This document shows positions 1 through 64,000 of a stretch of DNA of 64,000 nt, in pieces. The notes beneath the pieces were generated by a model. It saw only the letters and a program-made list of their open reading frames with translations. It was not told where the DNA came from and made no database searches. The DNA comes from Candidatus Poribacteria bacterium. Lineage in GTDB: Bacteria > Poribacteria > WGA-4E > GCA-2687025. The position numbers and the translations under genes were made by a program. The stretch is from assembly GCA_026004875.1 (NCBI GenBank), contig BPJZ01000014.1, forward strand, positions 1 to 64,000, read 5' to 3'. Each line of letters opens with the position of its first letter. Within the stretch, counting starts at the first letter, position 1.

Positions 1-832
1 CGTATCCGTAAAAGTGCCGGTTGGCCGATCGGCCCCCCAGCAGCCAGCGATAGGTGATCAGGACTCGGTCCCCGGCGATCCATCCGCTCACTGGACGATG
101 GCAGCCAGCGATCAGCGTGAGCGCCGGCCCCTCCCAGGTAACGCCGTCGTCTACGCTGATCGCCTTGAGCGCTGGGAGCCCTAGCCGGGAGTTCTCCCGC
201 ATATAAGCGATCAGCGTTCCGTCCTGAGCTTCCAGGAGGGAGGCCTCGCAGGCGTGATAGCGCGCGTCGGCACAGATGGTCGCCTCTGTCCAGTGCTTCC
301 CGCCGTCCTGCGAGCGCCAAGCCGATTGGCCGAGCGTCCCGGTCTGGGGACGGCGGTAGTGGGTCGCGACGATCCAACTCCCCCGCTGAGTGACCAACAA
401 CCGGTCGGGGACGATCCCCCGGATCGGGGTCTCTTGGGGTCCGCTCCAGCTCTGGCCCTCGTCGGCGCTCAACCAGAAGAAGACTCGGCTTTCGTCGGTC
501 CGGGACTCTCCAGGAGGAACCGGATAGCCATCGCAGAGGAGATAGAGCCGTCCGTCCGGCAACTGCCCGATCCGAGGACAGTTCCACTTGAATAGAACGC
601 CGTCCTCGGCGCTGCTTTCGACGATCCGAACCGGCTCGGACCAGCTCTGGCCGCCGTCCTCGCTGCGGACCAGAGAAAGATGAGAAAAGTCCCGCGCCGA
701 ATGGGAGTCGCTCTCCCTATAGACACAAAGCAACGCCCCAGAGGGGGCCCGACACAAGTCCGGAAAGCAGGAGTAAATCCCCGCTCGCCGGACAACCGGG
801 ACGCTCGGCCACCCGTACTGGTTTTGTTCCAT
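1..832 (-). CDS. BNR/Asp-box (sialidase-fold) protein, C-terminus cut by window edge
   Basis: The reading frame opens at an ATG (complement of 830-832) and runs without a stop off the left edge, giving about 277 residues. Four Asp-box motifs (S-x-D-x-G-x-x-W type) are visible: SEDGGQSW near residue 57, SADEGQSW near 122, SQDGGKHW near 174 and SVDDGVTW near 225, the hallmark of six-bladed sialidase/BNR propellers. No signal peptide is seen, so it is probably cytoplasmic. It starts 9 bases after the apnO-like stop and has a GGCGGA ribosome site, so it is the last visible gene of the apionate operon. The fold is clear; the substrate is not. Sialic acid is unlikely given the plant-sugar context. 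Confidence 0.8.
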   Translation of the reverse strand, partial: MEQNQYGWPSVPVVRRAGIYSCFPDLCRAPSGALLCVYRESDSHSARDFSHLSLVRSEDGGQSWSEPVRIVESSAEDGVLFKWNCPRIGQLPDGRLYLLCDGYPVPPGESRTDESRVFFWLSADEGQSWSGPQETPIRGIVPDRLLVTQRGSWIVATHYRRPQTGTLGQSAWRSQDGGKHWTEATICADARYHACEASLLEAQDGTLIAYMRENSRLGLPALKAISVDDGVTWEGPALTLIAGCHRPVSGWIAGDRVLITYRWLLGGRSANRHFYGY

Positions 833-841
833 CGGATCCGC

Positions 842-1684
842 CTAAGTGGGAAGATCGCCAACGATCTTGGCGACGCTGGTTCGAATCGCCTCCGGGCTGA
901 AGACCCGCTCCTTCCAGTCGGGCTGGAAGAGCGTCTGCTTCGCCTCTTCGATCGCCTTTTTGGCCCCCATGGAGAACTCCCAGTTGATCTCATTAAAGAC
1001 GATGGCCAGTTCCACCTTGAGATGACCCAAAAGAAAGTCTCGAGCGGCGTCGGCAGGGACTCCCCGTCGGATCACCTCGTCCATCGCCTCCCGGATGACC
1101 GTCAGGCAGGTGGCGGCCACCGTCTCGACCAACGGCGGTTCCAAGAGGATCATCTGCTCCAAAGTTAGGCGATAGGACCTGGAGACGGGCCGAAACATCC
1201 GCTTGGCGATGTATTCGCCGACCGAGTAGGCCTTCTCAGGCCCCTGGATCAAAGCGCTCACGATCGCCTGCTTCGCGTATCCGTCGCCCCAGTAGTCCCG
1301 AATCGCCCGAGGGTCGGTCTCGTCGTGAAAGATCGGGGGGTGGGCCGGATGAGTGACAAAGTAGGCTACATCGCTCCGCTTAGGCAGCTTCCCGGCATAC
1401 GGCGCGGCAGGATCCAGAAAGATGGCCACGGCCCCGCGCCGCATGTGGGGCACCGCCTGGGCGGCCACCGAGCCGATCAGGTCGTCCCGAACGGCGAAGA
1501 TTGTCGCCACCGACTGGTGGACCGCACGCGCCAATGGAGTAGGCGTCAGCCCGCGCGAGCGGAGCTTCTCCTCCCCCTCCGGCGTCTCGACGTAAAAAAG
1601 ACGAAACTCCGGATCGCCTTTGAGCGCATTGGCGATCCGGGTCCCCATCGCGCCAGCGGCTCCTAATAGCGCCAAGGTGATCAT
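842..1684 (-). CDS. apnO: D-apionate oxidoisomerase-like protein (6-phosphogluconate dehydrogenase-type)
   Basis: This 280-residue protein has an N-terminal Rossmann fold (GAAGAMG, residues 8-14) and the C-terminal domain of the phosphogluconate dehydrogenase/ApnO group. Recognisable blocks include THPAHPPIFHDE near residue 111 and RREAMDE/ARDFLLGH-like segments further on. In the known pathway ApnO converts D-apionate to 3-oxo-isoapionate. The start is the ATG that overlaps the stop of the upstream hydrolase (ATGA), which implies translational coupling; a longer frame upstream exists but lies inside that gene. Assignment rests on remembered family sequence plus the neighbours (acid-sugar kinase, RuBisCO-like protein, lactonase). 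A different acid-sugar dehydrogenase is the alternative. Confidence 0.75.
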   Translation of the reverse strand: MITLALLGAAGAMGTRIANALKGDPEFRLFYVETPEGEEKLRSRGLTPTPLARAVHQSVATIFAVRDDLIGSVAAQAVPHMRRGAVAIFLDPAAPYAGKLPKRSDVAYFVTHPAHPPIFHDETDPRAIRDYWGDGYAKQAIVSALIQGPEKAYSVGEYIAKRMFRPVSRSYRLTLEQMILLEPPLVETVAATCLTVIREAMDEVIRRGVPADAARDFLLGHLKVELAIVFNEINWEFSMGAKKAIEEAKQTLFQPDWKERVFSPEAIRTSVAKIVGDLPT

Positions 1685-2517
1685 GGCTCTTCGGCTCCTT
1701 GGTTGAGTTCGCGGCGGAAAAACTCCAGCACCTTCCGATCCAGTCCGGGGATGTTCAGCGAATGGTCCGCCTCCGGAAAGGCGAGGAACTCCACCGGAAC
1801 ACCCGACCCCTTGAGGGCCTCGACCAGCAGAACGCTCTGATGGAACGGAACGATCTCGTCGCGCTCCCCGTGAATCACCAGAAACGGCGGACACTCCGAA
1901 CGGATGTAGGTGATCGGGTTGGCTTGTGCGACCCGATCCGGGTGCTCAGAGATCCGACCACCGATCAGCAACGACCAAGGCGAATCGGGAAGATCGGCCA
2001 ACGGCCCAAAGGTATGAGCGTCGTTCTGAAGGAAGTCGGTCGGACCGGCCATGTCGCAGACGGCCTGAACTGCGCTGGACTCCTCCAGGTGCTCCCCCCG
2101 GTCGAACTGACGCGTCCAGCCGGTGACGCCAACCAACGCGGCCAAGTGTCCGCCCGCGGAATGGCCGACTACTCCGATCCGCTCGGGATGGATTCCATAC
2201 TCCCCAGCGTGAGCCCGCAACCACCGAATCGCCGCCTTGCAGTCCTCAAGCTGCGCCGGAAAGATCGCTTCGTGGCTGAGGCGGTAGGAGATGCTAGCGA
2301 CAACAAACCCCTCTCCAGCAAAATGCCAGAAAGGACACGGGTCCTTATCGCCCCCCATCCAGGCCCCGCCGTGAATCCACACGATCAGCGGCTGCGGCCG
2401 CGACGGCAAAGGGACTGGAAGATATAGGTCTAGGCCGAGGTCCCGCTGAGGCGTCCGCCGAAAGCAGAGATCGGCTCGCTTCTCGATCCGGAGACCCTGC
2501 TCTCTCTGAGCGCTCAT
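1681..2517 (-). CDS. alpha/beta hydrolase, BD-FAE/acetylesterase type
   Basis: The 278-residue cytoplasmic esterase-fold protein shows the oxyanion-hole motif HGGAWMGG (residues 49-56), the nucleophile elbow GHSAGG (118-123, Ser120), a candidate acid Asp in HGERDEIVP and a C-terminal His in ADHSLN. This is the carbohydrate-esterase/hormone-sensitive-lipase style triad. It lies 34 bases after the kinase gene and overlaps the next gene by ATGA, so it is an operon member. No published apionate pathway step needs it. It may remove acetyl or other acyl groups from imported apiosyl fragments, which is inference. Confidence 0.8.
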   Translation of the reverse strand: MSAQREQGLRIEKRADLCFRRTPQRDLGLDLYLPVPLPSRPQPLIVWIHGGAWMGGDKDPCPFWHFAGEGFVVASISYRLSHEAIFPAQLEDCKAAIRWLRAHAGEYGIHPERIGVVGHSAGGHLAALVGVTGWTRQFDRGEHLEESSAVQAVCDMAGPTDFLQNDAHTFGPLADLPDSPWSLLIGGRISEHPDRVAQANPITYIRSECPPFLVIHGERDEIVPFHQSVLLVEALKGSGVPVEFLAFPEADHSLNIPGLDRKVLEFFRRELNQGAEEP

Positions 2518-2551
2518 GGTTTCGTCAGGTCCTTTCTCTCAGCCGTGTCTT

Positions 2552-3949
2552 TCAGCCGTGCCGGAAGCGCGGCCTTCCGGCGCGAATGTCTCCCAGCAGC
2601 TCTGCCCATCCGACCTGCCCTCCCTTAAAGAGAATCTCCAAGCCGTCTACGCTCGAATCGTCCGCGTAGGCCCGACAGATCGGTGACCCAGGGGCGATCG
2701 GAGCGAGCATCGTCAACGCTCGGAGACCAAGCTCCTGCGCTGTATAGTAGGACGTGTCCCCACCGGTGACTACCCAACGACGAACCGGCTCGGCTTCCAG
2801 AATCGCTCGGGCCAGCCGTCCCAAAGCCCGACCGAGCAGCTCCGCCGCCCGATGGGGAGGCAGCCCATGGGCAGCCAATCGGTCACGTGTCTGCTCAATC
2901 CGGAGATCGTTTGGTCCACGCGCCGTGTGGAGCACCACGCTCCTTCCTTTTCTCAGAAAGGAGACCGCCGCAGTTGCCGCCGCCTGCAGCGTCTTCCCTT
3001 CCGTCGCAGGGTCCACCAGCAACGGAGTTTCTAGAGGAATCTCCTCAAAACCCTCCGTCAGCGCCGTACCGACCTGCCGATCGGTGACCGGCGAGCAGCT
3101 CCCCGAGAGGACGACTATCCGATCGACCGGCTCGGCCACCGGTCGAGACAAGCTCTCCGGCAACGTTCCGCTCGCCCGCCAGTAGGTCGTCAGCGCGTAC
3201 TCCACGCCCGAAGAGCCAACGACAAGCAACGGACCCGACCGCTCGGCCTCCTGGAAGAGCAAACGGCCTACGGCCAGAAGGTGTTCCGGATAGAGGGTGT
3301 CCAAAAGAAGCGCCCTTGGACGTCGCTCCCAGAGTGCAGCCCAGTGTCGGTCCTGTGCCGGTTCCGGCTCGGCCAGGCGCAGCACGTCAAAGAGGGCGAC
3401 CGCTTCGGTCGGGTTCACCCGCTCGCTGAACTGCTCCGCTAGATGATAACGGAGGTCGCTTTCCCGCATTGGGGTCACCGGATGGCGGCTCATCGTCGGG
3501 TGGCGATCCAGACGGAACGGCTCGCTATCCAGCCCCGAACGGGCAAAGAGGTTGCCGAAGACACAGTAGCGGCCAAGCACCGGCGCCCCGACGACGATCG
3601 GGACCGGGTGCCTTCCAAAGGCCTCCCGACCAAGCTCCAGCGCTCGACCGATGCTCCCCACCTCCGGCGAGGAATCGAAGGTGGAACAGACCTTGTAATG
3701 AACGATCGGCGCGCCCCACCCCCGCAGTTGCTCGAAGACCGGCGGCAGGTGCGCCCCCATCTCTTCCGGTGTCATCGCTCGGCTGGAACCGGCAATCCCC
3801 ATCGCCCGGACCCCCGGGAACCGCCGTTGCCATTCCGCCGTCGGAAGCCCCAAGAACAGCACCGTCGGCACCCCCGCAAGGGCGAGCGCCTCCATCGCGT
3901 CGGTGGAACCGGTGAAGTCGTCGCCGTAAAAGCTCAGCAGCAAACTCAT
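2552..3949 (-). CDS. oiaK: four-carbon acid sugar kinase (DUF1537), probable 3-oxo-isoapionate kinase
   Basis: The 465-residue protein has the two-domain DUF1537 layout. The N-terminal substrate domain begins with YGDDFTGSTD (residues 8-17), and the C-terminal nucleotide-binding domain has GGDTS (396-400) and a following FKGGQVG stretch. DUF1537 kinases phosphorylate four-carbon and branched acid sugars; in apionate catabolism OiaK makes 3-oxo-isoapionate 4-phosphate, the substrate of a RuBisCO-like protein. The ATG at 3949 overlaps the stop of the RuBisCO-like gene (ATGA), and the frame's upstream extension lies inside that gene, so the short start is chosen. Family assignment is firm; the exact substrate follows from the neighbours. 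Confidence 0.87.
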   Translation of the reverse strand: MSLLLSFYGDDFTGSTDAMEALALAGVPTVLFLGLPTAEWQRRFPGVRAMGIAGSSRAMTPEEMGAHLPPVFEQLRGWGAPIVHYKVCSTFDSSPEVGSIGRALELGREAFGRHPVPIVVGAPVLGRYCVFGNLFARSGLDSEPFRLDRHPTMSRHPVTPMRESDLRYHLAEQFSERVNPTEAVALFDVLRLAEPEPAQDRHWAALWERRPRALLLDTLYPEHLLAVGRLLFQEAERSGPLLVVGSSGVEYALTTYWRASGTLPESLSRPVAEPVDRIVVLSGSCSPVTDRQVGTALTEGFEEIPLETPLLVDPATEGKTLQAAATAAVSFLRKGRSVVLHTARGPNDLRIEQTRDRLAAHGLPPHRAAELLGRALGRLARAILEAEPVRRWVVTGGDTSYYTAQELGLRALTMLAPIAPGSPICRAYADDSSVDGLEILFKGGQVGWAELLGDIRAGRPRFRHG

Positions 3950-5208
3950 TCCCTCGTCCCAAATCGGCGCAGCGCCTCGGCTAGCTCCGGATGGGTGCGA
4001 GCGTACTCCTCCAGCGGAATCCCCCCAACGGCAGCCTCCCAAGCCTGTCGAATGGCTCGGACGCCCGATGCAGGACCGCCCGGATGGGCCATGATCCCCC
4101 CTCCGGCCAGGTACATCAGGTCCACCGTCTGGGTCTGGCGATAGGTCTCCGGAGCCTGACCGCCCCACTGCCCGGAGGAGACCACCGGCATGGCACAGTC
4201 CGAATCCCGAAAGATCGGCGTCAAGCAGGCTCGAATCGAGCGGACGACCGACTCGTTCGGCTCCCAGAACTTGTTGTCCAGCCCGTTCACGTGCAGGTGG
4301 TCCACGCCCAGCAGTCGCCAGAGCTTCTGATAGACGCGAAACTCCATCCCCAGAAGCTCGCAGCGAGTCCACATGCCCCACCCGTTCCGGTGGCCGTGGA
4401 TCGGCAACGCGGCCCGCTGGCGAAGGTAGTGAACCCCCGCCCATCCGACGCTGTTCAGGCTGACCATCACGCAGGTGCCCCCCAGCGCATACACCAGATC
4501 GTGGTGGCGCATCATCGCGTCTAAATCGTCGGTGATGTTCAGCGCAACCATGACCCGCTTTCCGGTTCGATCGGCATGCTCGTGAACCGCTCGGAGAACG
4601 GCTCGGGCGCGCTCGGCAAAGGGAGAGTGGGGCGAGTTGGCCTGCAGCTCGTCGTCCTTGATGAAGTCGATCCCAGCCTCGGCCAGCTCTTGGACCAGCC
4701 GGGCCGTCTGCTCTGGAGTCAACCCAACGCTGGGCTTGACGATCGTCCCGATCACCGGGCGATCGAAGACGCCGGTCAGCTCCCGAGTGCCCGCCACGCC
4801 AAACTGCGGACCCGCATAGGCCCGGCCGTAAGCCTCGGGAAGCTCGAGATCCACCAGCCGCAGGCCGGAAAGCTCCTTAAGCTCATAAAGATTCCCCGCG
4901 ACGGTCGCCAACAGCGTCGGGAGGTTGGTCCCGACATTCTCAAAGGGGAAGGCGATCCGTACCTCTCCCCGGCGGAACCTCTGCGCCACGTTGGGGTACC
5001 GCGCCCCCAGGAGCGTTGGACAGTCAACCTCCCCCAAGGGACGAACCGACTCCACCCGCGCCCGGTGCCGCTCCCGGAGCTCTGCGGTCTCCCCAGGAAC
5101 GGCAACAAAGGTTCCCGAAGACTGCTCCCCGGCAATCGCTTCAGCGGCCTCCTCCAACGAAAGCGGCGTCTCGACCCAGTAGGTCGCCCGAATCCATTCC
5201 TCGCCCAT
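3946..5208 (-). CDS. RuBisCO-like protein, probable 3-oxo-isoapionate-4-phosphate decarboxylase or transcarboxylase/hydrolase
   Basis: The protein is 420 residues and spans both RuBisCO large-subunit domains. Equivalents of catalytic residues are visible with conserved spacing: E28 and T33 (E60, T65), N106 (N123), K158 (K175), K184-D185-D186-E187 (carbamylated K201 and metal ligands D203/E204), H273-R274 (H294-R295), H306 (H327), K313 (loop-6 K334), S345 (S379) and GGG 369-371 (phosphate loop). W66 is replaced by F34. Within an operon holding a DUF1537 kinase, an ApnO-like and an ApnL-like protein, this fits OiaX (decarboxylase to L-erythrulose 1-phosphate) or OiaT (to glycolate and 3-phosphoglycerate). 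Sequence alone does not separate these for me. Starts 5 bases after the dehydrogenase gene. Confidence 0.88.
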   Translation of the reverse strand: MGEEWIRATYWVETPLSLEEAAEAIAGEQSSGTFVAVPGETAELRERHRARVESVRPLGEVDCPTLLGARYPNVAQRFRRGEVRIAFPFENVGTNLPTLLATVAGNLYELKELSGLRLVDLELPEAYGRAYAGPQFGVAGTRELTGVFDRPVIGTIVKPSVGLTPEQTARLVQELAEAGIDFIKDDELQANSPHSPFAERARAVLRAVHEHADRTGKRVMVALNITDDLDAMMRHHDLVYALGGTCVMVSLNSVGWAGVHYLRQRAALPIHGHRNGWGMWTRCELLGMEFRVYQKLWRLLGVDHLHVNGLDNKFWEPNESVVRSIRACLTPIFRDSDCAMPVVSSGQWGGQAPETYRQTQTVDLMYLAGGGIMAHPGGPASGVRAIRQAWEAAVGGIPLEEYARTHPELAEALRRFGTRE

Positions 5209-5213
5209 GCCCC

Positions 5214-6251
5214 TTACGTCTCCTCAAAGTGCAGCACCCGATCCTCGCGGGCCGAGTCGTACGCGCCAAAGAAAAGCCGAGCCGTCTTGAGGTTGTCCGC
5301 CCCGTCCGTCTCCGGCAGCCCGCCCGTCTGGAGCGCCCGCAGCAGATCCCGATGACAATCGACAATGCTGGCATGGATGAGCCCGTAGTCCGGATCGGCC
5401 CAGGCGTAGCGCGGCGGCGGATAGCGGCGCGCAAACGTCCCCTCCTCCGTCGTCAGCCGAACCCAGTAGTCCGGGCCAAGCTCGATCGAACCCCGCTCCC
5501 CTTCGATCAGAAGAAAGGTCTCTGGAAATCGCTCCCGTTCTAATCGGCTCGCGTAGCTCATCTCACAAACGACCGTTGTCCCTGTCGCCCCCATCCGCAT
5601 CATCACGGTGGCCACGTCCTCGCCTCGAATGTCGGGATGGACTCGATGAATCTGGCAGTAAAGGCTCCGCGCCTCTCCAAAGAGGAACCGGGCCACGTCG
5701 AGAATGTGGCTGCCGATATCCGTCAGGATGAACTGATCCAGCTCCTTTAAAAACGGCTGGTTCTCAAAAACGGGAAAGCTGCAGGAGTACTGAATCCGCC
5801 CCCGGAAGACGCGCCCGATCCGCCGCTCGTTCAAAAGTCGCTTCACCTCCCGAAGGGGACGCTGCCAACGCCAGTTCTCATGGATGAAGAACGGCACTCC
5901 CGCCTCCCGACAGACCTGCACCATCCGCTCGGCCAGCTCTAAGTTAGGTGCAATCGGCTTCTGACAGATGACCGGAACCCGATGCTCCGCCGCTAAGAAG
6001 ACAAACCGCGGATGAGTGTCCACGTCGGTGACGATGTCCACAAAATCGGGCCGCTCTTGGCGGATCAACCGCTCAGGATCGTCGTAAACGGCCGGAATAC
6101 CGAACTCTTCGGCGAGCCGCTCCGCCTTCTCCCGAGTGCGATTATAGAGGGCGACTAACTCAACGCCCTCCAGCTCCTTCCAGCCGGCAATCTGATACCG
6201 GGCCCAAAACCCAGCTCCAAAGATCGCCCCCCGTAACGTCCGATCGGCCAT
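5214..6251 (-). CDS. apsD: Gfo/Idh/MocA oxidoreductase, probable D-apiose dehydrogenase
   Basis: The 345-residue NAD(P)-dependent oxidoreductase has an N-terminal Rossmann motif FGAGFWAR (residues 11-18), the family EKP-type motif as CQKP (96-99, catalytic Lys98) and HENWRWQ (124-130) in the substrate region. Known ApsD enzymes belong to this family and oxidise D-apiose at C1 to the lactone. The gene sits 6 bases downstream of the lactonase-like gene and 5 bases upstream of the RuBisCO-like gene, exactly where an apiose-to-apionolactone step is wanted. Family is certain; the apiose substrate is inferred from the operon. Confidence 0.82.
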   Translation of the reverse strand: MADRTLRGAIFGAGFWARYQIAGWKELEGVELVALYNRTREKAERLAEEFGIPAVYDDPERLIRQERPDFVDIVTDVDTHPRFVFLAAEHRVPVICQKPIAPNLELAERMVQVCREAGVPFFIHENWRWQRPLREVKRLLNERRIGRVFRGRIQYSCSFPVFENQPFLKELDQFILTDIGSHILDVARFLFGEARSLYCQIHRVHPDIRGEDVATVMMRMGATGTTVVCEMSYASRLERERFPETFLLIEGERGSIELGPDYWVRLTTEEGTFARRYPPPRYAWADPDYGLIHASIVDCHRDLLRALQTGGLPETDGADNLKTARLFFGAYDSAREDRVLHFEET

Positions 6252-6257
6252 TGCCTC

Positions 6258-8228
6258 CTATCCTTCCTGAATCCAGTCCAACCGCGCAATCCCGTAGGGG
6301 AGCAGCTCCAGCGTAAGCCGCCCTCCTCGAGCTGGAACCTCTTGAGGAGACCGCTCCCGCTCCGCCTCAGGGGCGGCCATCGCCGACTCGGCGTTCCGTT
6401 CGTCCAGTGTCTTCAAGAGTAGCCGCCCCTCCAACCCTTCAGCCCGCAAAACGATCGTCTGGGGCTCGAAGGTCAGGTTGGCGATTAGAACGCGGCGCCA
6501 GCCCTCTTTCTCCAGGGCCAGCGCCGCAAAACTCAGCGGATCGGAAACGCGAATCGCAAGCCCGGACGCTCCGGCAAACTCCCCCACATCCGCAAAAACG
6601 TGGTACATCGGGAAAACCCCACCAGGAATTGAAGGAAACCGCTCCGGCAGCGGAGAGCCCGCCTCCGTTTCCATCACACCGCGCCAGCCGGTCGTCTCGT
6701 AGTAGGTTACCGAGGCGACGCCGCCGGAGGTTACCGCAGCAAGGCTGCCTAACGTCCAACCGGCGCCGAGCAGCGACATCTGCCGCGCGTCCACCTGGCT
6801 GGGAAGCTCCCCTTCCTCCGGTTCCGGCTCCGGTCCGGTGGCGTTGGGGTTGAAGCGGGGCCGAAGCGTGATCGGCGTGATCACAACCGGGAGGTCGTCC
6901 AGGAATGTCCTGGCGCTTCGGATCGTCTCCGCCTGCATCGGCAGCGTCTCCACCAACGAGGCGTTGTCAAAGGCGTGCACCTGCGGGTTGATCGAGTAGC
7001 AGGCGAAGTCGTAAGAGTCCAACTCCTGGGGCCGATTGCGGTTCAGTTCGGTGAAGTACGCGTTCGTCCCTCCGCCGACCGGCACCGAGGGATCAAAGTC
7101 GGCCAGCGCCCGTTGCGCCAGCCGCACCCAGCGGTCTTCAGTGGCCTTCTCCGACTCGTGAAAGACAAGGAACCGCACGACGTGTGGACGAACGCGCTCC
7201 AGCTCCTGAATCAAGTCCTCCAATTGACGCACGGGCGATTCGCTCAGAAAAAAGGCCACCTCCAGGCCGGCCCCAAGCGTCTCCGCCTCGCGCCAGGCCC
7301 GTTCCAGCCTTCGGGCATAGGAGGGATCGGATAGACACAGATCCACCCGAAGATGGCTTAAATGGAGCCGCCGAAGGCGGTCCACCTCCCGCGCGCTCAA
7401 CGGCTGCCCGTGCGAGGCGATTCCCAGCCCAATCGGGGGAAGGGGAAAACTCTGGGCCGGGTCGAGCACCACCTCTCCAGGCCCTTCTGAAGGCGGAGGC
7501 AAAGCCCGCCAGCCCTCCAGAGCTCCCAACAGCCGAACGGTCACCCGCTGTTGAATCCGCGTGCCCGCCGGGACTTCGACGGGAAAGGGAAGCGCCAACG
7601 GCGTGCAGTAGGTCTTAAACGAAGCGTCCGTCCAGTTCCGTTGGTCCTCCATCTCGAAGACGTCGCCCTCCAAGCGAACTTCAGCCCAAAGCCCCGGCGC
7701 CACCTCGTGGGCAATGGCCCGAATCTCAAAAAACGGCTGATGGGGCGAAATGAACTCGGGAAATCGCGACTCCTCGACCGATCCGTCGGTGTGCATCACT
7801 CGGCAGGCCGAACCGGCGCACTCTGCAGGATGAAGGACACAAAACCCGATCCGATTCCGGCGAAAGGTGGAACGCGCCTCCCCATCCATTGAGAATTGAA
7901 CCGTTCCGTCCGGTTCCCCGAGAATCTCTCCGCGCCAGAAGAAGTGAATCTCTCGCCGCCGACAGATCACCTCAAAGGAGAGCCGAAATGAATCCTCCCC
8001 CTCCTCGACGCGCAGGCGTTCGAGATGAGGCGGCACCGTGTCCCAATTGGCGTCCCGGACGGCAACGTAAAGACCTCGCAGAACCTCTACCGAGCCGACC
8101 CGAAGGTAACGAAGAAAGGCCCAGTCCGGCTCAAAGACCATCCGCATCGGCCCAGCTTGTAGAAAGATGCGCTCTGCAGGGGGGTCCGGCGTTCCGTCGT
8201 ACAGGACCAACGGCGAAAGGGTACGCAT
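6258..8228 (-). CDS. apnL: D-apionolactonase-like protein
   Basis: First gene of the operon, 656 residues, no signal peptide. It has an N-terminal beta domain (to about residue 240, including QRNWTDASFKTY), a central segment resembling a clan-A TIM barrel (about 255-570) and a C-terminal beta domain. Length and the QRNWTDASFKTY block match my memory of ApnL lactonases, which open D-apionolactone to D-apionate. The position ahead of a Gfo/Idh/MocA dehydrogenase and a RuBisCO-like/DUF1537 pair supports this. The alternative is an uncharacterised glycoside hydrolase-like protein. The leader 8229-8352 holds its promoter. Confidence 0.75.
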   Translation of the reverse strand: MRTLSPLVLYDGTPDPPAERIFLQAGPMRMVFEPDWAFLRYLRVGSVEVLRGLYVAVRDANWDTVPPHLERLRVEEGEDSFRLSFEVICRRREIHFFWRGEILGEPDGTVQFSMDGEARSTFRRNRIGFCVLHPAECAGSACRVMHTDGSVEESRFPEFISPHQPFFEIRAIAHEVAPGLWAEVRLEGDVFEMEDQRNWTDASFKTYCTPLALPFPVEVPAGTRIQQRVTVRLLGALEGWRALPPPSEGPGEVVLDPAQSFPLPPIGLGIASHGQPLSAREVDRLRRLHLSHLRVDLCLSDPSYARRLERAWREAETLGAGLEVAFFLSESPVRQLEDLIQELERVRPHVVRFLVFHESEKATEDRWVRLAQRALADFDPSVPVGGGTNAYFTELNRNRPQELDSYDFACYSINPQVHAFDNASLVETLPMQAETIRSARTFLDDLPVVITPITLRPRFNPNATGPEPEPEEGELPSQVDARQMSLLGAGWTLGSLAAVTSGGVASVTYYETTGWRGVMETEAGSPLPERFPSIPGGVFPMYHVFADVGEFAGASGLAIRVSDPLSFAALALEKEGWRRVLIANLTFEPQTIVLRAEGLEGRLLLKTLDERNAESAMAAPEAERERSPQEVPARGGRLTLELLPYGIARLDWIQEG

Positions 8229-8352
8229 CGGGCCGCTCCTCAGTTGGGTGAAGCTACCGCCACTTCAGAACCCCCGTGTCAGAAACGGGGGCCTTTGCTA
8301 ATATCTTGACACGGAGAACGACTGCCTTCAACGAGGCAAAGAGTCAGCGAAG
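8229..8352. promoter_or_regulatory. divergent promoter region with perfect inverted repeat
   Basis: This 124-base gap separates the apionate operon (leftward) from the rightward gene at 8353. A perfect 7-base inverted repeat, CCCCCGT (8271-8277) and ACGGGGG (8285-8291) with a 7-base spacer, lies between the candidate leftward promoter and the apnL start, where an operator would act on the operon. A TTGACA box sits at 8306-8311 on the plus strand and TTGAAG (complement of 8326-8331) on the minus strand, but neither has a convincing -10 partner. Which regulator binds is unknown; none is encoded nearby. Confidence 0.45.
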
Positions 8353-10056
8353 ATGTCTCTTGAGCACTACTTGCAGGAGCGAGAAAACCGGTACGATCCG
8401 GAGGTGCAGCTTCTTCGCGCTCGGTTCCACGGACCCGGTTACCACTCGACCACACCGCCGGGGACCTGGGTGCACCCGACCCGTGAGTCGGCCGAGTACG
8501 CCTTAGCGCTACTCCTGTCCGGAACGCCGGAACGGATCGAACGAGGATGGGCGGTCCTCCGGCGCGTGCTCTCCCTCCAGGACACCGACCCGGACAGCCG
8601 CACCTACGGAGTCTGGCCGTGGCACCTGGAAGAGCCGCTGGAGAAGATGAGCCCGCCCGATTTGAACTGGGCCGACTTCATCGGCGCAACGCTGGCAACC
8701 ATCCTGATCCGCGCCGGAGACCGGCTCTCCAGCGAGCTGATGGCTCAAACACGCGCAGCGCTGGGCCACGCCTGCCGCGCAATCAAACGGCGAAACGTCG
8801 GCCCGGCCTACACCAACATCGCGATCATGGGCGCAGGGGTGACGCTAGCCGGAGGGGAGCTCCTCGACGACCCGGCGTTGCTCCGTTACGGGCGAGATCG
8901 GCTCCGCCGAATTCGGGAGTTCACCGCCTACCACGGGACCTTCACCGAGTACAACAGTCCCACTTATACGCTCGTAGCGCTCCGCGAGCTAGAGCGCATC
9001 CTTGCCCTGGTCCAAGACGCCCAAGCGCGCGACGACGCCCAGGCGCTCCTGGAGGTCGCCTGGGAGGTGATCGCCGAGCATTTCCACCCCTCGACCGGCC
9101 AGTGGGTCGGCCCGCACAGCCGTTCCTACGCCGACTGGCTTGACGCCGGCAAAGCTCGACAGATCGCCGAACGAACCGGCGTTCCTATCCTCATTCGTCA
9201 GCCGGACGGCTCCGCGCGGTCTACCGAGGAGCTCCCGGAGGACGGAGCTCACTTTGTTCCGCCGATGCGGTGTCCCAAACGGCTGGTCGAGCGGTTCCGC
9301 AGTCTTCCTTCCGACCCTTACTTCTTGCGACAACGATTGCTTCGGGCCGAGGAGGACCCGGAACTTGACTTCGGCGACCCAGAGGTCCACCGACTGCTCG
9401 CCGAAGCGAAAGGACTCTACGGATTCACCTGGTTCACCCAGGAGGCGGCCTTGGGCTCGGTCAATCGGGGGGTCTTCTGGACTCAACAGCGGCCTCTAAT
9501 CGGTTATTGGCGGACGCCGGAGGACCTGGCCGTCTGTCTTCGGCTCCGCTTTCTCCACGACGGGCGCGATTTCGCCTCGGCTACCTACCAAGGTGTTCAG
9601 CGCAACAATCGGGTGCTCTGCACCGTTGGGCTCCGGCTTGGCGGCGGAGACTGGCACCTCAGCTTGGACCGCCCCGCGGACAACCGATTCGAAGCAGAAG
9701 ACTTCCGGCTTCGCTGGCAGCTCACAGGCCGCGGCGTCTCCATCCACGCGGTGGACGAACGCCGTTACCTCCTTCAGGCCGGGGGCTGGAAAGCGGTCGT
9801 CCACATCGGAGCCGGGCGGTTCGGCAACGACCCAATCCGATGGGAGACTACGGAGGCGGAGGGAGAGATCCGCCTGGACGGCGTTTGCTACTCCGGCCCA
9901 CGGCGGACGTTCGATTTCACCCGTCTTCTCGATTCGCAGATCGTCACCGGGGTGGAGTTGATTCCTGTCAGCGAGAGCCCTTCGGAGGAGCCGATCCGCA
10001 TCCCTGCTGCAGGGAACGGCGCGTCCGCGATCGAATGGTGCGGCCTGCGGCTCTGA
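8353..10056 (+). CDS. conserved hypothetical, probable alpha/alpha-toroid carbohydrate-active protein
   Basis: 567 residues, no signal peptide, no family recognised with confidence. The first 270 residues are predicted mostly helical with recurring aromatic and acidic motifs (YGVWPWHLEE near 86, YTNIAIMG near 150, YHGTFTEYNSPTY near 193), like (alpha/alpha)6 toroids of polysaccharide lyases and unsaturated glucuronyl hydrolases. The last 200 residues look like a beta-sandwich with many Trp. This two-domain layout resembles heparinase II/III and alginate-lyase-type enzymes but no catalytic set is identifiable. It is transcribed divergently from the apionate operon, so a role in releasing apiose-containing fragments is plausible but unproven. 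Ends 7 bases before hisH, convergently. Confidence 0.75.
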   Translation: MSLEHYLQERENRYDPEVQLLRARFHGPGYHSTTPPGTWVHPTRESAEYALALLLSGTPERIERGWAVLRRVLSLQDTDPDSRTYGVWPWHLEEPLEKMSPPDLNWADFIGATLATILIRAGDRLSSELMAQTRAALGHACRAIKRRNVGPAYTNIAIMGAGVTLAGGELLDDPALLRYGRDRLRRIREFTAYHGTFTEYNSPTYTLVALRELERILALVQDAQARDDAQALLEVAWEVIAEHFHPSTGQWVGPHSRSYADWLDAGKARQIAERTGVPILIRQPDGSARSTEELPEDGAHFVPPMRCPKRLVERFRSLPSDPYFLRQRLLRAEEDPELDFGDPEVHRLLAEAKGLYGFTWFTQEAALGSVNRGVFWTQQRPLIGYWRTPEDLAVCLRLRFLHDGRDFASATYQGVQRNNRVLCTVGLRLGGGDWHLSLDRPADNRFEAEDFRLRWQLTGRGVSIHAVDERRYLLQAGGWKAVVHIGAGRFGNDPIRWETTEAEGEIRLDGVCYSGPRRTFDFTRLLDSQIVTGVELIPVSESPSEEPIRIPAAGNGASAIEWCGLRL

Positions 10057-10063
10057 GGGGCGG

Positions 10064-10681
10064 TCACCGGCGCTCTCGGAGCCACTCCCCAAAGGCCCGG
10101 AGGATGCTCAACCCCACCTGCTGGCTCTTTTCAGGGTGAAACTGGGTCGCAAACAGCGGACCGCACCAAATCGAGGAGGCAAACTCAACGTCGTACTCGG
10201 TCACCGTCGCGACGACGGCGGGGTCCTCCGGAACTCCGTAGTAGGAATGAACAAAGTAGACGAAATCCCCCTCCTGCACGTCGCGGAGGTGCGGAGCCCG
10301 TCGCCGGATGGAAAGCTGATTCCATCCCATATGGGGAACCTTGACCCGGGCATCGTTAAAGCGGCGGCAGGTTCCTCGAAGCAACCCCAATCCGGGAACG
10401 CCGGGCGCCTCGGCGCTGGAGTCGAAGAGAAGCTGAAGTCCTAAGCAGATGCCAAGATAGGGCACCTCCCGAGAGACGGCGTCTCGGATCGCTTCAGCGA
10501 GGCCTAACTGGTTGAGCCGCTCCATCGCAGCGCCAAAAGAGCCCTGTCCGGGAAGGACGATCGCTTCGGCGGTGGCGATCTGGTCCGGGTCGTCGGTGAT
10601 CACGGCGGCGACACCGGCCCGTTCTAGGCCTTTTTGGACGCTGCGCAGATTCCCCATTCCGTAGTCCACAATTGCGGTCAT
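10064..10681 (-). CDS. hisH: imidazole glycerol phosphate synthase, glutamine amidotransferase subunit
   Basis: 205 residues, a class-I glutamine amidotransferase. The nucleophile Cys79 lies in [11 protein letters not shown], the P-loop-like LPGQGSFG is near 43, and His182/Glu184 complete the triad in TQFHPEKSQ. It supplies ammonia to HisF for imidazole ring formation in histidine synthesis. HisF is not in the window. The ATG overlaps the hisB stop (ATGA), so the two are translationally coupled, and it closes the visible histidine operon. Confidence 0.96.
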
Positions 10682-11268
10682 TCCAACCGCCCCTTTGAGG
10701 AGAGCACTCCCTTCACGCGGGGGTCCAGCGCGGTGGCTTGATCGAGCGCCCGTCCGAAGGCCTTGAAGACAGCTTCAATGATATGGTGCCGATTTCTGCC
10801 GTAGGGAACGTTCACGTGGAGCGTTGCCCCAGCGTGGTTGGCAAAGCCGTGGAAGAACTCTTCAGCCAGCTCAACGTCGAAATCGCCCACCTTTCCCCCC
10901 TCCAAAGGGGTGTTCCAGACCAGATAAGGGCGACCGCACAGGTCCAGGTGAACGTGGGCGAGCGCTTCGTACATCGGCACCGTCTCGCCGCCAAAGCGCC
11001 GCAGACCGCTCTTGTCGCCCACCGCCTGGGCGACCGCCATCCCCAAGCAGATGCCCACGTCTTCGGTCGTATGGTGAGCGTCTACGTGAAGGTCGCCCTC
11101 CGCTACGACGTTGAGATCAAAAAAGCCGTGCTTTGCGAACAGCTCCAGCATATGGTCCAAAAAGCCGACGCCGGTGCGAACCTCCGCCATCCCTTGGCCG
11201 TCCAGGACCAGGCTCAGGCGGATTCGGGTCTCCCGCGTCTCGCGGACCACCTGTCCTACGCGCTCCAA
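10678..11268 (-). CDS. hisB: imidazoleglycerol-phosphate dehydratase (TTG start)
   Basis: Catalyses dehydration of imidazoleglycerol phosphate to imidazoleacetol phosphate. Monofunctional type with the two metal-binding His clusters: DAHHTTED and [15 protein letters not shown], plus GFLDHML. I choose the TTG at 11268 because GGAGAGGAG lies 6 bases upstream and the resulting 196 residues match the family length; a longer open frame runs back into the preceding gene. The upstream membrane-protein stop is only 17 bases before this start. Overlaps hisH by ATGA. Confidence 0.94.
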
Positions 11269-11285
11269 CTGAGGCTCCTCTCCCG

Positions 11286-11753
11286 CTATCGGGGCAGGCC
11301 GCTGACCCACAGGAAGAACGAAAAGCCCATTCCAAAGACGACCCCGCTGTAAAACGGCACCGAGATCATCACCTCGCCCGCGACCCAAGAACCGATCAGA
11401 TGGGGCAGGGTTGCCAAGGCGATGCCGCTGGTGACCGTCGCCTTTCCCAGCCGGGTGTCCAACAGCCGTTCCTTACCCCGCCGGATGTTTAACAACGAGG
11501 TGCCCAAGAATCGGCTCCCCAGCCGGGCGAAGTTGTAACCAATCAGCGAGGCGAACACGAACAAGGGAACGCTCAACCGAAGATAAAACCGATAATAGAG
11601 CGGCTCGCGATAAACCGTCAGCAGCGCCCAAAGAAAATGGGAGAAGATACCAAAAAGCACCTGGATCACAATCCACTCTGGCCGAAAGAGAAACGGCAGA
11701 TGCCGCCGGCGCAGGTCTGGGTCCAGGTCGCGCTGTCGAGGCAACCGCAACAT
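11286..11753 (-). CDS. small integral membrane protein embedded in the his operon
   Basis: 155 residues, family not recognised. After a basic N-terminus (about 25 residues) there are three or four hydrophobic segments, at roughly residues 28-45, 58-75, 105-122 and 130-150, joined by short Arg/Lys-rich loops, so the protein should be in the inner membrane. It lies between hisC (12 bases upstream) and hisB (17 bases downstream) and must be co-transcribed with them. No histidine enzyme has this form; the histidine connection may be only positional. Confidence 0.75.
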
Positions 11754-11765
11754 GGCGCACGTTCC

Positions 11766-12848
11766 TCATGGGTTTGCTGGCACTCCCAAAGCCTTCAAGA
11801 ACTGGTCGTTCTCCTCCCGCCGTCCCACGGTCACCCGAAGGCAGTCCCTCAGCGGCCCAGGGCGATCTAGATTTCTGACGAGAACACCCGCGTCCAACAG
11901 CCGACGAAAGGCCTGCGCGGCGCCGTCCCGGACGCGGAAGAGCAGAAAGTTCGCCTCGCTCGGAAACGGCTCCAACCGCGCCTCCTGCGCCAACGCCTCA
12001 AAGAGTCGCCGACGCTCCGCAACGATCGTCTCGACCACCCGCTGAATCTCCTCGGCGTGCTCCAGGGCGATCCGAGCGATCCGTTGAGAAACCCCATTGA
12101 CATTGTACGGCAACCGGACCTTCTCCACACAGCCGATCCACCGCGGATCGGCGATCAAGATTCCAACCCGAAGCCCAGCCAGACCAAAAGCCTTCGAAAA
12201 GGTTCGGAGAACGAGCACGTTTGATCGGCGGCCCAGCTCGGGGAGGAACGTGCGCCGTGAGAACTCGTAGTAGGCTTCGTCCAGGACAAATACAGCATTG
12301 GGCGCCCCCAAAAGGTCCCGGATCACCTCTTCGTCCCAGCAGTTTCCCGTTGGATTGTTGGGATAGCTCAGGAAGACGATTGCCCGCGGGCTCCGTTCGA
12401 CCTCCTGGCGGAGCGCCTCAGCGTTCAGCTCGAACCGCTCATCCAGCGGCACCCCGACAAAGGGAAGCCCAGCAACCCGCGCTAGAATCCGATACATCGA
12501 AAAGGTCGGTTCCGGAGCTAGTACCCGAGTCCCCGGCCGTGCCAGAGCTATCAGGAGCATCTGAATCAGCTCGTCCGAGCCGTTTCCGACGGCTAGCCAT
12601 TCGGCCGGAACGTCCAATCGCTTGGAGAGAGCGGCTTTCAGCTCGCGGGCCTCCGGATCGGGATAACGGTGAAAGGGCAGCTCCTCCAGCTCCCGAAGGG
12701 CCCGGCGCTTCACCGCTGGGGGCAAATCGTAGGGGCTTTCGTTGGCGTCCAGTTTGACCCGATGGGGGAACGGTTCCACGTGATACGGCTGCAGGTCGCG
12801 CAGGTCCTCCCGCAGGAACCGCTCGCAGGGATGGGGCGTTCCGTTCAT
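11766..12848 (-). CDS. hisC: histidinol-phosphate aminotransferase
   Basis: 360-residue fold-type I PLP aminotransferase converting imidazoleacetol phosphate to histidinol phosphate. Characteristic blocks: KLDANESPYDLP near the N-terminus, GNGSDELI, SYPNNPTGN, DEAYYEF and the PLP-lysine segment RTFSKAFGLAGLRVG. The start at 12848 overlaps the hisD stop by ATGA; the frame extends further upstream but into hisD. Members of operon order hisD-hisC-(membrane protein)-hisB-hisH. Confidence 0.95.
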   Translation of the reverse strand: MNGTPHPCERFLREDLRDLQPYHVEPFPHRVKLDANESPYDLPPAVKRRALRELEELPFHRYPDPEARELKAALSKRLDVPAEWLAVGNGSDELIQMLLIALARPGTRVLAPEPTFSMYRILARVAGLPFVGVPLDERFELNAEALRQEVERSPRAIVFLSYPNNPTGNCWDEEVIRDLLGAPNAVFVLDEAYYEFSRRTFLPELGRRSNVLVLRTFSKAFGLAGLRVGILIADPRWIGCVEKVRLPYNVNGVSQRIARIALEHAEEIQRVVETIVAERRRLFEALAQEARLEPFPSEANFLLFRVRDGAAQAFRRLLDAGVLVRNLDRPGPLRDCLRVTVGRREENDQFLKALGVPANP

Positions 12849-14149
12849 GGCTCCCGTCCGGTGCGGATGCGCATCGCCTCCGCGTGGGCTTGGAGCTCCT
12901 CTGCTTCGGCCAAGGTGACGACCGTCTCGGTGAGGTCCGCAACCGTTCCAGCGGAGGCTTGAAGCAGGTTGATCCGTTTCATAAAGTCTAGCACAGAGCA
13001 GGCCGAAGAGAAGCGCGCCGTCCCGCCGGTCGGGAGGATGTGATTGGGCCCAGCGGCGTAATCGCCCAACGCCTCCGGCGTCCACTCGCCTAAGAAGATG
13101 CCCCCTGCGTTCTGGAGACGGAGGGCTACGGACATCGGTTCGCGGGTGTGCACCTCGACATGCTCCGGCGCGATCCGATCGGAAAGCGCAACGGCAGTCT
13201 CCAAGGAGTCGACCCAGAAGGCCCCTCCAAACCGTTCCAAAGACGCACGGGCGACCCCGCGGCGGGGAAGCCGAGCAAGCTGCAACCCGATCGCCTCACC
13301 GACCGCCTGCGCCAGCTCCTGGGCAGGAGTGATCAGCAGCGCCGAACAGTCGTCGCTGTGCTCTGCTTGAGAGAGCAGGTCTGCCGCGATCCAGTCGGGA
13401 CGGGCGCTTTCGTCGGCGATGACGAGAACCTCACTTGGCCCGGCCAGCTTGTCCACGTCCACAACGCCGAAGACCTCCTTTTTGGCCAACTGAGAATAAG
13501 GGCTGCCCGGCCCGACGATCTTGTCCACCGGGCGGATCGTTTCGGTGCCAAAGGCCATCGCCGCAATCGCCTGCGCTCCTCCGCACCGGTAGACCTCTCG
13601 CACCTCGCAGGCGTAGGCGGCGGCCAACATCGCCGGGTGAATCTCGCCGTCCCGACGAGGCGGAATCGTCGCGACCAGCTCCCGAACCCCGGCTAGCTGA
13701 GCCGGAATCGCCGCCATCAACAGGCTGGAGACCAGCGGCGCCGAAGCCGCCGGAATATGCATCCCCACTCGCTCAAGCGGGACCCACCGCTGTCCCATCC
13801 AGGAACCCTGAGCGTCCACCGTAAACCAGGATCGGGGGAGCTGCGCTGCGTGAAAGGCTCGAATCCGCTCCACCGCCTCTCGGATCGCCTTCCGCAGCCC
13901 CGCCGAGATCTCCGCCCACGCCCGCTCGATCTGAGATTCCGGCACACGGAGCGAGTCGAGCTCCGCTTGGGGGCAGTCGAACTGCCGAGTGTAGTCTAGA
14001 ACGGCGGCGTCTCCTTCTCGACGCACCCGCTCAAGGATCTCCCGCACCCTTTGAACAGTCCGCTCCTCCTCTATCCAGGCGTTCCGACCCTCCAGTCGCC
14101 GAAGAAAAGCCTCCGCCTCCTCGCTGGGATAACGAACGATTCGCCACAT
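12845..14149 (-). CDS. hisD: histidinol dehydrogenase
   Basis: 434 residues, the usual family length. It oxidises histidinol to histidine in two NAD-dependent steps. Signature segments seen are HIPAASAPLVSSLLMAAIPA, VYRCGGAQAIAAMAFGTE, DKLAGPSEVLVIADE and SQAEHSDD, which contain the zinc and substrate ligands (Gln, His). Begins 5 bases after murA and overlaps hisC by ATGA, so the his genes are carried on the rpmE-prfA-murA transcript or an internal promoter not obvious to me. Confidence 0.96.
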   Translation of the reverse strand: MWRIVRYPSEEAEAFLRRLEGRNAWIEEERTVQRVREILERVRREGDAAVLDYTRQFDCPQAELDSLRVPESQIERAWAEISAGLRKAIREAVERIRAFHAAQLPRSWFTVDAQGSWMGQRWVPLERVGMHIPAASAPLVSSLLMAAIPAQLAGVRELVATIPPRRDGEIHPAMLAAAYACEVREVYRCGGAQAIAAMAFGTETIRPVDKIVGPGSPYSQLAKKEVFGVVDVDKLAGPSEVLVIADESARPDWIAADLLSQAEHSDDCSALLITPAQELAQAVGEAIGLQLARLPRRGVARASLERFGGAFWVDSLETAVALSDRIAPEHVEVHTREPMSVALRLQNAGGIFLGEWTPEALGDYAAGPNHILPTGGTARFSSACSVLDFMKRINLLQASAGTVADLTETVVTLAEAEELQAHAEAMRIRTGREP

Positions 14150-14154
14150 GGTCC

Positions 14155-15426
14155 CTACTCCGAAACTCGGACGATGTCGGCCCCGACGGCCCGAAGCTTC
14201 TCCTCAACCCGCTCGTAACCCCGGTCCACATGATAGACCCGCGAGACGACCGTCTCCCCTCGCGCAACCAGTCCGGCGAGGATCAACACCATTCCCGCCC
14301 GCAGGTCCCCGGCCATCACCGGGGCGCCGGTTAGATAGGGCACCCCACGAACGATCGCCTCCCCTTCGCCAAGCTGAATGTTCGCCCCCAAACGCTGCAG
14401 CTCTAACGCGTGCATAAACCGATCGGGGAAGATCCGCTCTCGAATCCGACTGACCCCGTCGCCCAGGCACATCAGTCCCATAAACTGCGCTTGAACGTCG
14501 GTTGGGAACCCCGGATAGGTGTCTGTGGTCACGTCTACAGACCGAATCCCGTTTGGAACGGTCACCCGACAAGTGTCCCCCTCCCAATCGACCCAAACGT
14601 CGGCTTCGGTCAGCTTGGCGAGCACGGCGCTCAGATGGCGTCGTTCTGCGCCGGAGACCCGAAGCTCCCCCCGCGTCATCGCCCCAGCGATCAGGTAGGA
14701 GGCCGCCTCGATTCGGTCCGGAATAACCGCGTGCTCGGCCCCCCGAAGCGTCGAGACTCCTTGGATCACCAGAGTGGAGCTGCCCAGCCCCTCGATGCGG
14801 GCGCCCATCCGATTGAGGAATCGCCCCAGGTCTACGATCTCCGGCTCCCGCGCAGCGTCGTGAACGACTGTAGTCCCCTCAGCGAGGACGGCAGCCATCA
14901 TCACGTTGGCCGTCGCTCCAACGGAGGAGCCTCTCGGCCCGCGGAGCGAAAACTCCGCTCCCCGTAATCGGCGCGCCTGGGCTAGAATATAGCCGTGCTC
15001 CACTCGAACGTATGCGCCCAAGGCCTCCATGCCCCGCAGGTGTAAGTCCACCGGCCGAGTGCCGATCGCACAGCCGCCAGGAAAGGAGACCTGCGCCCGA
15101 CCAAAGCGGGCTAACAGCGGCCCTAACACATAGATGGAGGCTCGCATTTGGCTGACCAGCTCGTAGGGAGCCTCCACCCCCAGCGATTCGGAGGCGGGCA
15201 CAAAGAGCGTGTGCGACGCCGGCGAGTACTCCGTCTCCGTCCCCAGATGGCGCAACAGCCTGCGCAGCGTCTGCACGTCCCGAAGGTCCGGCACGTTGCG
15301 GATCACGCTGTCCGTCGTGCCGAGGATGGCCGCCGCGACGGCGATCGGCAGGCTGGCGTTCTTCGAGCCGCTGACCGAAATCGTCCCGGCCAAAGGCTTT
15401 CCCCCGCGGATGACAAAGCGATCCAT
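14155..15426 (-). CDS. murA: UDP-N-acetylglucosamine 1-carboxyvinyltransferase
   Basis: 423 residues. First committed enzyme of peptidoglycan synthesis, transferring enolpyruvate from PEP to UDP-GlcNAc. GSKNASLPI near 20 and the active-site loop PGGCAIGTRPVDLHL with Cys119 (fosfomycin-sensitive type, since Cys not Asp) are visible. Start chosen at the ATG sharing its A with the prmC stop (TGATG), preceded by GGAAGGGG; an upstream in-frame start lies within prmC. Confidence 0.96.
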   Translation of the reverse strand: MDRFVIRGGKPLAGTISVSGSKNASLPIAVAAAILGTTDSVIRNVPDLRDVQTLRRLLRHLGTETEYSPASHTLFVPASESLGVEAPYELVSQMRASIYVLGPLLARFGRAQVSFPGGCAIGTRPVDLHLRGMEALGAYVRVEHGYILAQARRLRGAEFSLRGPRGSSVGATANVMMAAVLAEGTTVVHDAAREPEIVDLGRFLNRMGARIEGLGSSTLVIQGVSTLRGAEHAVIPDRIEAASYLIAGAMTRGELRVSGAERRHLSAVLAKLTEADVWVDWEGDTCRVTVPNGIRSVDVTTDTYPGFPTDVQAQFMGLMCLGDGVSRIRERIFPDRFMHALELQRLGANIQLGEGEAIVRGVPYLTGAPVMAGDLRAGMVLILAGLVARGETVVSRVYHVDRGYERVEEKLRAVGADIVRVSE

Positions 15427-16313
15427 CAATCCCCTTCCTTCCAAAAGCCGACGACCACCCGAGGCACGCCGCTATAATCTTCAAACGCTCGAAGGCTGGA
15501 GAAACCTTCCTTTTCTAAGAGCGCCAGCACTTCTGGCGCCTGTCCAGCTCCGACCTCCAGGGCGATCCATCCGCCAGGGCACAGCCGCTCAGGAGCCTGC
15601 CGAACGAGCCGGCGGACAACCTCTAACCCGTCAGGGCCTCCGTCCAGCGCTTCTCTCGGCTCGTGCCGAACCTCCGGCTGAAGGCTGGCCAGCTCACTAC
15701 TAGGAACGTAAGGCGGATTTGAAAGGATACCGTGAACGCGCTCCTCCGGCGCCAACGCCGCCAGCAGGTCGCCCTCCCGAAACTCGATCCATTCTGCGAC
15801 GCCGTGCCGGATTGCGTTCTTCTGCGCGACCTGAAGCGCCTCTGGCGAACGGTCGGTCGCGACGATCCGCTCCAGCCGTTCTCCCAGCTCCTTTGCCAGC
15901 ACAACGGCCAAAACGCCGCTTCCCGTGCCGACGTCAACTAACCGTAACGGCTCCGCCCCTTGGAGGGGAATCAGCTCCCCCAGGACCACTTCGACCAGGC
16001 GCTCCGTCTCCGGACGGGGGATCAGAACAGAAGGCGTCACCCAGAAGGGAAGGGCGTAGAACTCCCGCTCCCCGGTGAGATAGGCAACCGGAACGCGTTC
16101 AGCGCGACGGCGCACCAGCTCTCGAAACCGGCCTCTCACCGGCTCGCCGACCGGCGTGTCGTAATGAAGGTAAAGCCACATCCGATCGCGTCCTAGCGCG
16201 TGGGCCAAAAGCAGCTCCGCATCCAACCGCGCCGATTCGATCCCCTTCCGGGAAAAGAACTCGCTGGTCCACTGGATGAGCGCCAGGACGGTCCAGGTGG
16301 GATCGGCACTCAT
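15426..16313 (-). CDS. prmC: peptide chain release factor N5-glutamine methyltransferase
   Basis: 295-residue SAM-dependent methyltransferase that methylates the GGQ glutamine of release factors. Seen: SAM motif VDVGTGSGVLAVVLA, catalytic NPPY in SNPPYVPSSEL, RPETE upstream in PRPETERLVE. ATG at 16313 is preferred over an in-frame TTG at 16328 because GAGGG, overlapping the prfA stop, sits 8 bases upstream. Position right after prfA is the standard pairing of enzyme and substrate. Confidence 0.94.
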   Translation of the reverse strand: MSADPTWTVLALIQWTSEFFSRKGIESARLDAELLLAHALGRDRMWLYLHYDTPVGEPVRGRFRELVRRRAERVPVAYLTGEREFYALPFWVTPSVLIPRPETERLVEVVLGELIPLQGAEPLRLVDVGTGSGVLAVVLAKELGERLERIVATDRSPEALQVAQKNAIRHGVAEWIEFREGDLLAALAPEERVHGILSNPPYVPSSELASLQPEVRHEPREALDGGPDGLEVVRRLVRQAPERLCPGGWIALEVGAGQAPEVLALLEKEGFSSLRAFEDYSGVPRVVVGFWKEGD

Positions 16314-16324
16314 GGGATCCGCCC

Positions 16325-17399
16325 TCAAAGCCGCTTGAGCCGCTCGATCTGATCGGCCTCGATTAGCGGATCGATCAAAAGGTCCAGATTACCGTTCAAT
16401 ACCTCCTGCAACTGATAGACGGTCAGCTTGATTCGATGGTCGGTTACCCGCCCATCGGGAAAGTTGTAGGTGCGGATCTTTTCGCTGCGATCTCCGGTGC
16501 CGACCATCGAGCGGCGGGCGTCGGCCCGTTCCTTCTCTTGCTCCCGCAGCTTCAGGTCGTACAGTCGGGCGCGGAGCACCTGCATCGCCTTCTGCCGGTT
16601 CTTCAGCTGGGAGCGCTCATCGGCGCAGGTGACCGTGATGCCGGTTGGAAGATGGGTAATCCGAACGGCCGAATCGGTCATGTTGACGTGCTGGCCCCCC
16701 GGCCCCCCGGCGCGAAAGGTATCGATCCGCAGCTCCTCCGGATCGATCTCTACGTCGATCTCTTCGGCCTCGGGGAGCACCGCCACGGTGACCGCTGAGG
16801 TGTGGATCCGCCCGCTGGCCTCCGTCTCCGGAACCCGCTGGACGCGGTGTACACCGCTTTCGTACTTCATCCGGCTATAGACCCGATCGCCGGAGATCGT
16901 GAAGATGATCTCTTTAAAGCCCCCCAGTTCGGTCGGGTTAGCGTCAACGATCTCCACCTTCCAGCCTCGGTTTTCGGCATATCGGTTGTACATGCGGAAC
17001 AGGTCGGCCGCAAAGAGGGCCGCCTCCTCCCCCGCCGGTTCCGGCGCGGATCTCCACAACGGTGTTCTTCTCGTCGTTGGGGTCCTTGGGCAGCAGGAGA
17101 ACCTTGAGCCGCCGCTCCAGCCGCTCCTTCTCCTCCTCCAGGTGGTCCAGCTCCTCTTTGGCAAGCGCGGCGATCTCGGGCTCTTCGTCGGCCTCCAAGA
17201 GCTCCTGGGCGGAGCGCAGGTCCTCCAAGATCTTCCGGTAGGTCACCGTTGCCTCAACGATCGGGAGCAGCTCCGCCCGGAGCTTCCCCAACCGCTGGGC
17301 CTCGGCGGGGTTCTCGTAGACCTTCGGGTCGCTGAGCGCTTCTTCTACCTCTCGGAAGCGCGCTTCTACGTCCTGCAGTTTCTCCAGCAGATCGGCCAT
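16325..17399 (-). CDS. prfA: peptide chain release factor 1, interrupted by a one-base insertion
   Basis: RF1 recognises UAA/UAG stops. The N-terminal coiled-coil and the beginning of the central domain read from the ATG at 17399 to EIRAGTGG. The rest ([11 protein letters not shown] onward, with the catalytic GGPGGQHVN loop and the C-terminal [14 protein letters not shown]) continues in another frame. Removing one C from the five-C run at 17029-17033 restores a 357-residue protein, the normal length. RF1, unlike RF2, has no known programmed frameshift, so a sequencing error or a real mutation in an essential gene are the options; error is far more likely. Followed by prmC. Confidence 0.92.
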
Positions 17400-17411
17400 C
17401 GTCCCACCCGT

Positions 17412-18078
17412 TTAGAGCCAAAGATAAGTCAGTCCAACCGCTGCAGCGCCCAGCATGACGTAGATCGTATCCAGCCGGAACAACAACAGCGCTGACAGCG
17501 CCCCCAAGAAGATCAACCCTGCCCGCAGGTCTCGGAGGAGAAACTGTCCCGTCCCGTTGGAGGCAGCGATCCACCCCATTCCGGCCAAGCTGAGAAAGAC
17601 TCCCAGGAACACCAATCCTAGCGCATATCGATAGGCCATCGCTTGGGCGCCGATCGGCAACGCCACACCGGTAAAGCTGAGAAAGGCGTCCACCAGAAGC
17701 GCTAACACGGCCGGCTTGATTCCGCGCACGGCCGCCCGGAGCCCGTCCATCAGCCTGCCGACCCATCCGGAGCCGCCAGAGTAGCTCAGAGCGGCGGCCA
17801 ACAGTACCATTCCAACCACCGAAGGACTGAGATAAGCGATCACCGAGACGAACGCACCGAGCCAGCCGGCGCGCTGGTATCCCACGTAGGCAACCACCTT
17901 GCTGGCGATCGGACCCGGCAGGACGTTCCCGGAGGCCCACCCGGTCTGAAACTGCTCTGCGGTGAGCCAACCGCGCTTCTCGACGATCTCGTTCTGCATA
18001 GCGCTGGCCAACGCGTGGCCAGAACCAAAGATGAAGGGTGCCCAGCTTCAAGAAGGTCCAAAACAGCTCCTGGAGCAT
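17412..18078 (-). CDS. chrA: chromate transporter, short (single-domain) ChrA, frameshifted near its start
   Basis: After one base is removed near 18041-18043 (a GGG on the coding strand) the frame gives 221 residues with the ChrA signature FIFGSGHA...RGWLTAEQF...LPGPIASKV and about six membrane segments. Without correction only residues from about 22 onward are in the main frame. Members of this family export chromate or related oxyanions; many are of unknown substrate. It lies between rpmE and prfA and 12 bases before prfA, an unusual passenger in a translation operon. Mono-domain proteins of this type usually work as pairs; no partner gene is present. Confidence 0.82.
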
Positions 18079-18150
18079 CGTCGGCGCTTCCGTGCTGCGA
18101 TCCTCCCGCCCCCGACGGGCACCCAGAACGCGGGAGTCTCTCCCAGGAGC

Positions 18151-18381
18151 CTACCGCTGGGCAGAGGCAGCCTGCTGCTCTCGAAAGCGGCGGTAGCGCT
18201 GCTCGAACTTCTCAACGCGTCCCTCGGTGTCCACCACCCGCCGCTCACCGGTGAAGTACGGATGGCAACTGGCGCAAATCTCGACGTGGATCTCCGGCTT
18301 GATCGAAAGGGTTTCGTAGGTGGCGCCACAGACACAGATAATCCGCGCCGGCACCAACGTCGGATGAATCCCTCGCTTCAT
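18151..18381 (-). CDS. rpmE: 50S ribosomal protein L31 (zinc-binding type)
   Basis: About 76 residues. MKRGIHP at the start, the Cys set C-x-C...C-x-x-C (CVCGATYET, ICASCHPYFTG) and GRVEKFEQRYR at the end are diagnostic of the zinc-containing C+ form. The start is ambiguous: an in-frame GTG at 18393 would add four residues; the ATG at 18381 matches the conserved family N-terminus. Neighbouring rho upstream and prfA downstream is the common bacterial order. Confidence 0.94.
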   Translation of the reverse strand: MKRGIHPTLVPARIICVCGATYETLSIKPEIHVEICASCHPYFTGERRVVDTEGRVEKFEQRYRRFREQQAASAQR

Positions 18382-18440
18382 AGTCGTTTTCACGCTCCGT
18401 TCTTGAATTCGAGACTCCGGCCACTCCTGCTGCCAAAAGA

Positions 18441-19800
18441 TCAGCTGCGCATGTTGGCCAGGAACTCCTCGTTCGTCTTGGCTCGACGCATCTGCTCTTG
18501 GAACAGCTGGATGATCTCCCCAGGGCTCATTTTATTGAGGAATTTCCGGAGAATCCAGACTTTGTTCAGCGTATCGGGGTCCTAGCAGCAGCTCTTCGCG
18601 CCGTGTCTTGGACTTCAGCACGTCGATCGGCGGGAAGATCCGCTCCTCAAAGAGGCTCCGGTCTAGGTGGATCTCGGCGGTTGCCGGTGCCCTTGAACTC
18701 CTCGTAGATGTAGTCGTCCATCCGGCTGCCGGTGTCCACCAGGACGGTGGCCAGGATGGTCAAACTGCCGCCCTCTTCGGTGTTGCGTGCCGCCCCAAAG
18801 AACCGACGGGGGCCCCATCAGAGCGGCGGAGTCCAAACCGCCGGTCAGCGTCTTGCCAGTATGAGGGGCCACGAGGTTGTACGCCCGCGCCAGCCGGGTC
18901 AGACTGTCTAAAAGGATGACAACGTCCTTCCCAAACTCGACCGCGCGCTTAGCCTTCTCGATGACGATCTCGGCGACCGCAACGTGCCGCTCCGGCGGCT
19001 CATCAAACGTGGCGCTGACCACCTCCCCGTGGACGGAGCGTTCCATCTCGGTCACCTCTTCGGGCCGCTCGTCCACCAACAAGACGATCAGCTCCACCTC
19101 CGGGTGGTTCGTCTCGATCGCATGGGGCGATGTCCTTGAGCAGAGGTAGGTTTTGCCCCCAAAACGGTGGCGCCACGATCAACGCCCGCTGCCCCTTTGC
19201 CAATCGGCGCCATCAGGTCAATGATCCGGGTCGAAATCGAGGTGGTGCCCGGAATCTCCAGCTTAAACCGCTCCGTCGGATGGATGGGGGTCAGGTTGTC
19301 AAAGAGGGGAGCGTCCTTGACCTCCTCCGGGTCCCGACCGTTGACGCTGAGGACCTTCAGGAGGGCGTAAAACCGCTCGTCCTTCTCGCCGCCCCGCTTG
19401 GGGCGGACGGATCAGCCCGCGGAACCACATGCCCCGTCCGCAGACCAAAGCGCCGAATCTGAGAGGGAGAGACGTAAATGTCCTCCGGACTCTGAAGGTA
19501 GTTGTAGTTGGCCGAACGAAGAAACCCAAAGCCTTCCGGAAGGATCTCCAAGACGCCTTCACCGGCCAGCAGCTCCCCTTCGGTCGTTTGCGCCTCGAGG
19601 ATCCTGGAGATCAGCTCCTGCTTCCGAAGGCCGCTGTACCCACTGATCCCCAACTCCTTGGCGATCTTGTAGAGCTCCTGAACCGTCTTGTTCTGCAACT
19701 GGGTGACGTCCAGCCCAACCCCAGTGCCGCTCAATCTCTCGGTCTCCGTTTGGTGTGTGGTGTTTCGCGATGGGTATCTTCCGTTTCTTCGGTTCTTCAT
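18441..19800 (-). CDS. rho: transcription termination factor Rho, reading frame broken by at least seven one-base insertions
   Basis: The pieces spell a full Rho: N-terminal helix domain ([16 protein letters not shown]), cold-shock RNA-binding domain ([15 protein letters not shown]), a Walker A region near 19145-19185, Walker [17 protein letters not shown], the secondary RNA-binding EEFKGTGN segment and the C-terminal [11 protein letters not shown]. Extra single bases sit at about 18581, 18679, 18808-18812, 19124-19127, 19192-19195, 19400-19403 and 19421, and the Walker A stretch itself has compensating indels. Removing seven bases gives about 450 residues with every conserved block intact. 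Start codon at 19800 is uncertain. Treat as one gene; whether it is truly broken cannot be told from sequence alone. Confidence 0.87.
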
Positions 19801-20364
19801 CCAGTTCTCGCTTTCTTCCCCACCTGGGAGCGTTCCAAGCCGATTTTAGCCCGGTCACCGGTCGCTTGCGACGATCTCTCTGGAGCCTGTCAGCCTCCCT
19901 CATCGCAAGGCGGGCTGCTCGGACGGCGGGACAACGCCGGCTGACCAGTCCCTTTGGTTCTTTTGGGATGACGCTTTAAACCTTGAGCCTCTGATCGCCT
20001 GAACTCCCGGGGCGCACCGATGCCACCGCTCTTCAGCCAAGCGTCCAGCCACCCGGAGACCGGGGCCGTTGGGGCATCTGAGCGGTCCGCAGGACAGGCG
20101 CTTTCAAAAGACGGTTCCCCTCGCTCTGCTGCGCGGCAAACAACACGTGGGACTTCCTGCCTGCGATCTGTGAGGAATGCGACTGCAAAAACACTCAGGC
20201 TTTCTGGGACGATCGAGCGACCTGCGGACGCCTCACGGGGAGGTCTTCCGTGCTTCATTACCTATTTTACGGCTCGAAAGGAAACGGAGTCAAGTGTTTC
20301 GTAAAGAACGCCACCCCTCCCCTGAGACTTACGCCCTCCACGTCCCTTTAAGTTGCACAAAAGG
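19801..20364. other. intergenic region between rho and a rightward promoter, no gene seen
   Basis: Some 560 bases with no convincing coding frame, tRNA or known structured RNA. A TAAAAT box on the minus strand near 19850 (complement of ATTTTA) could be the rho -10 but has no clear -35. The rho leader is often long and autoregulated by Rho itself, which would fit a C-rich leader here, but nothing specific is visible. Confidence 0.4.
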
Positions 20365-20394
20365 TTGACGCGAGCAAGAGAGGGAGGGTATGCT
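20365..20394 (+). promoter_or_regulatory. sigma-70-type promoter
   Basis: TTGACG at 20365-20370, an 18-base spacer and TATGCT at 20389-20394. Expected transcription start near 20401. The only thing downstream on this strand is a possible short membrane-protein frame at 20491. Confidence 0.5.
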
Positions 20395-20490
20395 ACCTTC
20401 TAGGCTGTTTTCGGCCCTAGCTTGAACTCACGAACGCCTGAACAGGCCCGTCCCTCCGGGGACAAAAGACGGAGACAAAGTCAGCCAGCC

Positions 20491-20596
20491 ATGGAGTTCA
20501 AGACCACCGCTCGCCACTCCCTTTACCGCGTCGTGCGGTGTTCTGTTGATCTCGGCGCTGATGCTGGGAGTGGTGGAGCTTGCCCTGCGCGGCTAA
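20491..20596 (+). CDS. possible single-span membrane micro-protein, one-base insertion suspected
   Basis: From ATG 20491 the frame begins MEFKTTARHSLYRVV. In the next frame, ending at TAA 20594, lies a clean hydrophobic stretch VLLISALMLGVVELALRG. Removing one base around 20536-20540 joins the two into 34 residues: basic N-terminus plus one membrane helix. The total of 106 bases is 105 plus one, as with other broken genes here. A good promoter sits 90 bases upstream. No strong ribosome site is evident. Speculative. Confidence 0.28.
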
Positions 20597-20629
20597 GCGG
20601 GGCGAACAACACTCGTTGGAAAGAACGGC

Positions 20630-21082
20630 CTAGCCCGACTCGCGGGAGCGCTGAAGGGCGCGTTCTCGGATTATCCACGCCCGATGGCGAGCGGCCCGTT
20701 CCTGTTCGAACCGGCGACGGCGCTCGAGGCGACGCTGCTCGATCTTGGAAATCGGACGAGAGCTCGAACGCCGCCACTGGAATCGAGCCGGAACTGTCGG
20801 GCGTGGCCGAGGCAGTCGCCGATAAAGGCTCAACAGCGCTTCGACCCACCGCGGCCACGCCGGAGCCGCAGGAATCCCGTAGCCACATCGCCGAACCGGC
20901 CCCCACCGCCGCTGAACGATTCCTAGGTTGTACTGACAGGCGTTACAGTCCTCCGCCTCCCGAAGAAACCCCTGGAGCAGAGGACAGGAGACGGTCGCTC
21001 GCCCCGCCACCGGACGAACTCGTACCCGCCGATAGCGAATCACTCGTGCAAGAATCAGATCGCGCAGGGTCTTCCAACGCAT
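20630..21082 (-). CDS. Arg-rich hypothetical protein with Cys motif
   Basis: 150 residues from an ATG preceded by GAGGAAA. The N-terminal half begins MRWKTLRDLILARVI and carries CPLLQGFLREAEDCNACQYN, three cysteines suggestive of metal binding, and a fourth Cys soon after (RRCGYG). The C-terminal 50 residues are mostly Arg, Glu and Ser and may be disordered. I do not recognise a family. The opposite strand is also open over this stretch, but the ribosome site and Cys spacing favour this one. Confidence 0.45.
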   Translation of the reverse strand: MRWKTLRDLILARVIRYRRVRVRPVAGRATVSCPLLQGFLREAEDCNACQYNLGIVQRRWGPVRRCGYGIPAAPAWPRWVEALLSLYRRLPRPRPTVPARFQWRRSSSRPISKIEQRRLERRRRFEQERAARHRAWIIRERALQRSRESG

Positions 21083-21213
21083 CGGTTTTCCTCGGCCGTT
21101 CCTGTTTTCATTGTCGCCCCTTTGAGCCGTCATGACAAATCGGCGCCGTCGTAGTATCCTCCCCTTCCGACGGGAGACCGTTCCGCACCGGGCAGCAAGA
21201 GAAAGGAATACTC

Positions 21214-21984
21214 ATGAGTCGAAAACAGCAGCTCCTGCAGGAAGAAGGGTTCCTCATCGTTCGGGAGGGGGTGCTCAGCTCCCAAGAAGTTCAACGCGCC
21301 TTGGAGGAGATCTCCGCGATTATCCACGGGCGAGTGCCGTATGCTGAAAAGATCATGGTTCAAGTGGAACCGGCGGTTCAAAAGGGGATCCGAGAAGCGC
21401 CCTCGCGGGAGTGGGCCGTCCGAAAGCTGATGAGCTACGTTCCCCACAGTCCCATCTTAACGGAGATCGCCCGACATCCCAAGATCGCCGCGCTTCTCCG
21501 GGAGTTGCTCGCTGAAGATGTCAAGCTCCTTCAAGATATGGCGATGCTCAAGCCGCCCCAGGTCGGCTCCCCCAAGACCTGGCATCAAGACTGCGCCTAT
21601 TTCCCGATCGAGCCGCCGCGCGTTCTCGGTTTCTGGATCGCTTTGGATCAAGCCACGCGCGAAAACGGTTGTATGGAGGTTATCCCAGGCACTCATCGGG
21701 AGCCGATTCCTCACGAGACGATCGTTGAGGACGCCTTCCCAGACTACGGAATCCCCAAGGACCATCCCGTCTTTCAGCGGACCGCGGTTGCCGTGGAGCT
21801 AGAGCCAGGCGACGCGCTGGTCTTCGATGGCCTTCTCGTGCACGGCACCGGCCCGAACCGATCCGATCGGCCCCGTCGAGCCCTTCAACTCCATTACGTG
21901 AACGCCCGATGCCGATACACGGGGCGAAACCGGCCCCCGGAGCTGCTCCAGATCATCGGTCGCTCTTATGAAGGCTGTGTCTGA
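21214..21984 (+). CDS. phytanoyl-CoA dioxygenase (PhyH) family protein
   Basis: 256-residue Fe(II)/2-oxoglutarate-dependent oxygenase fold. Iron ligands are HxD in WHQDCAYF (near residue 125) and the distal His in LLVHGTGPN (near 210); a following Arg in RPRRALQ can bind 2-oxoglutarate. AAAGGA lies ahead of the ATG. PhyH paralogues are abundant in some uncultured lineages and act on many small molecules; the substrate here is unknown. Directly followed, with overlap, by a propeller gene stub. Confidence 0.88.
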   Translation: MSRKQQLLQEEGFLIVREGVLSSQEVQRALEEISAIIHGRVPYAEKIMVQVEPAVQKGIREAPSREWAVRKLMSYVPHSPILTEIARHPKIAALLRELLAEDVKLLQDMAMLKPPQVGSPKTWHQDCAYFPIEPPRVLGFWIALDQATRENGCMEVIPGTHREPIPHETIVEDAFPDYGIPKDHPVFQRTAVAVELEPGDALVFDGLLVHGTGPNRSDRPRRALQLHYVNARCRYTGRNRPPELLQIIGRSYEGCV

Positions 21985-22198
21985 GCACGTCCACAAGGGA
22001 CAGACCGGATTCGGGAGCTCTACCTTTTTTCACGTGCCCACCGGACGGCGGGTGGAACTGGGACGGTCCCACGCGCCTCCAGGCTATCACGGCCCGCTTC
22101 GCTGTGGCCTGCACCCCCGATCCTCCCGCTCTGGAACGCTCATCTGCTTCGACTCGACACACGAAGGCCTCGGTCGGCAGCTCTATCTGCTAGTTTAA
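21968..22198 (+). pseudogene. C-terminal remnant of an oligogalacturonate-lyase-like/TolB-like beta-propeller protein
   Basis: About 60 codons after the PhyH stop read like the last blades of a large propeller enzyme: FHVPTGRRVELGRS, then GPLRCGLHPRSSRSG, ICFDSTHEG and the terminal RQLYLLV before a TAA. This is the expected end of oligogalacturonate lyase-type or WD40-like propellers of 380 or more residues, but the rest is missing. An in-frame ATG inside phyH could still express 76 residues. A deletion fused to phyH, or a misassembly, explains it. Confidence 0.55.
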
Positions 22199-22225
22199 GG
22201 GCTTTTTGCTCAGAGCGCTGGAGCG

Positions 22226-22897
22226 CTATCGGATCGAAGCCCCACGGATTGGGGGTCTGGGCGGACGAGGCTCTAGAAAGGCACATTCCCCCCGACAGGG
22301 GCGCCCTTTCTGAAAGTTAGGGCAGACCGCCGCCTGCCGATGGAGGATCGCGAAAATACATTGATCAAACGCGTCGGCGCGGGCGTGCCACTCGGCGGGG
22401 GTGTCCGTCGGCAAAAAGGCCGCTGCCCCTCGTTGTCGCATCCGCTCGAAGAGCTCTCGATTGTTGGCGTCCCCAAGAGGCACCGCCTTCAGGTGGGGCT
22501 GAATCTCGTGAGCCAGTTGAATAAATGCCCCCGGCGACGGACGGCCAGCGTCGAACAGAACCGCTCGGGCGTGATAGGCGCGCAGTTTCGCGTGCCCGAT
22601 CCGGTTGTCCGGCGCTTCAGCGACGGCCAGCCCCAGCCCTCGCAGATATTGCGCTAAGCCCCGCCGAATCCCCTCTGGAAAGCCGATCACCATATAATCC
22701 ACCGTCAGCGGCGTCTCTTCGTCGAACAGTTCCTCATGAAGCCAAACCTCGCTGGTCTCCGCGTAAAGCTCGACCTCCCGCTCAAGGAGCTCGTCCACCG
22801 GCTCGATCAGTTGCCGCGACGCCTCGCGTATTCGCTCCTCCAGCCGCTCCCAGAGCGCTTCGCTAGCTTCATAAGAGTTGATCGGCAGCCGTCGCAT
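22226..22897 (-). CDS. hypothetical protein, degenerate receiver-like domain plus C-terminal Cys cluster
   Basis: 223 residues, no known family. An N-terminal helical region (residues 1-65, rich in Glu/Arg, likely coiled coil) leads to an alpha/beta segment (about 66-190) with receiver-like alternation but no phospho-acceptor Asp in the expected place. It ends in CPNFQKGRPCRGECAF, C-x8-C-x3-C, resembling a CCCH zinc finger lacking its His. Its start abuts the GH38-like gene stop (one shared base), so the two are one operon. Confidence 0.7.
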   Translation of the reverse strand: MRRLPINSYEASEALWERLEERIREASRQLIEPVDELLEREVELYAETSEVWLHEELFDEETPLTVDYMVIGFPEGIRRGLAQYLRGLGLAVAEAPDNRIGHAKLRAYHARAVLFDAGRPSPGAFIQLAHEIQPHLKAVPLGDANNRELFERMRQRGAAAFLPTDTPAEWHARADAFDQCIFAILHRQAAVCPNFQKGRPCRGECAFLEPRPPRPPIRGASIR

Positions 22898-25552
22898 TAC
22901 GTCTCTCCAGGGACCAGTTCCAACGTTACGATCTGAAACCCGGCCACGGACAAGATCAGTTTCCCCTCTTCGGTAAGGGAAAGCGGCTCCAGACGCGTTT
23001 CGTCCATTCGAGCCCGGTAGACCTCACGAACCGGGAGCCCAAACGAAAGCTCCGCCGTCTGCTCGTCTCGGAACGGATTGTAAAACCGAACGATCCAGGA
23101 GTCACGATCCTCAGCCAGCTTGAAGGCCGAGAGGACCAACCGGCGCGGGCTCAGGTCCAAAAAGCTCCCGCGAGGCGGCAGCCGACCCGCGTGGGCGTCC
23201 GTCTGAACGGCCCGCAGCGGGACGAGAACGCGCTGGGCCACCGCCACGGCGCCGGACTCCTCCAGTCGCTTCCCGTGCGGGATGATCGCGTACTCCGCGT
23301 GATGACGACCAGGAGACTGAGCGTCCGGCGTCGGAATTCCCCAACGCTCGTCCGTCTGTCCCACGGCGCGCAGAAGTGTCAGCGCCACGGTGTTCTGCCC
23401 GTCGCGGAGGACCTCGTACTCCGTCAGCCCCGCTGCCGCGACGGTCAACCCCCGCCGGAAGTCGCTGACGTCCACGTAGCCGTAACAAGGCTGCAGATAG
23501 GAAGGATTCTCCCAACCGCTCCAAGGCTGAATCGGTCGTTTGACCGCCTCAAATTGTCCCCCTACCGTCACCCGCTTGGCCTCAATTCGCGTGGGGAAGA
23601 GCGCTCGAATCCGGTGGTTCCACCGGGCGTTGTCTATCGAGGTCCCAATTTGAAGCGCAGGCAACCCCTGAACAAGCGTTAGCTCGCTGGAAACGATAAC
23701 GTTCCCCTTGGAGGTGGGCAGCCTGCCGGTGATTCGGTACCGCATCCGAAGCGGATTCCGCTCCACGTTTCGAATCTCCAGAGCCGGATAAGGCGGCTCC
23801 ACTGCTTCGCCCAGGTGGACGATCTCGTCCGACTCTGCCGGACGGTACTCCTGGGCGTCTCCGGCCTCCGAAGCGTCCTCAATCCAGTGGAGCCCCCCAA
23901 ACGAGGCTCCCGACTGTCGGTTGGTGATCGTCAGGCGTCCGTCCGTTCCGATCTTGACGATCAGCGAATCGTTTTGAAACGGCCCGCCGGGATAGCCTCG
24001 CTGGCGCTCCTCCGGGAGCGCTTGGACCCGGTAAGCGGCGTAGCCCACCGCCGGCACGTCGGCCATCATCAGAAAGCGCACCCGCTGGGCCCGTCGGGGA
24101 CGTGGGCGGCCCAGCTCCGGCGAAAGGGTAACCCGTTCCACCTCCAGGCAGACGGCCGGAACGTTGTTCCCGTAGGAATCGGTCACCGAGACGTCGTTCA
24201 CTTGAACGGAAGGATCGAAGATCGCCTCCACTTCGATCGCCTCGCGACGCCGAACGCTCAGCGGATTGAAGACGACCAATCGAACGGTTGACGGATCGTC
24301 CGCCGGAGCCTCAGGGGCATCGCCAAAGCGAGTCTGAACCTGTGCCGCGAGATGGCTCAACGCCTCCTGAATCAGCTCCTCAACCCCGTGCTCAACTTGC
24401 GCTAGCCGCGTTCGCATCTGTCGATGCACCGGGTCCGCCGCATAGCCTCCGATCGCTGGGGGCGTGTGGTTCTCAAGGAGACGCCGCCAGAGATAACGGA
24501 GCATCCCGCGCGGATCCGAAGCGCCGTAAAACCAAGCCAGCGCTGAGAACGGCTCTGCCCAGTGCTCCAAGTCCCGCTGACAGCGCCAGTTGACCCGCTT
24601 GAGGCCCACCCGGGCGCTCAGCCGTCCGTCGCCGGTGCCCCATCCCGGAGTGTACCGGTTGCGAAGCTCTCCGGCCGCCGACGGAAGCCGAGAATCCCCT
24701 TCCGGCTGAGCGGCGACCTCTTCTTCAAGGCTCCAAAGGGCGCCTTTCAGGTCTGCGGTCCGGATTCCGTCCGGCAACACGGTCCTCCTGGCCAGCTCGG
24801 CTAAGCGAAGCAGCTCCCCGTCGGGAAGCCGGTAGAACTCGCCACAGAGTAGCAACAGACGTCTGAGGGGAGAGCGCTTGGCAAGTCGCTCCATCAGCTC
24901 TCGCAGAAGAACGAGCCCCTCCTCTCCTCCCCACTCGTAGAGAACCGTTTGAGGACGGCGCGGTACAAACAACGCATAGATCGAAAGTCCGCCGCGCGAC
25001 TCCCAACGGAGAACCGGCGGGTAGCCCCGAATCGGATCGGGCGTCTTAGGAGGTAGCTCCGGGTCCAGAGCGTTCAGGCCGTCGGAGATTACCGCCCAGG
25101 AGAAGCCAAACTCCCGAAGAATCTGGGGCATCTGACCAATTTGGGAACGAGAGCCGTAAAGCCACCCGACCGGAAGCGGCTCCGTCCCCCATTCTGCGGC
25201 GACGCGACGCCCCTCGATCAGGTTCCGGACCAACGACTCGCCGCTGACAAGAAACGGGTCCGGCCTGAACGTACCATGGACCGATCAATAGCCGCCCCGA
25301 AGCGACCAGCCGCCGGAGCCGCTCCCGCGCTCCAGCACGAATCTCTGCGTAGTCCTCCAGGAGGATCGCCTCTCCGCCCAGCACGATAGCGGGGAACTCC
25401 GGCCGCTCTTCCAGCAGCTCCAGGAGACGATCCAACTCCTGAACCCATCGGAAACGCGTGGATTCAAACGGCAGCAACCATTCCCGTCTCCACTCGACGA
25501 ACGGAACCAGCAGTAGCTGAAAAGGCGCTTCGTTTCGACCCGTCTCCGTCAT
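22897..25552 (-). CDS. GH38 (alpha-mannosidase) fold protein lacking the zinc site; one-base insertion
   Basis: With one extra C removed at 25264-25265 the frame gives 884 residues with GH38 order: N-terminal catalytic (alpha/beta)7 domain, helical middle, C-terminal beta domains. The backbone motifs are easy to follow but the active site is gone. H-x-H-W-D-R-E-W is F18-V-E-W-R-R-E-W, the nucleophile block YLPDSFGH is WLYGSRSQ, and NHPHDS is NHTPPA. All four zinc ligands and the nucleophile are thus replaced. It is likely a non-catalytic binding or regulatory protein, or has different chemistry. Start ATG overlaps a short upstream frame by ATGA and has GGGAAAGGA ahead. Confidence 0.85.
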
Positions 25553-25650
25553 TCCTTTCCCTCGACCGTTGGGATCGGCTCCAAAGAACACAGGTCGGCC
25601 ATCCGATTCCAGCAGAGGCCGACCTGTGAGTTGTCGTCGCTTGAGAACAT
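25549..25650 (-). CDS. possible 33-residue ORF coupled to the GH38-like gene
   Basis: The frame MFSSDDNSQVGLCWNRMADL (first 20 residues) ends at a TGA that overlaps the GH38-like ATG (ATGA), the same coupling used by real gene pairs here. It lies between the Gfo/Idh stop (25683) and GH38. No good ribosome site. It may be chance; recorded because of the overlap. Confidence 0.2.
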   Translation of the reverse strand: MFSSDDNSQVGLCWNRMADLCSLEPIPTVEGKE

Positions 25651-25682
25651 CAGAACGACACGCCCGCGCGCCTCGACATCGG

Positions 25683-26681
25683 TTAGGCGACGACCAGTTG
25701 ATCGTTCTGGATGAAGACGACTTTTCCGGTCTCCATGGACAGCGAAGCCGCCACCTGTATCTTTTGGGTCTGGACCGCTTCGGGATAAGGGGCGAGAATC
25801 TGAGAGGTATCCTTCGTCTTGACCGCGTCGATGAAGATGCGGTCCTCCTGCTCGTAGGGGTTGACCGTGCTTTGAATCTCCTCCCGCTGGTCGGGACCGG
25901 TGACAAAGACGGCCCGTCCCTGTGTGATGTCGGCGGCCAGGTTGCGCCCGAAGACCTCGATCTTCACCCGACCCCATCCGGAGAGACAGCAGGCCGACTG
26001 AATGTTTGCAATCACTCCGTTGTCAAAGACGACGTTCACGAAGCTGATGTCTTCGATGTCGTAGTTGGGGATGTCCCGCATGCCACCCTTAGCGGCCACC
26101 GCGTGAACGCTAATTGCGTCTGCCCGTAGGAGGAAACGAGCCACATCAAAGATATGGGTTGTCTGCTCAACGTGCTGTCCGCCGGACTGACTCTTAACAC
26201 GCCACCAGGGGGTTCCGGGCATCCCCCCCATCCAGGCACCTAGCGCGCCCAAGACGCGGAACTGCGTCAGCTTTTCCCGCGCCTTCTGAACCGCGTCGCT
26301 GTAACGCCAGTTGTAGCCAACGCTGGTGATCACGCCGTTCTCCAGCACCGCGTCGCGAATCCGGAGCGCTTTGTCCAGGGTGATGTCAATCGGCTTCTCC
26401 ACGAAGATCGGAATCCTCCGCTCGATCGCCGCAAACTCCGGCTCGCCGTGGGCAAAGGGGGGCACACAGATGTAGACCGCGTCCAGCTCCTCCTTTTCGA
26501 ACATCTCGTGGAAGTCGGTGTAGGGACGTCCGCCGAACTCCTTGGCCCGCGACTCGGCCCGGTCCTTGGCCACATCGCACATGGCCACCAGCTCCACGTC
26601 TTCAAAACGGCTCAGGTTCCCCAAGTGGTTGCCGGCGATTCCCCCCGTGCCGATAAACCCGACCTTGACCTTCTCTGCCAT
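25683..26681 (-). CDS. Gfo/Idh/MocA family oxidoreductase
   Basis: 332 residues. NAD(P)-binding GFIGTGGIAGNH at the start, VEKPID as the EKP motif, VGYNWRYSDA and GGQHVEQTTHIFDV in the substrate domain with the usual catalytic His/Asp region. Such enzymes oxidise or reduce sugar or cyclitol hydroxyls; the substrate cannot be told. A closely similar protein is encoded at 47553-48575. Start at the ATG giving MAEKVKVGFIG. Lies upstream of the GH38-like gene in the same direction. Confidence 0.9.
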   Translation of the reverse strand: MAEKVKVGFIGTGGIAGNHLGNLSRFEDVELVAMCDVAKDRAESRAKEFGGRPYTDFHEMFEKEELDAVYICVPPFAHGEPEFAAIERRIPIFVEKPIDITLDKALRIRDAVLENGVITSVGYNWRYSDAVQKAREKLTQFRVLGALGAWMGGMPGTPWWRVKSQSGGQHVEQTTHIFDVARFLLRADAISVHAVAAKGGMRDIPNYDIEDISFVNVVFDNGVIANIQSACCLSGWGRVKIEVFGRNLAADITQGRAVFVTGPDQREEIQSTVNPYEQEDRIFIDAVKTKDTSQILAPYPEAVQTQKIQVAASLSMETGKVVFIQNDQLVVA

Positions 26682-26727
26682 GAGTGCATCGCTCCTTCGT
26701 CGATTGATCTGCATGGATCTCCTCGAA

Positions 26728-26741
26728 CGCGCCTTGGCGCG
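26728..26741. repeat. short perfect inverted repeat upstream of Gfo/Idh gene
   Basis: CGCGCC (26728-26733), TT, GGCGCG (26736-26741). It lies in the 119-base gap between the conserved hypothetical gene at 26801 and the Gfo/Idh start, next to a possible TACTAT -10 box on the minus strand near 26755. It could be an operator or a chance GC palindrome. Confidence 0.3.
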
Positions 26742-26800
26742 CGCCTTCGCTATAGTAGCCGATCTCCCCCATCGGTGGAACGGTCTCCCCCAGCCTCCGG

Positions 26801-27982
26801 CTACTGGCGCCAGAAGAACGACTCCTCTGGAGGCCGATAACTGACCGCCAGTTCCGGCGTCTCCAACCGCTCCCCGCCCCGATGAAGCGACTCGACGCCA
26901 AAGTAGGTCTGACCGGTCGTCAGCAACGTCCGTTCCACCGGATAGGTAGGCTTTCCGGTCAAGAACATCCGCTCGATGGCCTGGCACAGCGGCGTGAAGA
27001 AGCTGGCCAGCGTCGTCCGCCGAGGGGGCATCGGAAGGTACATCTGACAGGAGGCGATCGAACCGTCCTCCAACCGCGCGGCAAAGTTGAAGTCCTCGAC
27101 AAAGCGGTTCAGCAGCATCATCGTTGCCCGCAGGCCGTCGGAGTACTCCATGACATAAGCGATCGGGTCGGGGACGACCTCCTCCAACCGATCGGTTCGA
27201 GGATCAAAATCGAGCCTCCCTTCCCTGGCCGGACGGCGGGTAAAGCTGCGAGCGATGGCAGCCCACATCAACTCTTGGTCCCAGCGCCCCTCCCGAAGCG
27301 CCTCCCAAAAGGCCTCCCCTCGAACGGCCTGAAGGGAACGGACCCCTACCTCGCCCCCCTCCCGCCGTTCGACCATGCACTGGATCGTCTCCAAACCGTG
27401 AAAGTCGTAGCTGTCCACCCCTCCGTAGCAGACGCAAACCGCCTCCCGCAACCGAACGCCAAGGGGGAACTCCAGCGCCGGAATCCGCCAGGTAACCGGT
27501 AGCGAGGAACCAGCCATGAAGGGGAAGCCTAGCTCCCGCGACACCTCCACCATCTCAACAGCTTGCGACCAGTCGTAGGAGAGATGCTTGTCGTTGAAAA
27601 CGGGAACCGATCGCCCACTCTCCCGGAAGACGGCCTCGGTTTCCTTGAAAAATCGATATCGAGGATAAAGCCGTTGGCCTTTCTCGTTGGTCGGGTAGTT
27701 TCCATGCTCCCCGATCAAAAGGACGCCGTCCACGGCGAGCCGCTCGCCGCCCAGCGTCAGCGCCTCGGCGATCGTCGGATAGATCGGAACGCCAAAACGC
27801 TCCGACCGCTCCCGACTGAGATCGTTCTCAGGAAACTGATCCACGTACAGAGAGACGACCCGACACCGCTCCGGACGGTAGTACTTTCCCGCGTAGCCGT
27901 AGCTCTCCAAAAACCGGTCCACAATGTGTTGGGCGTGGGAGTATTTGTAATAAACCGTACAGATGGCAGCGATCTTCTTCAC
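26801..27982 (-). CDS. conserved hypothetical protein, Rossmann-like N-terminus (GTG start)
   Basis: 393 residues, function unknown. It begins VKKIAAICTVYYKYSHAQH, continues with IGEHGNYPTNEKGQRLYPRY near 120 and VFNDKHLSYDWSQA near 155, blocks I recall from uncharacterised proteins that accompany Gfo/Idh/MocA oxidoreductases. The GTG at 27982 follows AAGGAGGT at a perfect distance, which decides the start over upstream in-frame codons. It precedes a Gfo/Idh gene on the same strand, so a shared pathway is likely. Confidence 0.78.
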   Translation of the reverse strand: MKKIAAICTVYYKYSHAQHIVDRFLESYGYAGKYYRPERCRVVSLYVDQFPENDLSRERSERFGVPIYPTIAEALTLGGERLAVDGVLLIGEHGNYPTNEKGQRLYPRYRFFKETEAVFRESGRSVPVFNDKHLSYDWSQAVEMVEVSRELGFPFMAGSSLPVTWRIPALEFPLGVRLREAVCVCYGGVDSYDFHGLETIQCMVERREGGEVGVRSLQAVRGEAFWEALREGRWDQELMWAAIARSFTRRPAREGRLDFDPRTDRLEEVVPDPIAYVMEYSDGLRATMMLLNRFVEDFNFAARLEDGSIASCQMYLPMPPRRTTLASFFTPLCQAIERMFLTGKPTYPVERTLLTTGQTYFGVESLHRGGERLETPELAVSYRPPEESFFWRQ

Positions 27983-28137
27983 GATCCGACCTCCTTGGGC
28001 TGGAGGATCTGCTCTTTGGAAGCAGCGTACCGCCACCTTTTCTGAGACGCAACGGAGGGCCCCTTCAGCTTGCACGTCAGACGGGAGAAGCGTACCGTAT
28101 CTTCCAGGAGCAGCTAGGAAGCGTCCGAGGAATTGGG

Positions 28138-28189
28138 TATAATTTTAACGCAGTTCCTTGTTGCCCAGGGGCAGACGCTGCGCCTGGGC
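28138..28189 (+). promoter_or_regulatory. phoH promoter -10 box and leader hairpin
   Basis: A perfect TATAAT at 28138-28143 without a clear -35 box is followed by a strong hairpin. GCCCAGG (28163-28169) pairs with CCTGGGC (28183-28189), and inside it GCAG pairs with CTGC around the 3-base loop ACG with one G-G mismatch. There is no T run after it, so it is not an intrinsic terminator. It would fold in the 5' leader about 75 bases before the phoH start. Confidence 0.45.
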
Positions 28190-28263
28190 GGGTTATCGAG
28201 AGAGGATCAAGAACAACCCAGAACCTCAACGCTATAAGCGGCTTGGCACACAAAGAGGTGAAA

Positions 28264-29343
28264 TTGGCCCAGATTCAAACGATGCGGATCGGCCTCCAGA
28301 GCATGGCGGAGGCCCAACAGTTGTTTGGGAATCAGGACAGTTTTCTGCGGATGATCGAGGGTCGCTTCAAGGCGCGCGTGATGCTGCGCAGCGACCATTT
28401 AGAAGTCGTCGGGGAGCCCCAGGCGGTGCACGACGTCAGCGAGGTGCTCAACACGCTTCTGGAGCGCGTTCGGGCAGGCCAGCGCCTCCGGGCCGCAGAG
28501 GTAAAGGCCACAATCCGCGACGTGCGCCATCACCGACCGGGGGTCTCCAGCCGGGAGGCCGAGGAGCTCCCCTCCCCCTTTGCCCTCTCCCCCGAGGAGG
28601 GGGGACTGGATGTGCTTCCGATCCACTCCAGACACGGCCCGATTCGGCCTCGATCCAAGCGCCAGGCGGAATATATCGAGGCGATCCGCACCCACGATCT
28701 GGTGTTTGGAGTCGGTCCGGCAGGGACGGGAAAGACCTACCTGGCCATGGCAATGGCCGCCTCAGCCCTCAAAAGCGGCTTGGTGGACCGGATCATTATG
28801 ACCCGCCCGGCTGTAGAGGCCGGCGAGAAGCTGGGCTTTCTCCCCGGCGACATCCAGGCTAAGGTGGACCCGTACCTGCGACCCCTTTACGACGCGCTTT
28901 ACGATATGTTTCCCCCGCGCACCATCCAACAGTTCATGGATCGGGGTCAAATCGAGATCGCCCCGTTGGCCTTCATGCGCGGGCGGACGCTGAACCGCGC
29001 CTTTGTGGTCCTGGATGAGGCGCAAAACGCCACCATCGCCCAGATGAAAATGTTCTTGACCCGTCTGGGCTTCGACTCGAAGGCCGTGATTACTGGCGAC
29101 GCCTCCCAGAGCGACCTGGACCGAGACGAGCCCTCCGGACTGGTGCACGCGGTGGAGATCCTGCGAGGGATTGAGGGGATCGCCATCGTCGAGTTCCAGT
29201 CCTCCGACGTGGTCCGGCACGCGCTGGTTCAGCGAATTATCGAGGCGTACGATCAGGACGCCGCCCGTCGGGAGCAGCACCACCGCTCCACGGAGAAACA
29301 GCCGCCGACAGCGCGCGCATCGTCGTCCGAGGGCGGCTCTTAA
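28264..29343 (+). CDS. phoH: PhoH-like ATPase
   Basis: About 359 residues. RNA/nucleotide-binding N-terminal part, then a P-loop GPAGTGKTYLA, Walker B VVLDEAQNA and FLTRLGFDSKAVITGD, all classic PhoH. Start taken as TTG 28264 because AAGAGGTG is 5 bases upstream; TTG 28243 is the alternative and lacks a ribosome site. Bacterial PhoH is usually next to pgpH and ybeY, as here, and is linked to ribosome/RNA maturation. First gene of the operon. Confidence 0.92.
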   Translation: MAQIQTMRIGLQSMAEAQQLFGNQDSFLRMIEGRFKARVMLRSDHLEVVGEPQAVHDVSEVLNTLLERVRAGQRLRAAEVKATIRDVRHHRPGVSSREAEELPSPFALSPEEGGLDVLPIHSRHGPIRPRSKRQAEYIEAIRTHDLVFGVGPAGTGKTYLAMAMAASALKSGLVDRIIMTRPAVEAGEKLGFLPGDIQAKVDPYLRPLYDALYDMFPPRTIQQFMDRGQIEIAPLAFMRGRTLNRAFVVLDEAQNATIAQMKMFLTRLGFDSKAVITGDASQSDLDRDEPSGLVHAVEILRGIEGIAIVEFQSSDVVRHALVQRIIEAYDQDAARREQHHRSTEKQPPTARASSSEGGS

Positions 29344-29374
29344 CCCTGGCGGCGGAGGCAACAGCGGAGCGTCT

Positions 29375-31633
29375 ATGAGGTTTCTTCGCCGACTGCGCCG
29401 TTCTGGGCGACGGCGGCAACACGCCGCAAAGGCGGTCCCCGCCGGCCCTACCCAGCGACTGGAGCCGTTTCTCCCCACGCGCGAAAACCGACAGTGGTGG
29501 TTGGTCGGCATCCTGATCACCCTGCTGCTGACCTGGATCGCGCGGCCGGCGGACTTCTCCCGGCGCGTCCTCGACCAGCAGGCAACCGAGCGCGCTCGAG
29601 AAATCGCCCGTAAAAACACGCTCCCGATCTACCGCTACGACCCCTCGCCGGAGCTCCACCTGGAACAGGTGCTCCGCGACGTTCACGCCGTCCGACAGCT
29701 GGAGGCGCTCACCCCAGAGCAGCAGCAGGCCTACCTGCTCCGCATACCCTTGGTCCGCCGATATCTGAACGCGGAACAGCTACAACTACTCCTTCGGCTG
29801 AGCGCTCCGGAGTTCCTGGAGGTCCGCGACCGGACCGTTCAGCTCTTTCGGCAGACCGCCTCGCGAGGAATCGTCGTCGCCGGAAGGGGCACGGGAACCC
29901 TCTGGAGCGAACTGGCCGCTTACTTTGACCCCAAATACACCACCCAGTGGGCCAGCGTCGAATCGATGACGATCCGGATCATGCCCGAAAACCGGATCGC
30001 TGCTGTCTCTGACCTCCTGGACTACGAATCGGCACTCTTGGAGCTGGAGCGCGGCGCCCGAACGCTTCCGATCACGACGACCGAGCTGCCGGAGGTGGCA
30101 GATCGGATGCGAACGCTGATCGCCCAGCTCGCTGGAGCCTTCCTTCAGCCGAACCTCACCTTCGATGCGGTGGCCACTCAGCAGGAGCAAGAGCGCCGAG
30201 CCGCTCTGGTCCGGCCGGTCTATCGCACTCGGTACGACCGTCCGATGGTGGTCTACCTGGGCACCTCTGCGCTCCTGGGGTTGACCCTCCTGGTGGGGGC
30301 GATGTTCCTGAGCTCCCATCCGGTCGTGCGCCATCGAAACTGGCGGCCGCTGGCAGCGACCGGTCTTCTGGCGGCTCTCGCCATCGGCATGCTCTATCTG
30401 GGAGTCCGGGGCGTTCATCGGCTTCCGTCGGTGGACTACCCGATTCTGCTGGTCCCTGTTGGGCTGACCGCTTCGCTGGCCACGATCCTCTTAGGTGTGC
30501 CCTTTGGACTGTTTGCAACCGTCTTTCTGACCATCCTAGCCGCGCTGATGGGCGGGGCTGCAAGCGCAACCGCTGTGGCCCAGTTTTTGACGCTGCTGGC
30601 AACTGGCCTGTTCGCCTCGGCGATCGTGCCACGCGCTCATCACCGTCGGGACCTGGTTGTTGCGGGCATCTACACGACCCTTGGCGCAACGGTCGTCGCG
30701 CTGGGAAGCCTTCTGTTGCTCGGCTCCTGGCAGGGCGGAACGGTGCTCCGCGTGGCCGGCTGGACCCTCCTGGCCGGCGGCACGGTGAGCCTGGTGGTGC
30801 CGGGGGTGCTCCCCGTCTTTGAGTATCTCGCCGGAACCGCCTCGGACCTGGAGCTGATCGAGTTGGCCGACCTGAACCATCCGCTCCTTATCCAGTTGGA
30901 GAAGGTGGCCCCGGGAACCTACAACCACAGCCTGAACGTCTCCCGCCTGGCAGAAGCCGCCGCGGAGGCGATCGGGGCGAGCCCCTTGCTCGCACGGGTC
31001 GGGGCGTACTTCCACGACATCGGAAAGATGAACTACCCCGAGTACTTCATCGAAAACCAGGAGGGTGGCCCCAACCCGCACGACCAGCTAAAGCCGACGA
31101 TGAGCGCCCGAATCCTGATCGCCCACGTTAAAAACGGCGTGGAACTGGCCCGCGAACATCAGCTTCCTCGGGCCGTTGTGGATCTGATCCAACAGCATCA
31201 CGGAACCTCGCTCATCCGTCCCTTCTACCACAAGGCGATCCAGATGGGGGAGAAGGTGGAGGAATCCGACTTCCGTTATCCAGGGCCCAAACCCCAGTCG
31301 CGCGTTGCCGCGGTCCTGATGCTGGCCGACTCGATCGAACCGGCGGCGCGAGCCCGGTTCCGCAACCTGGACACGCTCTCCCGGCGCGACTGCCAGCAGT
31401 TGGTCTCCGAGATCATCAACCACTACGTCCTCGACGGACAACTCGACGAGAGTGACTTAACGCTTAACGACCTGCGGCTCCTCTCAGAGAGCTTCCAGCG
31501 AACGCTGATCGGAATGTACCACTCCCGGATTGAGTACCCTGAGGACCGCAAGCGCAAGGATCGGACCCAGACGACGCCCTCAGAAGGCCATCAGGAGGAG
31601 AGAAAAACGGGTGTCCAGTCCGCAAAAGGATAA
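29375..31633 (+). CDS. pgpH: 7TM-HD membrane phosphohydrolase, cyclic-di-AMP phosphodiesterase type
   Basis: 752 residues. One membrane span near 45-60, an extracytoplasmic 7TMR-HDED domain, a cluster of hydrophobic spans (about 300-480), then a cytoplasmic HD domain with H in TYNHSLNVS, HD in YFHDIGKMNYPEYF and DSIEPAAR. PgpH homologues hydrolyse cyclic-di-AMP, which controls potassium and osmotic balance. Start at ATG 29375 (MRFLRRLRR), since the longer frame overlaps phoH. Overlaps ybeY start at its end. Confidence 0.9.
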   Translation: MRFLRRLRRSGRRRQHAAKAVPAGPTQRLEPFLPTRENRQWWLVGILITLLLTWIARPADFSRRVLDQQATERAREIARKNTLPIYRYDPSPELHLEQVLRDVHAVRQLEALTPEQQQAYLLRIPLVRRYLNAEQLQLLLRLSAPEFLEVRDRTVQLFRQTASRGIVVAGRGTGTLWSELAAYFDPKYTTQWASVESMTIRIMPENRIAAVSDLLDYESALLELERGARTLPITTTELPEVADRMRTLIAQLAGAFLQPNLTFDAVATQQEQERRAALVRPVYRTRYDRPMVVYLGTSALLGLTLLVGAMFLSSHPVVRHRNWRPLAATGLLAALAIGMLYLGVRGVHRLPSVDYPILLVPVGLTASLATILLGVPFGLFATVFLTILAALMGGAASATAVAQFLTLLATGLFASAIVPRAHHRRDLVVAGIYTTLGATVVALGSLLLLGSWQGGTVLRVAGWTLLAGGTVSLVVPGVLPVFEYLAGTASDLELIELADLNHPLLIQLEKVAPGTYNHSLNVSRLAEAAAEAIGASPLLARVGAYFHDIGKMNYPEYFIENQEGGPNPHDQLKPTMSARILIAHVKNGVELAREHQLPRAVVDLIQQHHGTSLIRPFYHKAIQMGEKVEESDFRYPGPKPQSRVAAVLMLADSIEPAARARFRNLDTLSRRDCQQLVSEIINHYVLDGQLDESDLTLNDLRLLSESFQRTLIGMYHSRIEYPEDRKRKDRTQTTPSEGHQEERKTGVQSAKG

Positions 31634-32138
31634 GCTGGAGAACGAGTGGAACGCCAATGGAGCGCTGCTTGACTGGATCCATCAGATCGTGGAGACGGCG
31701 GTCTTGGTCGTTCTCGAAGCGGAAGGGGAGGATTTGGAGACCAGTGAAGTGGGAATCCTGATCACCGACGACGCTCAGATTCGGGAGCTGAACCGTCGCT
31801 ATCGGAACGTGGACGCTCCGACGGACGTATTGGCCTTTGCGATGCGCGAAGGCCCGGACGCCGACTTGAACCCACAACTGTTGGGAGACCTTGTGCTGTC
31901 GGTTCCGACCGCGGCGCGTCAGGCTCAGGAACAAGGCCACTCACTGGCGTATGAGCTGGCGTTTTTGGCGGTGCACGGAACGCTTCATCTGCTGGGCTAC
32001 GACCACCAGACGCCGCAGGAAGCCGAGCAGATGGAAGCGCGAGAGGCCGAGCTAATGGCACGAGTTGTCCAGCTGCCCGGCTGGTCGGAGCTGGAAAGCC
32101 GGTTGGAGAATACTCTACGAGGTAATCCACAGCGATGA
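31611..32138 (+). CDS. ybeY: endoribonuclease YbeY (GTG start)
   Basis: 175 residues. Zinc-binding HGTLHLLGYDH near the C-terminus, NRRYRNVDAPTDVLAFA and GDLVLSV in the middle, the YbeY signature. It matures 16S rRNA 3' ends and monitors ribosomes. The GTG at 31611 follows AGGAGAG and overlaps the pgpH end. The stop overlaps the next start by ATGA. Confidence 0.94.
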   Translation: MSSPQKDKLENEWNANGALLDWIHQIVETAVLVVLEAEGEDLETSEVGILITDDAQIRELNRRYRNVDAPTDVLAFAMREGPDADLNPQLLGDLVLSVPTAARQAQEQGHSLAYELAFLAVHGTLHLLGYDHQTPQEAEQMEAREAELMARVVQLPGWSELESRLENTLRGNPQR

Positions 32139-33418
32139 GCGACCTCTCCGATCCTGCGAGTAGGGGGTGGCTGCTCCTGCTGCTGACCGTCCTCATCGGG
32201 TCGGTTTCCTACCTGGCCACCATCCTTCGCCGAACAAAACTGGACCTGGTGGATGCACTTTTAGCCCAGGAAGGCCGATCGGACGCGGCAACGCGTCGTC
32301 TGGTACGCCGTCGTGCCGAGTACCAGGCCGCCTATGCGGTCTTCCGGTTCGCTCTCTCCGCACTGTTGCTCTGGCTGCTGCTGGAATGGCTCCGTCCCGG
32401 TTGGATCGCTTGGCTCTTGGGCGTTCTGCTGCTGACGGTGGCAGAACTGCTCCCTCAGCGGTTCGTCCCGCTAGAACCGTCCGGTCGCCCTCTGCGTTGG
32501 ACCGTCGCAGTCGCTCGAGGGCTTTATTGGATTACCTTCCCGATCGCCTGGCCGATGGGACGCTGGATCGGCACCGGCGAGCTCCGCCTGCCGTCCAAAG
32601 AACTGGAACGCTCCGAAGAACCCTCCACCACCAAAGAGGAGACCCAAGAGCCCGAAAACGCCCTCCGCAACGGAGAACGGGCCGCGATCGAGCCCCAAGA
32701 ACGCGATATGATCTATCGCATCTTGGAGTTCCCCGACACCCGCGTGGACGAGGTGATGGTCCCCCGAACCGATATGACCTGTCTAGAGATCAACACCCCT
32801 TTTGAGGAGTGCCTCCGGGTCATCCAAGAAACCCGATTCTCCCGAATCCCCGTCTACGAGGGAACAATTGACAACATTGTCGGCATCCTGCACCTTAAAG
32901 ATCTCATTCCGCTCTGGGGGAGAACCGACATCCACCTGGGGGAGATCATCCACAAGCCCCCCTTCGTCGTTCCAGAGAGCAAGCGGATCAACGAACTGTT
33001 CGCCGAGTTTCGCCGCCAACGACAGCACATGGCGATCGTCCTAGACGAGTACGGCGGCACCAAAGGGTTAGTCACTCTGGAGGACCTCTTGGAAGAGATC
33101 GTCGGGGAGATTCGGGACGAGTTCGACCGCGAGGAAGTCGAGCTGGTCCCTCTGGACGAACGTACCTACGAGATCGACGCGCGGATGCACCTTTCCGACC
33201 TGAACGAGATGCTCGATCTGCACCTTCCCGAGGACTCCGTGAATACGCTGGGTGGGTTCCTGATCGAACTGACCGGTCGGGTCCCCCAGGCCGGAGATAT
33301 CATTTCTTATCAAGATCGCCTGATCTTTCGGGTGGTCGAGGCCGACACACGACGGGTGCGCAAGGTGCGCATGCAAATTCTCCCCGGCGAGGGTGACGGG
33401 GCCAATGAAGAGGAGTAG
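32135..33418 (+). CDS. CNNM/CorC-type membrane protein with CBS domains
   Basis: 427 residues. N-terminal membrane domain (three or four spans within residues 10-150), a linker, paired CBS domains (about 195-315; VMVPRTDMTCLE, IPVYEGTIDNIVGILHLKDL, MAIVLDEYGGTKGLVTLEDLLEEIVGEI) and a C-terminal transporter-associated domain. Such hemolysin-C/YhdP/YtfL proteins act in magnesium or cation efflux. Begins with ATGA overlap after ybeY, the usual neighbourhood. Confidence 0.9.
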   Translation: MSDLSDPASRGWLLLLLTVLIGSVSYLATILRRTKLDLVDALLAQEGRSDAATRRLVRRRAEYQAAYAVFRFALSALLLWLLLEWLRPGWIAWLLGVLLLTVAELLPQRFVPLEPSGRPLRWTVAVARGLYWITFPIAWPMGRWIGTGELRLPSKELERSEEPSTTKEETQEPENALRNGERAAIEPQERDMIYRILEFPDTRVDEVMVPRTDMTCLEINTPFEECLRVIQETRFSRIPVYEGTIDNIVGILHLKDLIPLWGRTDIHLGEIIHKPPFVVPESKRINELFAEFRRQRQHMAIVLDEYGGTKGLVTLEDLLEEIVGEIRDEFDREEVELVPLDERTYEIDARMHLSDLNEMLDLHLPEDSVNTLGGFLIELTGRVPQAGDIISYQDRLIFRVVEADTRRVRKVRMQILPGEGDGANEEE

Positions 33419-34115
33419 TCTCGGCGGGACATTGCGGCGCTGGTTCAAAACGGGGCTGGTCTCCCTGCTCCCTTCGGCGGTCGTCGTCTGGTTGATCTAC
33501 TACCTGTACCGCAAGCTCGGCCAGGCGACCCGATGGGTGTTAGGCCAGCTCCAGTTGGAAACCTACTGGTGGAGTGGCCTGCTTTTTCCCCTTGTCTTCT
33601 TGATTCTCGCCGCAGCGTTGATTATCATAGTGGGCGCGATCTCTACGACCGTCGTCGGACGGGGCGCGGTGCAGGTCTGGGATCGGTTGATCAACCGCAT
33701 CCCCATCCTCAACCGCATCTACCTGGCCGTGCAGCAGGTGGTCGCTGCGATCTCTCTGCGGCGACGGCAGCTCTTTCAGGCGGTCGTGATGATCGAGTAT
33801 CCTTATCCGGGGATGTACCGGCTCGGCTTTGTGACCGCCGAGGGGCTGACTCAGCTTTTGGAAGGGGAAGAGCTGGTCGCCGTGCTGGTCCCGTCCTCGC
33901 CCAACCCGATGACCGGGTATCTGTTCCTGGCCCGGCGGGAGCTGATCCGGCCGGTGAACATCGCGGTGGAGGACGCGATCAAACTGATCATGTCGGTGGG
34001 GTTCGTCGCTCCGCCGGAGGAGGAAGCGATTTTCGCTTCCCCGGCGATCGAGACGCAGCGAAAAACGAAGGCCACCGACAAACAGCAACCGTCGCGCGAG
34101 TCTGTCGGGGCGTAG
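33405..34115 (+). CDS. DUF502 membrane protein, stop codon inside a tRNA gene
   Basis: 236 residues (ATG 33405, GAGGG ten bases upstream; a GTG at 33393 is possible). Two membrane spans at about 15-40 and 55-85, then soluble part with IPYGMYRLG-like and the family block VPSSPNPMTGYL. DUF502 function is unknown. Remarkably the TAG stop at 34113-34115 and the codons before it lie in the acceptor arm of the tRNA-Pro that starts at 34106. The start overlaps the preceding gene by 14 bases. Confidence 0.85.
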   Translation: MKRSSLGGTLRRWFKTGLVSLLPSAVVVWLIYYLYRKLGQATRWVLGQLQLETYWWSGLLFPLVFLILAAALIIIVGAISTTVVGRGAVQVWDRLINRIPILNRIYLAVQQVVAAISLRRRQLFQAVVMIEYPYPGMYRLGFVTAEGLTQLLEGEELVAVLVPSSPNPMTGYLFLARRELIRPVNIAVEDAIKLIMSVGFVAPPEEEAIFASPAIETQRKTKATDKQQPSRESVGA

Positions 34116-34182
34116 CGCAGCCCGGTAGCGCACCTGCTTCGGGAGCAGGGGGTCGTCGGTTCAAATCCGACCGCCCCGACCA
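34106..34182 (+). tRNA. tRNA-Pro (anticodon CGG)
   Basis: Acceptor CGGGGCG pairs with CGCCCCG (34172-34178), followed by A and encoded CCA (34180-34182). Anticodon stem CCTGC/GCAGG encloses loop TTCGGGA, so anticodon CGG, reading CCG. The T arm GTCGG-TTCAAAT-CCGAC is perfect. The first 10 bases are also the last codons of the DUF502 gene. Followed by an intrinsic terminator. Confidence 0.96.
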
Positions 34183-34193
34183 CTTGTTTCATC

Positions 34194-34231
34194 ATCCCGC
34201 ACGAGCCCCAAGCTCTGCGGGATTTCTTTTT
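34194..34231 (+). terminator. intrinsic terminator after tRNA-Pro
   Basis: ATCCCGCA (34194-34201) pairs with TGCGGGAT (34216-34223); GAGC and GCTC extend the stem inside around a CCCAA loop, and a T-rich tail (TTTCTTTTT) follows. It would end the phoH-to-tRNA transcript. Confidence 0.88.
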
Positions 34232-34288
34232 CCCACCGGTGCTTAACCGGGGAAAGCGTTGAGAGACCCCAGTGCGGAGGAGCGCTCG

Positions 34289-36286
34289 ATGCCCATCTTG
34301 TGGCCTCTGCTGCTCACAGCCGTTGCGGGGGAAGTTGGCGAGCGCCGACCCAGCCCCTTCGCCGTGGTGCACCCGGTTGGGGTGAGCGAGGTACGGTGGA
34401 CGGAAGGATTCTGGGCACAACGGTTTGCCGTCTGTCGAGACCGCTCGATCCCCGCTATGTGGGAGATCATGCGCGGCGACCGGTACAAACCCTACTACCT
34501 GCACTTTCTGATCGCTGCTGGAGAACGAAGCGGCGACTACCGTGGCGCTCCCTGGAACGACGGCGACTTTTACAAGTTCCTAGAGGGCGTCTGCGCGGTG
34601 CTCGCCCTCACCGATGACCCTCAACTCAAACAGATCCTTCACCGCTCGATCGAAGCGATCGGGAAGGCCCAACGTCAAGACGGCTACCTCCACACGCCGG
34701 TGTTGATCCGCCAGCGGAATGGTGACCGAAGCGCTCAACCGTTCCAGAACCGGCATCATTTCGAGATGTACAACATGGGGCATCTCCTGACGGCGGCCTC
34801 TCTCCACCACCGCGCGACGGGAAGCGAGGCGTTTCTTTCCATCGCCGTCCGCACTGCCGACTTCCTCGAGCGAGCGCTTCAGGGCGCGATGTTTGATCCC
34901 GCGCGGCACGCCGTGTGCCCTTCTCACTATATGGGGCTCGTCGAGCTTTACCGCGAGACGGGGGAACTGCGCTATCTAGAGCTAGCCCGACGGCTCTTTG
35001 AAATCCGCGCTTGCGCCGGCGGCGGAGACGACGACAACCAGGACCGAATTCCGTTCTACGACCAACAGGAGCCGGTCGGCCACGCCGTCCGCGCCAACTA
35101 TCTCTATGCCGGCGCCGCTGACCTGTTCTTAGAGACAGGAGAAGAACGGCTCTGGAAGCCCCTTGAGGCGATCTGGAACAACCTGGTCCAGAAGAAGCTG
35201 TACATCACCGGCGCCTGTGGCGCGCTCTACGACGGTGCTTCGCCGTACGGCTCCCCGGAACAGTCCTCGATTGCACGAGTTCACCAAGCCTACGGGCACA
35301 ACTATCAGCTTCCTAATACGACCGCTCACGGGGAGACCTGCGCCGCTGTGGGCAGCCTCCTCTGGAACTGGCGCATGTTCCTAGCCACCGGCGAGGCGCG
35401 CTACGTGGACCTGATCGAACGAACTCTTTACAACGCCGTCCTAGCAGGAGTCAGTCTGGAAGGGACGGAGTACTTTTACGTCAACCCGCTGAGAAACGTC
35501 GCTCCGCTGCCGCTCAACCTTCGCTGGTCGCGCAGACGGGTGCCGTATGTCACCTCCTATTGCTGCCCTCCAAACGTCCTCCGAACGATCGCTCAGGTCC
35601 ATCGGTACGCCTACGCTCGGTCGGATGGAGCCATCTGGCTGAACCTTTACGGCGGCAACGTGTTGTCCACAACGTTGGACGGAAGGCCTCTTGAGCTGAC
35701 TCAGGCGACCAACTACCCCTGGGAGGGCCGCATCCGAGTAACGGTAAAACGGTGTCCCGACGGCCCGTTTGCGTTGCGATTGCGAGTTCCCGGATGGGCG
35801 GAGTCGGCTACGATCCGGCTCAACGGCCGGCCGGTGGAGTTGGACGCGAAACCGGGCACGTACGCCGAAATCCGGCGCCGATGGCGAGTTGGCGACACTC
35901 TCCAGCTTGATCTCCCGATGCCCGCTCGGCTTTTCGAGTCGCACCCGTACGTCGAGGAGACGTACAATCAGGTCGCCGTTCAACGAGGGCCCCTTGTCTA
36001 CTGCCTTGAATCGCCTGACCTGCCCGAAGGCGTCCGCGTGGACGAGGTGGTGATTCCAGCGGACGCGGAGCTCACGCCACAGCACGAGCCGGAGCTCCTA
36101 GGAGGGGTGACGGTGATCTACGCGACCGCCAGGGCGTTGCCCAGCCGCCGTTGGGACGACGCTCTCTACCGTCCGCTGAGTCATGAACCTTTGCGTCCTC
36201 TGTCTGTCCGGATGATTCCCTATTATGCATGGGCCAACCGAGGCGATTCGGAGATGTCCGTCTGGCTGCGACTTTGCAGAGCATAA
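34289..36286 (+). CDS. GH127-family beta-L-arabinofuranosidase
   Basis: 665 residues. (Alpha/alpha)6 barrel followed by beta-sandwich domains, the DUF1680/GH127 layout. The unusual catalytic zinc-thiolate set is present: Glu and Cys in TAHGETCAAV (near 350) and the double Cys in SYCCPPN (near 425), the latter providing the Cys nucleophile. The enzyme releases L-arabinofuranose from plant glycans. ATG 34289 follows GGAGGAG at 7 bases and gives a short hydrophobic N-terminus (MPILWPLLLTAVAG) that may be a weak signal peptide; a TTG at 34259 is less likely. Monocistronic after the terminator. Confidence 0.9.
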   Translation: MPILWPLLLTAVAGEVGERRPSPFAVVHPVGVSEVRWTEGFWAQRFAVCRDRSIPAMWEIMRGDRYKPYYLHFLIAAGERSGDYRGAPWNDGDFYKFLEGVCAVLALTDDPQLKQILHRSIEAIGKAQRQDGYLHTPVLIRQRNGDRSAQPFQNRHHFEMYNMGHLLTAASLHHRATGSEAFLSIAVRTADFLERALQGAMFDPARHAVCPSHYMGLVELYRETGELRYLELARRLFEIRACAGGGDDDNQDRIPFYDQQEPVGHAVRANYLYAGAADLFLETGEERLWKPLEAIWNNLVQKKLYITGACGALYDGASPYGSPEQSSIARVHQAYGHNYQLPNTTAHGETCAAVGSLLWNWRMFLATGEARYVDLIERTLYNAVLAGVSLEGTEYFYVNPLRNVAPLPLNLRWSRRRVPYVTSYCCPPNVLRTIAQVHRYAYARSDGAIWLNLYGGNVLSTTLDGRPLELTQATNYPWEGRIRVTVKRCPDGPFALRLRVPGWAESATIRLNGRPVELDAKPGTYAEIRRRWRVGDTLQLDLPMPARLFESHPYVEETYNQVAVQRGPLVYCLESPDLPEGVRVDEVVIPADAELTPQHEPELLGGVTVIYATARALPSRRWDDALYRPLSHEPLRPLSVRMIPYYAWANRGDSEMSVWLRLCRA

Positions 36287-36332
36287 ACCTACCTGAGCCG
36301 AACCGACCGACGATATTCCCGAAGGCAAGCGC

Positions 36333-38187
36333 TTATGGACTCACGTCGGAAAGCTCCGTGATCCAAGCGCGCAAATCGGAGGGGACGTCATACCACCCGG
36401 CGCGCTGCTGGAGCACTGGGCTTCCCTCTTGGAAGCGATAGTCGTCCCAAGCCCGGTCTACAAACATCGGATCCGCAAAACGCCCCTGCCGGTCAAAGCC
36501 GGTGTGCCCCCGATACGCCTCAAACGATTCAAATTTGAGATGACGGGGTCGCCAAGGGACGCCGTACAGAAACGGAGGTGCTTCGCCCTCACTCCAATAA
36601 ACGTTCCGCTCGATCACTAACCCTTGCTCCAACGGGTGGTGAATCCGCTCCGGGTGCTCCCGCCGAACAGCGGCATCGAAGGCCTCTAACGATTCGTAAG
36701 CCCCGCTGTCTCGCTCGGAGGGATGCCAGCCAAAAAAGGCGTCGTCGTACCAGAGACCCAGTTGGTACCCCTCGTTGAAGGCGCTCACATTCCCCACGAT
36801 CACGTGCCCTCGGTTGTAGAACGGCATTCCGTCGAGCGGTCGAGGGCCCTGCTCCCGAAAGGTGATCCCGTCCTTGTTGCCGACACTGGTGTTGAAGGCG
36901 ACTACGCAGTCCATGCTCTCGGCGATCTTCAGTCCGCCATCGCCCCAACCGCCCCGCTCACCGACGATCCCGATTCCGTTCCGAAGGAACAGATTCCGAA
37001 CAACGGTGATCTCGCGGCTGATCTCAATGAACAACCCGCAGAGCTCGTTCTCAATGAAGGCACAACGGGTGATCAGCACGTTTCGCGGGTCAATATCCAG
37101 CCAGAGGCCGCTTCCGCCGTTGCGATAAAAGAGACAGTCACGAAAGACACCACCGTTCACGCGGGTGAGCTTATATCCGGCCGCCTCCCAGCCGCGGTTA
37201 ATCGGCTTCCAGGAGTTCCCCTCCCAAAGGCACCGTTCGGCGAGGAATCCGTCGCCGCGTGGTCCGCCGCCAATATGGCCGTTGCGACGGAGCACGCAGT
37301 CCCGCATGACGCCGTGCACAATCGCACCACCGCCCGCCATCTCCTCAACAACACACCGCTCCAAAAGGTTGTCCGATCCGTAGAGCCAAACGGCAGGACG
37401 CTGGGGAAAGGTGGCCCCATACCGAAACACGAATCCTTTCACGTGGACGTTCGAGACGCCGTCCCCGATCCCGCCACGGGTCGGTTCCAAAGAGAAGTCC
37501 GCGCGTGCTAGCCAGCACCTGATGAGCGCTCGGATCGCTCCCGTCGGCAAGGCAGAGATAAAGGAAACCGTTCTCGGTGTCGGCAAAGAACGCTCCGCGC
37601 CAGGTCTGGGGGTCTCGGGGGTCGGGCACGGTAGCCCCGTACGCAGAGTCGCGCCGGGCGCCCCGGCCCATCTCCTGATAGGCGAGGCTCAGCGCCTCCA
37701 GGTCGCCGGTCGGGACCATCTGGAACCCGTCTACGATCACCTGCTCCGCCCGACCCCAGACGGGGGCGTCCTCCGGGTGGTGCTCGATCGGCGTCCCGTC
37801 TGGAGCCGTGTTAATCACAAAGCGATGGCGCCACGGAACCCGATAGATGGGCGCCTCCCCCACGACCCGTTCCCAGCCGATGAGCGGATCGGCGCCTGTG
37901 ATCGTCACCGATCCGATCGGATCGGCGAGAAACACAATCGGCGTGTTCGGTGCGCCGTCCTGAGTCAGGATGACGCTCTCCCGATAGACGCCGGCTTTCA
38001 CCACCACCGTATCGCCTGCTCGAGCAACTTCGGCGCCCTTGGCGATCGTCCTCAAAGGCCGCTCCGGCGTGCCGGGGTTCGAATCGTCTGCCAGCGGATG
38101 GCCCCGGTCAACGAGGATCTCACGCCCCTGCACCCCTCCTGCGGCCGATCCAAGCACCAGCAACACCGCTAACAGGCTCGTTCGCAT
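36333..38187 (-). CDS. secreted right-handed parallel beta-helix protein, one-base insertion
   Basis: 617 residues after one base is removed near 37499-37512. A clear signal peptide (MRTSLLAVLLVLGSAAGGVQG) is followed by the DUF1565/pectate-lyase-like entry LVDRGHPLADDSNPGTPERPLRTIAKGAE, then long stretches of short beta rungs with N, C and G ladders (for example DCLFYRNGGSGLWLD, CAFIENELCGLFIE). Probably exported and acting on polysaccharide, perhaps pectin; no catalytic residues can be named. Strong ribosome site GGAGGAG ahead of the ATG. Convergent with GH127. Confidence 0.82.
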
Positions 38188-38224
38188 CTCGGCTCCTCCT
38201 TCTTCTCAGCCGCGACTCACTCAG

Positions 38225-38253
38225 ACTATCAGGAGAATGTCTCGCCAACGCAA
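38225..38253 (-). promoter_or_regulatory. probable promoter for the beta-helix gene
   Basis: On the minus strand TTGCGT (complement of 38248-38253), 17-base spacer, GATAGT (complement of 38225-38230). Places the start about 30 bases before the beta-helix ATG. Moderate match. Confidence 0.35.
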
Positions 38254-38359
38254 GACGGCCACAACCGGAAGTACCCTTTCCCTCCTCGCCCGATCGGGGT
38301 AATCTCGACTCGTCGCAGAGCTCGAAGAACCGACCGTTGGGGAAAAGGACGGCGTTTCG

Positions 38360-39376
38360 ATGAAGACACCTGAGATTCGCATCATCGAACCGTACCGGGT
38401 TGAGCTGGTCGAGACGGAGCTCCCAGAAAGGTTAGGACCCCATCAGGTCCGCATCCGCACGCTCTACAGCGCGATCAGCTCCGGGACGGAGCTGGCGGTC
38501 TACACGGGAACCCACCAGTGGCTGAGCGACCCGAACTATCCGAACTGGAGGTTCCCCTTTCGAGCAGGCTACAGCTCCAGCGGCGTGGTGGAGGCGGTCG
38601 GAGAGGCGGTGAGCCGCGTTCGTGTCGGAGATCGGGTCGTCTGCGCGGGAAACCACGGAGCGACCGTCGTCCTCTCGGAGCGCTCCGTTTGGCCCGATCC
38701 GCACGGAGTTCGGCCGGAGCTGTCCGCCTTCACCTGCATCGCTCGGTACGGAATGGGGGCCGCCGCGCGGATCGGAACCACCATGGGGCGTAGCGTCTTT
38801 GTCCTGGGACTGGGGGTGATCGGCCAGTTTGCCCTTCGCTCGTTTGTCGCGGCGGGGGCCTATCCCGTGGTCGGCCTGGACTTATACGAGAACCGGCGCC
38901 AACTGGCCCTCCAGGGAGGCGCCACAGCAGCACTGGACCCGACAACGGACGACTTCGCCGTGCAAGCAGCGGCACTTCTGGGCGACTGTCGCGCAGAGGT
39001 TGTCGCGGACGCCACCGGTCTACCCAAGGGGGTGCCCCTGGCGATGTCCCTGACCCGTGACGGCGGAAAATGTGTCGTCGTCGGCTCCCCGCGGGGGCTG
39101 GCCGACGGTGTCAACTTCTACCCGGACCTACACCGGCGCTCCATCGAAGTGATCGGGGCGCACGGGGACTTCCTCAACTCTCCGATCGGCGAGGCGCTCG
39201 GATGGAACGTGGACCGAGCGATGAGCTGGCTGTTGGCGATGATGGCCACCGAGCGGTTGCCAACTTTGGGAATTCCCACAGAGGTCCTCCCGCCGGAGCG
39301 AGCGCCGGACGCCTACGATCGATTGCTCAACGACAAGGCTCATACCGCCTGCATCGCTTTCGATTGGACTCGTTGA
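38360..39376 (+). CDS. medium-chain dehydrogenase lacking the usual catalytic zinc Cys
   Basis: 338 residues. GroES-like domain then Rossmann domain (LGLGVIGQFALR near 150). At the place of the zinc Cys-Gly the protein has AISSGTELAVYTG, typical of the zinc-less sugar or bacteriochlorophyllide-type branch of the MDR superfamily. It probably oxidises a sugar alcohol or acid, NAD(P)-dependent. First of a three-gene cassette with a beta-hydroxyacid dehydrogenase and an enolase-superfamily dehydratase. Confidence 0.85.
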   Translation: MKTPEIRIIEPYRVELVETELPERLGPHQVRIRTLYSAISSGTELAVYTGTHQWLSDPNYPNWRFPFRAGYSSSGVVEAVGEAVSRVRVGDRVVCAGNHGATVVLSERSVWPDPHGVRPELSAFTCIARYGMGAAARIGTTMGRSVFVLGLGVIGQFALRSFVAAGAYPVVGLDLYENRRQLALQGGATAALDPTTDDFAVQAAALLGDCRAEVVADATGLPKGVPLAMSLTRDGGKCVVVGSPRGLADGVNFYPDLHRRSIEVIGAHGDFLNSPIGEALGWNVDRAMSWLLAMMATERLPTLGIPTEVLPPERAPDAYDRLLNDKAHTACIAFDWTR

Positions 39377-39413
39377 GCGCCTCAGAGGGCTACGGAAAGG
39401 GGTTGTTCTCCCG

Positions 39414-40340
39414 ATGTCCCCTCCCCAGAATCGAACGGTCGGGTTGATCGGCATTGGACTGGTCGGAACGGCGCTGGCCGAGTTGTTGATACGCGCCGGC
39501 TATCAGCTCGTGGGCTACGATCTGAGCGAAGAGGCACGGCGACGCCTGGAGACGCTCGGCGGTGAGGCGGCCAGCTCCTCTGCTGAGGTCGCTCAAAAGG
39601 CGCTCCGGCTCGTGCTCTCTCTCCCGGACTCCGAGGCGGTACGCATGGCGCTCTTGGGGCCCGACGGCGCCTTGCAAGGGAAAGTCTCCGTCCGCTACGT
39701 CCTGGATACCACGACCGGCGACCCGGAGATAACCGAAGCGATAGCGGAGGAGTGCTCCCGACGGGGTGTCGGCTTTCTCGACGCGACGATCTCCGGCTCC
39801 AGCCGTCAGGTTCGGGAGAAGACGGCGGTGCTGATGGTCGGCGCGGAGCCTCAGGCGCTGGAAGCCTGTCGAGACCTGTTAGAAGCAATCTCCAACCGGA
39901 CGATTCACCTTGGCCCGCCGGGGAGCGGCGCCAAGGCAAAGCTAGCCACCAACCTGATGCTGGGACTAAACCGACTGGTCCTGGCCGAGGGGCTCCTTTT
40001 CGCCGAGGCGCTCGGACTCGATCCGGGAGCCTTTCTTGATCTAGTGCGACAGACGCCCGCCTACTCGGCGGCTGTAGACTCCAAAGGACAGAAGATGATC
40101 CAGGGCGACTTCTCACCGGAGTCTCGAGTCCGGCAGCACCGTAAGGATGTGGAGCTGATCCTCCGCCACGCGAAAAAACGGGGCTTGATCCTCCCGTTGA
40201 CCCGCCTTCACGCTGAAGTGTTGGACGCGCTGATCGCCGGAGGAATGGGCGACTGGGACAACGCGGCAGTGATCCTGGCGCTCCGCGGTTGGCGGTCGGA
40301 ACCGGAAGCCCAACAGACACCACCCTCAAGGGAGGAGTGA
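39414..40340 (+). CDS. beta-hydroxyacid dehydrogenase (3-hydroxyisobutyrate/tartronate-semialdehyde type)
   Basis: 308 residues. N-terminal GLIGIGLVGTALA Rossmann motif, DATISGSSRQV (substrate loop, DAPVSGG-like), GSGAKAKLATNLM with the catalytic Lys, helical C-domain. Reduces or oxidises a short hydroxyacid such as tartronate semialdehyde or a 2-keto acid. Four bases before the enolase-type gene and 37 after the MDR gene. Confidence 0.88.
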   Translation: MSPPQNRTVGLIGIGLVGTALAELLIRAGYQLVGYDLSEEARRRLETLGGEAASSSAEVAQKALRLVLSLPDSEAVRMALLGPDGALQGKVSVRYVLDTTTGDPEITEAIAEECSRRGVGFLDATISGSSRQVREKTAVLMVGAEPQALEACRDLLEAISNRTIHLGPPGSGAKAKLATNLMLGLNRLVLAEGLLFAEALGLDPGAFLDLVRQTPAYSAAVDSKGQKMIQGDFSPESRVRQHRKDVELILRHAKKRGLILPLTRLHAEVLDALIAGGMGDWDNAAVILALRGWRSEPEAQQTPPSREE

Positions 40341-40343
40341 ACG

Positions 40344-41490
40344 ATGCCTTCTGTGGAATCGGTCGGACCGATCGTGCGCGTTGAAAGCGTGGTCTTGCGA
40401 GGCACTCGTCCCCGCGTGATCGGCCGCAACGCCCGGTTGCCGGTGCACGGGCAGTTCGCGCGCGATCGGATTGTACGCCTGATCACCGCCGACGGTCTGG
40501 AAGGATGGGGTTGGTCGGTCGCGACGGACGAAGAGGCTCGGCAGCTCCTCGGGAAACGTCCCGCGGAGCTCTTTCAGCTCCCGGAGGGCACCAAGACGCC
40601 GTTCCTGAGCTTCGATTTTCCGCTTTGGGACCTGGTCGGACAGGCCCTAGGGCAACCGGTCTGGAAGCTGCTGGGAGATGGCGGTCCGCATCCGGTGCCC
40701 GTCTACGACGGCTCGATCTACATTGACGAAATCGATCCGGAAACGGGCCAGGACAAGGGGCTCCAGCCGATCTTGGACGCCGTTCAGACCGGTTTGGAGG
40801 CGGGCTTCTGGGCCTTCAAAGTCAAAGTCGGACGGGGGGTACCGCTGGATGGAGAAGGCCGCCGGCCTCAGGCGAGACATCGAGGTGATCCGCGCCGTCC
40901 GAGAGAAGATCGGACCAGAGCGAACCCTTCTGATTGACGCAAACAACGGCTACACGCCGGAAGAGGCACAAGAGGTGATCCTCCAAACGGAGGACTGCCG
41001 GCTTGAGTGGATCGAAGAGCCGTTCCCAGAGGAGAAGGAAGCCTGCCTTGCCTTTAAGCGGTTCCTCCAAGAGAGAGGCAAAAACATCCTCCTGGCCGAC
41101 GGCGAAGGGGCGACCAGCCAGCCGGAAGCGTTCACGGAGATCGTCCGGGCTGGAGGCATTGATGTCGTCCAGTTCGACATGCGGGCCTACACGTTGACCC
41201 GATGGGCCCGATACCGTTCCGTTTTAGAAGAGACGGGGGCGCTGGCTGCCCCTCACAACTGGGGTTCCCACCTTTCCGGCTTTTACGTGGCCCACTTTGG
41301 GCGAGCTTGTCCTCAGTTTGCGACCGACGAGATCGACCCCATGGAGATGCCCGGCGTGATCGCCGAAGGGTACCGAATGCAGGCGGGCCGGCTCGTGGTT
41401 CCCGAGGCTCCGGGATTCGGGCTGCGGCTGGACCCGGAGACCTATCAGGTCGCACTACGCCAGCCGGAAGCGTGGAGCGTCGCCGCGTAG
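40344..41490 (+). CDS. enolase-superfamily (mandelate racemase-like) sugar acid dehydratase, one-base insertion
   Basis: 381 residues once one G is removed from the six-G run at 40834-40839. Capping domain then barrel with FKVKVG (KxK base), LLIDANN (metal Asp), EWIEEPF (metal Glu), LLADGEG (third metal region) and APHNWGSHLSG (second base His). These are the catalytic elements of acid-sugar dehydratases and racemases. The substrate is unknown; partners upstream suggest oxidation of a sugar to its acid, then dehydration. Overlap-free but closely packed. Confidence 0.87.
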
Positions 41491-41598
41491 AGGCCCTAAA
41501 AACCTCTCGGCGACGGGGCGCCAGCCGTGTATTATTAAGGAACGCAGCTTCTGAACCTTATTGTGCTCCTGCCTTGCTGCTCGCCGCGCGGGGGAGGC

Positions 41599-42582
41599 AT
41601 GTCGCAGATCGTCGTCGAGGGGCTGACCAAGACCTACCAAATCGCAGAGCGCGAACCGGGTCCGTGGGGGGCGGTTCGGGGGCTCTTCCGTCGTCGTTAT
41701 CGGAGGGTTGTCGCTGTCCGAGACGTCTCGTTCTCCGTCGAATCAGGAGAGCTGATCGGCTACGTTGGCCCAAACGGAGCGGGGAAGTCCACCACGATTA
41801 AGATTCTCGCCGGAATTCTCGTCCCCGACTCGGGTCGATGTCGCGTGTTGGGACGGGTTCCCTGGCGAGAGCGGGTCGCCCACACGGCGCGAATTGGAGT
41901 GGTCTTTGGCCAGCGTACTCAGCTCTGGTGGGACCTGCCGGTGATCGAATCGTTCGAACTGCTCCGGGACATCTATCGCGTACCGGAAACCGTCTACCGA
42001 AAGCATCGGGACGAGCTGGTCGACCGCCTGGAGCTGAGCCCACTGCTTGACACTCCTGTGCGTCAGCTAAGCCTTGGGCAACGGATGCGCTGCGACCTGG
42101 CCGCCGCTCTGCTTCACGGTCCGGCGGTGCTTTTTTTGGACGAACCGACGATCGGGCTGGACGCCGCTTCTAAGCTCGCCGTTCGGGACTTCCTCTGGGA
42201 GATCAACCGAGAGCGAAACGTCACCATTCTCCTGACCACTCACGACATGGACGATATCGAGGCGCTCTGCAGCCGAGTGATCGTCATTGCGGACGGGGAG
42301 GTCTTCTACGATGGCTCCCTAGAAGGGCTCCGCGCCCGTGTGACGAACGAACGGCGGCTGATCGTAGACTTGGAGGACCCCGGGCTCCCCCTCCGGGTAG
42401 AAGGAGCTGTGGAGATCCAACGGGAAGGGCATCGAAGGGTTCTCTCCTTTGACCCGACCAAGACGCCAACTCCCCTTCTGATCGCCGACGTCACGGCTAA
42501 GTACCCCGTTCGGGACCTGTTCGTCGAGAACCCGCCAATCGAGGAGATCGTCGCTCAGCTCTACCGGGACCGGGAGCGATGA
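41599..42582 (+). CDS. ABC transporter ATP-binding protein (ABC-2 type exporter)
   Basis: 327 residues. Walker A GPNGAGKST, signature LSLGQRMRCDLA, Walker B VLFLDEPTIGLD, and H-loop TTHDMDDIEAL. ATG 41599 follows GGGGAGG. The C-terminal 70 residues resemble the extension of DrrA/NatA-type exporters. Forms a transporter with the two permeases that follow, each overlapping by ATGA. Substrate unknown. Confidence 0.93.
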   Translation: MSQIVVEGLTKTYQIAEREPGPWGAVRGLFRRRYRRVVAVRDVSFSVESGELIGYVGPNGAGKSTTIKILAGILVPDSGRCRVLGRVPWRERVAHTARIGVVFGQRTQLWWDLPVIESFELLRDIYRVPETVYRKHRDELVDRLELSPLLDTPVRQLSLGQRMRCDLAAALLHGPAVLFLDEPTIGLDAASKLAVRDFLWEINRERNVTILLTTHDMDDIEALCSRVIVIADGEVFYDGSLEGLRARVTNERRLIVDLEDPGLPLRVEGAVEIQREGHRRVLSFDPTKTPTPLLIADVTAKYPVRDLFVENPPIEEIVAQLYRDRER

Positions 42583-43370
42583 AGGCTTATTGGTCGGTGT
42601 TTCGAGCCCGATTCACGGTGCAGCTGCAGTATCGCGCAGCGGCGGCGGCCGGACTGGTCACCCAGGCCTTTTGGGGCCTGCTCCGGGTGATGGTCTTAGA
42701 GGCCTTTTATCGCTCTGCGGAGGCCGTTCCGCCCCTCTCCCTTCCCGAGGCGATCACCTACACCTGGCTTGGACAGTGTCTCTTTCGGCTGATTTTTTTG
42801 AGCCCGGACCCAGAAGTTCGGGAGATGATGCGCGCTGGGACGGTCGCTTATGAGATGGCCCGGCCGGTGGACCTTTACGCGTTTTGGCTCTCCCGCGCCC
42901 TTGCTGATCGGATCGTACCGACAGTGCTCCGGGCCGTTCCGATGGCAGTTTTGGCGACGGTCTTCTTTGGGATGCAGTTCCCCCCGTCCTTGGGGGCGTT
43001 GGGTGCGTGGGCGCTGGCGCTGGTCGGCGCGCTGTTTTTGAGCGCGGCCATCTCCGTTCTTTTGACCGTCAGCCTGCTCTGGACAATCGCCGGGGAGGGA
43101 ATCACGCGGCTTGTTCCCGCCGTGGCCTTGTTTCTTTCCGGGCTGTACATTCCTCTGCCGCTCTTCCCTGAGTGGTGTCAACCGGTTTTCGACCTGCTCC
43201 CGTTCCGCGGGCTGGGGGACCTACCATTTCGCCTTTACACCGGTCACCTTCCGCCGGAGGCGGTCTTCTCCGTTATCCTTCGTCAGTGGGTTTGGATTGG
43301 TGTTTTCGTCCTCCTTGGAAGGAGCGCGCTTCGCCAGGGGATGCGGCGGCTGGTCGTTCAGGGGGGATGA
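42579..43370 (+). CDS. ABC-2 family permease (PF06182/DUF990 type), first subunit
   Basis: 263 residues with about six membrane spans (residues 25-45, 55-70, 110-130, 145-165, 175-200, 230-255) and the family segments QYRAAAAAGLVTQ and REMMRAGTVAYEMARPVDLY. Starts within the ATPase stop (ATGA) and ends within the next start (ATGA). Pairs with the next gene as a heterodimeric membrane domain. Confidence 0.85.
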   Translation: MKAYWSVFRARFTVQLQYRAAAAAGLVTQAFWGLLRVMVLEAFYRSAEAVPPLSLPEAITYTWLGQCLFRLIFLSPDPEVREMMRAGTVAYEMARPVDLYAFWLSRALADRIVPTVLRAVPMAVLATVFFGMQFPPSLGALGAWALALVGALFLSAAISVLLTVSLLWTIAGEGITRLVPAVALFLSGLYIPLPLFPEWCQPVFDLLPFRGLGDLPFRLYTGHLPPEAVFSVILRQWVWIGVFVLLGRSALRQGMRRLVVQGG

Positions 43371-44173
43371 AGATGAGCGGCTTTCGTCTTTACTGGCGGT
43401 TGATCGGCGCCTCGATCCGGGCTCAGATGCAGTATCGCGCCTCGTTCTGGATGCACTCAGTAGCCCATCTGGTGGACACCGGCTTGGAATTTCTGGCCAT
43501 CTGGGCGCTGTTTGCCCGGTTCCGGCAGGTGCTGGGCTGGACGCTTCCAGAGGTCGCCTTTTTCTACGGCACGATCAACATTGCCTTCTCGATTGCCGAC
43601 GCGTTTAACCGAGGCTTCGACCTGTTCGGTCAGAAGGTGCGCTCTGGAGACTTCGATCTGATCCTCATTCGACCCCGGTCCACGGCCCTTCAGATTGCCG
43701 CTCAGGAGCTCCGTTTGATGCGAGTGGGGAGACTCTCCCAGTCGTGTGTTGTCTTCGGGTGGGCCAGCTGGAAGCTGAACGTCCTCTGGAGTCCGGAGTG
43801 GTGTCTGCTGCTGTTGTGGACCCTGCTCGGGACAGTGGCTTTGTTCTACGCCCTTTTTGTTCTTCAAGCGACGCTGGCCTTTTGGACCACTGAGACGTTG
43901 GAGGTTGTTAACGCCGTCACCTACGGGGGCGTGGAGGCCGGGCAGTACCCGATTGCGCTCTATCGTCCTTGGCTGCGCGAGTTTCTGACCTACGGCGTTC
44001 CGATCGCCTGCGTGAACTACTATCCGATCTTGGCCCTTTTGGGGAAGCCGGACCCGCTCGGGGCCCCTCTTTGGGTCGGATGGCTTTCTCCGCTGGCGGG
44101 AATGGCCTTCTTGGGAGTTGCCCTCTTCGCGTGGGAGCTGGGCGTTCGGCACTACCGGTCGACGGGAAGCTAA
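43367..44173 (+). CDS. ABC-2 family permease (PF06182/DUF990 type), second subunit
   Basis: 268 residues, the same fold and layout as its neighbour: MQYRASFWMHSVAH at the start, KVRSGDFDLILIRPRS in the middle, and about six spans. Start at ATG 43367 overlapping the previous stop; an ATG two codons on is possible. Last gene of the three-gene transporter. Followed by a promoter for the next gene. Confidence 0.85.
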   Translation: MKMSGFRLYWRLIGASIRAQMQYRASFWMHSVAHLVDTGLEFLAIWALFARFRQVLGWTLPEVAFFYGTINIAFSIADAFNRGFDLFGQKVRSGDFDLILIRPRSTALQIAAQELRLMRVGRLSQSCVVFGWASWKLNVLWSPEWCLLLLWTLLGTVALFYALFVLQATLAFWTTETLEVVNAVTYGGVEAGQYPIALYRPWLREFLTYGVPIACVNYYPILALLGKPDPLGAPLWVGWLSPLAGMAFLGVALFAWELGVRHYRSTGS

Positions 44174-44211
44174 GAAACGATCTCAGGAGGGATCTTGGCT
44201 GTTGCCGGGCG

Positions 44212-44240
44212 TTGACCCCTCTTGGAGGGCGGCCTACACT
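44212..44240 (+). promoter_or_regulatory. sigma-70-type promoter of the malate dehydrogenase gene
   Basis: TTGACC (44212-44217), 17-base spacer, TACACT (44235-44240). The same two hexamers and spacing recur before moxR at 52566. Transcription would begin near 44247, leaving a leader of about 80 bases. Confidence 0.7.
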
Positions 44241-44327
44241 AGGAAAGGGGACGAGAGGCTACCCCGCTCGATGAGTCCGAGAGCTCGCTACAGGCGCGCA
44301 CCGCAAACCTAACAAGGAGCATCCTCA

Positions 44328-45341
44328 ATGGAGTACCTGACCAGCGAACGGGTCGCCGTTCTTGGCGCCGCTGGAGCGATCGGGTCAAACCTGACACAGA
44401 TCATCCTGACCTTGCGCATCTCGAACAACGTCGTTATGTTCGATCCCTACGCGCCTGGACTGGAAGGCGCAGCGGAGGAGATGTACCACTGCAGTTTTCC
44501 CGGGGCGACCATCACCTGGACGACCGACCTGGCCGAGGCGCTTGAGGGGACTTCGTACGTGGTGACCTCCGGCGGTGCGCCACGCCGGGAAGGAATGACC
44601 CGCGAAGACCTTCGACGGGACAACTGTAAGATCGCCAAGGAGCTGGGGGAGCACATCCGCAAGTACGCTCCCGATCTGAAGTTCTTAATCGTCATCTTCA
44701 ACCCAGCGGACATCACCGGTCTGACGGCGCTGGTGCACTCTGGCCTTCCTCCCAGCCGGGTTACGACGCTGGCCGCGCTGGACTCCACTCGCCTGCAAAC
44801 GGCGCTCGCTCAAAAGTTCGGGGTCCCTCAAGACAAGGTCACCGGCTGCCGCACCTACGGCGGCCACGGCGAGAAGATGGCCGTCTTCAAGTCCACCATT
44901 CGAATAGACGGCAAGCCGTTGACGGAGTATCTCGAAGAGGGGCTGCTCCCCCGCGAGGAATGGGAGGCCGTCCAGGAGCACGTCCGCAACGGCGGAGCGC
45001 GGATTATCAAGTTGCGCGGACGAAGCTCCTTCCAGTCACCGGCCCATCACAGCGCGCTCATGCTCAAGTCGGTGATCGACGGTAGCGAATACCCTTGGCC
45101 CTGCGGGGCATATATCGCCGAGGGAGAGTTTGCCGGGGTGATGATGGCCGCCGACACGACGTTGACTCGAAACGGTGTGGTTGTCCGTGTCCCAGAGGGG
45201 GATCCGGAGGACATGGCGTTGCTCCGCGACTCTTACGAGCATCTGATCCAGCTTCGCAACCAAACGATCGAGGACGGCCTGCTTCCGCCCTTGAAGGAGT
45301 GGCCGCGTTACAACCGGCACCTTGGCGTTCCGCCGCGGTAG
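44328..45341 (+). CDS. mdh: malate dehydrogenase, LDH/MDH superfamily
   Basis: 337 residues. VLGAAGAIGSNLTQI nucleotide loop, substrate Arg residues in GGAPRREGMTREDLRRDN, IFNPADITGL, and catalytic His in TYGGHGEKMAVF. Arg at the substrate-specificity position favours malate over lactate. Interconverts malate and oxaloacetate in the citric acid cycle. AAGGAG is 8 bases before the ATG. A lactate or other hydroxyacid dehydrogenase is the weaker alternative. Confidence 0.85.
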   Translation: MEYLTSERVAVLGAAGAIGSNLTQIILTLRISNNVVMFDPYAPGLEGAAEEMYHCSFPGATITWTTDLAEALEGTSYVVTSGGAPRREGMTREDLRRDNCKIAKELGEHIRKYAPDLKFLIVIFNPADITGLTALVHSGLPPSRVTTLAALDSTRLQTALAQKFGVPQDKVTGCRTYGGHGEKMAVFKSTIRIDGKPLTEYLEEGLLPREEWEAVQEHVRNGGARIIKLRGRSSFQSPAHHSALMLKSVIDGSEYPWPCGAYIAEGEFAGVMMAADTTLTRNGVVVRVPEGDPEDMALLRDSYEHLIQLRNQTIEDGLLPPLKEWPRYNRHLGVPPR

Positions 45342-45374
45342 ACCGGTTCGAGCGTCTTGGGCGGGGGAGCTCCC

Positions 45375-46739
45375 CTAGATGCCCTCATGAAGGAGCTCCC
45401 CCTCCAAAGCTGCTGAGGCTTCGCGCGCCCGTTCTGGCCGCACCCACAGCAGGAGCAACATTCCCAGCAGGAAGAAGACGATCACAAACAGAATCGCCTG
45501 CCGAAACGATCCGGTCAGGTGGCGGACGGTCGCTAACGCGATCGGGCCGCCGATCGCAGAAAACTTGGCAAAGACGGAATAAAATCCGTAAAACTCCGCC
45601 GACGCCCGTTCAGGGATCATCACTGCGTACAACGACCGGCTGAGCGCCTGCGAGCCGCCAAGCACAATCCCCACCAGCGCCCCCAGCACCATATAGTGAA
45701 CTGCCGTTGTGATCCAGTAGGCGGAGACGACTACGCCGGTCCAACCCACCAGGGCAACGAGGATCGCCGCCTTTGCACCGATCCGATCGGCCAACTGCCC
45801 GAAAGCGACCGCACCCCCCATCGCGATAAACTGGATCATCAACAGCGTGGCCATCAATACCGGCGCGCCAAGCTGAAGCTCCTGCCTGCCGTACATCGTC
45901 GCCATGGAGATCACGGTCTGAATGCCGTCGTTGTAGACCATAAAGGCCAACAGAAAGAACGTCAGGTCGCGCAGCCGCCGAACCTGGAGGGTAGTCCTCC
46001 AGACCCGCCGGAATCCCAGCCGAGCGTACCCCGTTAACGAAGGCTTGGCGCCCTTCGCCGGAGAACCTGAAGAGGCCCCTGGCTCCCGGAGGAGAAAGGC
46101 CGTAACTAGTGCAAACCCTCCCCACCAGAGCGCCGCGGAGGCCATCGCGATCCGAGCGGCCGCCGGCTCGCTCAACCCGAAGCGCTCGTGAAAGGAGATC
46201 AACACCAGCGAGAGCGCAAAGTGAAGCCCACCCCCCAGATAACCGTAAGCAAACCCCCGACTGGAAAGCCGATCCTCCGACCCCGGCGGAGCGATCAGCG
46301 GTAAGAAGGCGTCGTAAAAGACGTTCGCACCAACAAAACCGATCTGGGAGAGAAGGAACAGACCGGCCGTCCAAAGGACCGCTCCGGCCCCTGCAGTGCC
46401 GAGCAAGGCGGTGGCCACAGCGCCGGTGTAACAGAAGATCAGAAGCATCCGCTTCCGAGCGTTGGCGAAATCGGCGACGGCCCCCAGGACGGGGGCCGTC
46501 GCAAAGACCACCAACGCCGACAAGCCGACCATCCACCCCCAGAGCGTCTCCGCCGCAAAGGCGCGGCCAAAAAAGACCGCTCCCCCCTGAGGAACCACGA
46601 CACTGGCAAAATAGATCGGCAACACAGCGGCGACGATCGTCGTCGCGTAGGCCGAATTGGCCCAGTCGTACATCACCCACCCCAAGAGGACCCGCCGGTC
46701 CCCTCGGACTCCCTGGACGGAAGCGTCACCCTTCGCCAT
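45375..46739 (-). CDS. MFS transporter, UMF1/Atg22-like
   Basis: 454 residues with twelve predicted membrane spans. WVMYDWANSAYATTI near the start, GYLGGGLHFALSLV mid-protein and the GSQALSRSLYAVMIPE block near 385 are typical of UMF1-type permeases. Solute unknown, perhaps amino acids or sugars. Start at ATG 46739, 14 bases inside the preceding gene. Last gene of a Gfo/Idh - dienelactone hydrolase - MFS operon. Confidence 0.87.
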   Translation of the reverse strand: MAKGDASVQGVRGDRRVLLGWVMYDWANSAYATTIVAAVLPIYFASVVVPQGGAVFFGRAFAAETLWGWMVGLSALVVFATAPVLGAVADFANARKRMLLIFCYTGAVATALLGTAGAGAVLWTAGLFLLSQIGFVGANVFYDAFLPLIAPPGSEDRLSSRGFAYGYLGGGLHFALSLVLISFHERFGLSEPAAARIAMASAALWWGGFALVTAFLLREPGASSGSPAKGAKPSLTGYARLGFRRVWRTTLQVRRLRDLTFFLLAFMVYNDGIQTVISMATMYGRQELQLGAPVLMATLLMIQFIAMGGAVAFGQLADRIGAKAAILVALVGWTGVVVSAYWITTAVHYMVLGALVGIVLGGSQALSRSLYAVMIPERASAEFYGFYSVFAKFSAIGGPIALATVRHLTGSFRQAILFVIVFFLLGMLLLLWVRPERAREASAALEGELLHEGI

Positions 46740-47514
46740 GCTGCAGCGTCCGGGCGAAGAAAGTGTCGATCCGCGCCCAGGCGTCGGCGGCGTCCTGCTC
46801 GCGGTAGCCACCCTGGTTGTTCGGGTTCATGAACGCATGGCCGGCATCGGGATAGACGTGTACTTCCACGTCCTTCCCCAGCTCCTGGAGGGTCGCTTCA
46901 AAGCGGCGGACGCCCTCGACCGGGATACCTCGATCTTGGCCGCCAAAGATCCCCAACACCGACGCCCGAATGTTGTCAAGCAACGAGCGGTCCTCCGTCA
47001 GCCGTCCGTAGCAGATGACCGCCGCCCGCAGTTCGGGGATGGAGATCGCCGCGTCTAGCGCGTAACCGCCGCCCATGCACCAACCGATCACCCCGATCCG
47101 TTCTGGGTTCACGTCGGGCCGGGAGGTAAGATAGTCGAAGGCCGCGCGCAGGTCCCGAAGGGCGCGATCCCGCGGCAGGCCGCGCGAGAGCTCGTGCGCC
47201 TCGTCTCGATCCGAAGCGCTCCGCCCCCGGTACAGGTCCACCGCCAAAGCAACGTACCCGTGCCGCGCGAAGCGCTCGGCGTTCTCCCGAACCCAGGGCA
47301 CCAGACCCCACCATTCGTGAATGACGATGATCGCGGGCAGCCGCCCCTCTCCGTCGGCGGGATGGGCCAGATAGCCGGTGACCTGCTCCTCTCCGCTGGG
47401 ATAAACGACCTCCTGGGCGAGAATCGCATGCTCTTCTTCCCCCCGGGCCACGACGGGGGCGCTCCCCGCTCCCACAACGAGCACTCCTAAGGCGATCCAC
47501 AGCATCTCCCGCAT
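46726..47514 (-). CDS. secreted dienelactone hydrolase family protein
   Basis: 262 residues with a signal peptide (MREMLWIALGVLVVGAGSA). Catalytic Cys in GWCMGGG, Asp in GGQDRGIP and His in DAGHAFMNP, with Glu in IHEWWG as in true dienelactone hydrolases. It hydrolyses a lactone or ester outside the cytoplasm. Lies 38 bases after the Gfo/Idh gene; overlaps the MFS start. Confidence 0.88.
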   Translation of the reverse strand: MREMLWIALGVLVVGAGSAPVVARGEEEHAILAQEVVYPSGEEQVTGYLAHPADGEGRLPAIIVIHEWWGLVPWVRENAERFARHGYVALAVDLYRGRSASDRDEAHELSRGLPRDRALRDLRAAFDYLTSRPDVNPERIGVIGWCMGGGYALDAAISIPELRAAVICYGRLTEDRSLLDNIRASVLGIFGGQDRGIPVEGVRRFEATLQELGKDVEVHVYPDAGHAFMNPNNQGGYREQDAADAWARIDTFFARTLQHGEG

Positions 47515-47552
47515 CTGAAGCCTCCTCTTGGTGATCGGTAAAGAGAGCGCGC

Positions 47553-48575
47553 CTATTCGTTCACCAGAACAGGGCCGCCAACTTCCAGGGAACGATTTGC
47601 GGCCAGCGTCACACGGATGGCGTTCACGCCGTCGTCGTAGGTGGCCTTGACCAGAGACCGGTCGCCGGTCCGGACGGCCTGGATGAAGGCATAACTTTCA
47701 ATCTTAAAGATGTCCGGCTCCCCGGGAATGCGCTCCTCCGATTGGCCGCCCTCTCGAAGGATTCGGACCGAATGCTCCCAACCAGTAAAAAGGGCCGTCG
47801 TCTCGTTGGCGTAGACACTCAGGGAGACACCGCCCCCTCCCCCGTTCGAGGAACAGCTCGACCAGAGGTTGGCAACTGCGTTGTTGGGAAAGCGCAGGTT
47901 CACAACCATCGCGTCCTCGATGTTGTAATGAGGAGCGGTGCCTCGGTTCAGGCCGCGCGCGCCGTAGGCGTGCACTTCGACCGGCAGACCGACCAGCCAG
48001 TTCACCAGGTCCACCGTATGGGTTACCTGCTCGTGGAACTGGCCTCCACTCCGTTCCTTGACCGGCCACCAGGAGCCGATACCGGCCCCCGGCTGCCGCC
48101 GTCCCCGTGGCGTCCGTCCGATCCACCCACCCAGCGTCAGGATCGCCGGATCCTCCTGAAGCAGCTCTCGGACCTTCTGAACCCCCTGACGATAACGGTT
48201 CATGTAGCCCGCAGCGGTCAGCAGGCCCTTTTCCTTCGCCCCGGCCTGAATCTCCAGCGCCCGCTTGAGGTCCAGGTCGACCGGCTTCTCGACGAAGAAG
48301 GGAATCCCCGCCTCAACGGCCAAGAACTCCGGACCGTGCGCAAAAGGCGGCAGCACAAAATAGGCCGCGTCCAACTCGACGCGTTGGAACATCTCCTGAG
48401 CATCCGAAAAGGTTTGAGTTTGGGGACCTCCGTAGGTGTTCCGGACGTACTCTAAACGTTCCGGGTTTAAGTCGCAGAAGGCGACGAGGTCCACTTCCGG
48501 ATGTTCAGCCAACGCCTTGATGTGGTTCTCCGCCATACCGCCACAGCCGACAAATCCGACGCGCGTGTTTGCCAT
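47553..48575 (-). CDS. Gfo/Idh/MocA family oxidoreductase
   Basis: 340 residues. VGFVGCGGMAENHIKAL at the start, VEKPVDLD, AGYMNRYRQG and GGQFHEQVTHTVDLVNW, all matching the protein at 25683-26681 block for block, so the two are recent paralogues. Probable NAD(P)-dependent sugar dehydrogenase. Opens the operon that continues with a dienelactone hydrolase, suggesting oxidation to a lactone then hydrolysis, and an MFS transporter. Confidence 0.9.
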   Translation of the reverse strand: MANTRVGFVGCGGMAENHIKALAEHPEVDLVAFCDLNPERLEYVRNTYGGPQTQTFSDAQEMFQRVELDAAYFVLPPFAHGPEFLAVEAGIPFFVEKPVDLDLKRALEIQAGAKEKGLLTAAGYMNRYRQGVQKVRELLQEDPAILTLGGWIGRTPRGRRQPGAGIGSWWPVKERSGGQFHEQVTHTVDLVNWLVGLPVEVHAYGARGLNRGTAPHYNIEDAMVVNLRFPNNAVANLWSSCSSNGGGGGVSLSVYANETTALFTGWEHSVRILREGGQSEERIPGEPDIFKIESYAFIQAVRTGDRSLVKATYDDGVNAIRVTLAANRSLEVGGPVLVNE

Positions 48576-48842
48576 CGAGGACTTCCTTTCTCAACCGGAT
48601 GAGGAGAGCCGCTCTTGACGCTTGGGTCAGAGTTTGGGATTACTTTACGCAGCGGACAGCCCGGAGAGGGCGTCCTAACGTCGGCTCTCCGAGGACTCCG
48701 TTTGCAACCAAAACGCTCACCGAGCCAGTATACCATGATCAGAAAGCGCGGAACATCAACGGGACAGGCCCCCGAAGACGAGATGCCCTTAACAGACGGC
48801 ATCAGGCCTCAAGCACTCCTTCTAACCTAAGGAGCACGCACG
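48576..48842. promoter_or_regulatory. divergent intergenic region between Gfo/Idh gene and tolC-like gene
   Basis: 267 bases. Plus strand: TTGACG (48615-48620), 17-base spacer, GATTAC (48638-48643), a possible distal promoter. Minus strand: a TATACT -10-like box (complement of AGTATA 48727-48732) without a clear -35. Nothing else recognised; the small frames here look like noise. Confidence 0.35.
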
Positions 48843-50287
48843 GTGAACAGACGGTGGCAGCGCACGGAGTTTGTGACGATTGCACTGATGGCTGTCATTG
48901 GCTTCTCTCAGGCTCAGGAACCGGAGAGCACCCCTCCCGAGGCGATGACCCTTCAGGAGGCGATCGAGTTTGCCATAGCGCATCATCCCCAGGTGAAGAT
49001 CGCCGAAGAGACGGTGGTCCAGGCGAAGGCGAACCTTACCCGGGCGATCGGAGCGCTGCTCCCTCAGCTCACGCTGAACGGTTCGTTTACCTACAACGGA
49101 AAGCTGCCGCGGCAGGTGCTGGACTTTGGAGGGGAGTTCCCCTTTGGCGGCGGAGGTGATCAAGAGGCCGAACCGCCCGCAGAAGGAGAGGAGCCCCCAC
49201 TCGAAGACCAGGAAGGGCCGGTCGTCGAGGCCCCGGAAACGCGGAATGGAGGACCGATTCGAAATTGAGCTAGGGACCCATCGCAACTGGATGGGTTCGG
49301 CCCAACTCCGCCAAACGCTGTTCACCTGGGGGCGGGCGCTGAACGCCTATCGGCAATTTCAGCTCCAGCACCGGGCGGCGGAGTTCGCACTGGAACGGGC
49401 CAAGCAGACGGTCGCCCTTCAGGTTCAAGAGGCCTTCTATGGGGTCCTGTTGGCCCGAACGGTCGTGGAGGTAAGCCAGGCCGCCGTGGAGCAAGCCCAG
49501 CGCCGCCTCGACGTCGCCCAAAAGCGCTACGAAGCGGGCACGACGACCCGCTTGGAGGTCCTTCAGGCACAAGTAGGTCTTTCCACAGCTCAGGCCCAGC
49601 GGATCCGCGCCGAAAATGCCCTCCAGATCGCCAAGCAGGGGTTTGTCCTGGCGCTGGGTTTGGCCCCAAACAATCGGGTGGAGGCGATCGGCAACCTAGA
49701 GCCGATCGCCTTTGAAGGCGAGCTGAACCCGTTGATCGAGAAGGCGCTTTTGAGCCGTCCCGATCTCCGGGAGGCCCTTTATCGCGACGAGGCCAACCGG
49801 TACTTGATCAAGATCGCTGCCGCGGGGAACAAGCCGATCGTCGCGGCAACGGCGACCTGGGCCTGGACCGACACCGAGCGCCAAAACCCTCAAAACACCT
49901 GGTCGGTCGGAGTAGGGATCAACTTCCCGATCTTCGACGGCGTCGCCACGCGCGCCCAAAAGCGCCAGGCGGAGGCCGCTAAGCGACAGAGCGAGCAGGG
50001 ACTGAGCATGCTCAAGTCCGGAATCGTCTTTGAAGTACAGCGGGCTTACCGAAGCTTTATTGAGGCGCAAACGCTTCTGGAGGCCCAAGCGGACGCGCTT
50101 TCCCAGGCTGAAGAGGCGTTGCGGATCGCAAACCTCTCCTTTGCTAACGGCGTCATTACCGGTGTCGAGCTGGCCGAAGCGGAGCTTGGGACGAACCCAG
50201 GTCCAGATGTCCTATAATCAGGCGCTTCACGACGCACTGGTCGCCTTCGCGCGCCTGGAGTACGCCGTTGGAACGCGATTGCGTTGA
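48843..50287 (+). CDS. tolC: TolC-family outer-membrane efflux protein, two one-base insertions (GTG start)
   Basis: 480 residues after removal of one A near 49245 and one G at 50188-50190. Signal peptide ([24 protein letters not shown]), [24 protein letters not shown] as the first helix, then two repeats of coiled-coil plus short strands and the ending [22 protein letters not shown]. Forms the trimeric outer-membrane exit duct of export systems. AAGGAG 8 bases before GTG 48843. An acidic stretch (residues about 105-135) is an unusual insertion. Presence indicates a diderm envelope. Confidence 0.87.
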
Positions 50288-51466
50288 GCGCAACGCTTCA
50301 GAACTCAGCGGGTAATGACCCCGAAGGGACCCTGACCGACCGTTTGAGGGCTGAAGCGCATCGGTTGGGGTTCGAGGCCGTCGGCATCGCTCCGGCGGAG
50401 CCTCCGCCACACGCGCCGTTCCTGTGGGAATGGCTTCGGCGCGGCTATCACGGGGAGATGGCCTACGTAGCCCGCCATCCGGAGCGCAGGAGCGACCCTC
50501 GGCGACTGCTCCCTGGGGCCAGAAGCGTCGTCTGTGTGCTCCACCGCTACCGGACCCAGGAGCCGCCGCCGGAAGCGGCCTCCGACCCGCAACGTGGGCG
50601 AATCGCCCGCTACGCTTGGGGACGTGACTACCACCGGGTGATTCAAAAGCGGCTGCGCCGCCTGGCCCGTTGGCTCGAAGAGAACGCCCCGACACCGGTT
50701 CAATCCCGCGTCTTTGTGGACGCCGGTCCACTGTTGGAGCGCGACCTGGCCGCCCGCGCAGGATTAGGATGGATTGGCAAGCACACGCTCCTGCTGAACC
50801 GCCGGGACGGCTCTTACTTCTTCTTGGGGGAGATCGTCACGACCGCCGCTCTTCGGTACGACGCTCCGACGACCGACCATTGTGGCAGTTGCACCGCCTG
50901 CTTGGAGGCATGCCCAACGGGGGCGTTTCCGGAGCCGTACGTTTTGGACGCCCGCCGATGCATCTCCTACCTGACGATCGAACTTCGCGGACCGATTCCG
51001 GCGGGAGCTGCGTCCGCAGATGCAAAACTGGGTCTTTGGCTGCGACATCTGCCAGGAGGCCTGTCCCTGGAACCGAAAGGCGGCGCGGAGCCAAGAGCCG
51101 GACTATCGCCCGCGGATCGGCACCGTCTCTCCGAGCTTAGAGGAGCTGCTCAGTCTGAGCGAAGAGGCCTTTCGGGAGCGATTTCAGGGGACTCCTCTAA
51201 TGCGGGCCAAGCGAAGCGGCCTCCTCCGGAACGCCGCCGTTGCACTAGGCAACTCCGGCGATCCCTCGGCCCTTCCGATCCTCAAGAAGGCCCTGGAGGA
51301 TCCGGAGCCGCTCGTTCGAGGACATGCTGCCTGGGCAATTGGGCAGATCGGCGGACCGGAGGCTCAAGCGCTCTTGGAGGCCGCTCAGTCCCAGGAGAGC
51401 GATCCGAGCGTTCTGGAGGAGATCCAGGCGGCACTTCGAGAGATCGCCAGCCGATCTGCGGCCTGA
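50284..51466 (+). CDS. queG: epoxyqueuosine reductase, one-base insertion
   Basis: 393 residues after removing one G at 51000-51001. Corrinoid-binding N-terminal domain ([13 protein letters not shown] near 35, [27 protein letters not shown]), then two 4Fe-4S motifs [16 protein letters not shown] and [11 protein letters not shown], and C-terminal HEAT-like repeats. Converts epoxyqueuosine to queuosine in tRNA. A TTG start at 50284 that overlaps the tolC-like stop (TTGA) is the best I see, and its ribosome site is weak. The break lies between the two iron-sulfur clusters. Confidence 0.93.
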
Positions 51467-51467
51467 G

Positions 51468-52451
51468 TCACGGGCTCTCGGAGCGACGAATCACCTCCCG
51501 GACAACGTAGATCGGCTTGTCCTGCGATTCATGATAGGTCCGGGTCATCAGCTCCCCCAGCAGCCCCATCGAGATGAACTGAACACCCACCAGGATCAAA
51601 AGAATCCCCAAAAGGAGCATCGGCAGCCGCTGGAGGAGCGAGTAACGCTCCGGCGCGACGAACTTCCCCACCGAGAGCCAAGCGCAGATCAGAAACCCTA
51701 AGAAACCCGTGTACAGCCCGATCCTACCAAAGACCTGAATCGGGCGGGTGGAAAACCCCATCAGAAAGCGGATTGTAATCAGGTCCAGCAACACCCGAAT
51801 CGTTCGAGAAAGGCCGTACTTCGAGCGTCCCCAAGTCCGAGGACGATGGTTGACCGGCAGCTCGGTAATCCGGGCCCCAACCCAGTGAGCTAAGGCGGGG
51901 ATGAAACGGTGAAGCTCGCCATAAAGCCGGATGTTTTCGACCACCTCGCGCCGATAGGCTTTTAACGTACAGCCAAAGTCGTGGATCGGAACACCCGTCA
52001 TCCGACGGATGAGCCGGTTAGCCAGCCAGGAAGGCACTTTGCGGAGGAAAAAGCCGTCTTGGCGCCGTTTTCTCCAACCGCTGACCAGATCGTACCCCTC
52101 GTTCAGCTTCTCAACCAGCCGTTCGATGTCTGCTGGATCGTTTTGAAGATCGGCGTCCAGCGTCACCAACACTTGCCCTTGGGCGTAATCGAAGCCGGCG
52201 CTAAGCGCCGCTGTCTGGCCGAAGTTGCGCCGGAAGCGGATCACGGTGACCGAAGGGTCCGACTCGGCGATCTCATCCAGCACCCGGTCGGAGCCGTCGG
52301 TCGAGCCGTCGTCCACGTAAAGCACCTCTGAGCGGTACCGAAGCCGGTCCAAGGCCGCACGAATCTGACGGTGAAGCTCCGGCAAGTTCCCGGACTCGTT
52401 GTAGACCGGCACGATAACGGACAGCTCGATCGGCTTTTCGTCCCTGTCCAC
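51468..52451 (-). CDS. glycosyltransferase family 2, polyprenyl-phosphate type (GTG start)
   Basis: 327 residues. GT2 domain with [32 protein letters not shown] and metal DxD in [10 protein letters not shown], then a C-terminal pair of membrane spans (about 230-255 and 265-300). Resembles dolichol/undecaprenyl-phosphate mannose or glucose synthases that make lipid-linked sugar donors. GTG 52451 follows GAGGAG at 8 bases. Divergent from moxR; ends 1 base past queG, convergent. Confidence 0.9.
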
Positions 52452-52565
52452 GATGGGGGCTCCTCGGTTGCCGACGTTGAGGATCAAGCAGAAGCTTACG
52501 CGATTCTGCAGCAGGAGACAAACCGGGGACGAAGCGCTCTTGAGGTGCTCGACCGCTCGTCCCAT

Positions 52566-52594
52566 TTGACCTGTAGGGTTGGGGCCGGTACACT
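52566..52594 (+). promoter_or_regulatory. sigma-70-type promoter of moxR
   Basis: TTGACC (52566-52571), 17-base spacer, TACACT (52589-52594). Identical hexamers and spacing to the mdh promoter at 44212. It lies inside the 5' end of the leftward glycosyltransferase region but upstream of its start. Confidence 0.65.
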
Positions 52595-52634
52595 CCTCGT
52601 AGCAGCAAAAGCCATCGGGCAGAGGAGAACGACG

Positions 52635-53651
52635 TTGGCCCAGGAGACCGTTTCTGCCAACCTAGAAGCTGAGTTGGCCTTCTTCGCAGAGGTCCGCACA
52701 CGACTGCTCAAAGAGCTTCACAAAGTCATCGTCGGTCAGGACGCCGTCATTAACGAGCTCTTGATCGCCCTGGTCTCGCGGGGCCATGCGCTGTTGATCG
52801 GCGTTCCGGGACTGGCCAAGACGCTGTTGATCAGCTCGCTAGCCCAAGCACTCGACTTGAAGTTCAGCCGGATTCAGTTCACCCCGGACCTGATGCCGAC
52901 CGACATCATCGGCACCGACATTCTCCAGGACGATCCGGAGACGGGCCGACGGCACTTTCAGTTTTTGAAGGGGCCGATCTTCGCCAACATCGTTCTCGCC
53001 GATGAAATCAACCGAACGCCACCCAAGACCCAAGCCGCCCTCCTCCAGGCGATGCAGGAGCGCAAAGTCACCGCCGGGGGCACTACCTACCCGTTGGACT
53101 CCCCCTTCTTTGTACTAGCGACTCAGAACCCCATCGAACAGGAGGGCACCTACCCACTCCCTGAGGCTCAGCTAGATCGCTTTATGTTCAGCATCTACCT
53201 GGACTATCCCACGCCGGAGGAGGAGAAGGAGATCGTTCTGACCACCACCTCGGCGTTGGAGCCGGAACTGGAGCCGGTGCTCGGTAAAGAGGAGATCGAA
53301 CGGGTTCAACGCTTGGTGCGGAGGGTTCCGGTCCCGGACTACGTGGTGGAGTACGCCGTCCGCCTGGTGGGGGCGAGTCGGCCTTCTAGTAGTCTAGCGC
53401 CGGACTTTGTGCGCCAGTGGGTGGCCTGGGGGGCCGGTCCTCGCGCCTCGCAGTATCTGGTGCTGGGGGCAAAGGCCCGGGCCCTGCTCCACGGCCGCAG
53501 CCACGCTACCGAAGAGGACGTTCAGGCCGTCGCCATGCCGGTCCTCCGCCATCGAGTGCTGGTGAACTTTAACGCCGAAGCCGACGGAATCGACAGCGGA
53601 GAGATCGTCCGGCGGCTCCTCAAGAGCGTGCCGGTTCCCCATCACCAATAG
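52635..53651 (+). CDS. MoxR-family AAA+ ATPase (TTG start)
   Basis: 338 residues. P-loop [10 protein letters not shown], Walker [22 protein letters not shown], sensor [22 protein letters not shown], the MoxR signature. These act as chaperones for maturation of enzymes or complexes, usually beside DUF58/VWA genes; none follows here. TTG 52635 chosen because AGGAGAA sits 5 bases upstream, and earlier in-frame codons lie before the promoter. Confidence 0.9.
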
Positions 53652-53663
53652 CGGAAGGCCGCC

Positions 53664-56600
53664 CTACTTCCAGCGCGTCTGATAGGTGCGGAGGTACTCC
53701 CGAATCGCCGGCGTATCGGGATACCGCTCGCCCTCGGGATAGGGATAGGCGCTCATCCCGTGAAACGGGAGCGGCTCCACCGTCCACGGATAGGCCGTGT
53801 AGAAGTCCATATCCTTACAAAAGCCGTCGGTGTGCAGCAGGTAGCTTCGCGTCCACCCCTCCGGGACCGGCGGCAGCCGATCCACCGAAAAGGCTAACCG
53901 CACCTCCTCCCCCCGCCCGAAGATCACATAACGATCGTCGGCGGCCTTGAGCAGTTCGCGCACGTCCCCAAAGCGTGTGTATCGTCCTCGCTGAATCTTA
54001 AAGGGCACGCTCCGTTCAACGCTGTGATAGTCATAAAGGCGTGGAAGACGTCCGTCCGGACTGTATTCGCGCGGATAACCGAGATAGCCCAGCTCCGCCC
54101 GATCGGCGGAGAGCCGATGAACCCGCTGGAGCCCTTCCCCCAGGTCCTCTGCAAGGAAGACCTCATCCAGATAGATTTCCAGGTTGGTCCGCAGCCGAAA
54201 GATGGGCCGCTCCGGATCGAACCACTCGGTGAGGTCCAACGTCATCATTTTGGGCATGCCGGCCGGATAACCGGCATCCTGGATCACCTCTCGCCAAGCG
54301 CCAGAAGCGTCGAGCACGTCCACGTGGAGGCCGCGCCCCTGAAGCCCCTCTTGATAGGCCGCGTAGACCAGATGCGAGTAAGGGTACTCGATCCATCCGT
54401 AGAGGAAGAGCACCTTTCGACGGTCGGGGCTCCAAGCTTGGTCAACACCGCTGAAGTCGAGCACCCAGGAGGCCTCCCCGTCCAAGAACCCAAGATAACG
54501 CGGGTGCCGTTCCAACGGTGGATAGAGGCGATCCCGACGGAGGAGGGCTTCCAGCACGTCGCGGCCCTGGCCGTCCACAGCCCGGCGGGGATAGATCGGC
54601 GTTTGATAAAGGTAGATCCGTTCGGAGGGAAGTTCTCCGTTCAGGGCGAAGCGCTCCTCTGGATAGAGGCTCGTTCCCTCCGGATGGTCCACCGCCAGGA
54701 GGGTGACCTCATCCAGGTAGGCCACCTCTTCCATCGGTTCGGCGACGCTGAAAAGTAAAAAGCCGTCTTTGGGACGCACTTCGCCGGGTTCCAACTTGAT
54801 CCGCTCGGTGGGGTCCGGCTGCCCGTACCGCCCCGGCGCGACGAAGAACCCGACGCCGCCCACGCCTAGAAAATCGGTGATGAAGCGGTACCGTTCGCCG
54901 TCCCAGGCAAAAAGCACCGGACAGGAGGAGGCCTTCCGCTGCACCTCCTCGATCTCAACCCGTTGGTTGGCGGGAAGCAGGAGCTCCGATTGAATCACCG
55001 CGTTCGGCCAAACAATCCGAACGTAATCGGCGTGATCCTTTCCGTCCAAGCCCAAAGCGATCTCTGGGCTAGCCGCTCCGTACCGGTTGGCGATCATGAA
55101 CTGCTCAAGGCGCTGCCAGAGGCTCCCGGCCTTCACTTCGACGGTAGCACCGTAACCGGAGCGGTTGGCCATCGTCCCGCGGAGAGCCAGCCGCAGCCAA
55201 CGGTTCGGCTCCGGACCGATGGTCAGGAATCCGCTCAGCCCAGAACGGCCCGCGCCGATCAGGTCGGTGTCGCCGTCCCCGTCCAGGTCCAGCGCAAAAA
55301 GACGAGCGCTACTCTCCTGACGACCCGACTCCAGACGAAACCGTCCCCGTCCGTCGTTCCGGAGAAGCTGGAGCGGGGCTGTCCAGAGCACGTCCAAGTC
55401 GGAATCGTTGTCGGCGTCCAGGACAAGCCCGCCTCCGCTTGAAATCTGCCCTTCCCAGAGATGAACGCGAAAGGTGCCGTCCCCCTTGTTTTCGCAATAG
55501 CGCAGCGCCCCGTCCCGATAACGGAGGAACAGGTCGGTGTCCTCGTCTCGATCAAAGTCGCCGCTGAGCGCCTGAACCGCACCGATCGCTTCGGGGAGCC
55601 CCGACCGAGCCGATCCGTCGCTCCATCGGTTCATCCGCTCGTTGAAGAACAGGTACGGCCGGCCCACACCGGTCAAAAGCAGTAGATCCACGTCCAGATC
55701 GCCGTCAAAGTCGGCTAGCACCAGATCGTTCATTTCCGAATAAGGCTTTAAAAGACCGGAGTCTCCAGCAATCTCCGCGAAGGTCCCATCCCCCCGGTTC
55801 TGCCAAAGCTGGAGCGCTCCTTCCCAGAGGACGATCAGGTCGAGGTCGCTATCGTGGTCCGCGTCCACCCAAGCGGCAGCGACCCACGGAAGGATGGGGG
55901 CCTGTAGTCCCGCCGGACCGGTGACCTCCTTCAACCGACCCCCCTCTTGGCGGTAGAGACGAAGGAGCCCCCGTCCGAAGAGGGCCAGATCCGGCGTGCC
56001 GTCGTTGTCCCAGTCGCCAAAAAGCGCGCTCTGAGGAGGTATCTCACCGGTGGGGAGCGTTTCAAAGAGCGAAAAACCCTCCGGCGTTCGACGGAGCAGC
56101 CCTAGCGCCCAGCGCTCCTCCCCCCGAGCCAGGGGAACCGCCAGCTCCAGAACGTCGTCGCCGTCCAGGTCGGCTCCAGCAACGACGCCCTCGGCCGGGC
56201 GGAACTCCGACCCGTTCAGCCCAGTGATCGGGTAGTCTTGACGCTCCCAGGCGAGGGGGAAGTCCTCCTCAGCGGGGGCGTCTGGAGCAGGAGGAAAGAC
56301 CCGAATCACCTCAGCGTAGGGCCCCATCTCGGTATAGACGATTGCTCGCTTGACGCCAACGCCGGCGGCATCCAGCCGGCGGAACAGCTCAAGCCGCTCC
56401 ATGGCGGCCTCTCGCTCGCCCAGTCGGATGAGCGCCTGCGCCAGGGAGTAATGGGCCGAAAGCAGATAAGGGTTCTGCTGAAGGGCTTGCTGAAAGTAGT
56501 CCCGCGCGGTCTGTGCCTCGCCCTTTTGAAGAGCGATCGCGCCGAGAAAGTAAAGAGCGTCGGCGCTGTCTGGGTCGCGGCGGAGCACCTCGCGAAAGTG

Positions 56601-57005
56601 TCGGACCGCCTCCTCGCTCTCGCCTCGGTAGCGGGCCAAAAGGCCTAGGCAATAGTGCGGATGAGGAAGCGAAGGATCCAGCTCCGCCGCCCGGAGAAAC
56701 TCCTGACGGGCTAGCTCCAGAGCGTCCCCGCCGGCCGATGGATCGGCGACGGTGTTCAGATAGGCGATCCCAAGGTTCAGATGGGCAACGGCCCAGTTTG
56801 GAGCCCGCTCAACCACCTGTCGGAACACCTCCGCCGCCTCGGAGAATCGGTGTTGCTCAACCAGTCCGACGCCTCGATTCATCAGCTCGACGATCGCCTC
56901 GCTCGGCGCTCCGGGGACCGCTCGCCCGATGGCACACGGGGCCAAAAAAACGATCACTCCGACAACCGCCCGCAGTCTCGCCCCTGCGTAAAGCATCTTG
57001 AGCAT
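53664..57005 (-). CDS. large TPR/VCBS/ASPIC-type protein
   Basis: 1113 residues. A signal or anchor at residues 5-30, TPR repeats at about 40-225 (for example HFREVLRRDPDSADALYFLG), FG-GAP/VCBS calcium-type blades at about 255-610 (DADHDSDLDL, DFDGDLDVDLLLL, DLDGDGDTDL), an ASPIC/UnbV-like section at about 620-690, then a 420-residue C-terminal domain with SCPVLFAWDGERYRFITDF that I know only from proteins of this composite type. Probably extracytoplasmic; role unknown. ATG preceded by GAGGAG. Three bases after the TIM-barrel gene. Convergent with moxR. Confidence 0.88.
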   Translation of the reverse strand: MLKMLYAGARLRAVVGVIVFLAPCAIGRAVPGAPSEAIVELMNRGVGLVEQHRFSEAAEVFRQVVERAPNWAVAHLNLGIAYLNTVADPSAGGDALELARQEFLRAAELDPSLPHPHYCLGLLARYRGESEEAVRHFREVLRRDPDSADALYFLGAIALQKGEAQTARDYFQQALQQNPYLLSAHYSLAQALIRLGEREAAMERLELFRRLDAAGVGVKRAIVYTEMGPYAEVIRVFPPAPDAPAEEDFPLAWERQDYPITGLNGSEFRPAEGVVAGADLDGDDVLELAVPLARGEERWALGLLRRTPEGFSLFETLPTGEIPPQSALFGDWDNDGTPDLALFGRGLLRLYRQEGGRLKEVTGPAGLQAPILPWVAAAWVDADHDSDLDLIVLWEGALQLWQNRGDGTFAEIAGDSGLLKPYSEMNDLVLADFDGDLDVDLLLLTGVGRPYLFFNERMNRWSDGSARSGLPEAIGAVQALSGDFDRDEDTDLFLRYRDGALRYCENKGDGTFRVHLWEGQISSGGGLVLDADNDSDLDVLWTAPLQLLRNDGRGRFRLESGRQESSARLFALDLDGDGDTDLIGAGRSGLSGFLTIGPEPNRWLRLALRGTMANRSGYGATVEVKAGSLWQRLEQFMIANRYGAASPEIALGLDGKDHADYVRIVWPNAVIQSELLLPANQRVEIEEVQRKASSCPVLFAWDGERYRFITDFLGVGGVGFFVAPGRYGQPDPTERIKLEPGEVRPKDGFLLFSVAEPMEEVAYLDEVTLLAVDHPEGTSLYPEERFALNGELPSERIYLYQTPIYPRRAVDGQGRDVLEALLRRDRLYPPLERHPRYLGFLDGEASWVLDFSGVDQAWSPDRRKVLFLYGWIEYPYSHLVYAAYQEGLQGRGLHVDVLDASGAWREVIQDAGYPAGMPKMMTLDLTEWFDPERPIFRLRTNLEIYLDEVFLAEDLGEGLQRVHRLSADRAELGYLGYPREYSPDGRLPRLYDYHSVERSVPFKIQRGRYTRFGDVRELLKAADDRYVIFGRGEEVRLAFSVDRLPPVPEGWTRSYLLHTDGFCKDMDFYTAYPWTVEPLPFHGMSAYPYPEGERYPDTPAIREYLRTYQTRWK

Positions 57006-57008
57006 CCC

Positions 57009-58038
57009 CTACTCCTCGATCGGAATCCCCAACGCCCGCATCGCTCCTCGAAGGAACCCCAGCGCGTAGGCCATTCCGGCGTGCCAAGGGGCCTCGCAAC
57101 TCACCTGAGGAGTGTGGTCCGGAATAAGCAGCCCCTCATAACCGCATTCGTGGTACAGTCGGAGCGCCCGAATCATGTCCACGTCCCCTTCGTCAATGAA
57201 GACCTCTTTGTAGTTGGGGACCTTGCCGACCACGTTTCGGAAGTGAACATAAGCGATATGGTCCCGTGCATAGCGGCGGATCGCCTCGTACACGTCGGCG
57301 CCCTGCATCTCGGCAATCGTTCCTTGACAGAACTCCAAGGCGTTCGCCCAGCTTGGAACGACAGCCAGCAGGCGCTGGTAATCGTCCGGGTGGACGATGA
57401 GCCGGCCGGTACCCCCGGAGCTCTGGCAAGGGCGGATCGTCTGGATGAGCGGCCAGACGAACGCCTGCCTCTTCGGCAACCGGCACCAACTCCCGGAGAA
57501 ACCACTCCAGCCGACCCCACATCTCCTCTCGGCTCACAGGCGGAAGCGTCCCCGACGGCGCGTTTGGGTCGTAACGCCTTCCCCAGACCTCACCCAAAGG
57601 AATCGGCGTCTGCTCCGGCGCCTGGTCCTCGAGGTAGCCCACCGAAACGGCTCCGCCCCGAGCAAAAGGACCCCGCACCCGGCCCCAGACCCCCGCAAGG
57701 CTAAAGTAGTAGCCCATCACCGGAATACCCGCCTTGCCCATGTTCCGGATCGTGCGCTTGAGATTCTCCATCTGCTCCCGCTTCCGTGGGCCGTCCAGGA
57801 GAATGTCGCTCCAGTGCTCCGGCGGAAAGTTCTCGATCGCGTAAAGCTCCATCCCCTCCGAACGGACAAAGTCGACCAGCCGTTTTAGGTCTTCATAGGA
57901 CCAGTAGCCTGCCGAAGTTGAGGGGAGCGTCTCCGCACCGGGAAGGTGCTGAACAATGTACCGCGCCCCTATCTGCTTGGCAAATCGCAAGTTCTCCCGG
58001 TTCATCATCCCCGCGTACAGCCCCAACCCCAGTTTCAT
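57009..58038 (-). CDS. mannonate-dehydratase-like TIM barrel enzyme, one-base insertion
   Basis: 342 residues after removal of one C at 57412-57416. LGLYAGMMNRENLRFAKQIGARYIVQHLP at the start, metal-site HPDDPP in RLAAHPDDPPLP, and the second HVHFRNVV-type segment (YVHFRNVVGK, FIDEGDVDM). These are UxuA-family features, enzymes that dehydrate D-mannonate in glucuronate catabolism. Several sugar-acid isomerase-like barrels share these motifs, so exact substrate is uncertain. The ATG overlaps the CRTAC1-like stop by ATGA. Confidence 0.78.
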
Positions 58039-59712
58039 TCCTTCGCTCCTTTTGATCGAAACGGCAGGACTTGAACGACCCCCCGCTCTTCGTCTACAAC
58101 CAACGTCTGCTCCGCCGGAACCTCGTTCAGCCGATAGACGGTCCCCTTTGGGAACCGAACGAGCACCTCCTGGGCAACCGTTCCCTCGCCCAACCCAAAG
58201 GTCAAAGTGTATTCGCTCTGGCTGCAGTAACTCCCACCCCCGCGGACCATCTGGGTGAGAGCCAAACCGTTTGCCGTAACCCGCACCATCGCACCGATGG
58301 CGTCCCGGTTGGACCGGCGACCGACCAACCGGACGCGCAGCAGTGCGCCGCGTTCGCTGTCGTTCCGGTAAATCCGTGCTGGGCCGCCGTTTTCGGTGAT
58401 CACCACGTCCAAATCACCGTCGCCGTCCAGATCGCCGTAAGCGGCGCCGCGCCCCACCAACGGCGCAGTAAACCCGGCCTCCTCCGCCACGTCCACAAAG
58501 ACTCGACCCTCCCGATTCCAAAAGAGATGAGGACGCTGGCGGTAGGCGACCGTCGGCTGAACGCGCTCGATCTCCGGTTCCACGTGGCCATTTACGGCGA
58601 ACAGATCGAGCCACCCATCCCCGTCCGCATCGAAGAAGAAGCACCCAAAGCCCAACGTCGGCAGCGACGGCGGACCGATTCGCATCGCTTGTGCCCGATC
58701 GATGAACAGCCCGTTCCCCTCGCTTCGATACAGACTGATCATCTCGTTTGAGAAGTTGGTCACCGCCAAAAACCAATGCCCGGAGCGTTCAACGTCGCCC
58801 ACGTCCACACCCATGCCGGCACGGGCGACGCCGTTCTCATCAAAGGCAACCCCCGCCAACATTCCCACCTCGGCAAAGGTGCCGTTCCCCAGGTTCTCAA
58901 AGAGCTTGTCCGGCTCCGTGTCGTTGGCGACGAACAGGTCCATCGCCCCGTCCAGGTTGTAATCGAAGGCCACCACGCCTAGGCTCTTGCTGGTCGGATC
59001 GTACAGGCCACTGGCCTCGGTCGCGTCGGTAAAGGTGCCGTCCCCGTTGTTTCGATAGAAGCGGTCGGAGACGCCTCGATACGGCTCCGGCGTGCAGTAG
59101 GATTTGGTCACGCCGTCCAGCGAGCAGAAGATGTCGGTCTCCGGCGACCATTGGACGTAATTCGCAACGTATAGGTCAAGCCATCCGTCGTTGTCCGCGT
59201 CAAACCAGGCCGCGCTGGAGGCGAACTCCGGGTTGGCGATCCCCGCGCGGTGGGTCACTTCGGTAAAGGTGCCGTCTCCGTTGTTCCGCAGGAGCCGGTC
59301 CGGCCCCAACGCCGTCAAGTACAGGTCCGGATCGCCGTCGTTGTCGTAGTCCCCAACGGCCACGCCCAAGCCGTAGACCGGGAAGGCGAGCCCAGCAGCC
59401 TCGGTGCGGTCGACCCAGCGGTCCCCCCTCCTGGACGTACAGTCGGGGAAGAGGATCCCGCCCCGTCGGGTGGCCCGGCCAATCGCGGCCGTTGACGAAG
59501 AAGAGGTCGAGATCACCATCCCCCTCCAGGTCGAAGACGGCCACGCCGCTGCCCATCGTCTCAGGAAGATACTTCTGACCGAAAGCACCGTTGTTGTGGC
59601 GAAACTGGATCCCCCACGCCTGAGCAACTTCGGTAAAGCGCGGAGCCGCAGCGGTCGAGACGGCCGCTGCGGCCAGCCCGATGAACAGCCCCCACAGAAA
59701 GGTCCGGCGCAC
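58035..59712 (-). CDS. CRTAC1/ASPIC-UnbV family FG-GAP protein, one-base insertion (GTG start)
   Basis: 558 residues after removing one C from the six-C run at 59423-59428. Signal peptide (MRRTFLWGLFIGLAAAAVSTA), repeated FG-GAP/VCBS blades (DLEGDGDLDLFFVNG, DYDNDGDPDLYLTALG, DADNDGWLDLYVANY, DADGDGWLDLFAVNG), then the ASPIC/UnbV domain with GAMVRVTANGL and GEGTVAQEVLVRFPKGT. Exported calcium-binding-type propeller of unknown role. GTG preceded by AAGGGG. Overlaps the TIM-barrel gene by ATGA, so the three-gene set is coupled. Confidence 0.88.
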
Positions 59713-59721
59713 TCAAACCCC

Positions 59722-60435
59722 TTATCGCAGCGCGGTGGATTCGATCGAGTCCCCTGGTTTGAGGGCGTGGACGATCACCTCTTGACCGTGGAGCTCCTGC
59801 CGAAGCTGTTCCGGCGTTCCGGTCAACAGGTCGAACGTCCCGTAGTGCATCGGAATGACGTGTTTGACCCCCAACAGACGCGTGGCGTAGGCCGCCTCGC
59901 GCGGGTCCATCGTGAAGCGGCTCCCGATCGGAAGAAGCGCCACGCTCGGACGATACAGCTCCCCAATGATCCGCATGTCCCCAAAGACCGCCGTATCACC
60001 GGCGTCATAGAGCGTAAAGCCGTCCGGAAAGCGGACCACAAATCCGGCCGGTTCCCCAGCAGGGATGACGTTCCCCTTCTCGTCGGTGATCGTCGAGCTG
60101 TGGAACGCATGAGTCATCGTGATCCGCAAGCCGTCCACCTCGACGGTGCCCCCCTTGTTCATCGGGCTGAATTTCTGGAGCCCCCGGGCCGCCATGTACT
60201 GATAGATCTCAAAGTTGCAGACGATCAGCGGATCGTGTTTCTTCGCTAGCGCAACGGCGTCGGCGAAGTGGTCGCTGTGCCCGTGAGTGATCAACATCAG
60301 ATCGATCCGGTCAAAGGACTTGAGGCGGGTCGGACAGACCGGGTTCCCCTCCACCCATGGGTCGATCAGCATCACCTTCCCGTCGTAGTCCACTCGAAAG
60401 GTCGCGTGCCCTAACCAAGTGATTGTGACTGCCAC
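59722..60435 (-). CDS. metal-dependent hydrolase, UPF0173 family
   Basis: 237 residues, metallo-beta-lactamase fold. WLGHATFRVD at the start, ITHGHSDHFADA (HxHxDH), DAGDTAVFGDM and PMHYGTFDL give the metal ligands in their usual order. Acts on an unknown phosphoester or lactone. Starts at GTG with GGAGGAG upstream. Ends 9 bases before the CRTAC1-like start, same strand. Confidence 0.9.
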   Translation of the reverse strand: MAVTITWLGHATFRVDYDGKVMLIDPWVEGNPVCPTRLKSFDRIDLMLITHGHSDHFADAVALAKKHDPLIVCNFEIYQYMAARGLQKFSPMNKGGTVEVDGLRITMTHAFHSSTITDEKGNVIPAGEPAGFVVRFPDGFTLYDAGDTAVFGDMRIIGELYRPSVALLPIGSRFTMDPREAAYATRLLGVKHVIPMHYGTFDLLTGTPEQLRQELHGQEVIVHALKPGDSIESTALR

Positions 60436-60567
60436 TGCCTTGCTCCTCCCAAGTCAGCACGACTGTCTGCTGTGGCGTGCGAGATCGTCCCCCAGAGAGG
60501 ATAACGCGGGAGGCTGTTTAAAACGAAGAGCCTTGGCCCCGCGTTTTGGGAACGGCAGAGCGCTCCG

Positions 60568-61266
60568 TCAGCTGGGCGTCCAGGCCATGGCGGTGCCAAA
60601 GCTGGCGAACTCCGAGCTTCGACCGGAGGTGAGGATCCGCGACCCCTGGACCACCACCCGCGTATCGAAGCTGGTGATCTTATAGCTGACCGGCGTGTCT
60701 TTGGGAATCAACGGGTTTCCCTGGGCGTCCTTAAGCTTGTCCAACCGATAGTGGAGGGACTGCTTGGCCGCCACCTGAAATTCAACGGAGATCGGCGCTC
60801 GGCCGCTCTCCTCAAAGAAGACCTCCAACCGACACCGAGTGGCACGCTCAGCGGTGTTCAGAACACAGATGGACTCGTGGGAGAAGTAGCCACCGCCCTC
60901 GCGTTCCCAGACCTGTTCCACCTCGCTCAGCCGAGCCATATAGCCATCCGGGATGAACCAGACATAGGCTCCGTCGCCTTCCGGCTCGTACTGGGCAGCG
61001 ATGTGGGCTAAATCGAGGTCTGGGGGGAGATGCCGTCCGTCCAGGCTGACGGCCCCTGTTCCGTATCGGACGCCGGGGATCGTCTCTGGGCTCTGCCGCA
61101 GGCGCCCCCGCACGTTCAGGAGCAACCGTTGGGGACCAACGACCACCACTCGCCCAAATCCCCAGGCGGCCAAGCGAGAGCCAAACCGATCGTTCAACAA
61201 CTCCGTCTGAGCTCGGCGGTCCAGGGTGGCATAGTCTTCTAAAGCTTCCAGCAGCTCGCGAATCAT
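60568..61266 (-). CDS. ASRT-fold (sensory rhodopsin transducer family) small-molecule-binding protein
   Basis: 232 residues. The C-terminal 130 residues match the Anabaena sensory-rhodopsin-transducer family: WFIPDGYMAR, FSHESICVLNTAERAT, LEVFFEESGRAPI, IPKDTPVSY and VVQGSRILTS. That family is proposed to bind sugars or other small ligands. The N-terminal 95 residues are an extra domain I do not recognise. There is no rhodopsin gene in the window. Divergent from hrcA. Confidence 0.75.
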   Translation of the reverse strand: MIRELLEALEDYATLDRRAQTELLNDRFGSRLAAWGFGRVVVVGPQRLLLNVRGRLRQSPETIPGVRYGTGAVSLDGRHLPPDLDLAHIAAQYEPEGDGAYVWFIPDGYMARLSEVEQVWEREGGGYFSHESICVLNTAERATRCRLEVFFEESGRAPISVEFQVAAKQSLHYRLDKLKDAQGNPLIPKDTPVSYKITSFDTRVVVQGSRILTSGRSSEFASFGTAMAWTPS

Positions 61267-61455
61267 GGCTTCTCCTCTCCGAGGAAGCTTCCCGTATGGG
61301 GCATCCTGACACGGACGCCCGGAGGGGTCAAGTCGGAGCCCTGCCGGTTTTGGCCAAGCCGCAGCCGAAAAGATGTGCTACATTATTAGATGCGCGATCT
61401 GGACTTCCAGCGAACAAACGGACCGCTCATCCGAGGGCCGTTCAGGAGGGGTAGG

Positions 61456-62589
61456 ATGCCTCAAGCTCCGATTCTGCCGTTGACAGAGCGGCAGGAGCGG
61501 ATTTTACAACTGATCGTCGAGCACTACATTCTGACCGGCGAGCCGGTCGGCTCCAAGACTCTGGTCAGCGAGTACAGTCTGCCGGTCAGCTCGGCGACCG
61601 TGCGCAACGAGATGGCGGAGCTGGAAGAGATCGGGCTTTTGAACCAGCCACACCGTTCGGCGGGCCGCGTGCCGACCGAACAGGCTTATCGCATCTACAC
61701 CGAACGGCTCCTTCGAGAGCGGGTGGAACACCCACAGTCTTGGTGGCAGCGACTCCCGGTGGAGGTGCGCCGGAGGCTCATTGAAGAGTACCGCAACCTG
61801 ACACCGGACGAGTGGGAAGAGCTGTTCGTCTCGACCTGTCACATTCTCGCCCAGCTTTCCGATTACCTGGCCGTTGTAGTGGCCGCCGAGCAGCGGGACA
61901 CCGTCCTGGAGCGGCTGGACCTGGTGCCGCTGAACCGAACCCAGGTGCTGGCTGTGCTTATCCTTCGACCCGGCGTCGTTAAGCAGCGGATCGTTCGACT
62001 CGACGCTCCCTTGGAGACCTCACGAGTGGAGGCGGTCGCCCGGCTGCTCAACCAGCGCTTTGCTGGAAAGACGCTTGAGGAGATCTACCGGACGGTTCAG
62101 GAGGTGCGAACGCTCTGGGAGATGTTTGAAGGCGAAGAGCGAGAGGCGGCTATCAGTATTGCCCGCCGGACCTTTTCCGAGCGGTTCGACTGGGAGGTTT
62201 ACTGGGAGGGGGCGCGCAACCTGATCGCCGTTGAAGAGATGAGCGACGCGACAACGGCGGCGGCCTTTTTCGAGACCCTCGAATCGCCAGAGACGCTCGT
62301 CGAGGCGGTCGGCGTGCCCCAGCTGGTCACCTCGCGCTCCGGAGAGCTGCACGTGCTGATCGGGACCGAAATCCCCGACGAGCGGCTGGCCCACTGCAGC
62401 GTTATCACAGCGACCTACTCCCTGGGCGGGGGATGGTACGGTGTGGTCGGCGTGCTCGGCCCGATGCGGATGCGCTACCTGAACGTGATCCCCCTGGTCG
62501 AACTCACGGCAGTGCTGTTGACCCACTTTCCGGAGCTCCACGACACGGCTCAGGCGCTGACAGCGCCGTCCACCTTGCGGAGCGGATAA
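61456..62589 (+). CDS. hrcA: heat-inducible transcription repressor HrcA
   Basis: 377 residues. Winged-helix N-terminus with TERQERILQLIVEHYILTGEPVGSKTL, SSATVRNEMAELEE and HRSAGRVPTEQAYR, then the GAF-like dimer domain ending in GPMRMRYLNVIPLVE. Represses dnaK/groE operons through CIRCE. ATG 61456 follows GGAGGGG; the frame upstream is not conserved. First gene of hrcA-grpE-dnaJ. Confidence 0.94.
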   Translation: MPQAPILPLTERQERILQLIVEHYILTGEPVGSKTLVSEYSLPVSSATVRNEMAELEEIGLLNQPHRSAGRVPTEQAYRIYTERLLRERVEHPQSWWQRLPVEVRRRLIEEYRNLTPDEWEELFVSTCHILAQLSDYLAVVVAAEQRDTVLERLDLVPLNRTQVLAVLILRPGVVKQRIVRLDAPLETSRVEAVARLLNQRFAGKTLEEIYRTVQEVRTLWEMFEGEEREAAISIARRTFSERFDWEVYWEGARNLIAVEEMSDATTAAAFFETLESPETLVEAVGVPQLVTSRSGELHVLIGTEIPDERLAHCSVITATYSLGGGWYGVVGVLGPMRMRYLNVIPLVELTAVLLTHFPELHDTAQALTAPSTLRSG

Positions 62590-62633
62590 GACACCAATGA
62601 GGGATCCCTATTAGCGGGAGGAGTGAGCAGACG

Positions 62634-63272
62634 ATGGCAGATCAGGAGCCCAAGACCCAGGCGGCGACGCCGGAGCTCTCGACGGCGCAGGAAGCACTCC
62701 CGACAACCCTGGAAGAGGCCCACCGCGAGATCCTAGCGCTGCGCGAACGGGTGGCCAACCTGGAGCAGGCGGTCGCCGAACTGAAAGCCAACGAAGATCG
62801 CCTCCGACGTGCAGCGGCCCATTACGACAACCTGCGCAAACAGGCCGAACGAAAGTTAGAGGAGGAGATCCGGTACGGCGCCGAGCGCATCCTCAAAAAG
62901 TTGCTCCCCGTCAAGGACGACCTGGAACGGGCCTTGGAGGCAACGAAGGACTCCAACAACGTCGAGGCGATCCGAGAGGGCGTTCAGATGGTCCTCAAGG
63001 CCTTCGACGAGCTCCTCCAGAGCGAAGGCGTGACGCCGATCGAGGCGATCGGCAAGCCGTTCGATCCAAGGCTTCACGAGGCCTTCGCTCAACATGAGAC
63101 CAGCGAGCACCCGGCTCATCACGTGATCAGCGAAGTGCGCAAAGGCTATCTGCTAAACGATCGCCTTTTGCGGCCCTCCGGTGTCCTGGTGGCCGTCCCG
63201 CCGGAGGGGGAACCGGCAGCTAAAGACCCCCAGGGCGCCCCGCCCTCCTCAAAGGATCAGCAGGAACCGTAG
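62634..63272 (+). CDS. grpE: nucleotide exchange factor GrpE
   Basis: 212 residues. Long N-terminal coiled coil (about 35-85), then YDNLRKQAERKLEE and the beta domain (VTPIEAIGKPFDPRLHEAFAQ, VISEVRKGYLLNDRLLRPSGVLVAV). Releases ADP from DnaK. Preceded by GGGAGGAG. The C-terminal 30 residues are a low-complexity tail. Confidence 0.95.
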   Translation: MADQEPKTQAATPELSTAQEALPTTLEEAHREILALRERVANLEQAVAELKANEDRLRRAAAHYDNLRKQAERKLEEEIRYGAERILKKLLPVKDDLERALEATKDSNNVEAIREGVQMVLKAFDELLQSEGVTPIEAIGKPFDPRLHEAFAQHETSEHPAHHVISEVRKGYLLNDRLLRPSGVLVAVPPEGEPAAKDPQGAPPSSKDQQEP

Positions 63273-63317
63273 AGAGTCGGCCGCGCCCAAGCCCACAGCC
63301 GGTAGAACGGAACGCTC

Positions 63318-64000
63318 ATGGCTCCACGCGACTACTACGAGGTCCTCGGCGTTCCCCGCGACGCCACCGAGGAACAGATCAAAAAGGCCTATCGCCGGCT
63401 AGCGCTGAAGTACCATCCCGACAAGAACCCCGGCGATAAGGAGGCCGAGGAGCGCTTTAAAGAGGTCAGCGAAGCCTACCAGGTCCTCAGCAATAAGGAG
63501 CTTCGCGCCCGATACGATCGGTACGGCCACGCCGGACTCCAGCAGGGGACCGGGGAGGGCCCCTTCCACTACACCACCGCCGACTTCATGGAGATCTTCA
63601 ATCGAGTCTTTGGCGAGTTCGGCGACCTTTTTGGGATGGGCTCGCGGACGCGAGGGCGCCGGGGGAACGACATCCGCGCCGACGTGGAGCTGACCTTGGA
63701 GGAGGCCTACCGCGGCACACGGGTTACGTTGGAGATCCCGCGCAAGGAGGTCTGCGACACCTGCCAAGGCTCCGGCCTTCGGCCCGGGGCGCGACCGCGT
63801 CCCTGTCCGCAGTGCGGCGGCCGGGGACAGCTGGTCTTCCGTCAGGGATTCTTCGCCGTTCAGCAGACCTGTCCCCGATGTCAGGGCACCGGTGAGTACA
63901 TCGCCGATTACTGCCCAACCTGTCGGGGTGAGGGGCGGGTCAACGACGTGGCCCGGGTGGAGGTCTCCATCCCTCCGGGCGTGGACAACAACATGATCCT
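63318..64000 (+). CDS. dnaJ: chaperone DnaJ, C-terminus cut by window edge
   Basis: 227 codons are visible. J domain with HPD in [11 protein letters not shown] region ([10 protein letters not shown]), and the zinc-finger domain with [24 protein letters not shown] and CPTCRGEG, all four CxxCxGxG repeats. Co-chaperone of DnaK; dnaK is not between grpE and dnaJ. ATG 63318 is 46 bases after grpE. Confidence 0.95.

Follow-up and report, generated by a model that had tools for sequence, protein, structure and literature searches.

Six tightly packed genes occupy positions 842 to 8228 on the minus strand of the window (the whole 64,000-nucleotide stretch of Candidatus Poribacteria DNA that was analyzed); they encode ApnL-like, ApsD-like, RuBisCO-like (RLP), OiaK-like, esterase-like, and ApnO-like proteins. 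The preliminary description had reported six overlapping or nearly abutting genes here, and all of them were located, with their limits refined. The RLP and kinase genes overlap by 4 bases (ATGA), as do the esterase and ApnO genes, and the remaining gaps measure 6, 5, and 34 bases. A BNR/sialidase-like gene begins 9 bases past the ApnO stop and is a possible seventh member of the operon. The features are as follows.

2..832, minus strand: BNR/sialidase-like protein, truncated by the contig end (PF13088, 72 bits)
842..1684, minus strand: D-apionate oxidoisomerase (ApnO)-like protein (PF16896, 187 bits, 3e-55)
1681..2517, minus strand: alpha/beta hydrolase of the BD-FAE esterase family, 278 aa (PF20434, 216 bits, 4e-64)
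2552..3949, minus strand: 3-oxo-isoapionate kinase (OiaK)-like DUF1537 kinase (PF07005 and PF17042; NF042436, 488 bits, 2e-146)
3946..5208, minus strand: RuBisCO-like protein (RLP) with an OiaT-like active site, 420 aa (PF00016, 2e-71; NF042437, 553 bits, 3e-166)
5214..6251, minus strand: D-apiose dehydrogenase (ApsD)-like protein of the Gfo/Idh/MocA type, 345 aa (PF01408, 2e-22; PF22725)
6258..8228, minus strand: D-apionolactonase (ApnL)-like protein, 656 aa (NF049900, 320 bits, E = 2e-95, two matched stretches)
34259..36286, plus strand: GH127 aceric acid hydrolase-like protein, outside the operon (NF049879, 900 bits against a cutoff of 950; PF07944)

Apiose, a branched sugar, occurs in plant pectin; the D-apiose pathway has been characterized in Proteobacteria. 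Compared with the apiose operon of Rhizobium etli p42f, the window operon shows 32 to 53% identity: the ApnL-like protein is 32% identical to ApnL of both R. etli and Paraburkholderia sprentiae (57% to its counterpart in locus L013), the ApsD-like protein is 40% identical to R. etli ApsD, and the RLP is 53% identical to R. etli OiaX and 56% to the P. sprentiae RLP. Curated NCBIfam models match at E values from 2e-95 to 3e-166, all under their equivalog cutoffs (320 of 750 bits for ApnL, 553 of 700 for OiaX, and 488 of 700 for OiaK); on NF049900, the control ApnL proteins of R. etli and P. sprentiae scored 1050 and 770 bits. The Pfam and NCBIfam matches of the operon genes are far stronger than chance would give. 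A Pfam search gave no match for the ApnL-like protein, and NF042436 is by far the best family for the kinase. When R. etli ApsD was used as a query against the window genome, 47 hits were returned, of which the operon protein was the best (270 bits; next, 152).

In the trees, the window ApnO-, ApnL-, and ApsD-like proteins each cluster with counterparts from other apiose operons, the ApnL-like protein within a separate, non-proteobacterial subfamily. The kinase belongs to a clade of seven (SH-aLRT 95) in which ApsD, ApnO, or both lie alongside every member. Grouping of the lactonase-like and ApnO-like proteins with unrelated families, or of the kinase with another acid-sugar pathway, which the preliminary description had named as counting against an apiose pathway, was not seen. 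The tree position of the ApnO-like protein and its 49% identity to R. etli p42f ApnO (62% to that of genome G005) indicate orthology to operon ApnO of the PF16896 family; strong hits to it were found in only 5 of the 85 genomes of the phylum. In other members of the class, ApnL-like genes are found with neither ApnO nor an RLP, and ApnL was discarded as a pathway marker because such stand-alone copies exist. Two further genomes of the family (L012 and L013) repeat the gene order in whole or in part. Apiose-type neighborhoods with related RLPs were found in Verrucomicrobiota, Armatimonadota, Planctomycetota, Latescibacterota, Trueperaceae, Acidobacteriota, and Bacteroidota, the best RLP matches being scattered over phyla. 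Of the earlier claim of a complete pathway, the part that stood is that ApsD-, ApnL-, ApnO-, and kinase-type genes and an RLP lie in one cluster; completeness itself was only partly borne out, as no transporter is visible up to the contig edge and the assembly covers 64% of the genome. The prediction that the operon is a D-apiose catabolic gene set is supported by these data.

In the predicted pathway, in which all substrates and reactions are read from gene identity (family and tree), the ApsD-like enzyme would oxidize D-apiose to apionolactone, the ApnL-like enzyme would open the ring to yield D-apionate, the ApnO-like enzyme would convert D-apionate to 3-oxo-isoapionate by oxidation and hydroxymethyl migration, and the OiaK-like kinase would phosphorylate the product at C4. 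The RLP, most likely of the OiaT type, would decarboxylate the beta-keto acid, put the CO2 back on the neighboring carbon, and then hydrolyze the carboxylated product to 3-phosphoglycerate, which would enter glycolysis, and glycolate, which would be oxidized. Related RLPs adjoin pyk/eno, which fits 3-phosphoglycerate as a product. A GlcD-like protein (510 bits) is present in genomes G003 and G005, and the GlcD match in the window genome has broken frames. The esterase-fold protein, by family a BD-FAE member, appears in the operon as a component with no assigned role; it had no counterpart in the other loci compared at 1e-10, and its slot in G005 holds an unrelated gene, SGNH-type as read by eye. 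We consider the whole reading, an apiose operon ending in an RLP with OiaT-type chemistry, to be probable.

The RLP, the only one in the genome assembly, keeps the equivalents of RuBisCO K175, K201, D203, E204, H294, R295, H327, K334, G403, and G404 (K158, K184, D186, E187, H273, R274, H306, K313, and G369-371 in the window protein), the RuBisCO-type catalytic residues expected of an OiaT-type enzyme. The catalytic columns align unambiguously, with one exception at S379 (S344 or S345) that affects no conclusion. The position of RuBisCO K177 is S160 in the window, serine in most of the family, and lysine in both form III enzymes; a true RuBisCO was rejected because this lysine is absent. The substitutions H306Q, N224G, G278D, F314Y, and S160A are present in all four OiaX sequences, and the window RLP has H, N, G, F, and S at these sites. 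Outside OiaX, the position of H306 (RuBisCO H327) is histidine in 93 of 93 scorable sequences, N224 is conserved in 95 of 95, G278 in 93 of 94, and F314 in 93 of 93.

According to Carter et al. (2018), as cited in PMC6302742, OiaX is a 3-oxo-isoapionate-4-phosphate decarboxylase, and OiaT is a transcarboxylase/hydrolase. The same apiose pathway could end in an OiaX decarboxylase producing L-erythrulose 1-phosphate, which LerI and DerI would carry to erythrose 4-phosphate. The nearest NCBIfam label for the RLP is indeed OiaX, but the library search returned no OiaT model, which makes the label a default; on the same model, an OiaT-type control reached 444 bits, and every OiaX-specific substitution is absent from the window RLP. 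An OiaX assignment by best match was ruled out by these residues and score controls. The tree places the RLP in a clade with OiaX (support, 97/91), separate from the Xanthobacteraceae OiaT-type clade. Placing OiaX outside the shared clade was not rejected (p-AU, 0.351), and forcing the RLP into the OiaT clade, for which the references were proxies only (Ancylobacter L064 and P. sprentiae L008), was weakly rejected (p-AU, 0.038); a call between OiaX and OiaT by phylogeny alone was abandoned on these values. Judged by its sequence, the RLP is orthologous to neither characterized enzyme. LerI had no match in the 64% complete window genome and, among the loci compared, matched R. etli alone. G005 (92% complete, with the same operon) and G003 each carry one triose-phosphate isomerase (TIM)-family gene, and a single such gene in G005 implies that LerI is absent there. 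The window genome has a single RpiB-type gene elsewhere, which is not specific, and the LerI and DerI that an OiaX route would draw on were not found to be available. We regard an OiaX terminus as unlikely. Retention of His327 and the absence of LerI favor OiaT-type chemistry, with 3-phosphoglycerate and glycolate as the predicted products. The preliminary description had leaned slightly toward OiaT on seeing no isomerase gene in the operon, a preference strengthened by the active-site residues and by the finding that neither G005 nor G003 has a second TIM-family gene.

It is also conceivable, but quite unlikely, that the operon acts on a different branched acid sugar, for example hamamelonate or aceric acid, using enzymes taken over from apiose catabolism. 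Related RLP-kinase pairs do occur with SDR/TRAP genes or GH127 and without ApnO, an aceric acid hydrolase-like gene is present in the window genome, and PMC8914248 reports an Ochrobactrum RLP acting in hamamelose catabolism. However, every tree puts the window among ApsD/ApnL/ApnO operons, the GH127-linked clade A loci have no ApnO-like gene, and racemase homologues are absent from the window genome, as are racemase and symporter homologues from the window. Gfo/Idh/MocA, DUF1537, and alpha/beta hydrolase proteins are abundant families, as the 47 ApsD-like hits illustrate, and common catabolic genes could have come together by chance with no joint pathway. The ATGA overlaps and short gaps speak against this, and the recurrence of the set in two relatives and many phyla makes chance assembly very unlikely.

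The R. etli CFN42 p42f cluster (OiaX, kinase, LerI, DerI, ApnO, ABC transporter, ApsD, and ApnL) shares with the window operon ApsD, ApnL, ApnO, a DUF1537 kinase, and an RLP of the same family in one cluster. In contrast to R. etli, the window operon has no LerI, DerI, or visible transporter; the R. etli RLP no longer has H327 or certain other residues kept in the window RLP, and the R. etli kinase, ApnO, ApsD, and ApnL are of the proteobacterial type, unlike those of the window. The OiaT-type pathway (Xanthobacter autotrophicus type), viewed through the two proxies, resembles the window in having ApnO, OiaK, RLP, and ApnL (with ApsD in L008), in lacking LerI/DerI, and in its active-site residues, whereas the RLPs belong to different clades and the window has an extra BD-FAE esterase and no visible transporter. 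The closest solved structure is the RLP 3NWR (PDB, function unassigned; 443 bits), which, unlike the window RLP, falls with L115 and L117 on a basal, TRAP-linked branch. The hamamelose-pathway RLP (Kim et al., 2018, cited in PMC8914248), described as an oxygenase, likewise acts last in a pathway for a branched-sugar acid, with a link to 3-phosphoglycerate and glycolate.

In L014, a close Verrucomicrobial relative, an apiosidase gene is found immediately upstream of ApsD, clustering revealed apiosidase homologues in L016 and six other loci, and strong apiosidases are present in G003 and G005. Both the window genome and G005 have aceric acid hydrolase-like genes. Rhamnogalacturonan-II (RG-II) contains both apiose and aceric acid, and this context lends independent support to the predicted use of apiose; the window GH127, 57% identical to that of L038, is a predicted part of the same RG-II diet.

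Within the clade holding the window RLP, a sister sub-clade is accompanied by genes for aceric acid hydrolase, kinase, racemase, and symporter. In its 30 loci, GH127 occurs in 19, an Asp/Glu-racemase-family gene in 27, a sodium symporter in 26, and ApnO in none. For the GH127s compared with the aceric acid hydrolase model, scores were 1176 (L067), 943 (L038), and 873 (L087) bits, with a cutoff of 950. We tentatively propose, with somewhat more doubt than confidence, that these loci encode a previously undescribed aceric acid pathway. The ketose aceric acid 1-phosphate, CH2OP-CO-C(OH)(COOH)-CHOH-CH3, would be a direct analogue of 3-oxo-isoapionate 4-phosphate, and the RLP could split it into 3-phosphoglycerate and lactate. 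The racemase-symporter set was looked for beside the window GH127 and not found, and in G003 and G005 the racemase homologues are located away from both GH127 and the RLP. The window genome has a single RLP as well as its aceric acid hydrolase-like gene, and that RLP might serve both sugars there.

The window operon adds to a known pathway type, and its RLP keeps the RuBisCO residues lost by the known decarboxylase version. A residue-level rule follows, under which retention of RuBisCO His327 would call an OiaT-type enzyme and glutamine an OiaX-type one, together with a warning that the current NCBIfam OiaX model draws in proteins without the OiaX active site. The step from a RuBisCO-like transcarboxylase/hydrolase to a plain decarboxylase becomes testable by swapping a few residues. 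The predicted apiose pathway would extend from Proteobacteria into a poorly known phylum, with apiose-type operons containing such RLPs in at least seven other groups.

The six-gene operon claimed in the preliminary description (842-8228) was borne out by gene calls and family matches, all six genes lying tightly spaced on the minus strand. The window begins at base 1 of a 96-kb contig in a 2.84-Mb draft genome that is 64% complete, and holds the following features:

First 8.2 kb, minus strand: ApnL-like, ApsD-like, RuBisCO-like protein (RLP), DUF1537 kinase, alpha/beta esterase, ApnO-like and truncated BNR protein genes
2-832, minus strand: the BNR/sialidase-like gene, directly after ApnO and cut by the contig end
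8353-10056, plus strand: 567-aa protein, divergent from the operon
22897-25233, minus strand: GH38-like alpha-mannosidase domains (PF17677, PF07748)
34259-36286, plus strand: GH127 protein, 900 of 950 bits on the aceric acid hydrolase equivalog, 57% identical to the Bythopirellula (L038) GH127

ATGA overlaps join RLP to kinase and esterase to ApnO, and the remaining gaps span 5 to 34 bases. Since the contig ends inside the BNR gene and the genome is incomplete, a transporter or isomerase may lie further on; the G005 genome stands in for this missing region by kinship only. The set is partly present in two genomes of the same family. In G005, ApsD, RLP, kinase, an SGNH-type protein (judged by eye) and ApnO form a single run, and an ApnL-like gene sits on a different contig; in G003, a contig ending in RLP bears ApnL-ApsD-RLP, and ApnO is on a separate small contig. 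Elsewhere in the phylum, strong ApnO matches occurred only in G059 and G060. Sialidase-family genes also lie near three other RLP loci (L032, L034 and L098). Neither Pfam nor NCBIfam matched the 567-aa protein, and none of the loci compared holds a homologue of it. In the window's own genome, a glcD-like sequence (L133, G000:C20:27723-29733) is spread over several frames with stops, reflecting frameshifts, misassembly or decay of a glycolate oxidase gene.

Annotated plasmids of R. etli CFN42 (p42f) and Paraburkholderia sprentiae served as reference operons. Identities to R. etli were 49% for ApnO, 48% for the kinase, 53% for OiaX, 40% for ApsD and 32% for ApnL, and R. etli ApsD ranked the window gene first of 47 matches in its genome (270 bits; next, 152). 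In their trees, the ApnO, ApnL, ApsD and kinase proteins sit among operons from other phyla with the same partners, and in the case of ApsD and ApnL this group is a subfamily separate from the proteobacterial proteins. Because the ApnL, OiaK and OiaX equivalog cutoffs were missed, we claim no membership in the curated equivalogs. Stand-alone ApnL-like genes (L138, L139 and L141; 50 to 52% identical to that of the window) occur in class members G042, G030 and G010, which have no strong ApnO or close RLP, indicating another use of the lactonase.

Genomic context points to apiose as the substrate. In the Verrucomicrobial relative L014, the gene directly upstream of ApsD belongs to the apiosidase family (PF13204, 222 bits), and clustering placed apiosidase homologues at L016 and six further RLP loci. 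Full-scoring apiosidases are present in G003 and G005, and the matches in the window genome are all weak. Apiose is a rhamnogalacturonan II sugar, as is aceric acid according to the title of a cited reference; the window genome (900 bits) and G005 (926) each encode GH127 proteins that come close to the 950-bit cutoff for aceric acid hydrolase.

For the last step, PMC6302742 credits Carter et al. 2018 with finding RLPs that decarboxylate 3-oxo-isoapionate 4-phosphate (Agrobacterium) or transcarboxylate/hydrolyze it (Xanthobacter). In our comparison, proxy sequences represented these experimental OiaX and OiaT enzymes. Beyond those activities, the OiaX/OiaT scheme and its products are general pathway knowledge. 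NCBIfam offered an OiaX model only (cutoff, 700), on which the window scored 553, against 444 for an OiaT-type control and 409 to 516 for other relatives; with all scores below the cutoff of a single model, the label says little. We rejected it, as the window also keeps residues that OiaX proteins changed. An alignment with two form III RuBisCOs shows that the window RLP retains the equivalents, in spinach numbering, of K175, K201, D203, E204, H294, R295, H327, K334 and G403/G404. The four OiaX proteins carry H327 to Q and, in window numbering, N224 to G, G278 to D, F314 to Y and S160 to A; at these positions the other RLP relatives nearly always match the window. Loss of H327 would presumably abolish the second half of the reaction. 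The OiaX route needs LerI downstream, which among all loci compared matched only R. etli, and G005 and G003 have one TIM gene each. Together, the retained residues, the restriction of LerI to R. etli and the single TIM genes make OiaT-type chemistry the best reading of the sequence, strengthening the slight lean to OiaT in the preliminary description.

The OiaX-labeled proteins of S. fredii and Rhizobium CCGE532 sit in aldo/keto reductase clusters with no LerI found within 7 kb, so that their substrate is uncertain. Among OiaX-annotated loci L094, L095, L113 and L114, which share His327 to Q and further active-site changes, two lie in such clusters without LerI/DerI, and their annotation may name the wrong substrate. 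RLP-kinase clusters also occur with ApnO in haloarchaea (L011 and L080) and with SDR and TRAP genes in bacteria (L092, L096 and L099); adjoining pyruvate kinase and/or enolase genes in L011, L092, L096 and L099 fit 3-phosphoglycerate as the product.

When the RLP tree is rooted on form III RuBisCO, 3NWR and TRAP-linked RLPs lie at its base and SDR/TRAP/pyk-linked proteins branch next; after them come two large clades and one group from Firmicutes. Clade A (97/91) unites the window, apiose-type relatives, OiaX (branch 0.94) and a GH127-linked group, and clade B (95/90) holds OiaT-type, haloarchaeal and sphingomonad RLPs. The tree proposed earlier to place the RLP thus groups it with OiaX and apiose-type relatives, but apart from the OiaT-type proteins. 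Placing OiaX outside clade A was not rejected (p-AU, 0.351), and placing the window inside clade B was weakly rejected (p-AU, 0.038). Of the rhizobial pathway proteins, the kinase, ApnO, ApsD and ApnL fall with their proteobacterial counterparts and OiaX does not, from which we infer that rhizobia may have swapped out an OiaT-type RLP. In the Verrucomicrobial relative L016, the RLP gene (9911-11254) is broken into two reading frames.

Of the 30 loci in clade A's GH127-linked group, 29 have the kinase, 27 an Asp/Glu-racemase-family protein, 26 a bile-acid/PanS-type sodium symporter and 19 GH127; none has ApnO. The aceric acid hydrolase cutoff (950) was passed by GH127 of L067 (1176) and, in clade B, L050 (1019); L038 (943) and L087 (873) scored lower, and L098 (87) and L082 (96) fall far below it and do not belong. 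Conserved clusters of RLP, DUF1537 kinase, racemase-family protein and symporter, often with an aceric acid hydrolase and without ApnO, recur at L010, L030, L038, L040, L042, L044, L060, L067, L084, L087 and relatives. Within the literature searched, no publication described aceric acid being broken down via an RLP. We propose aceric acid chemistry for the GH127-linked RLP clusters, making the RLP-kinase-racemase-symporter set a candidate aceric acid catabolic pathway.
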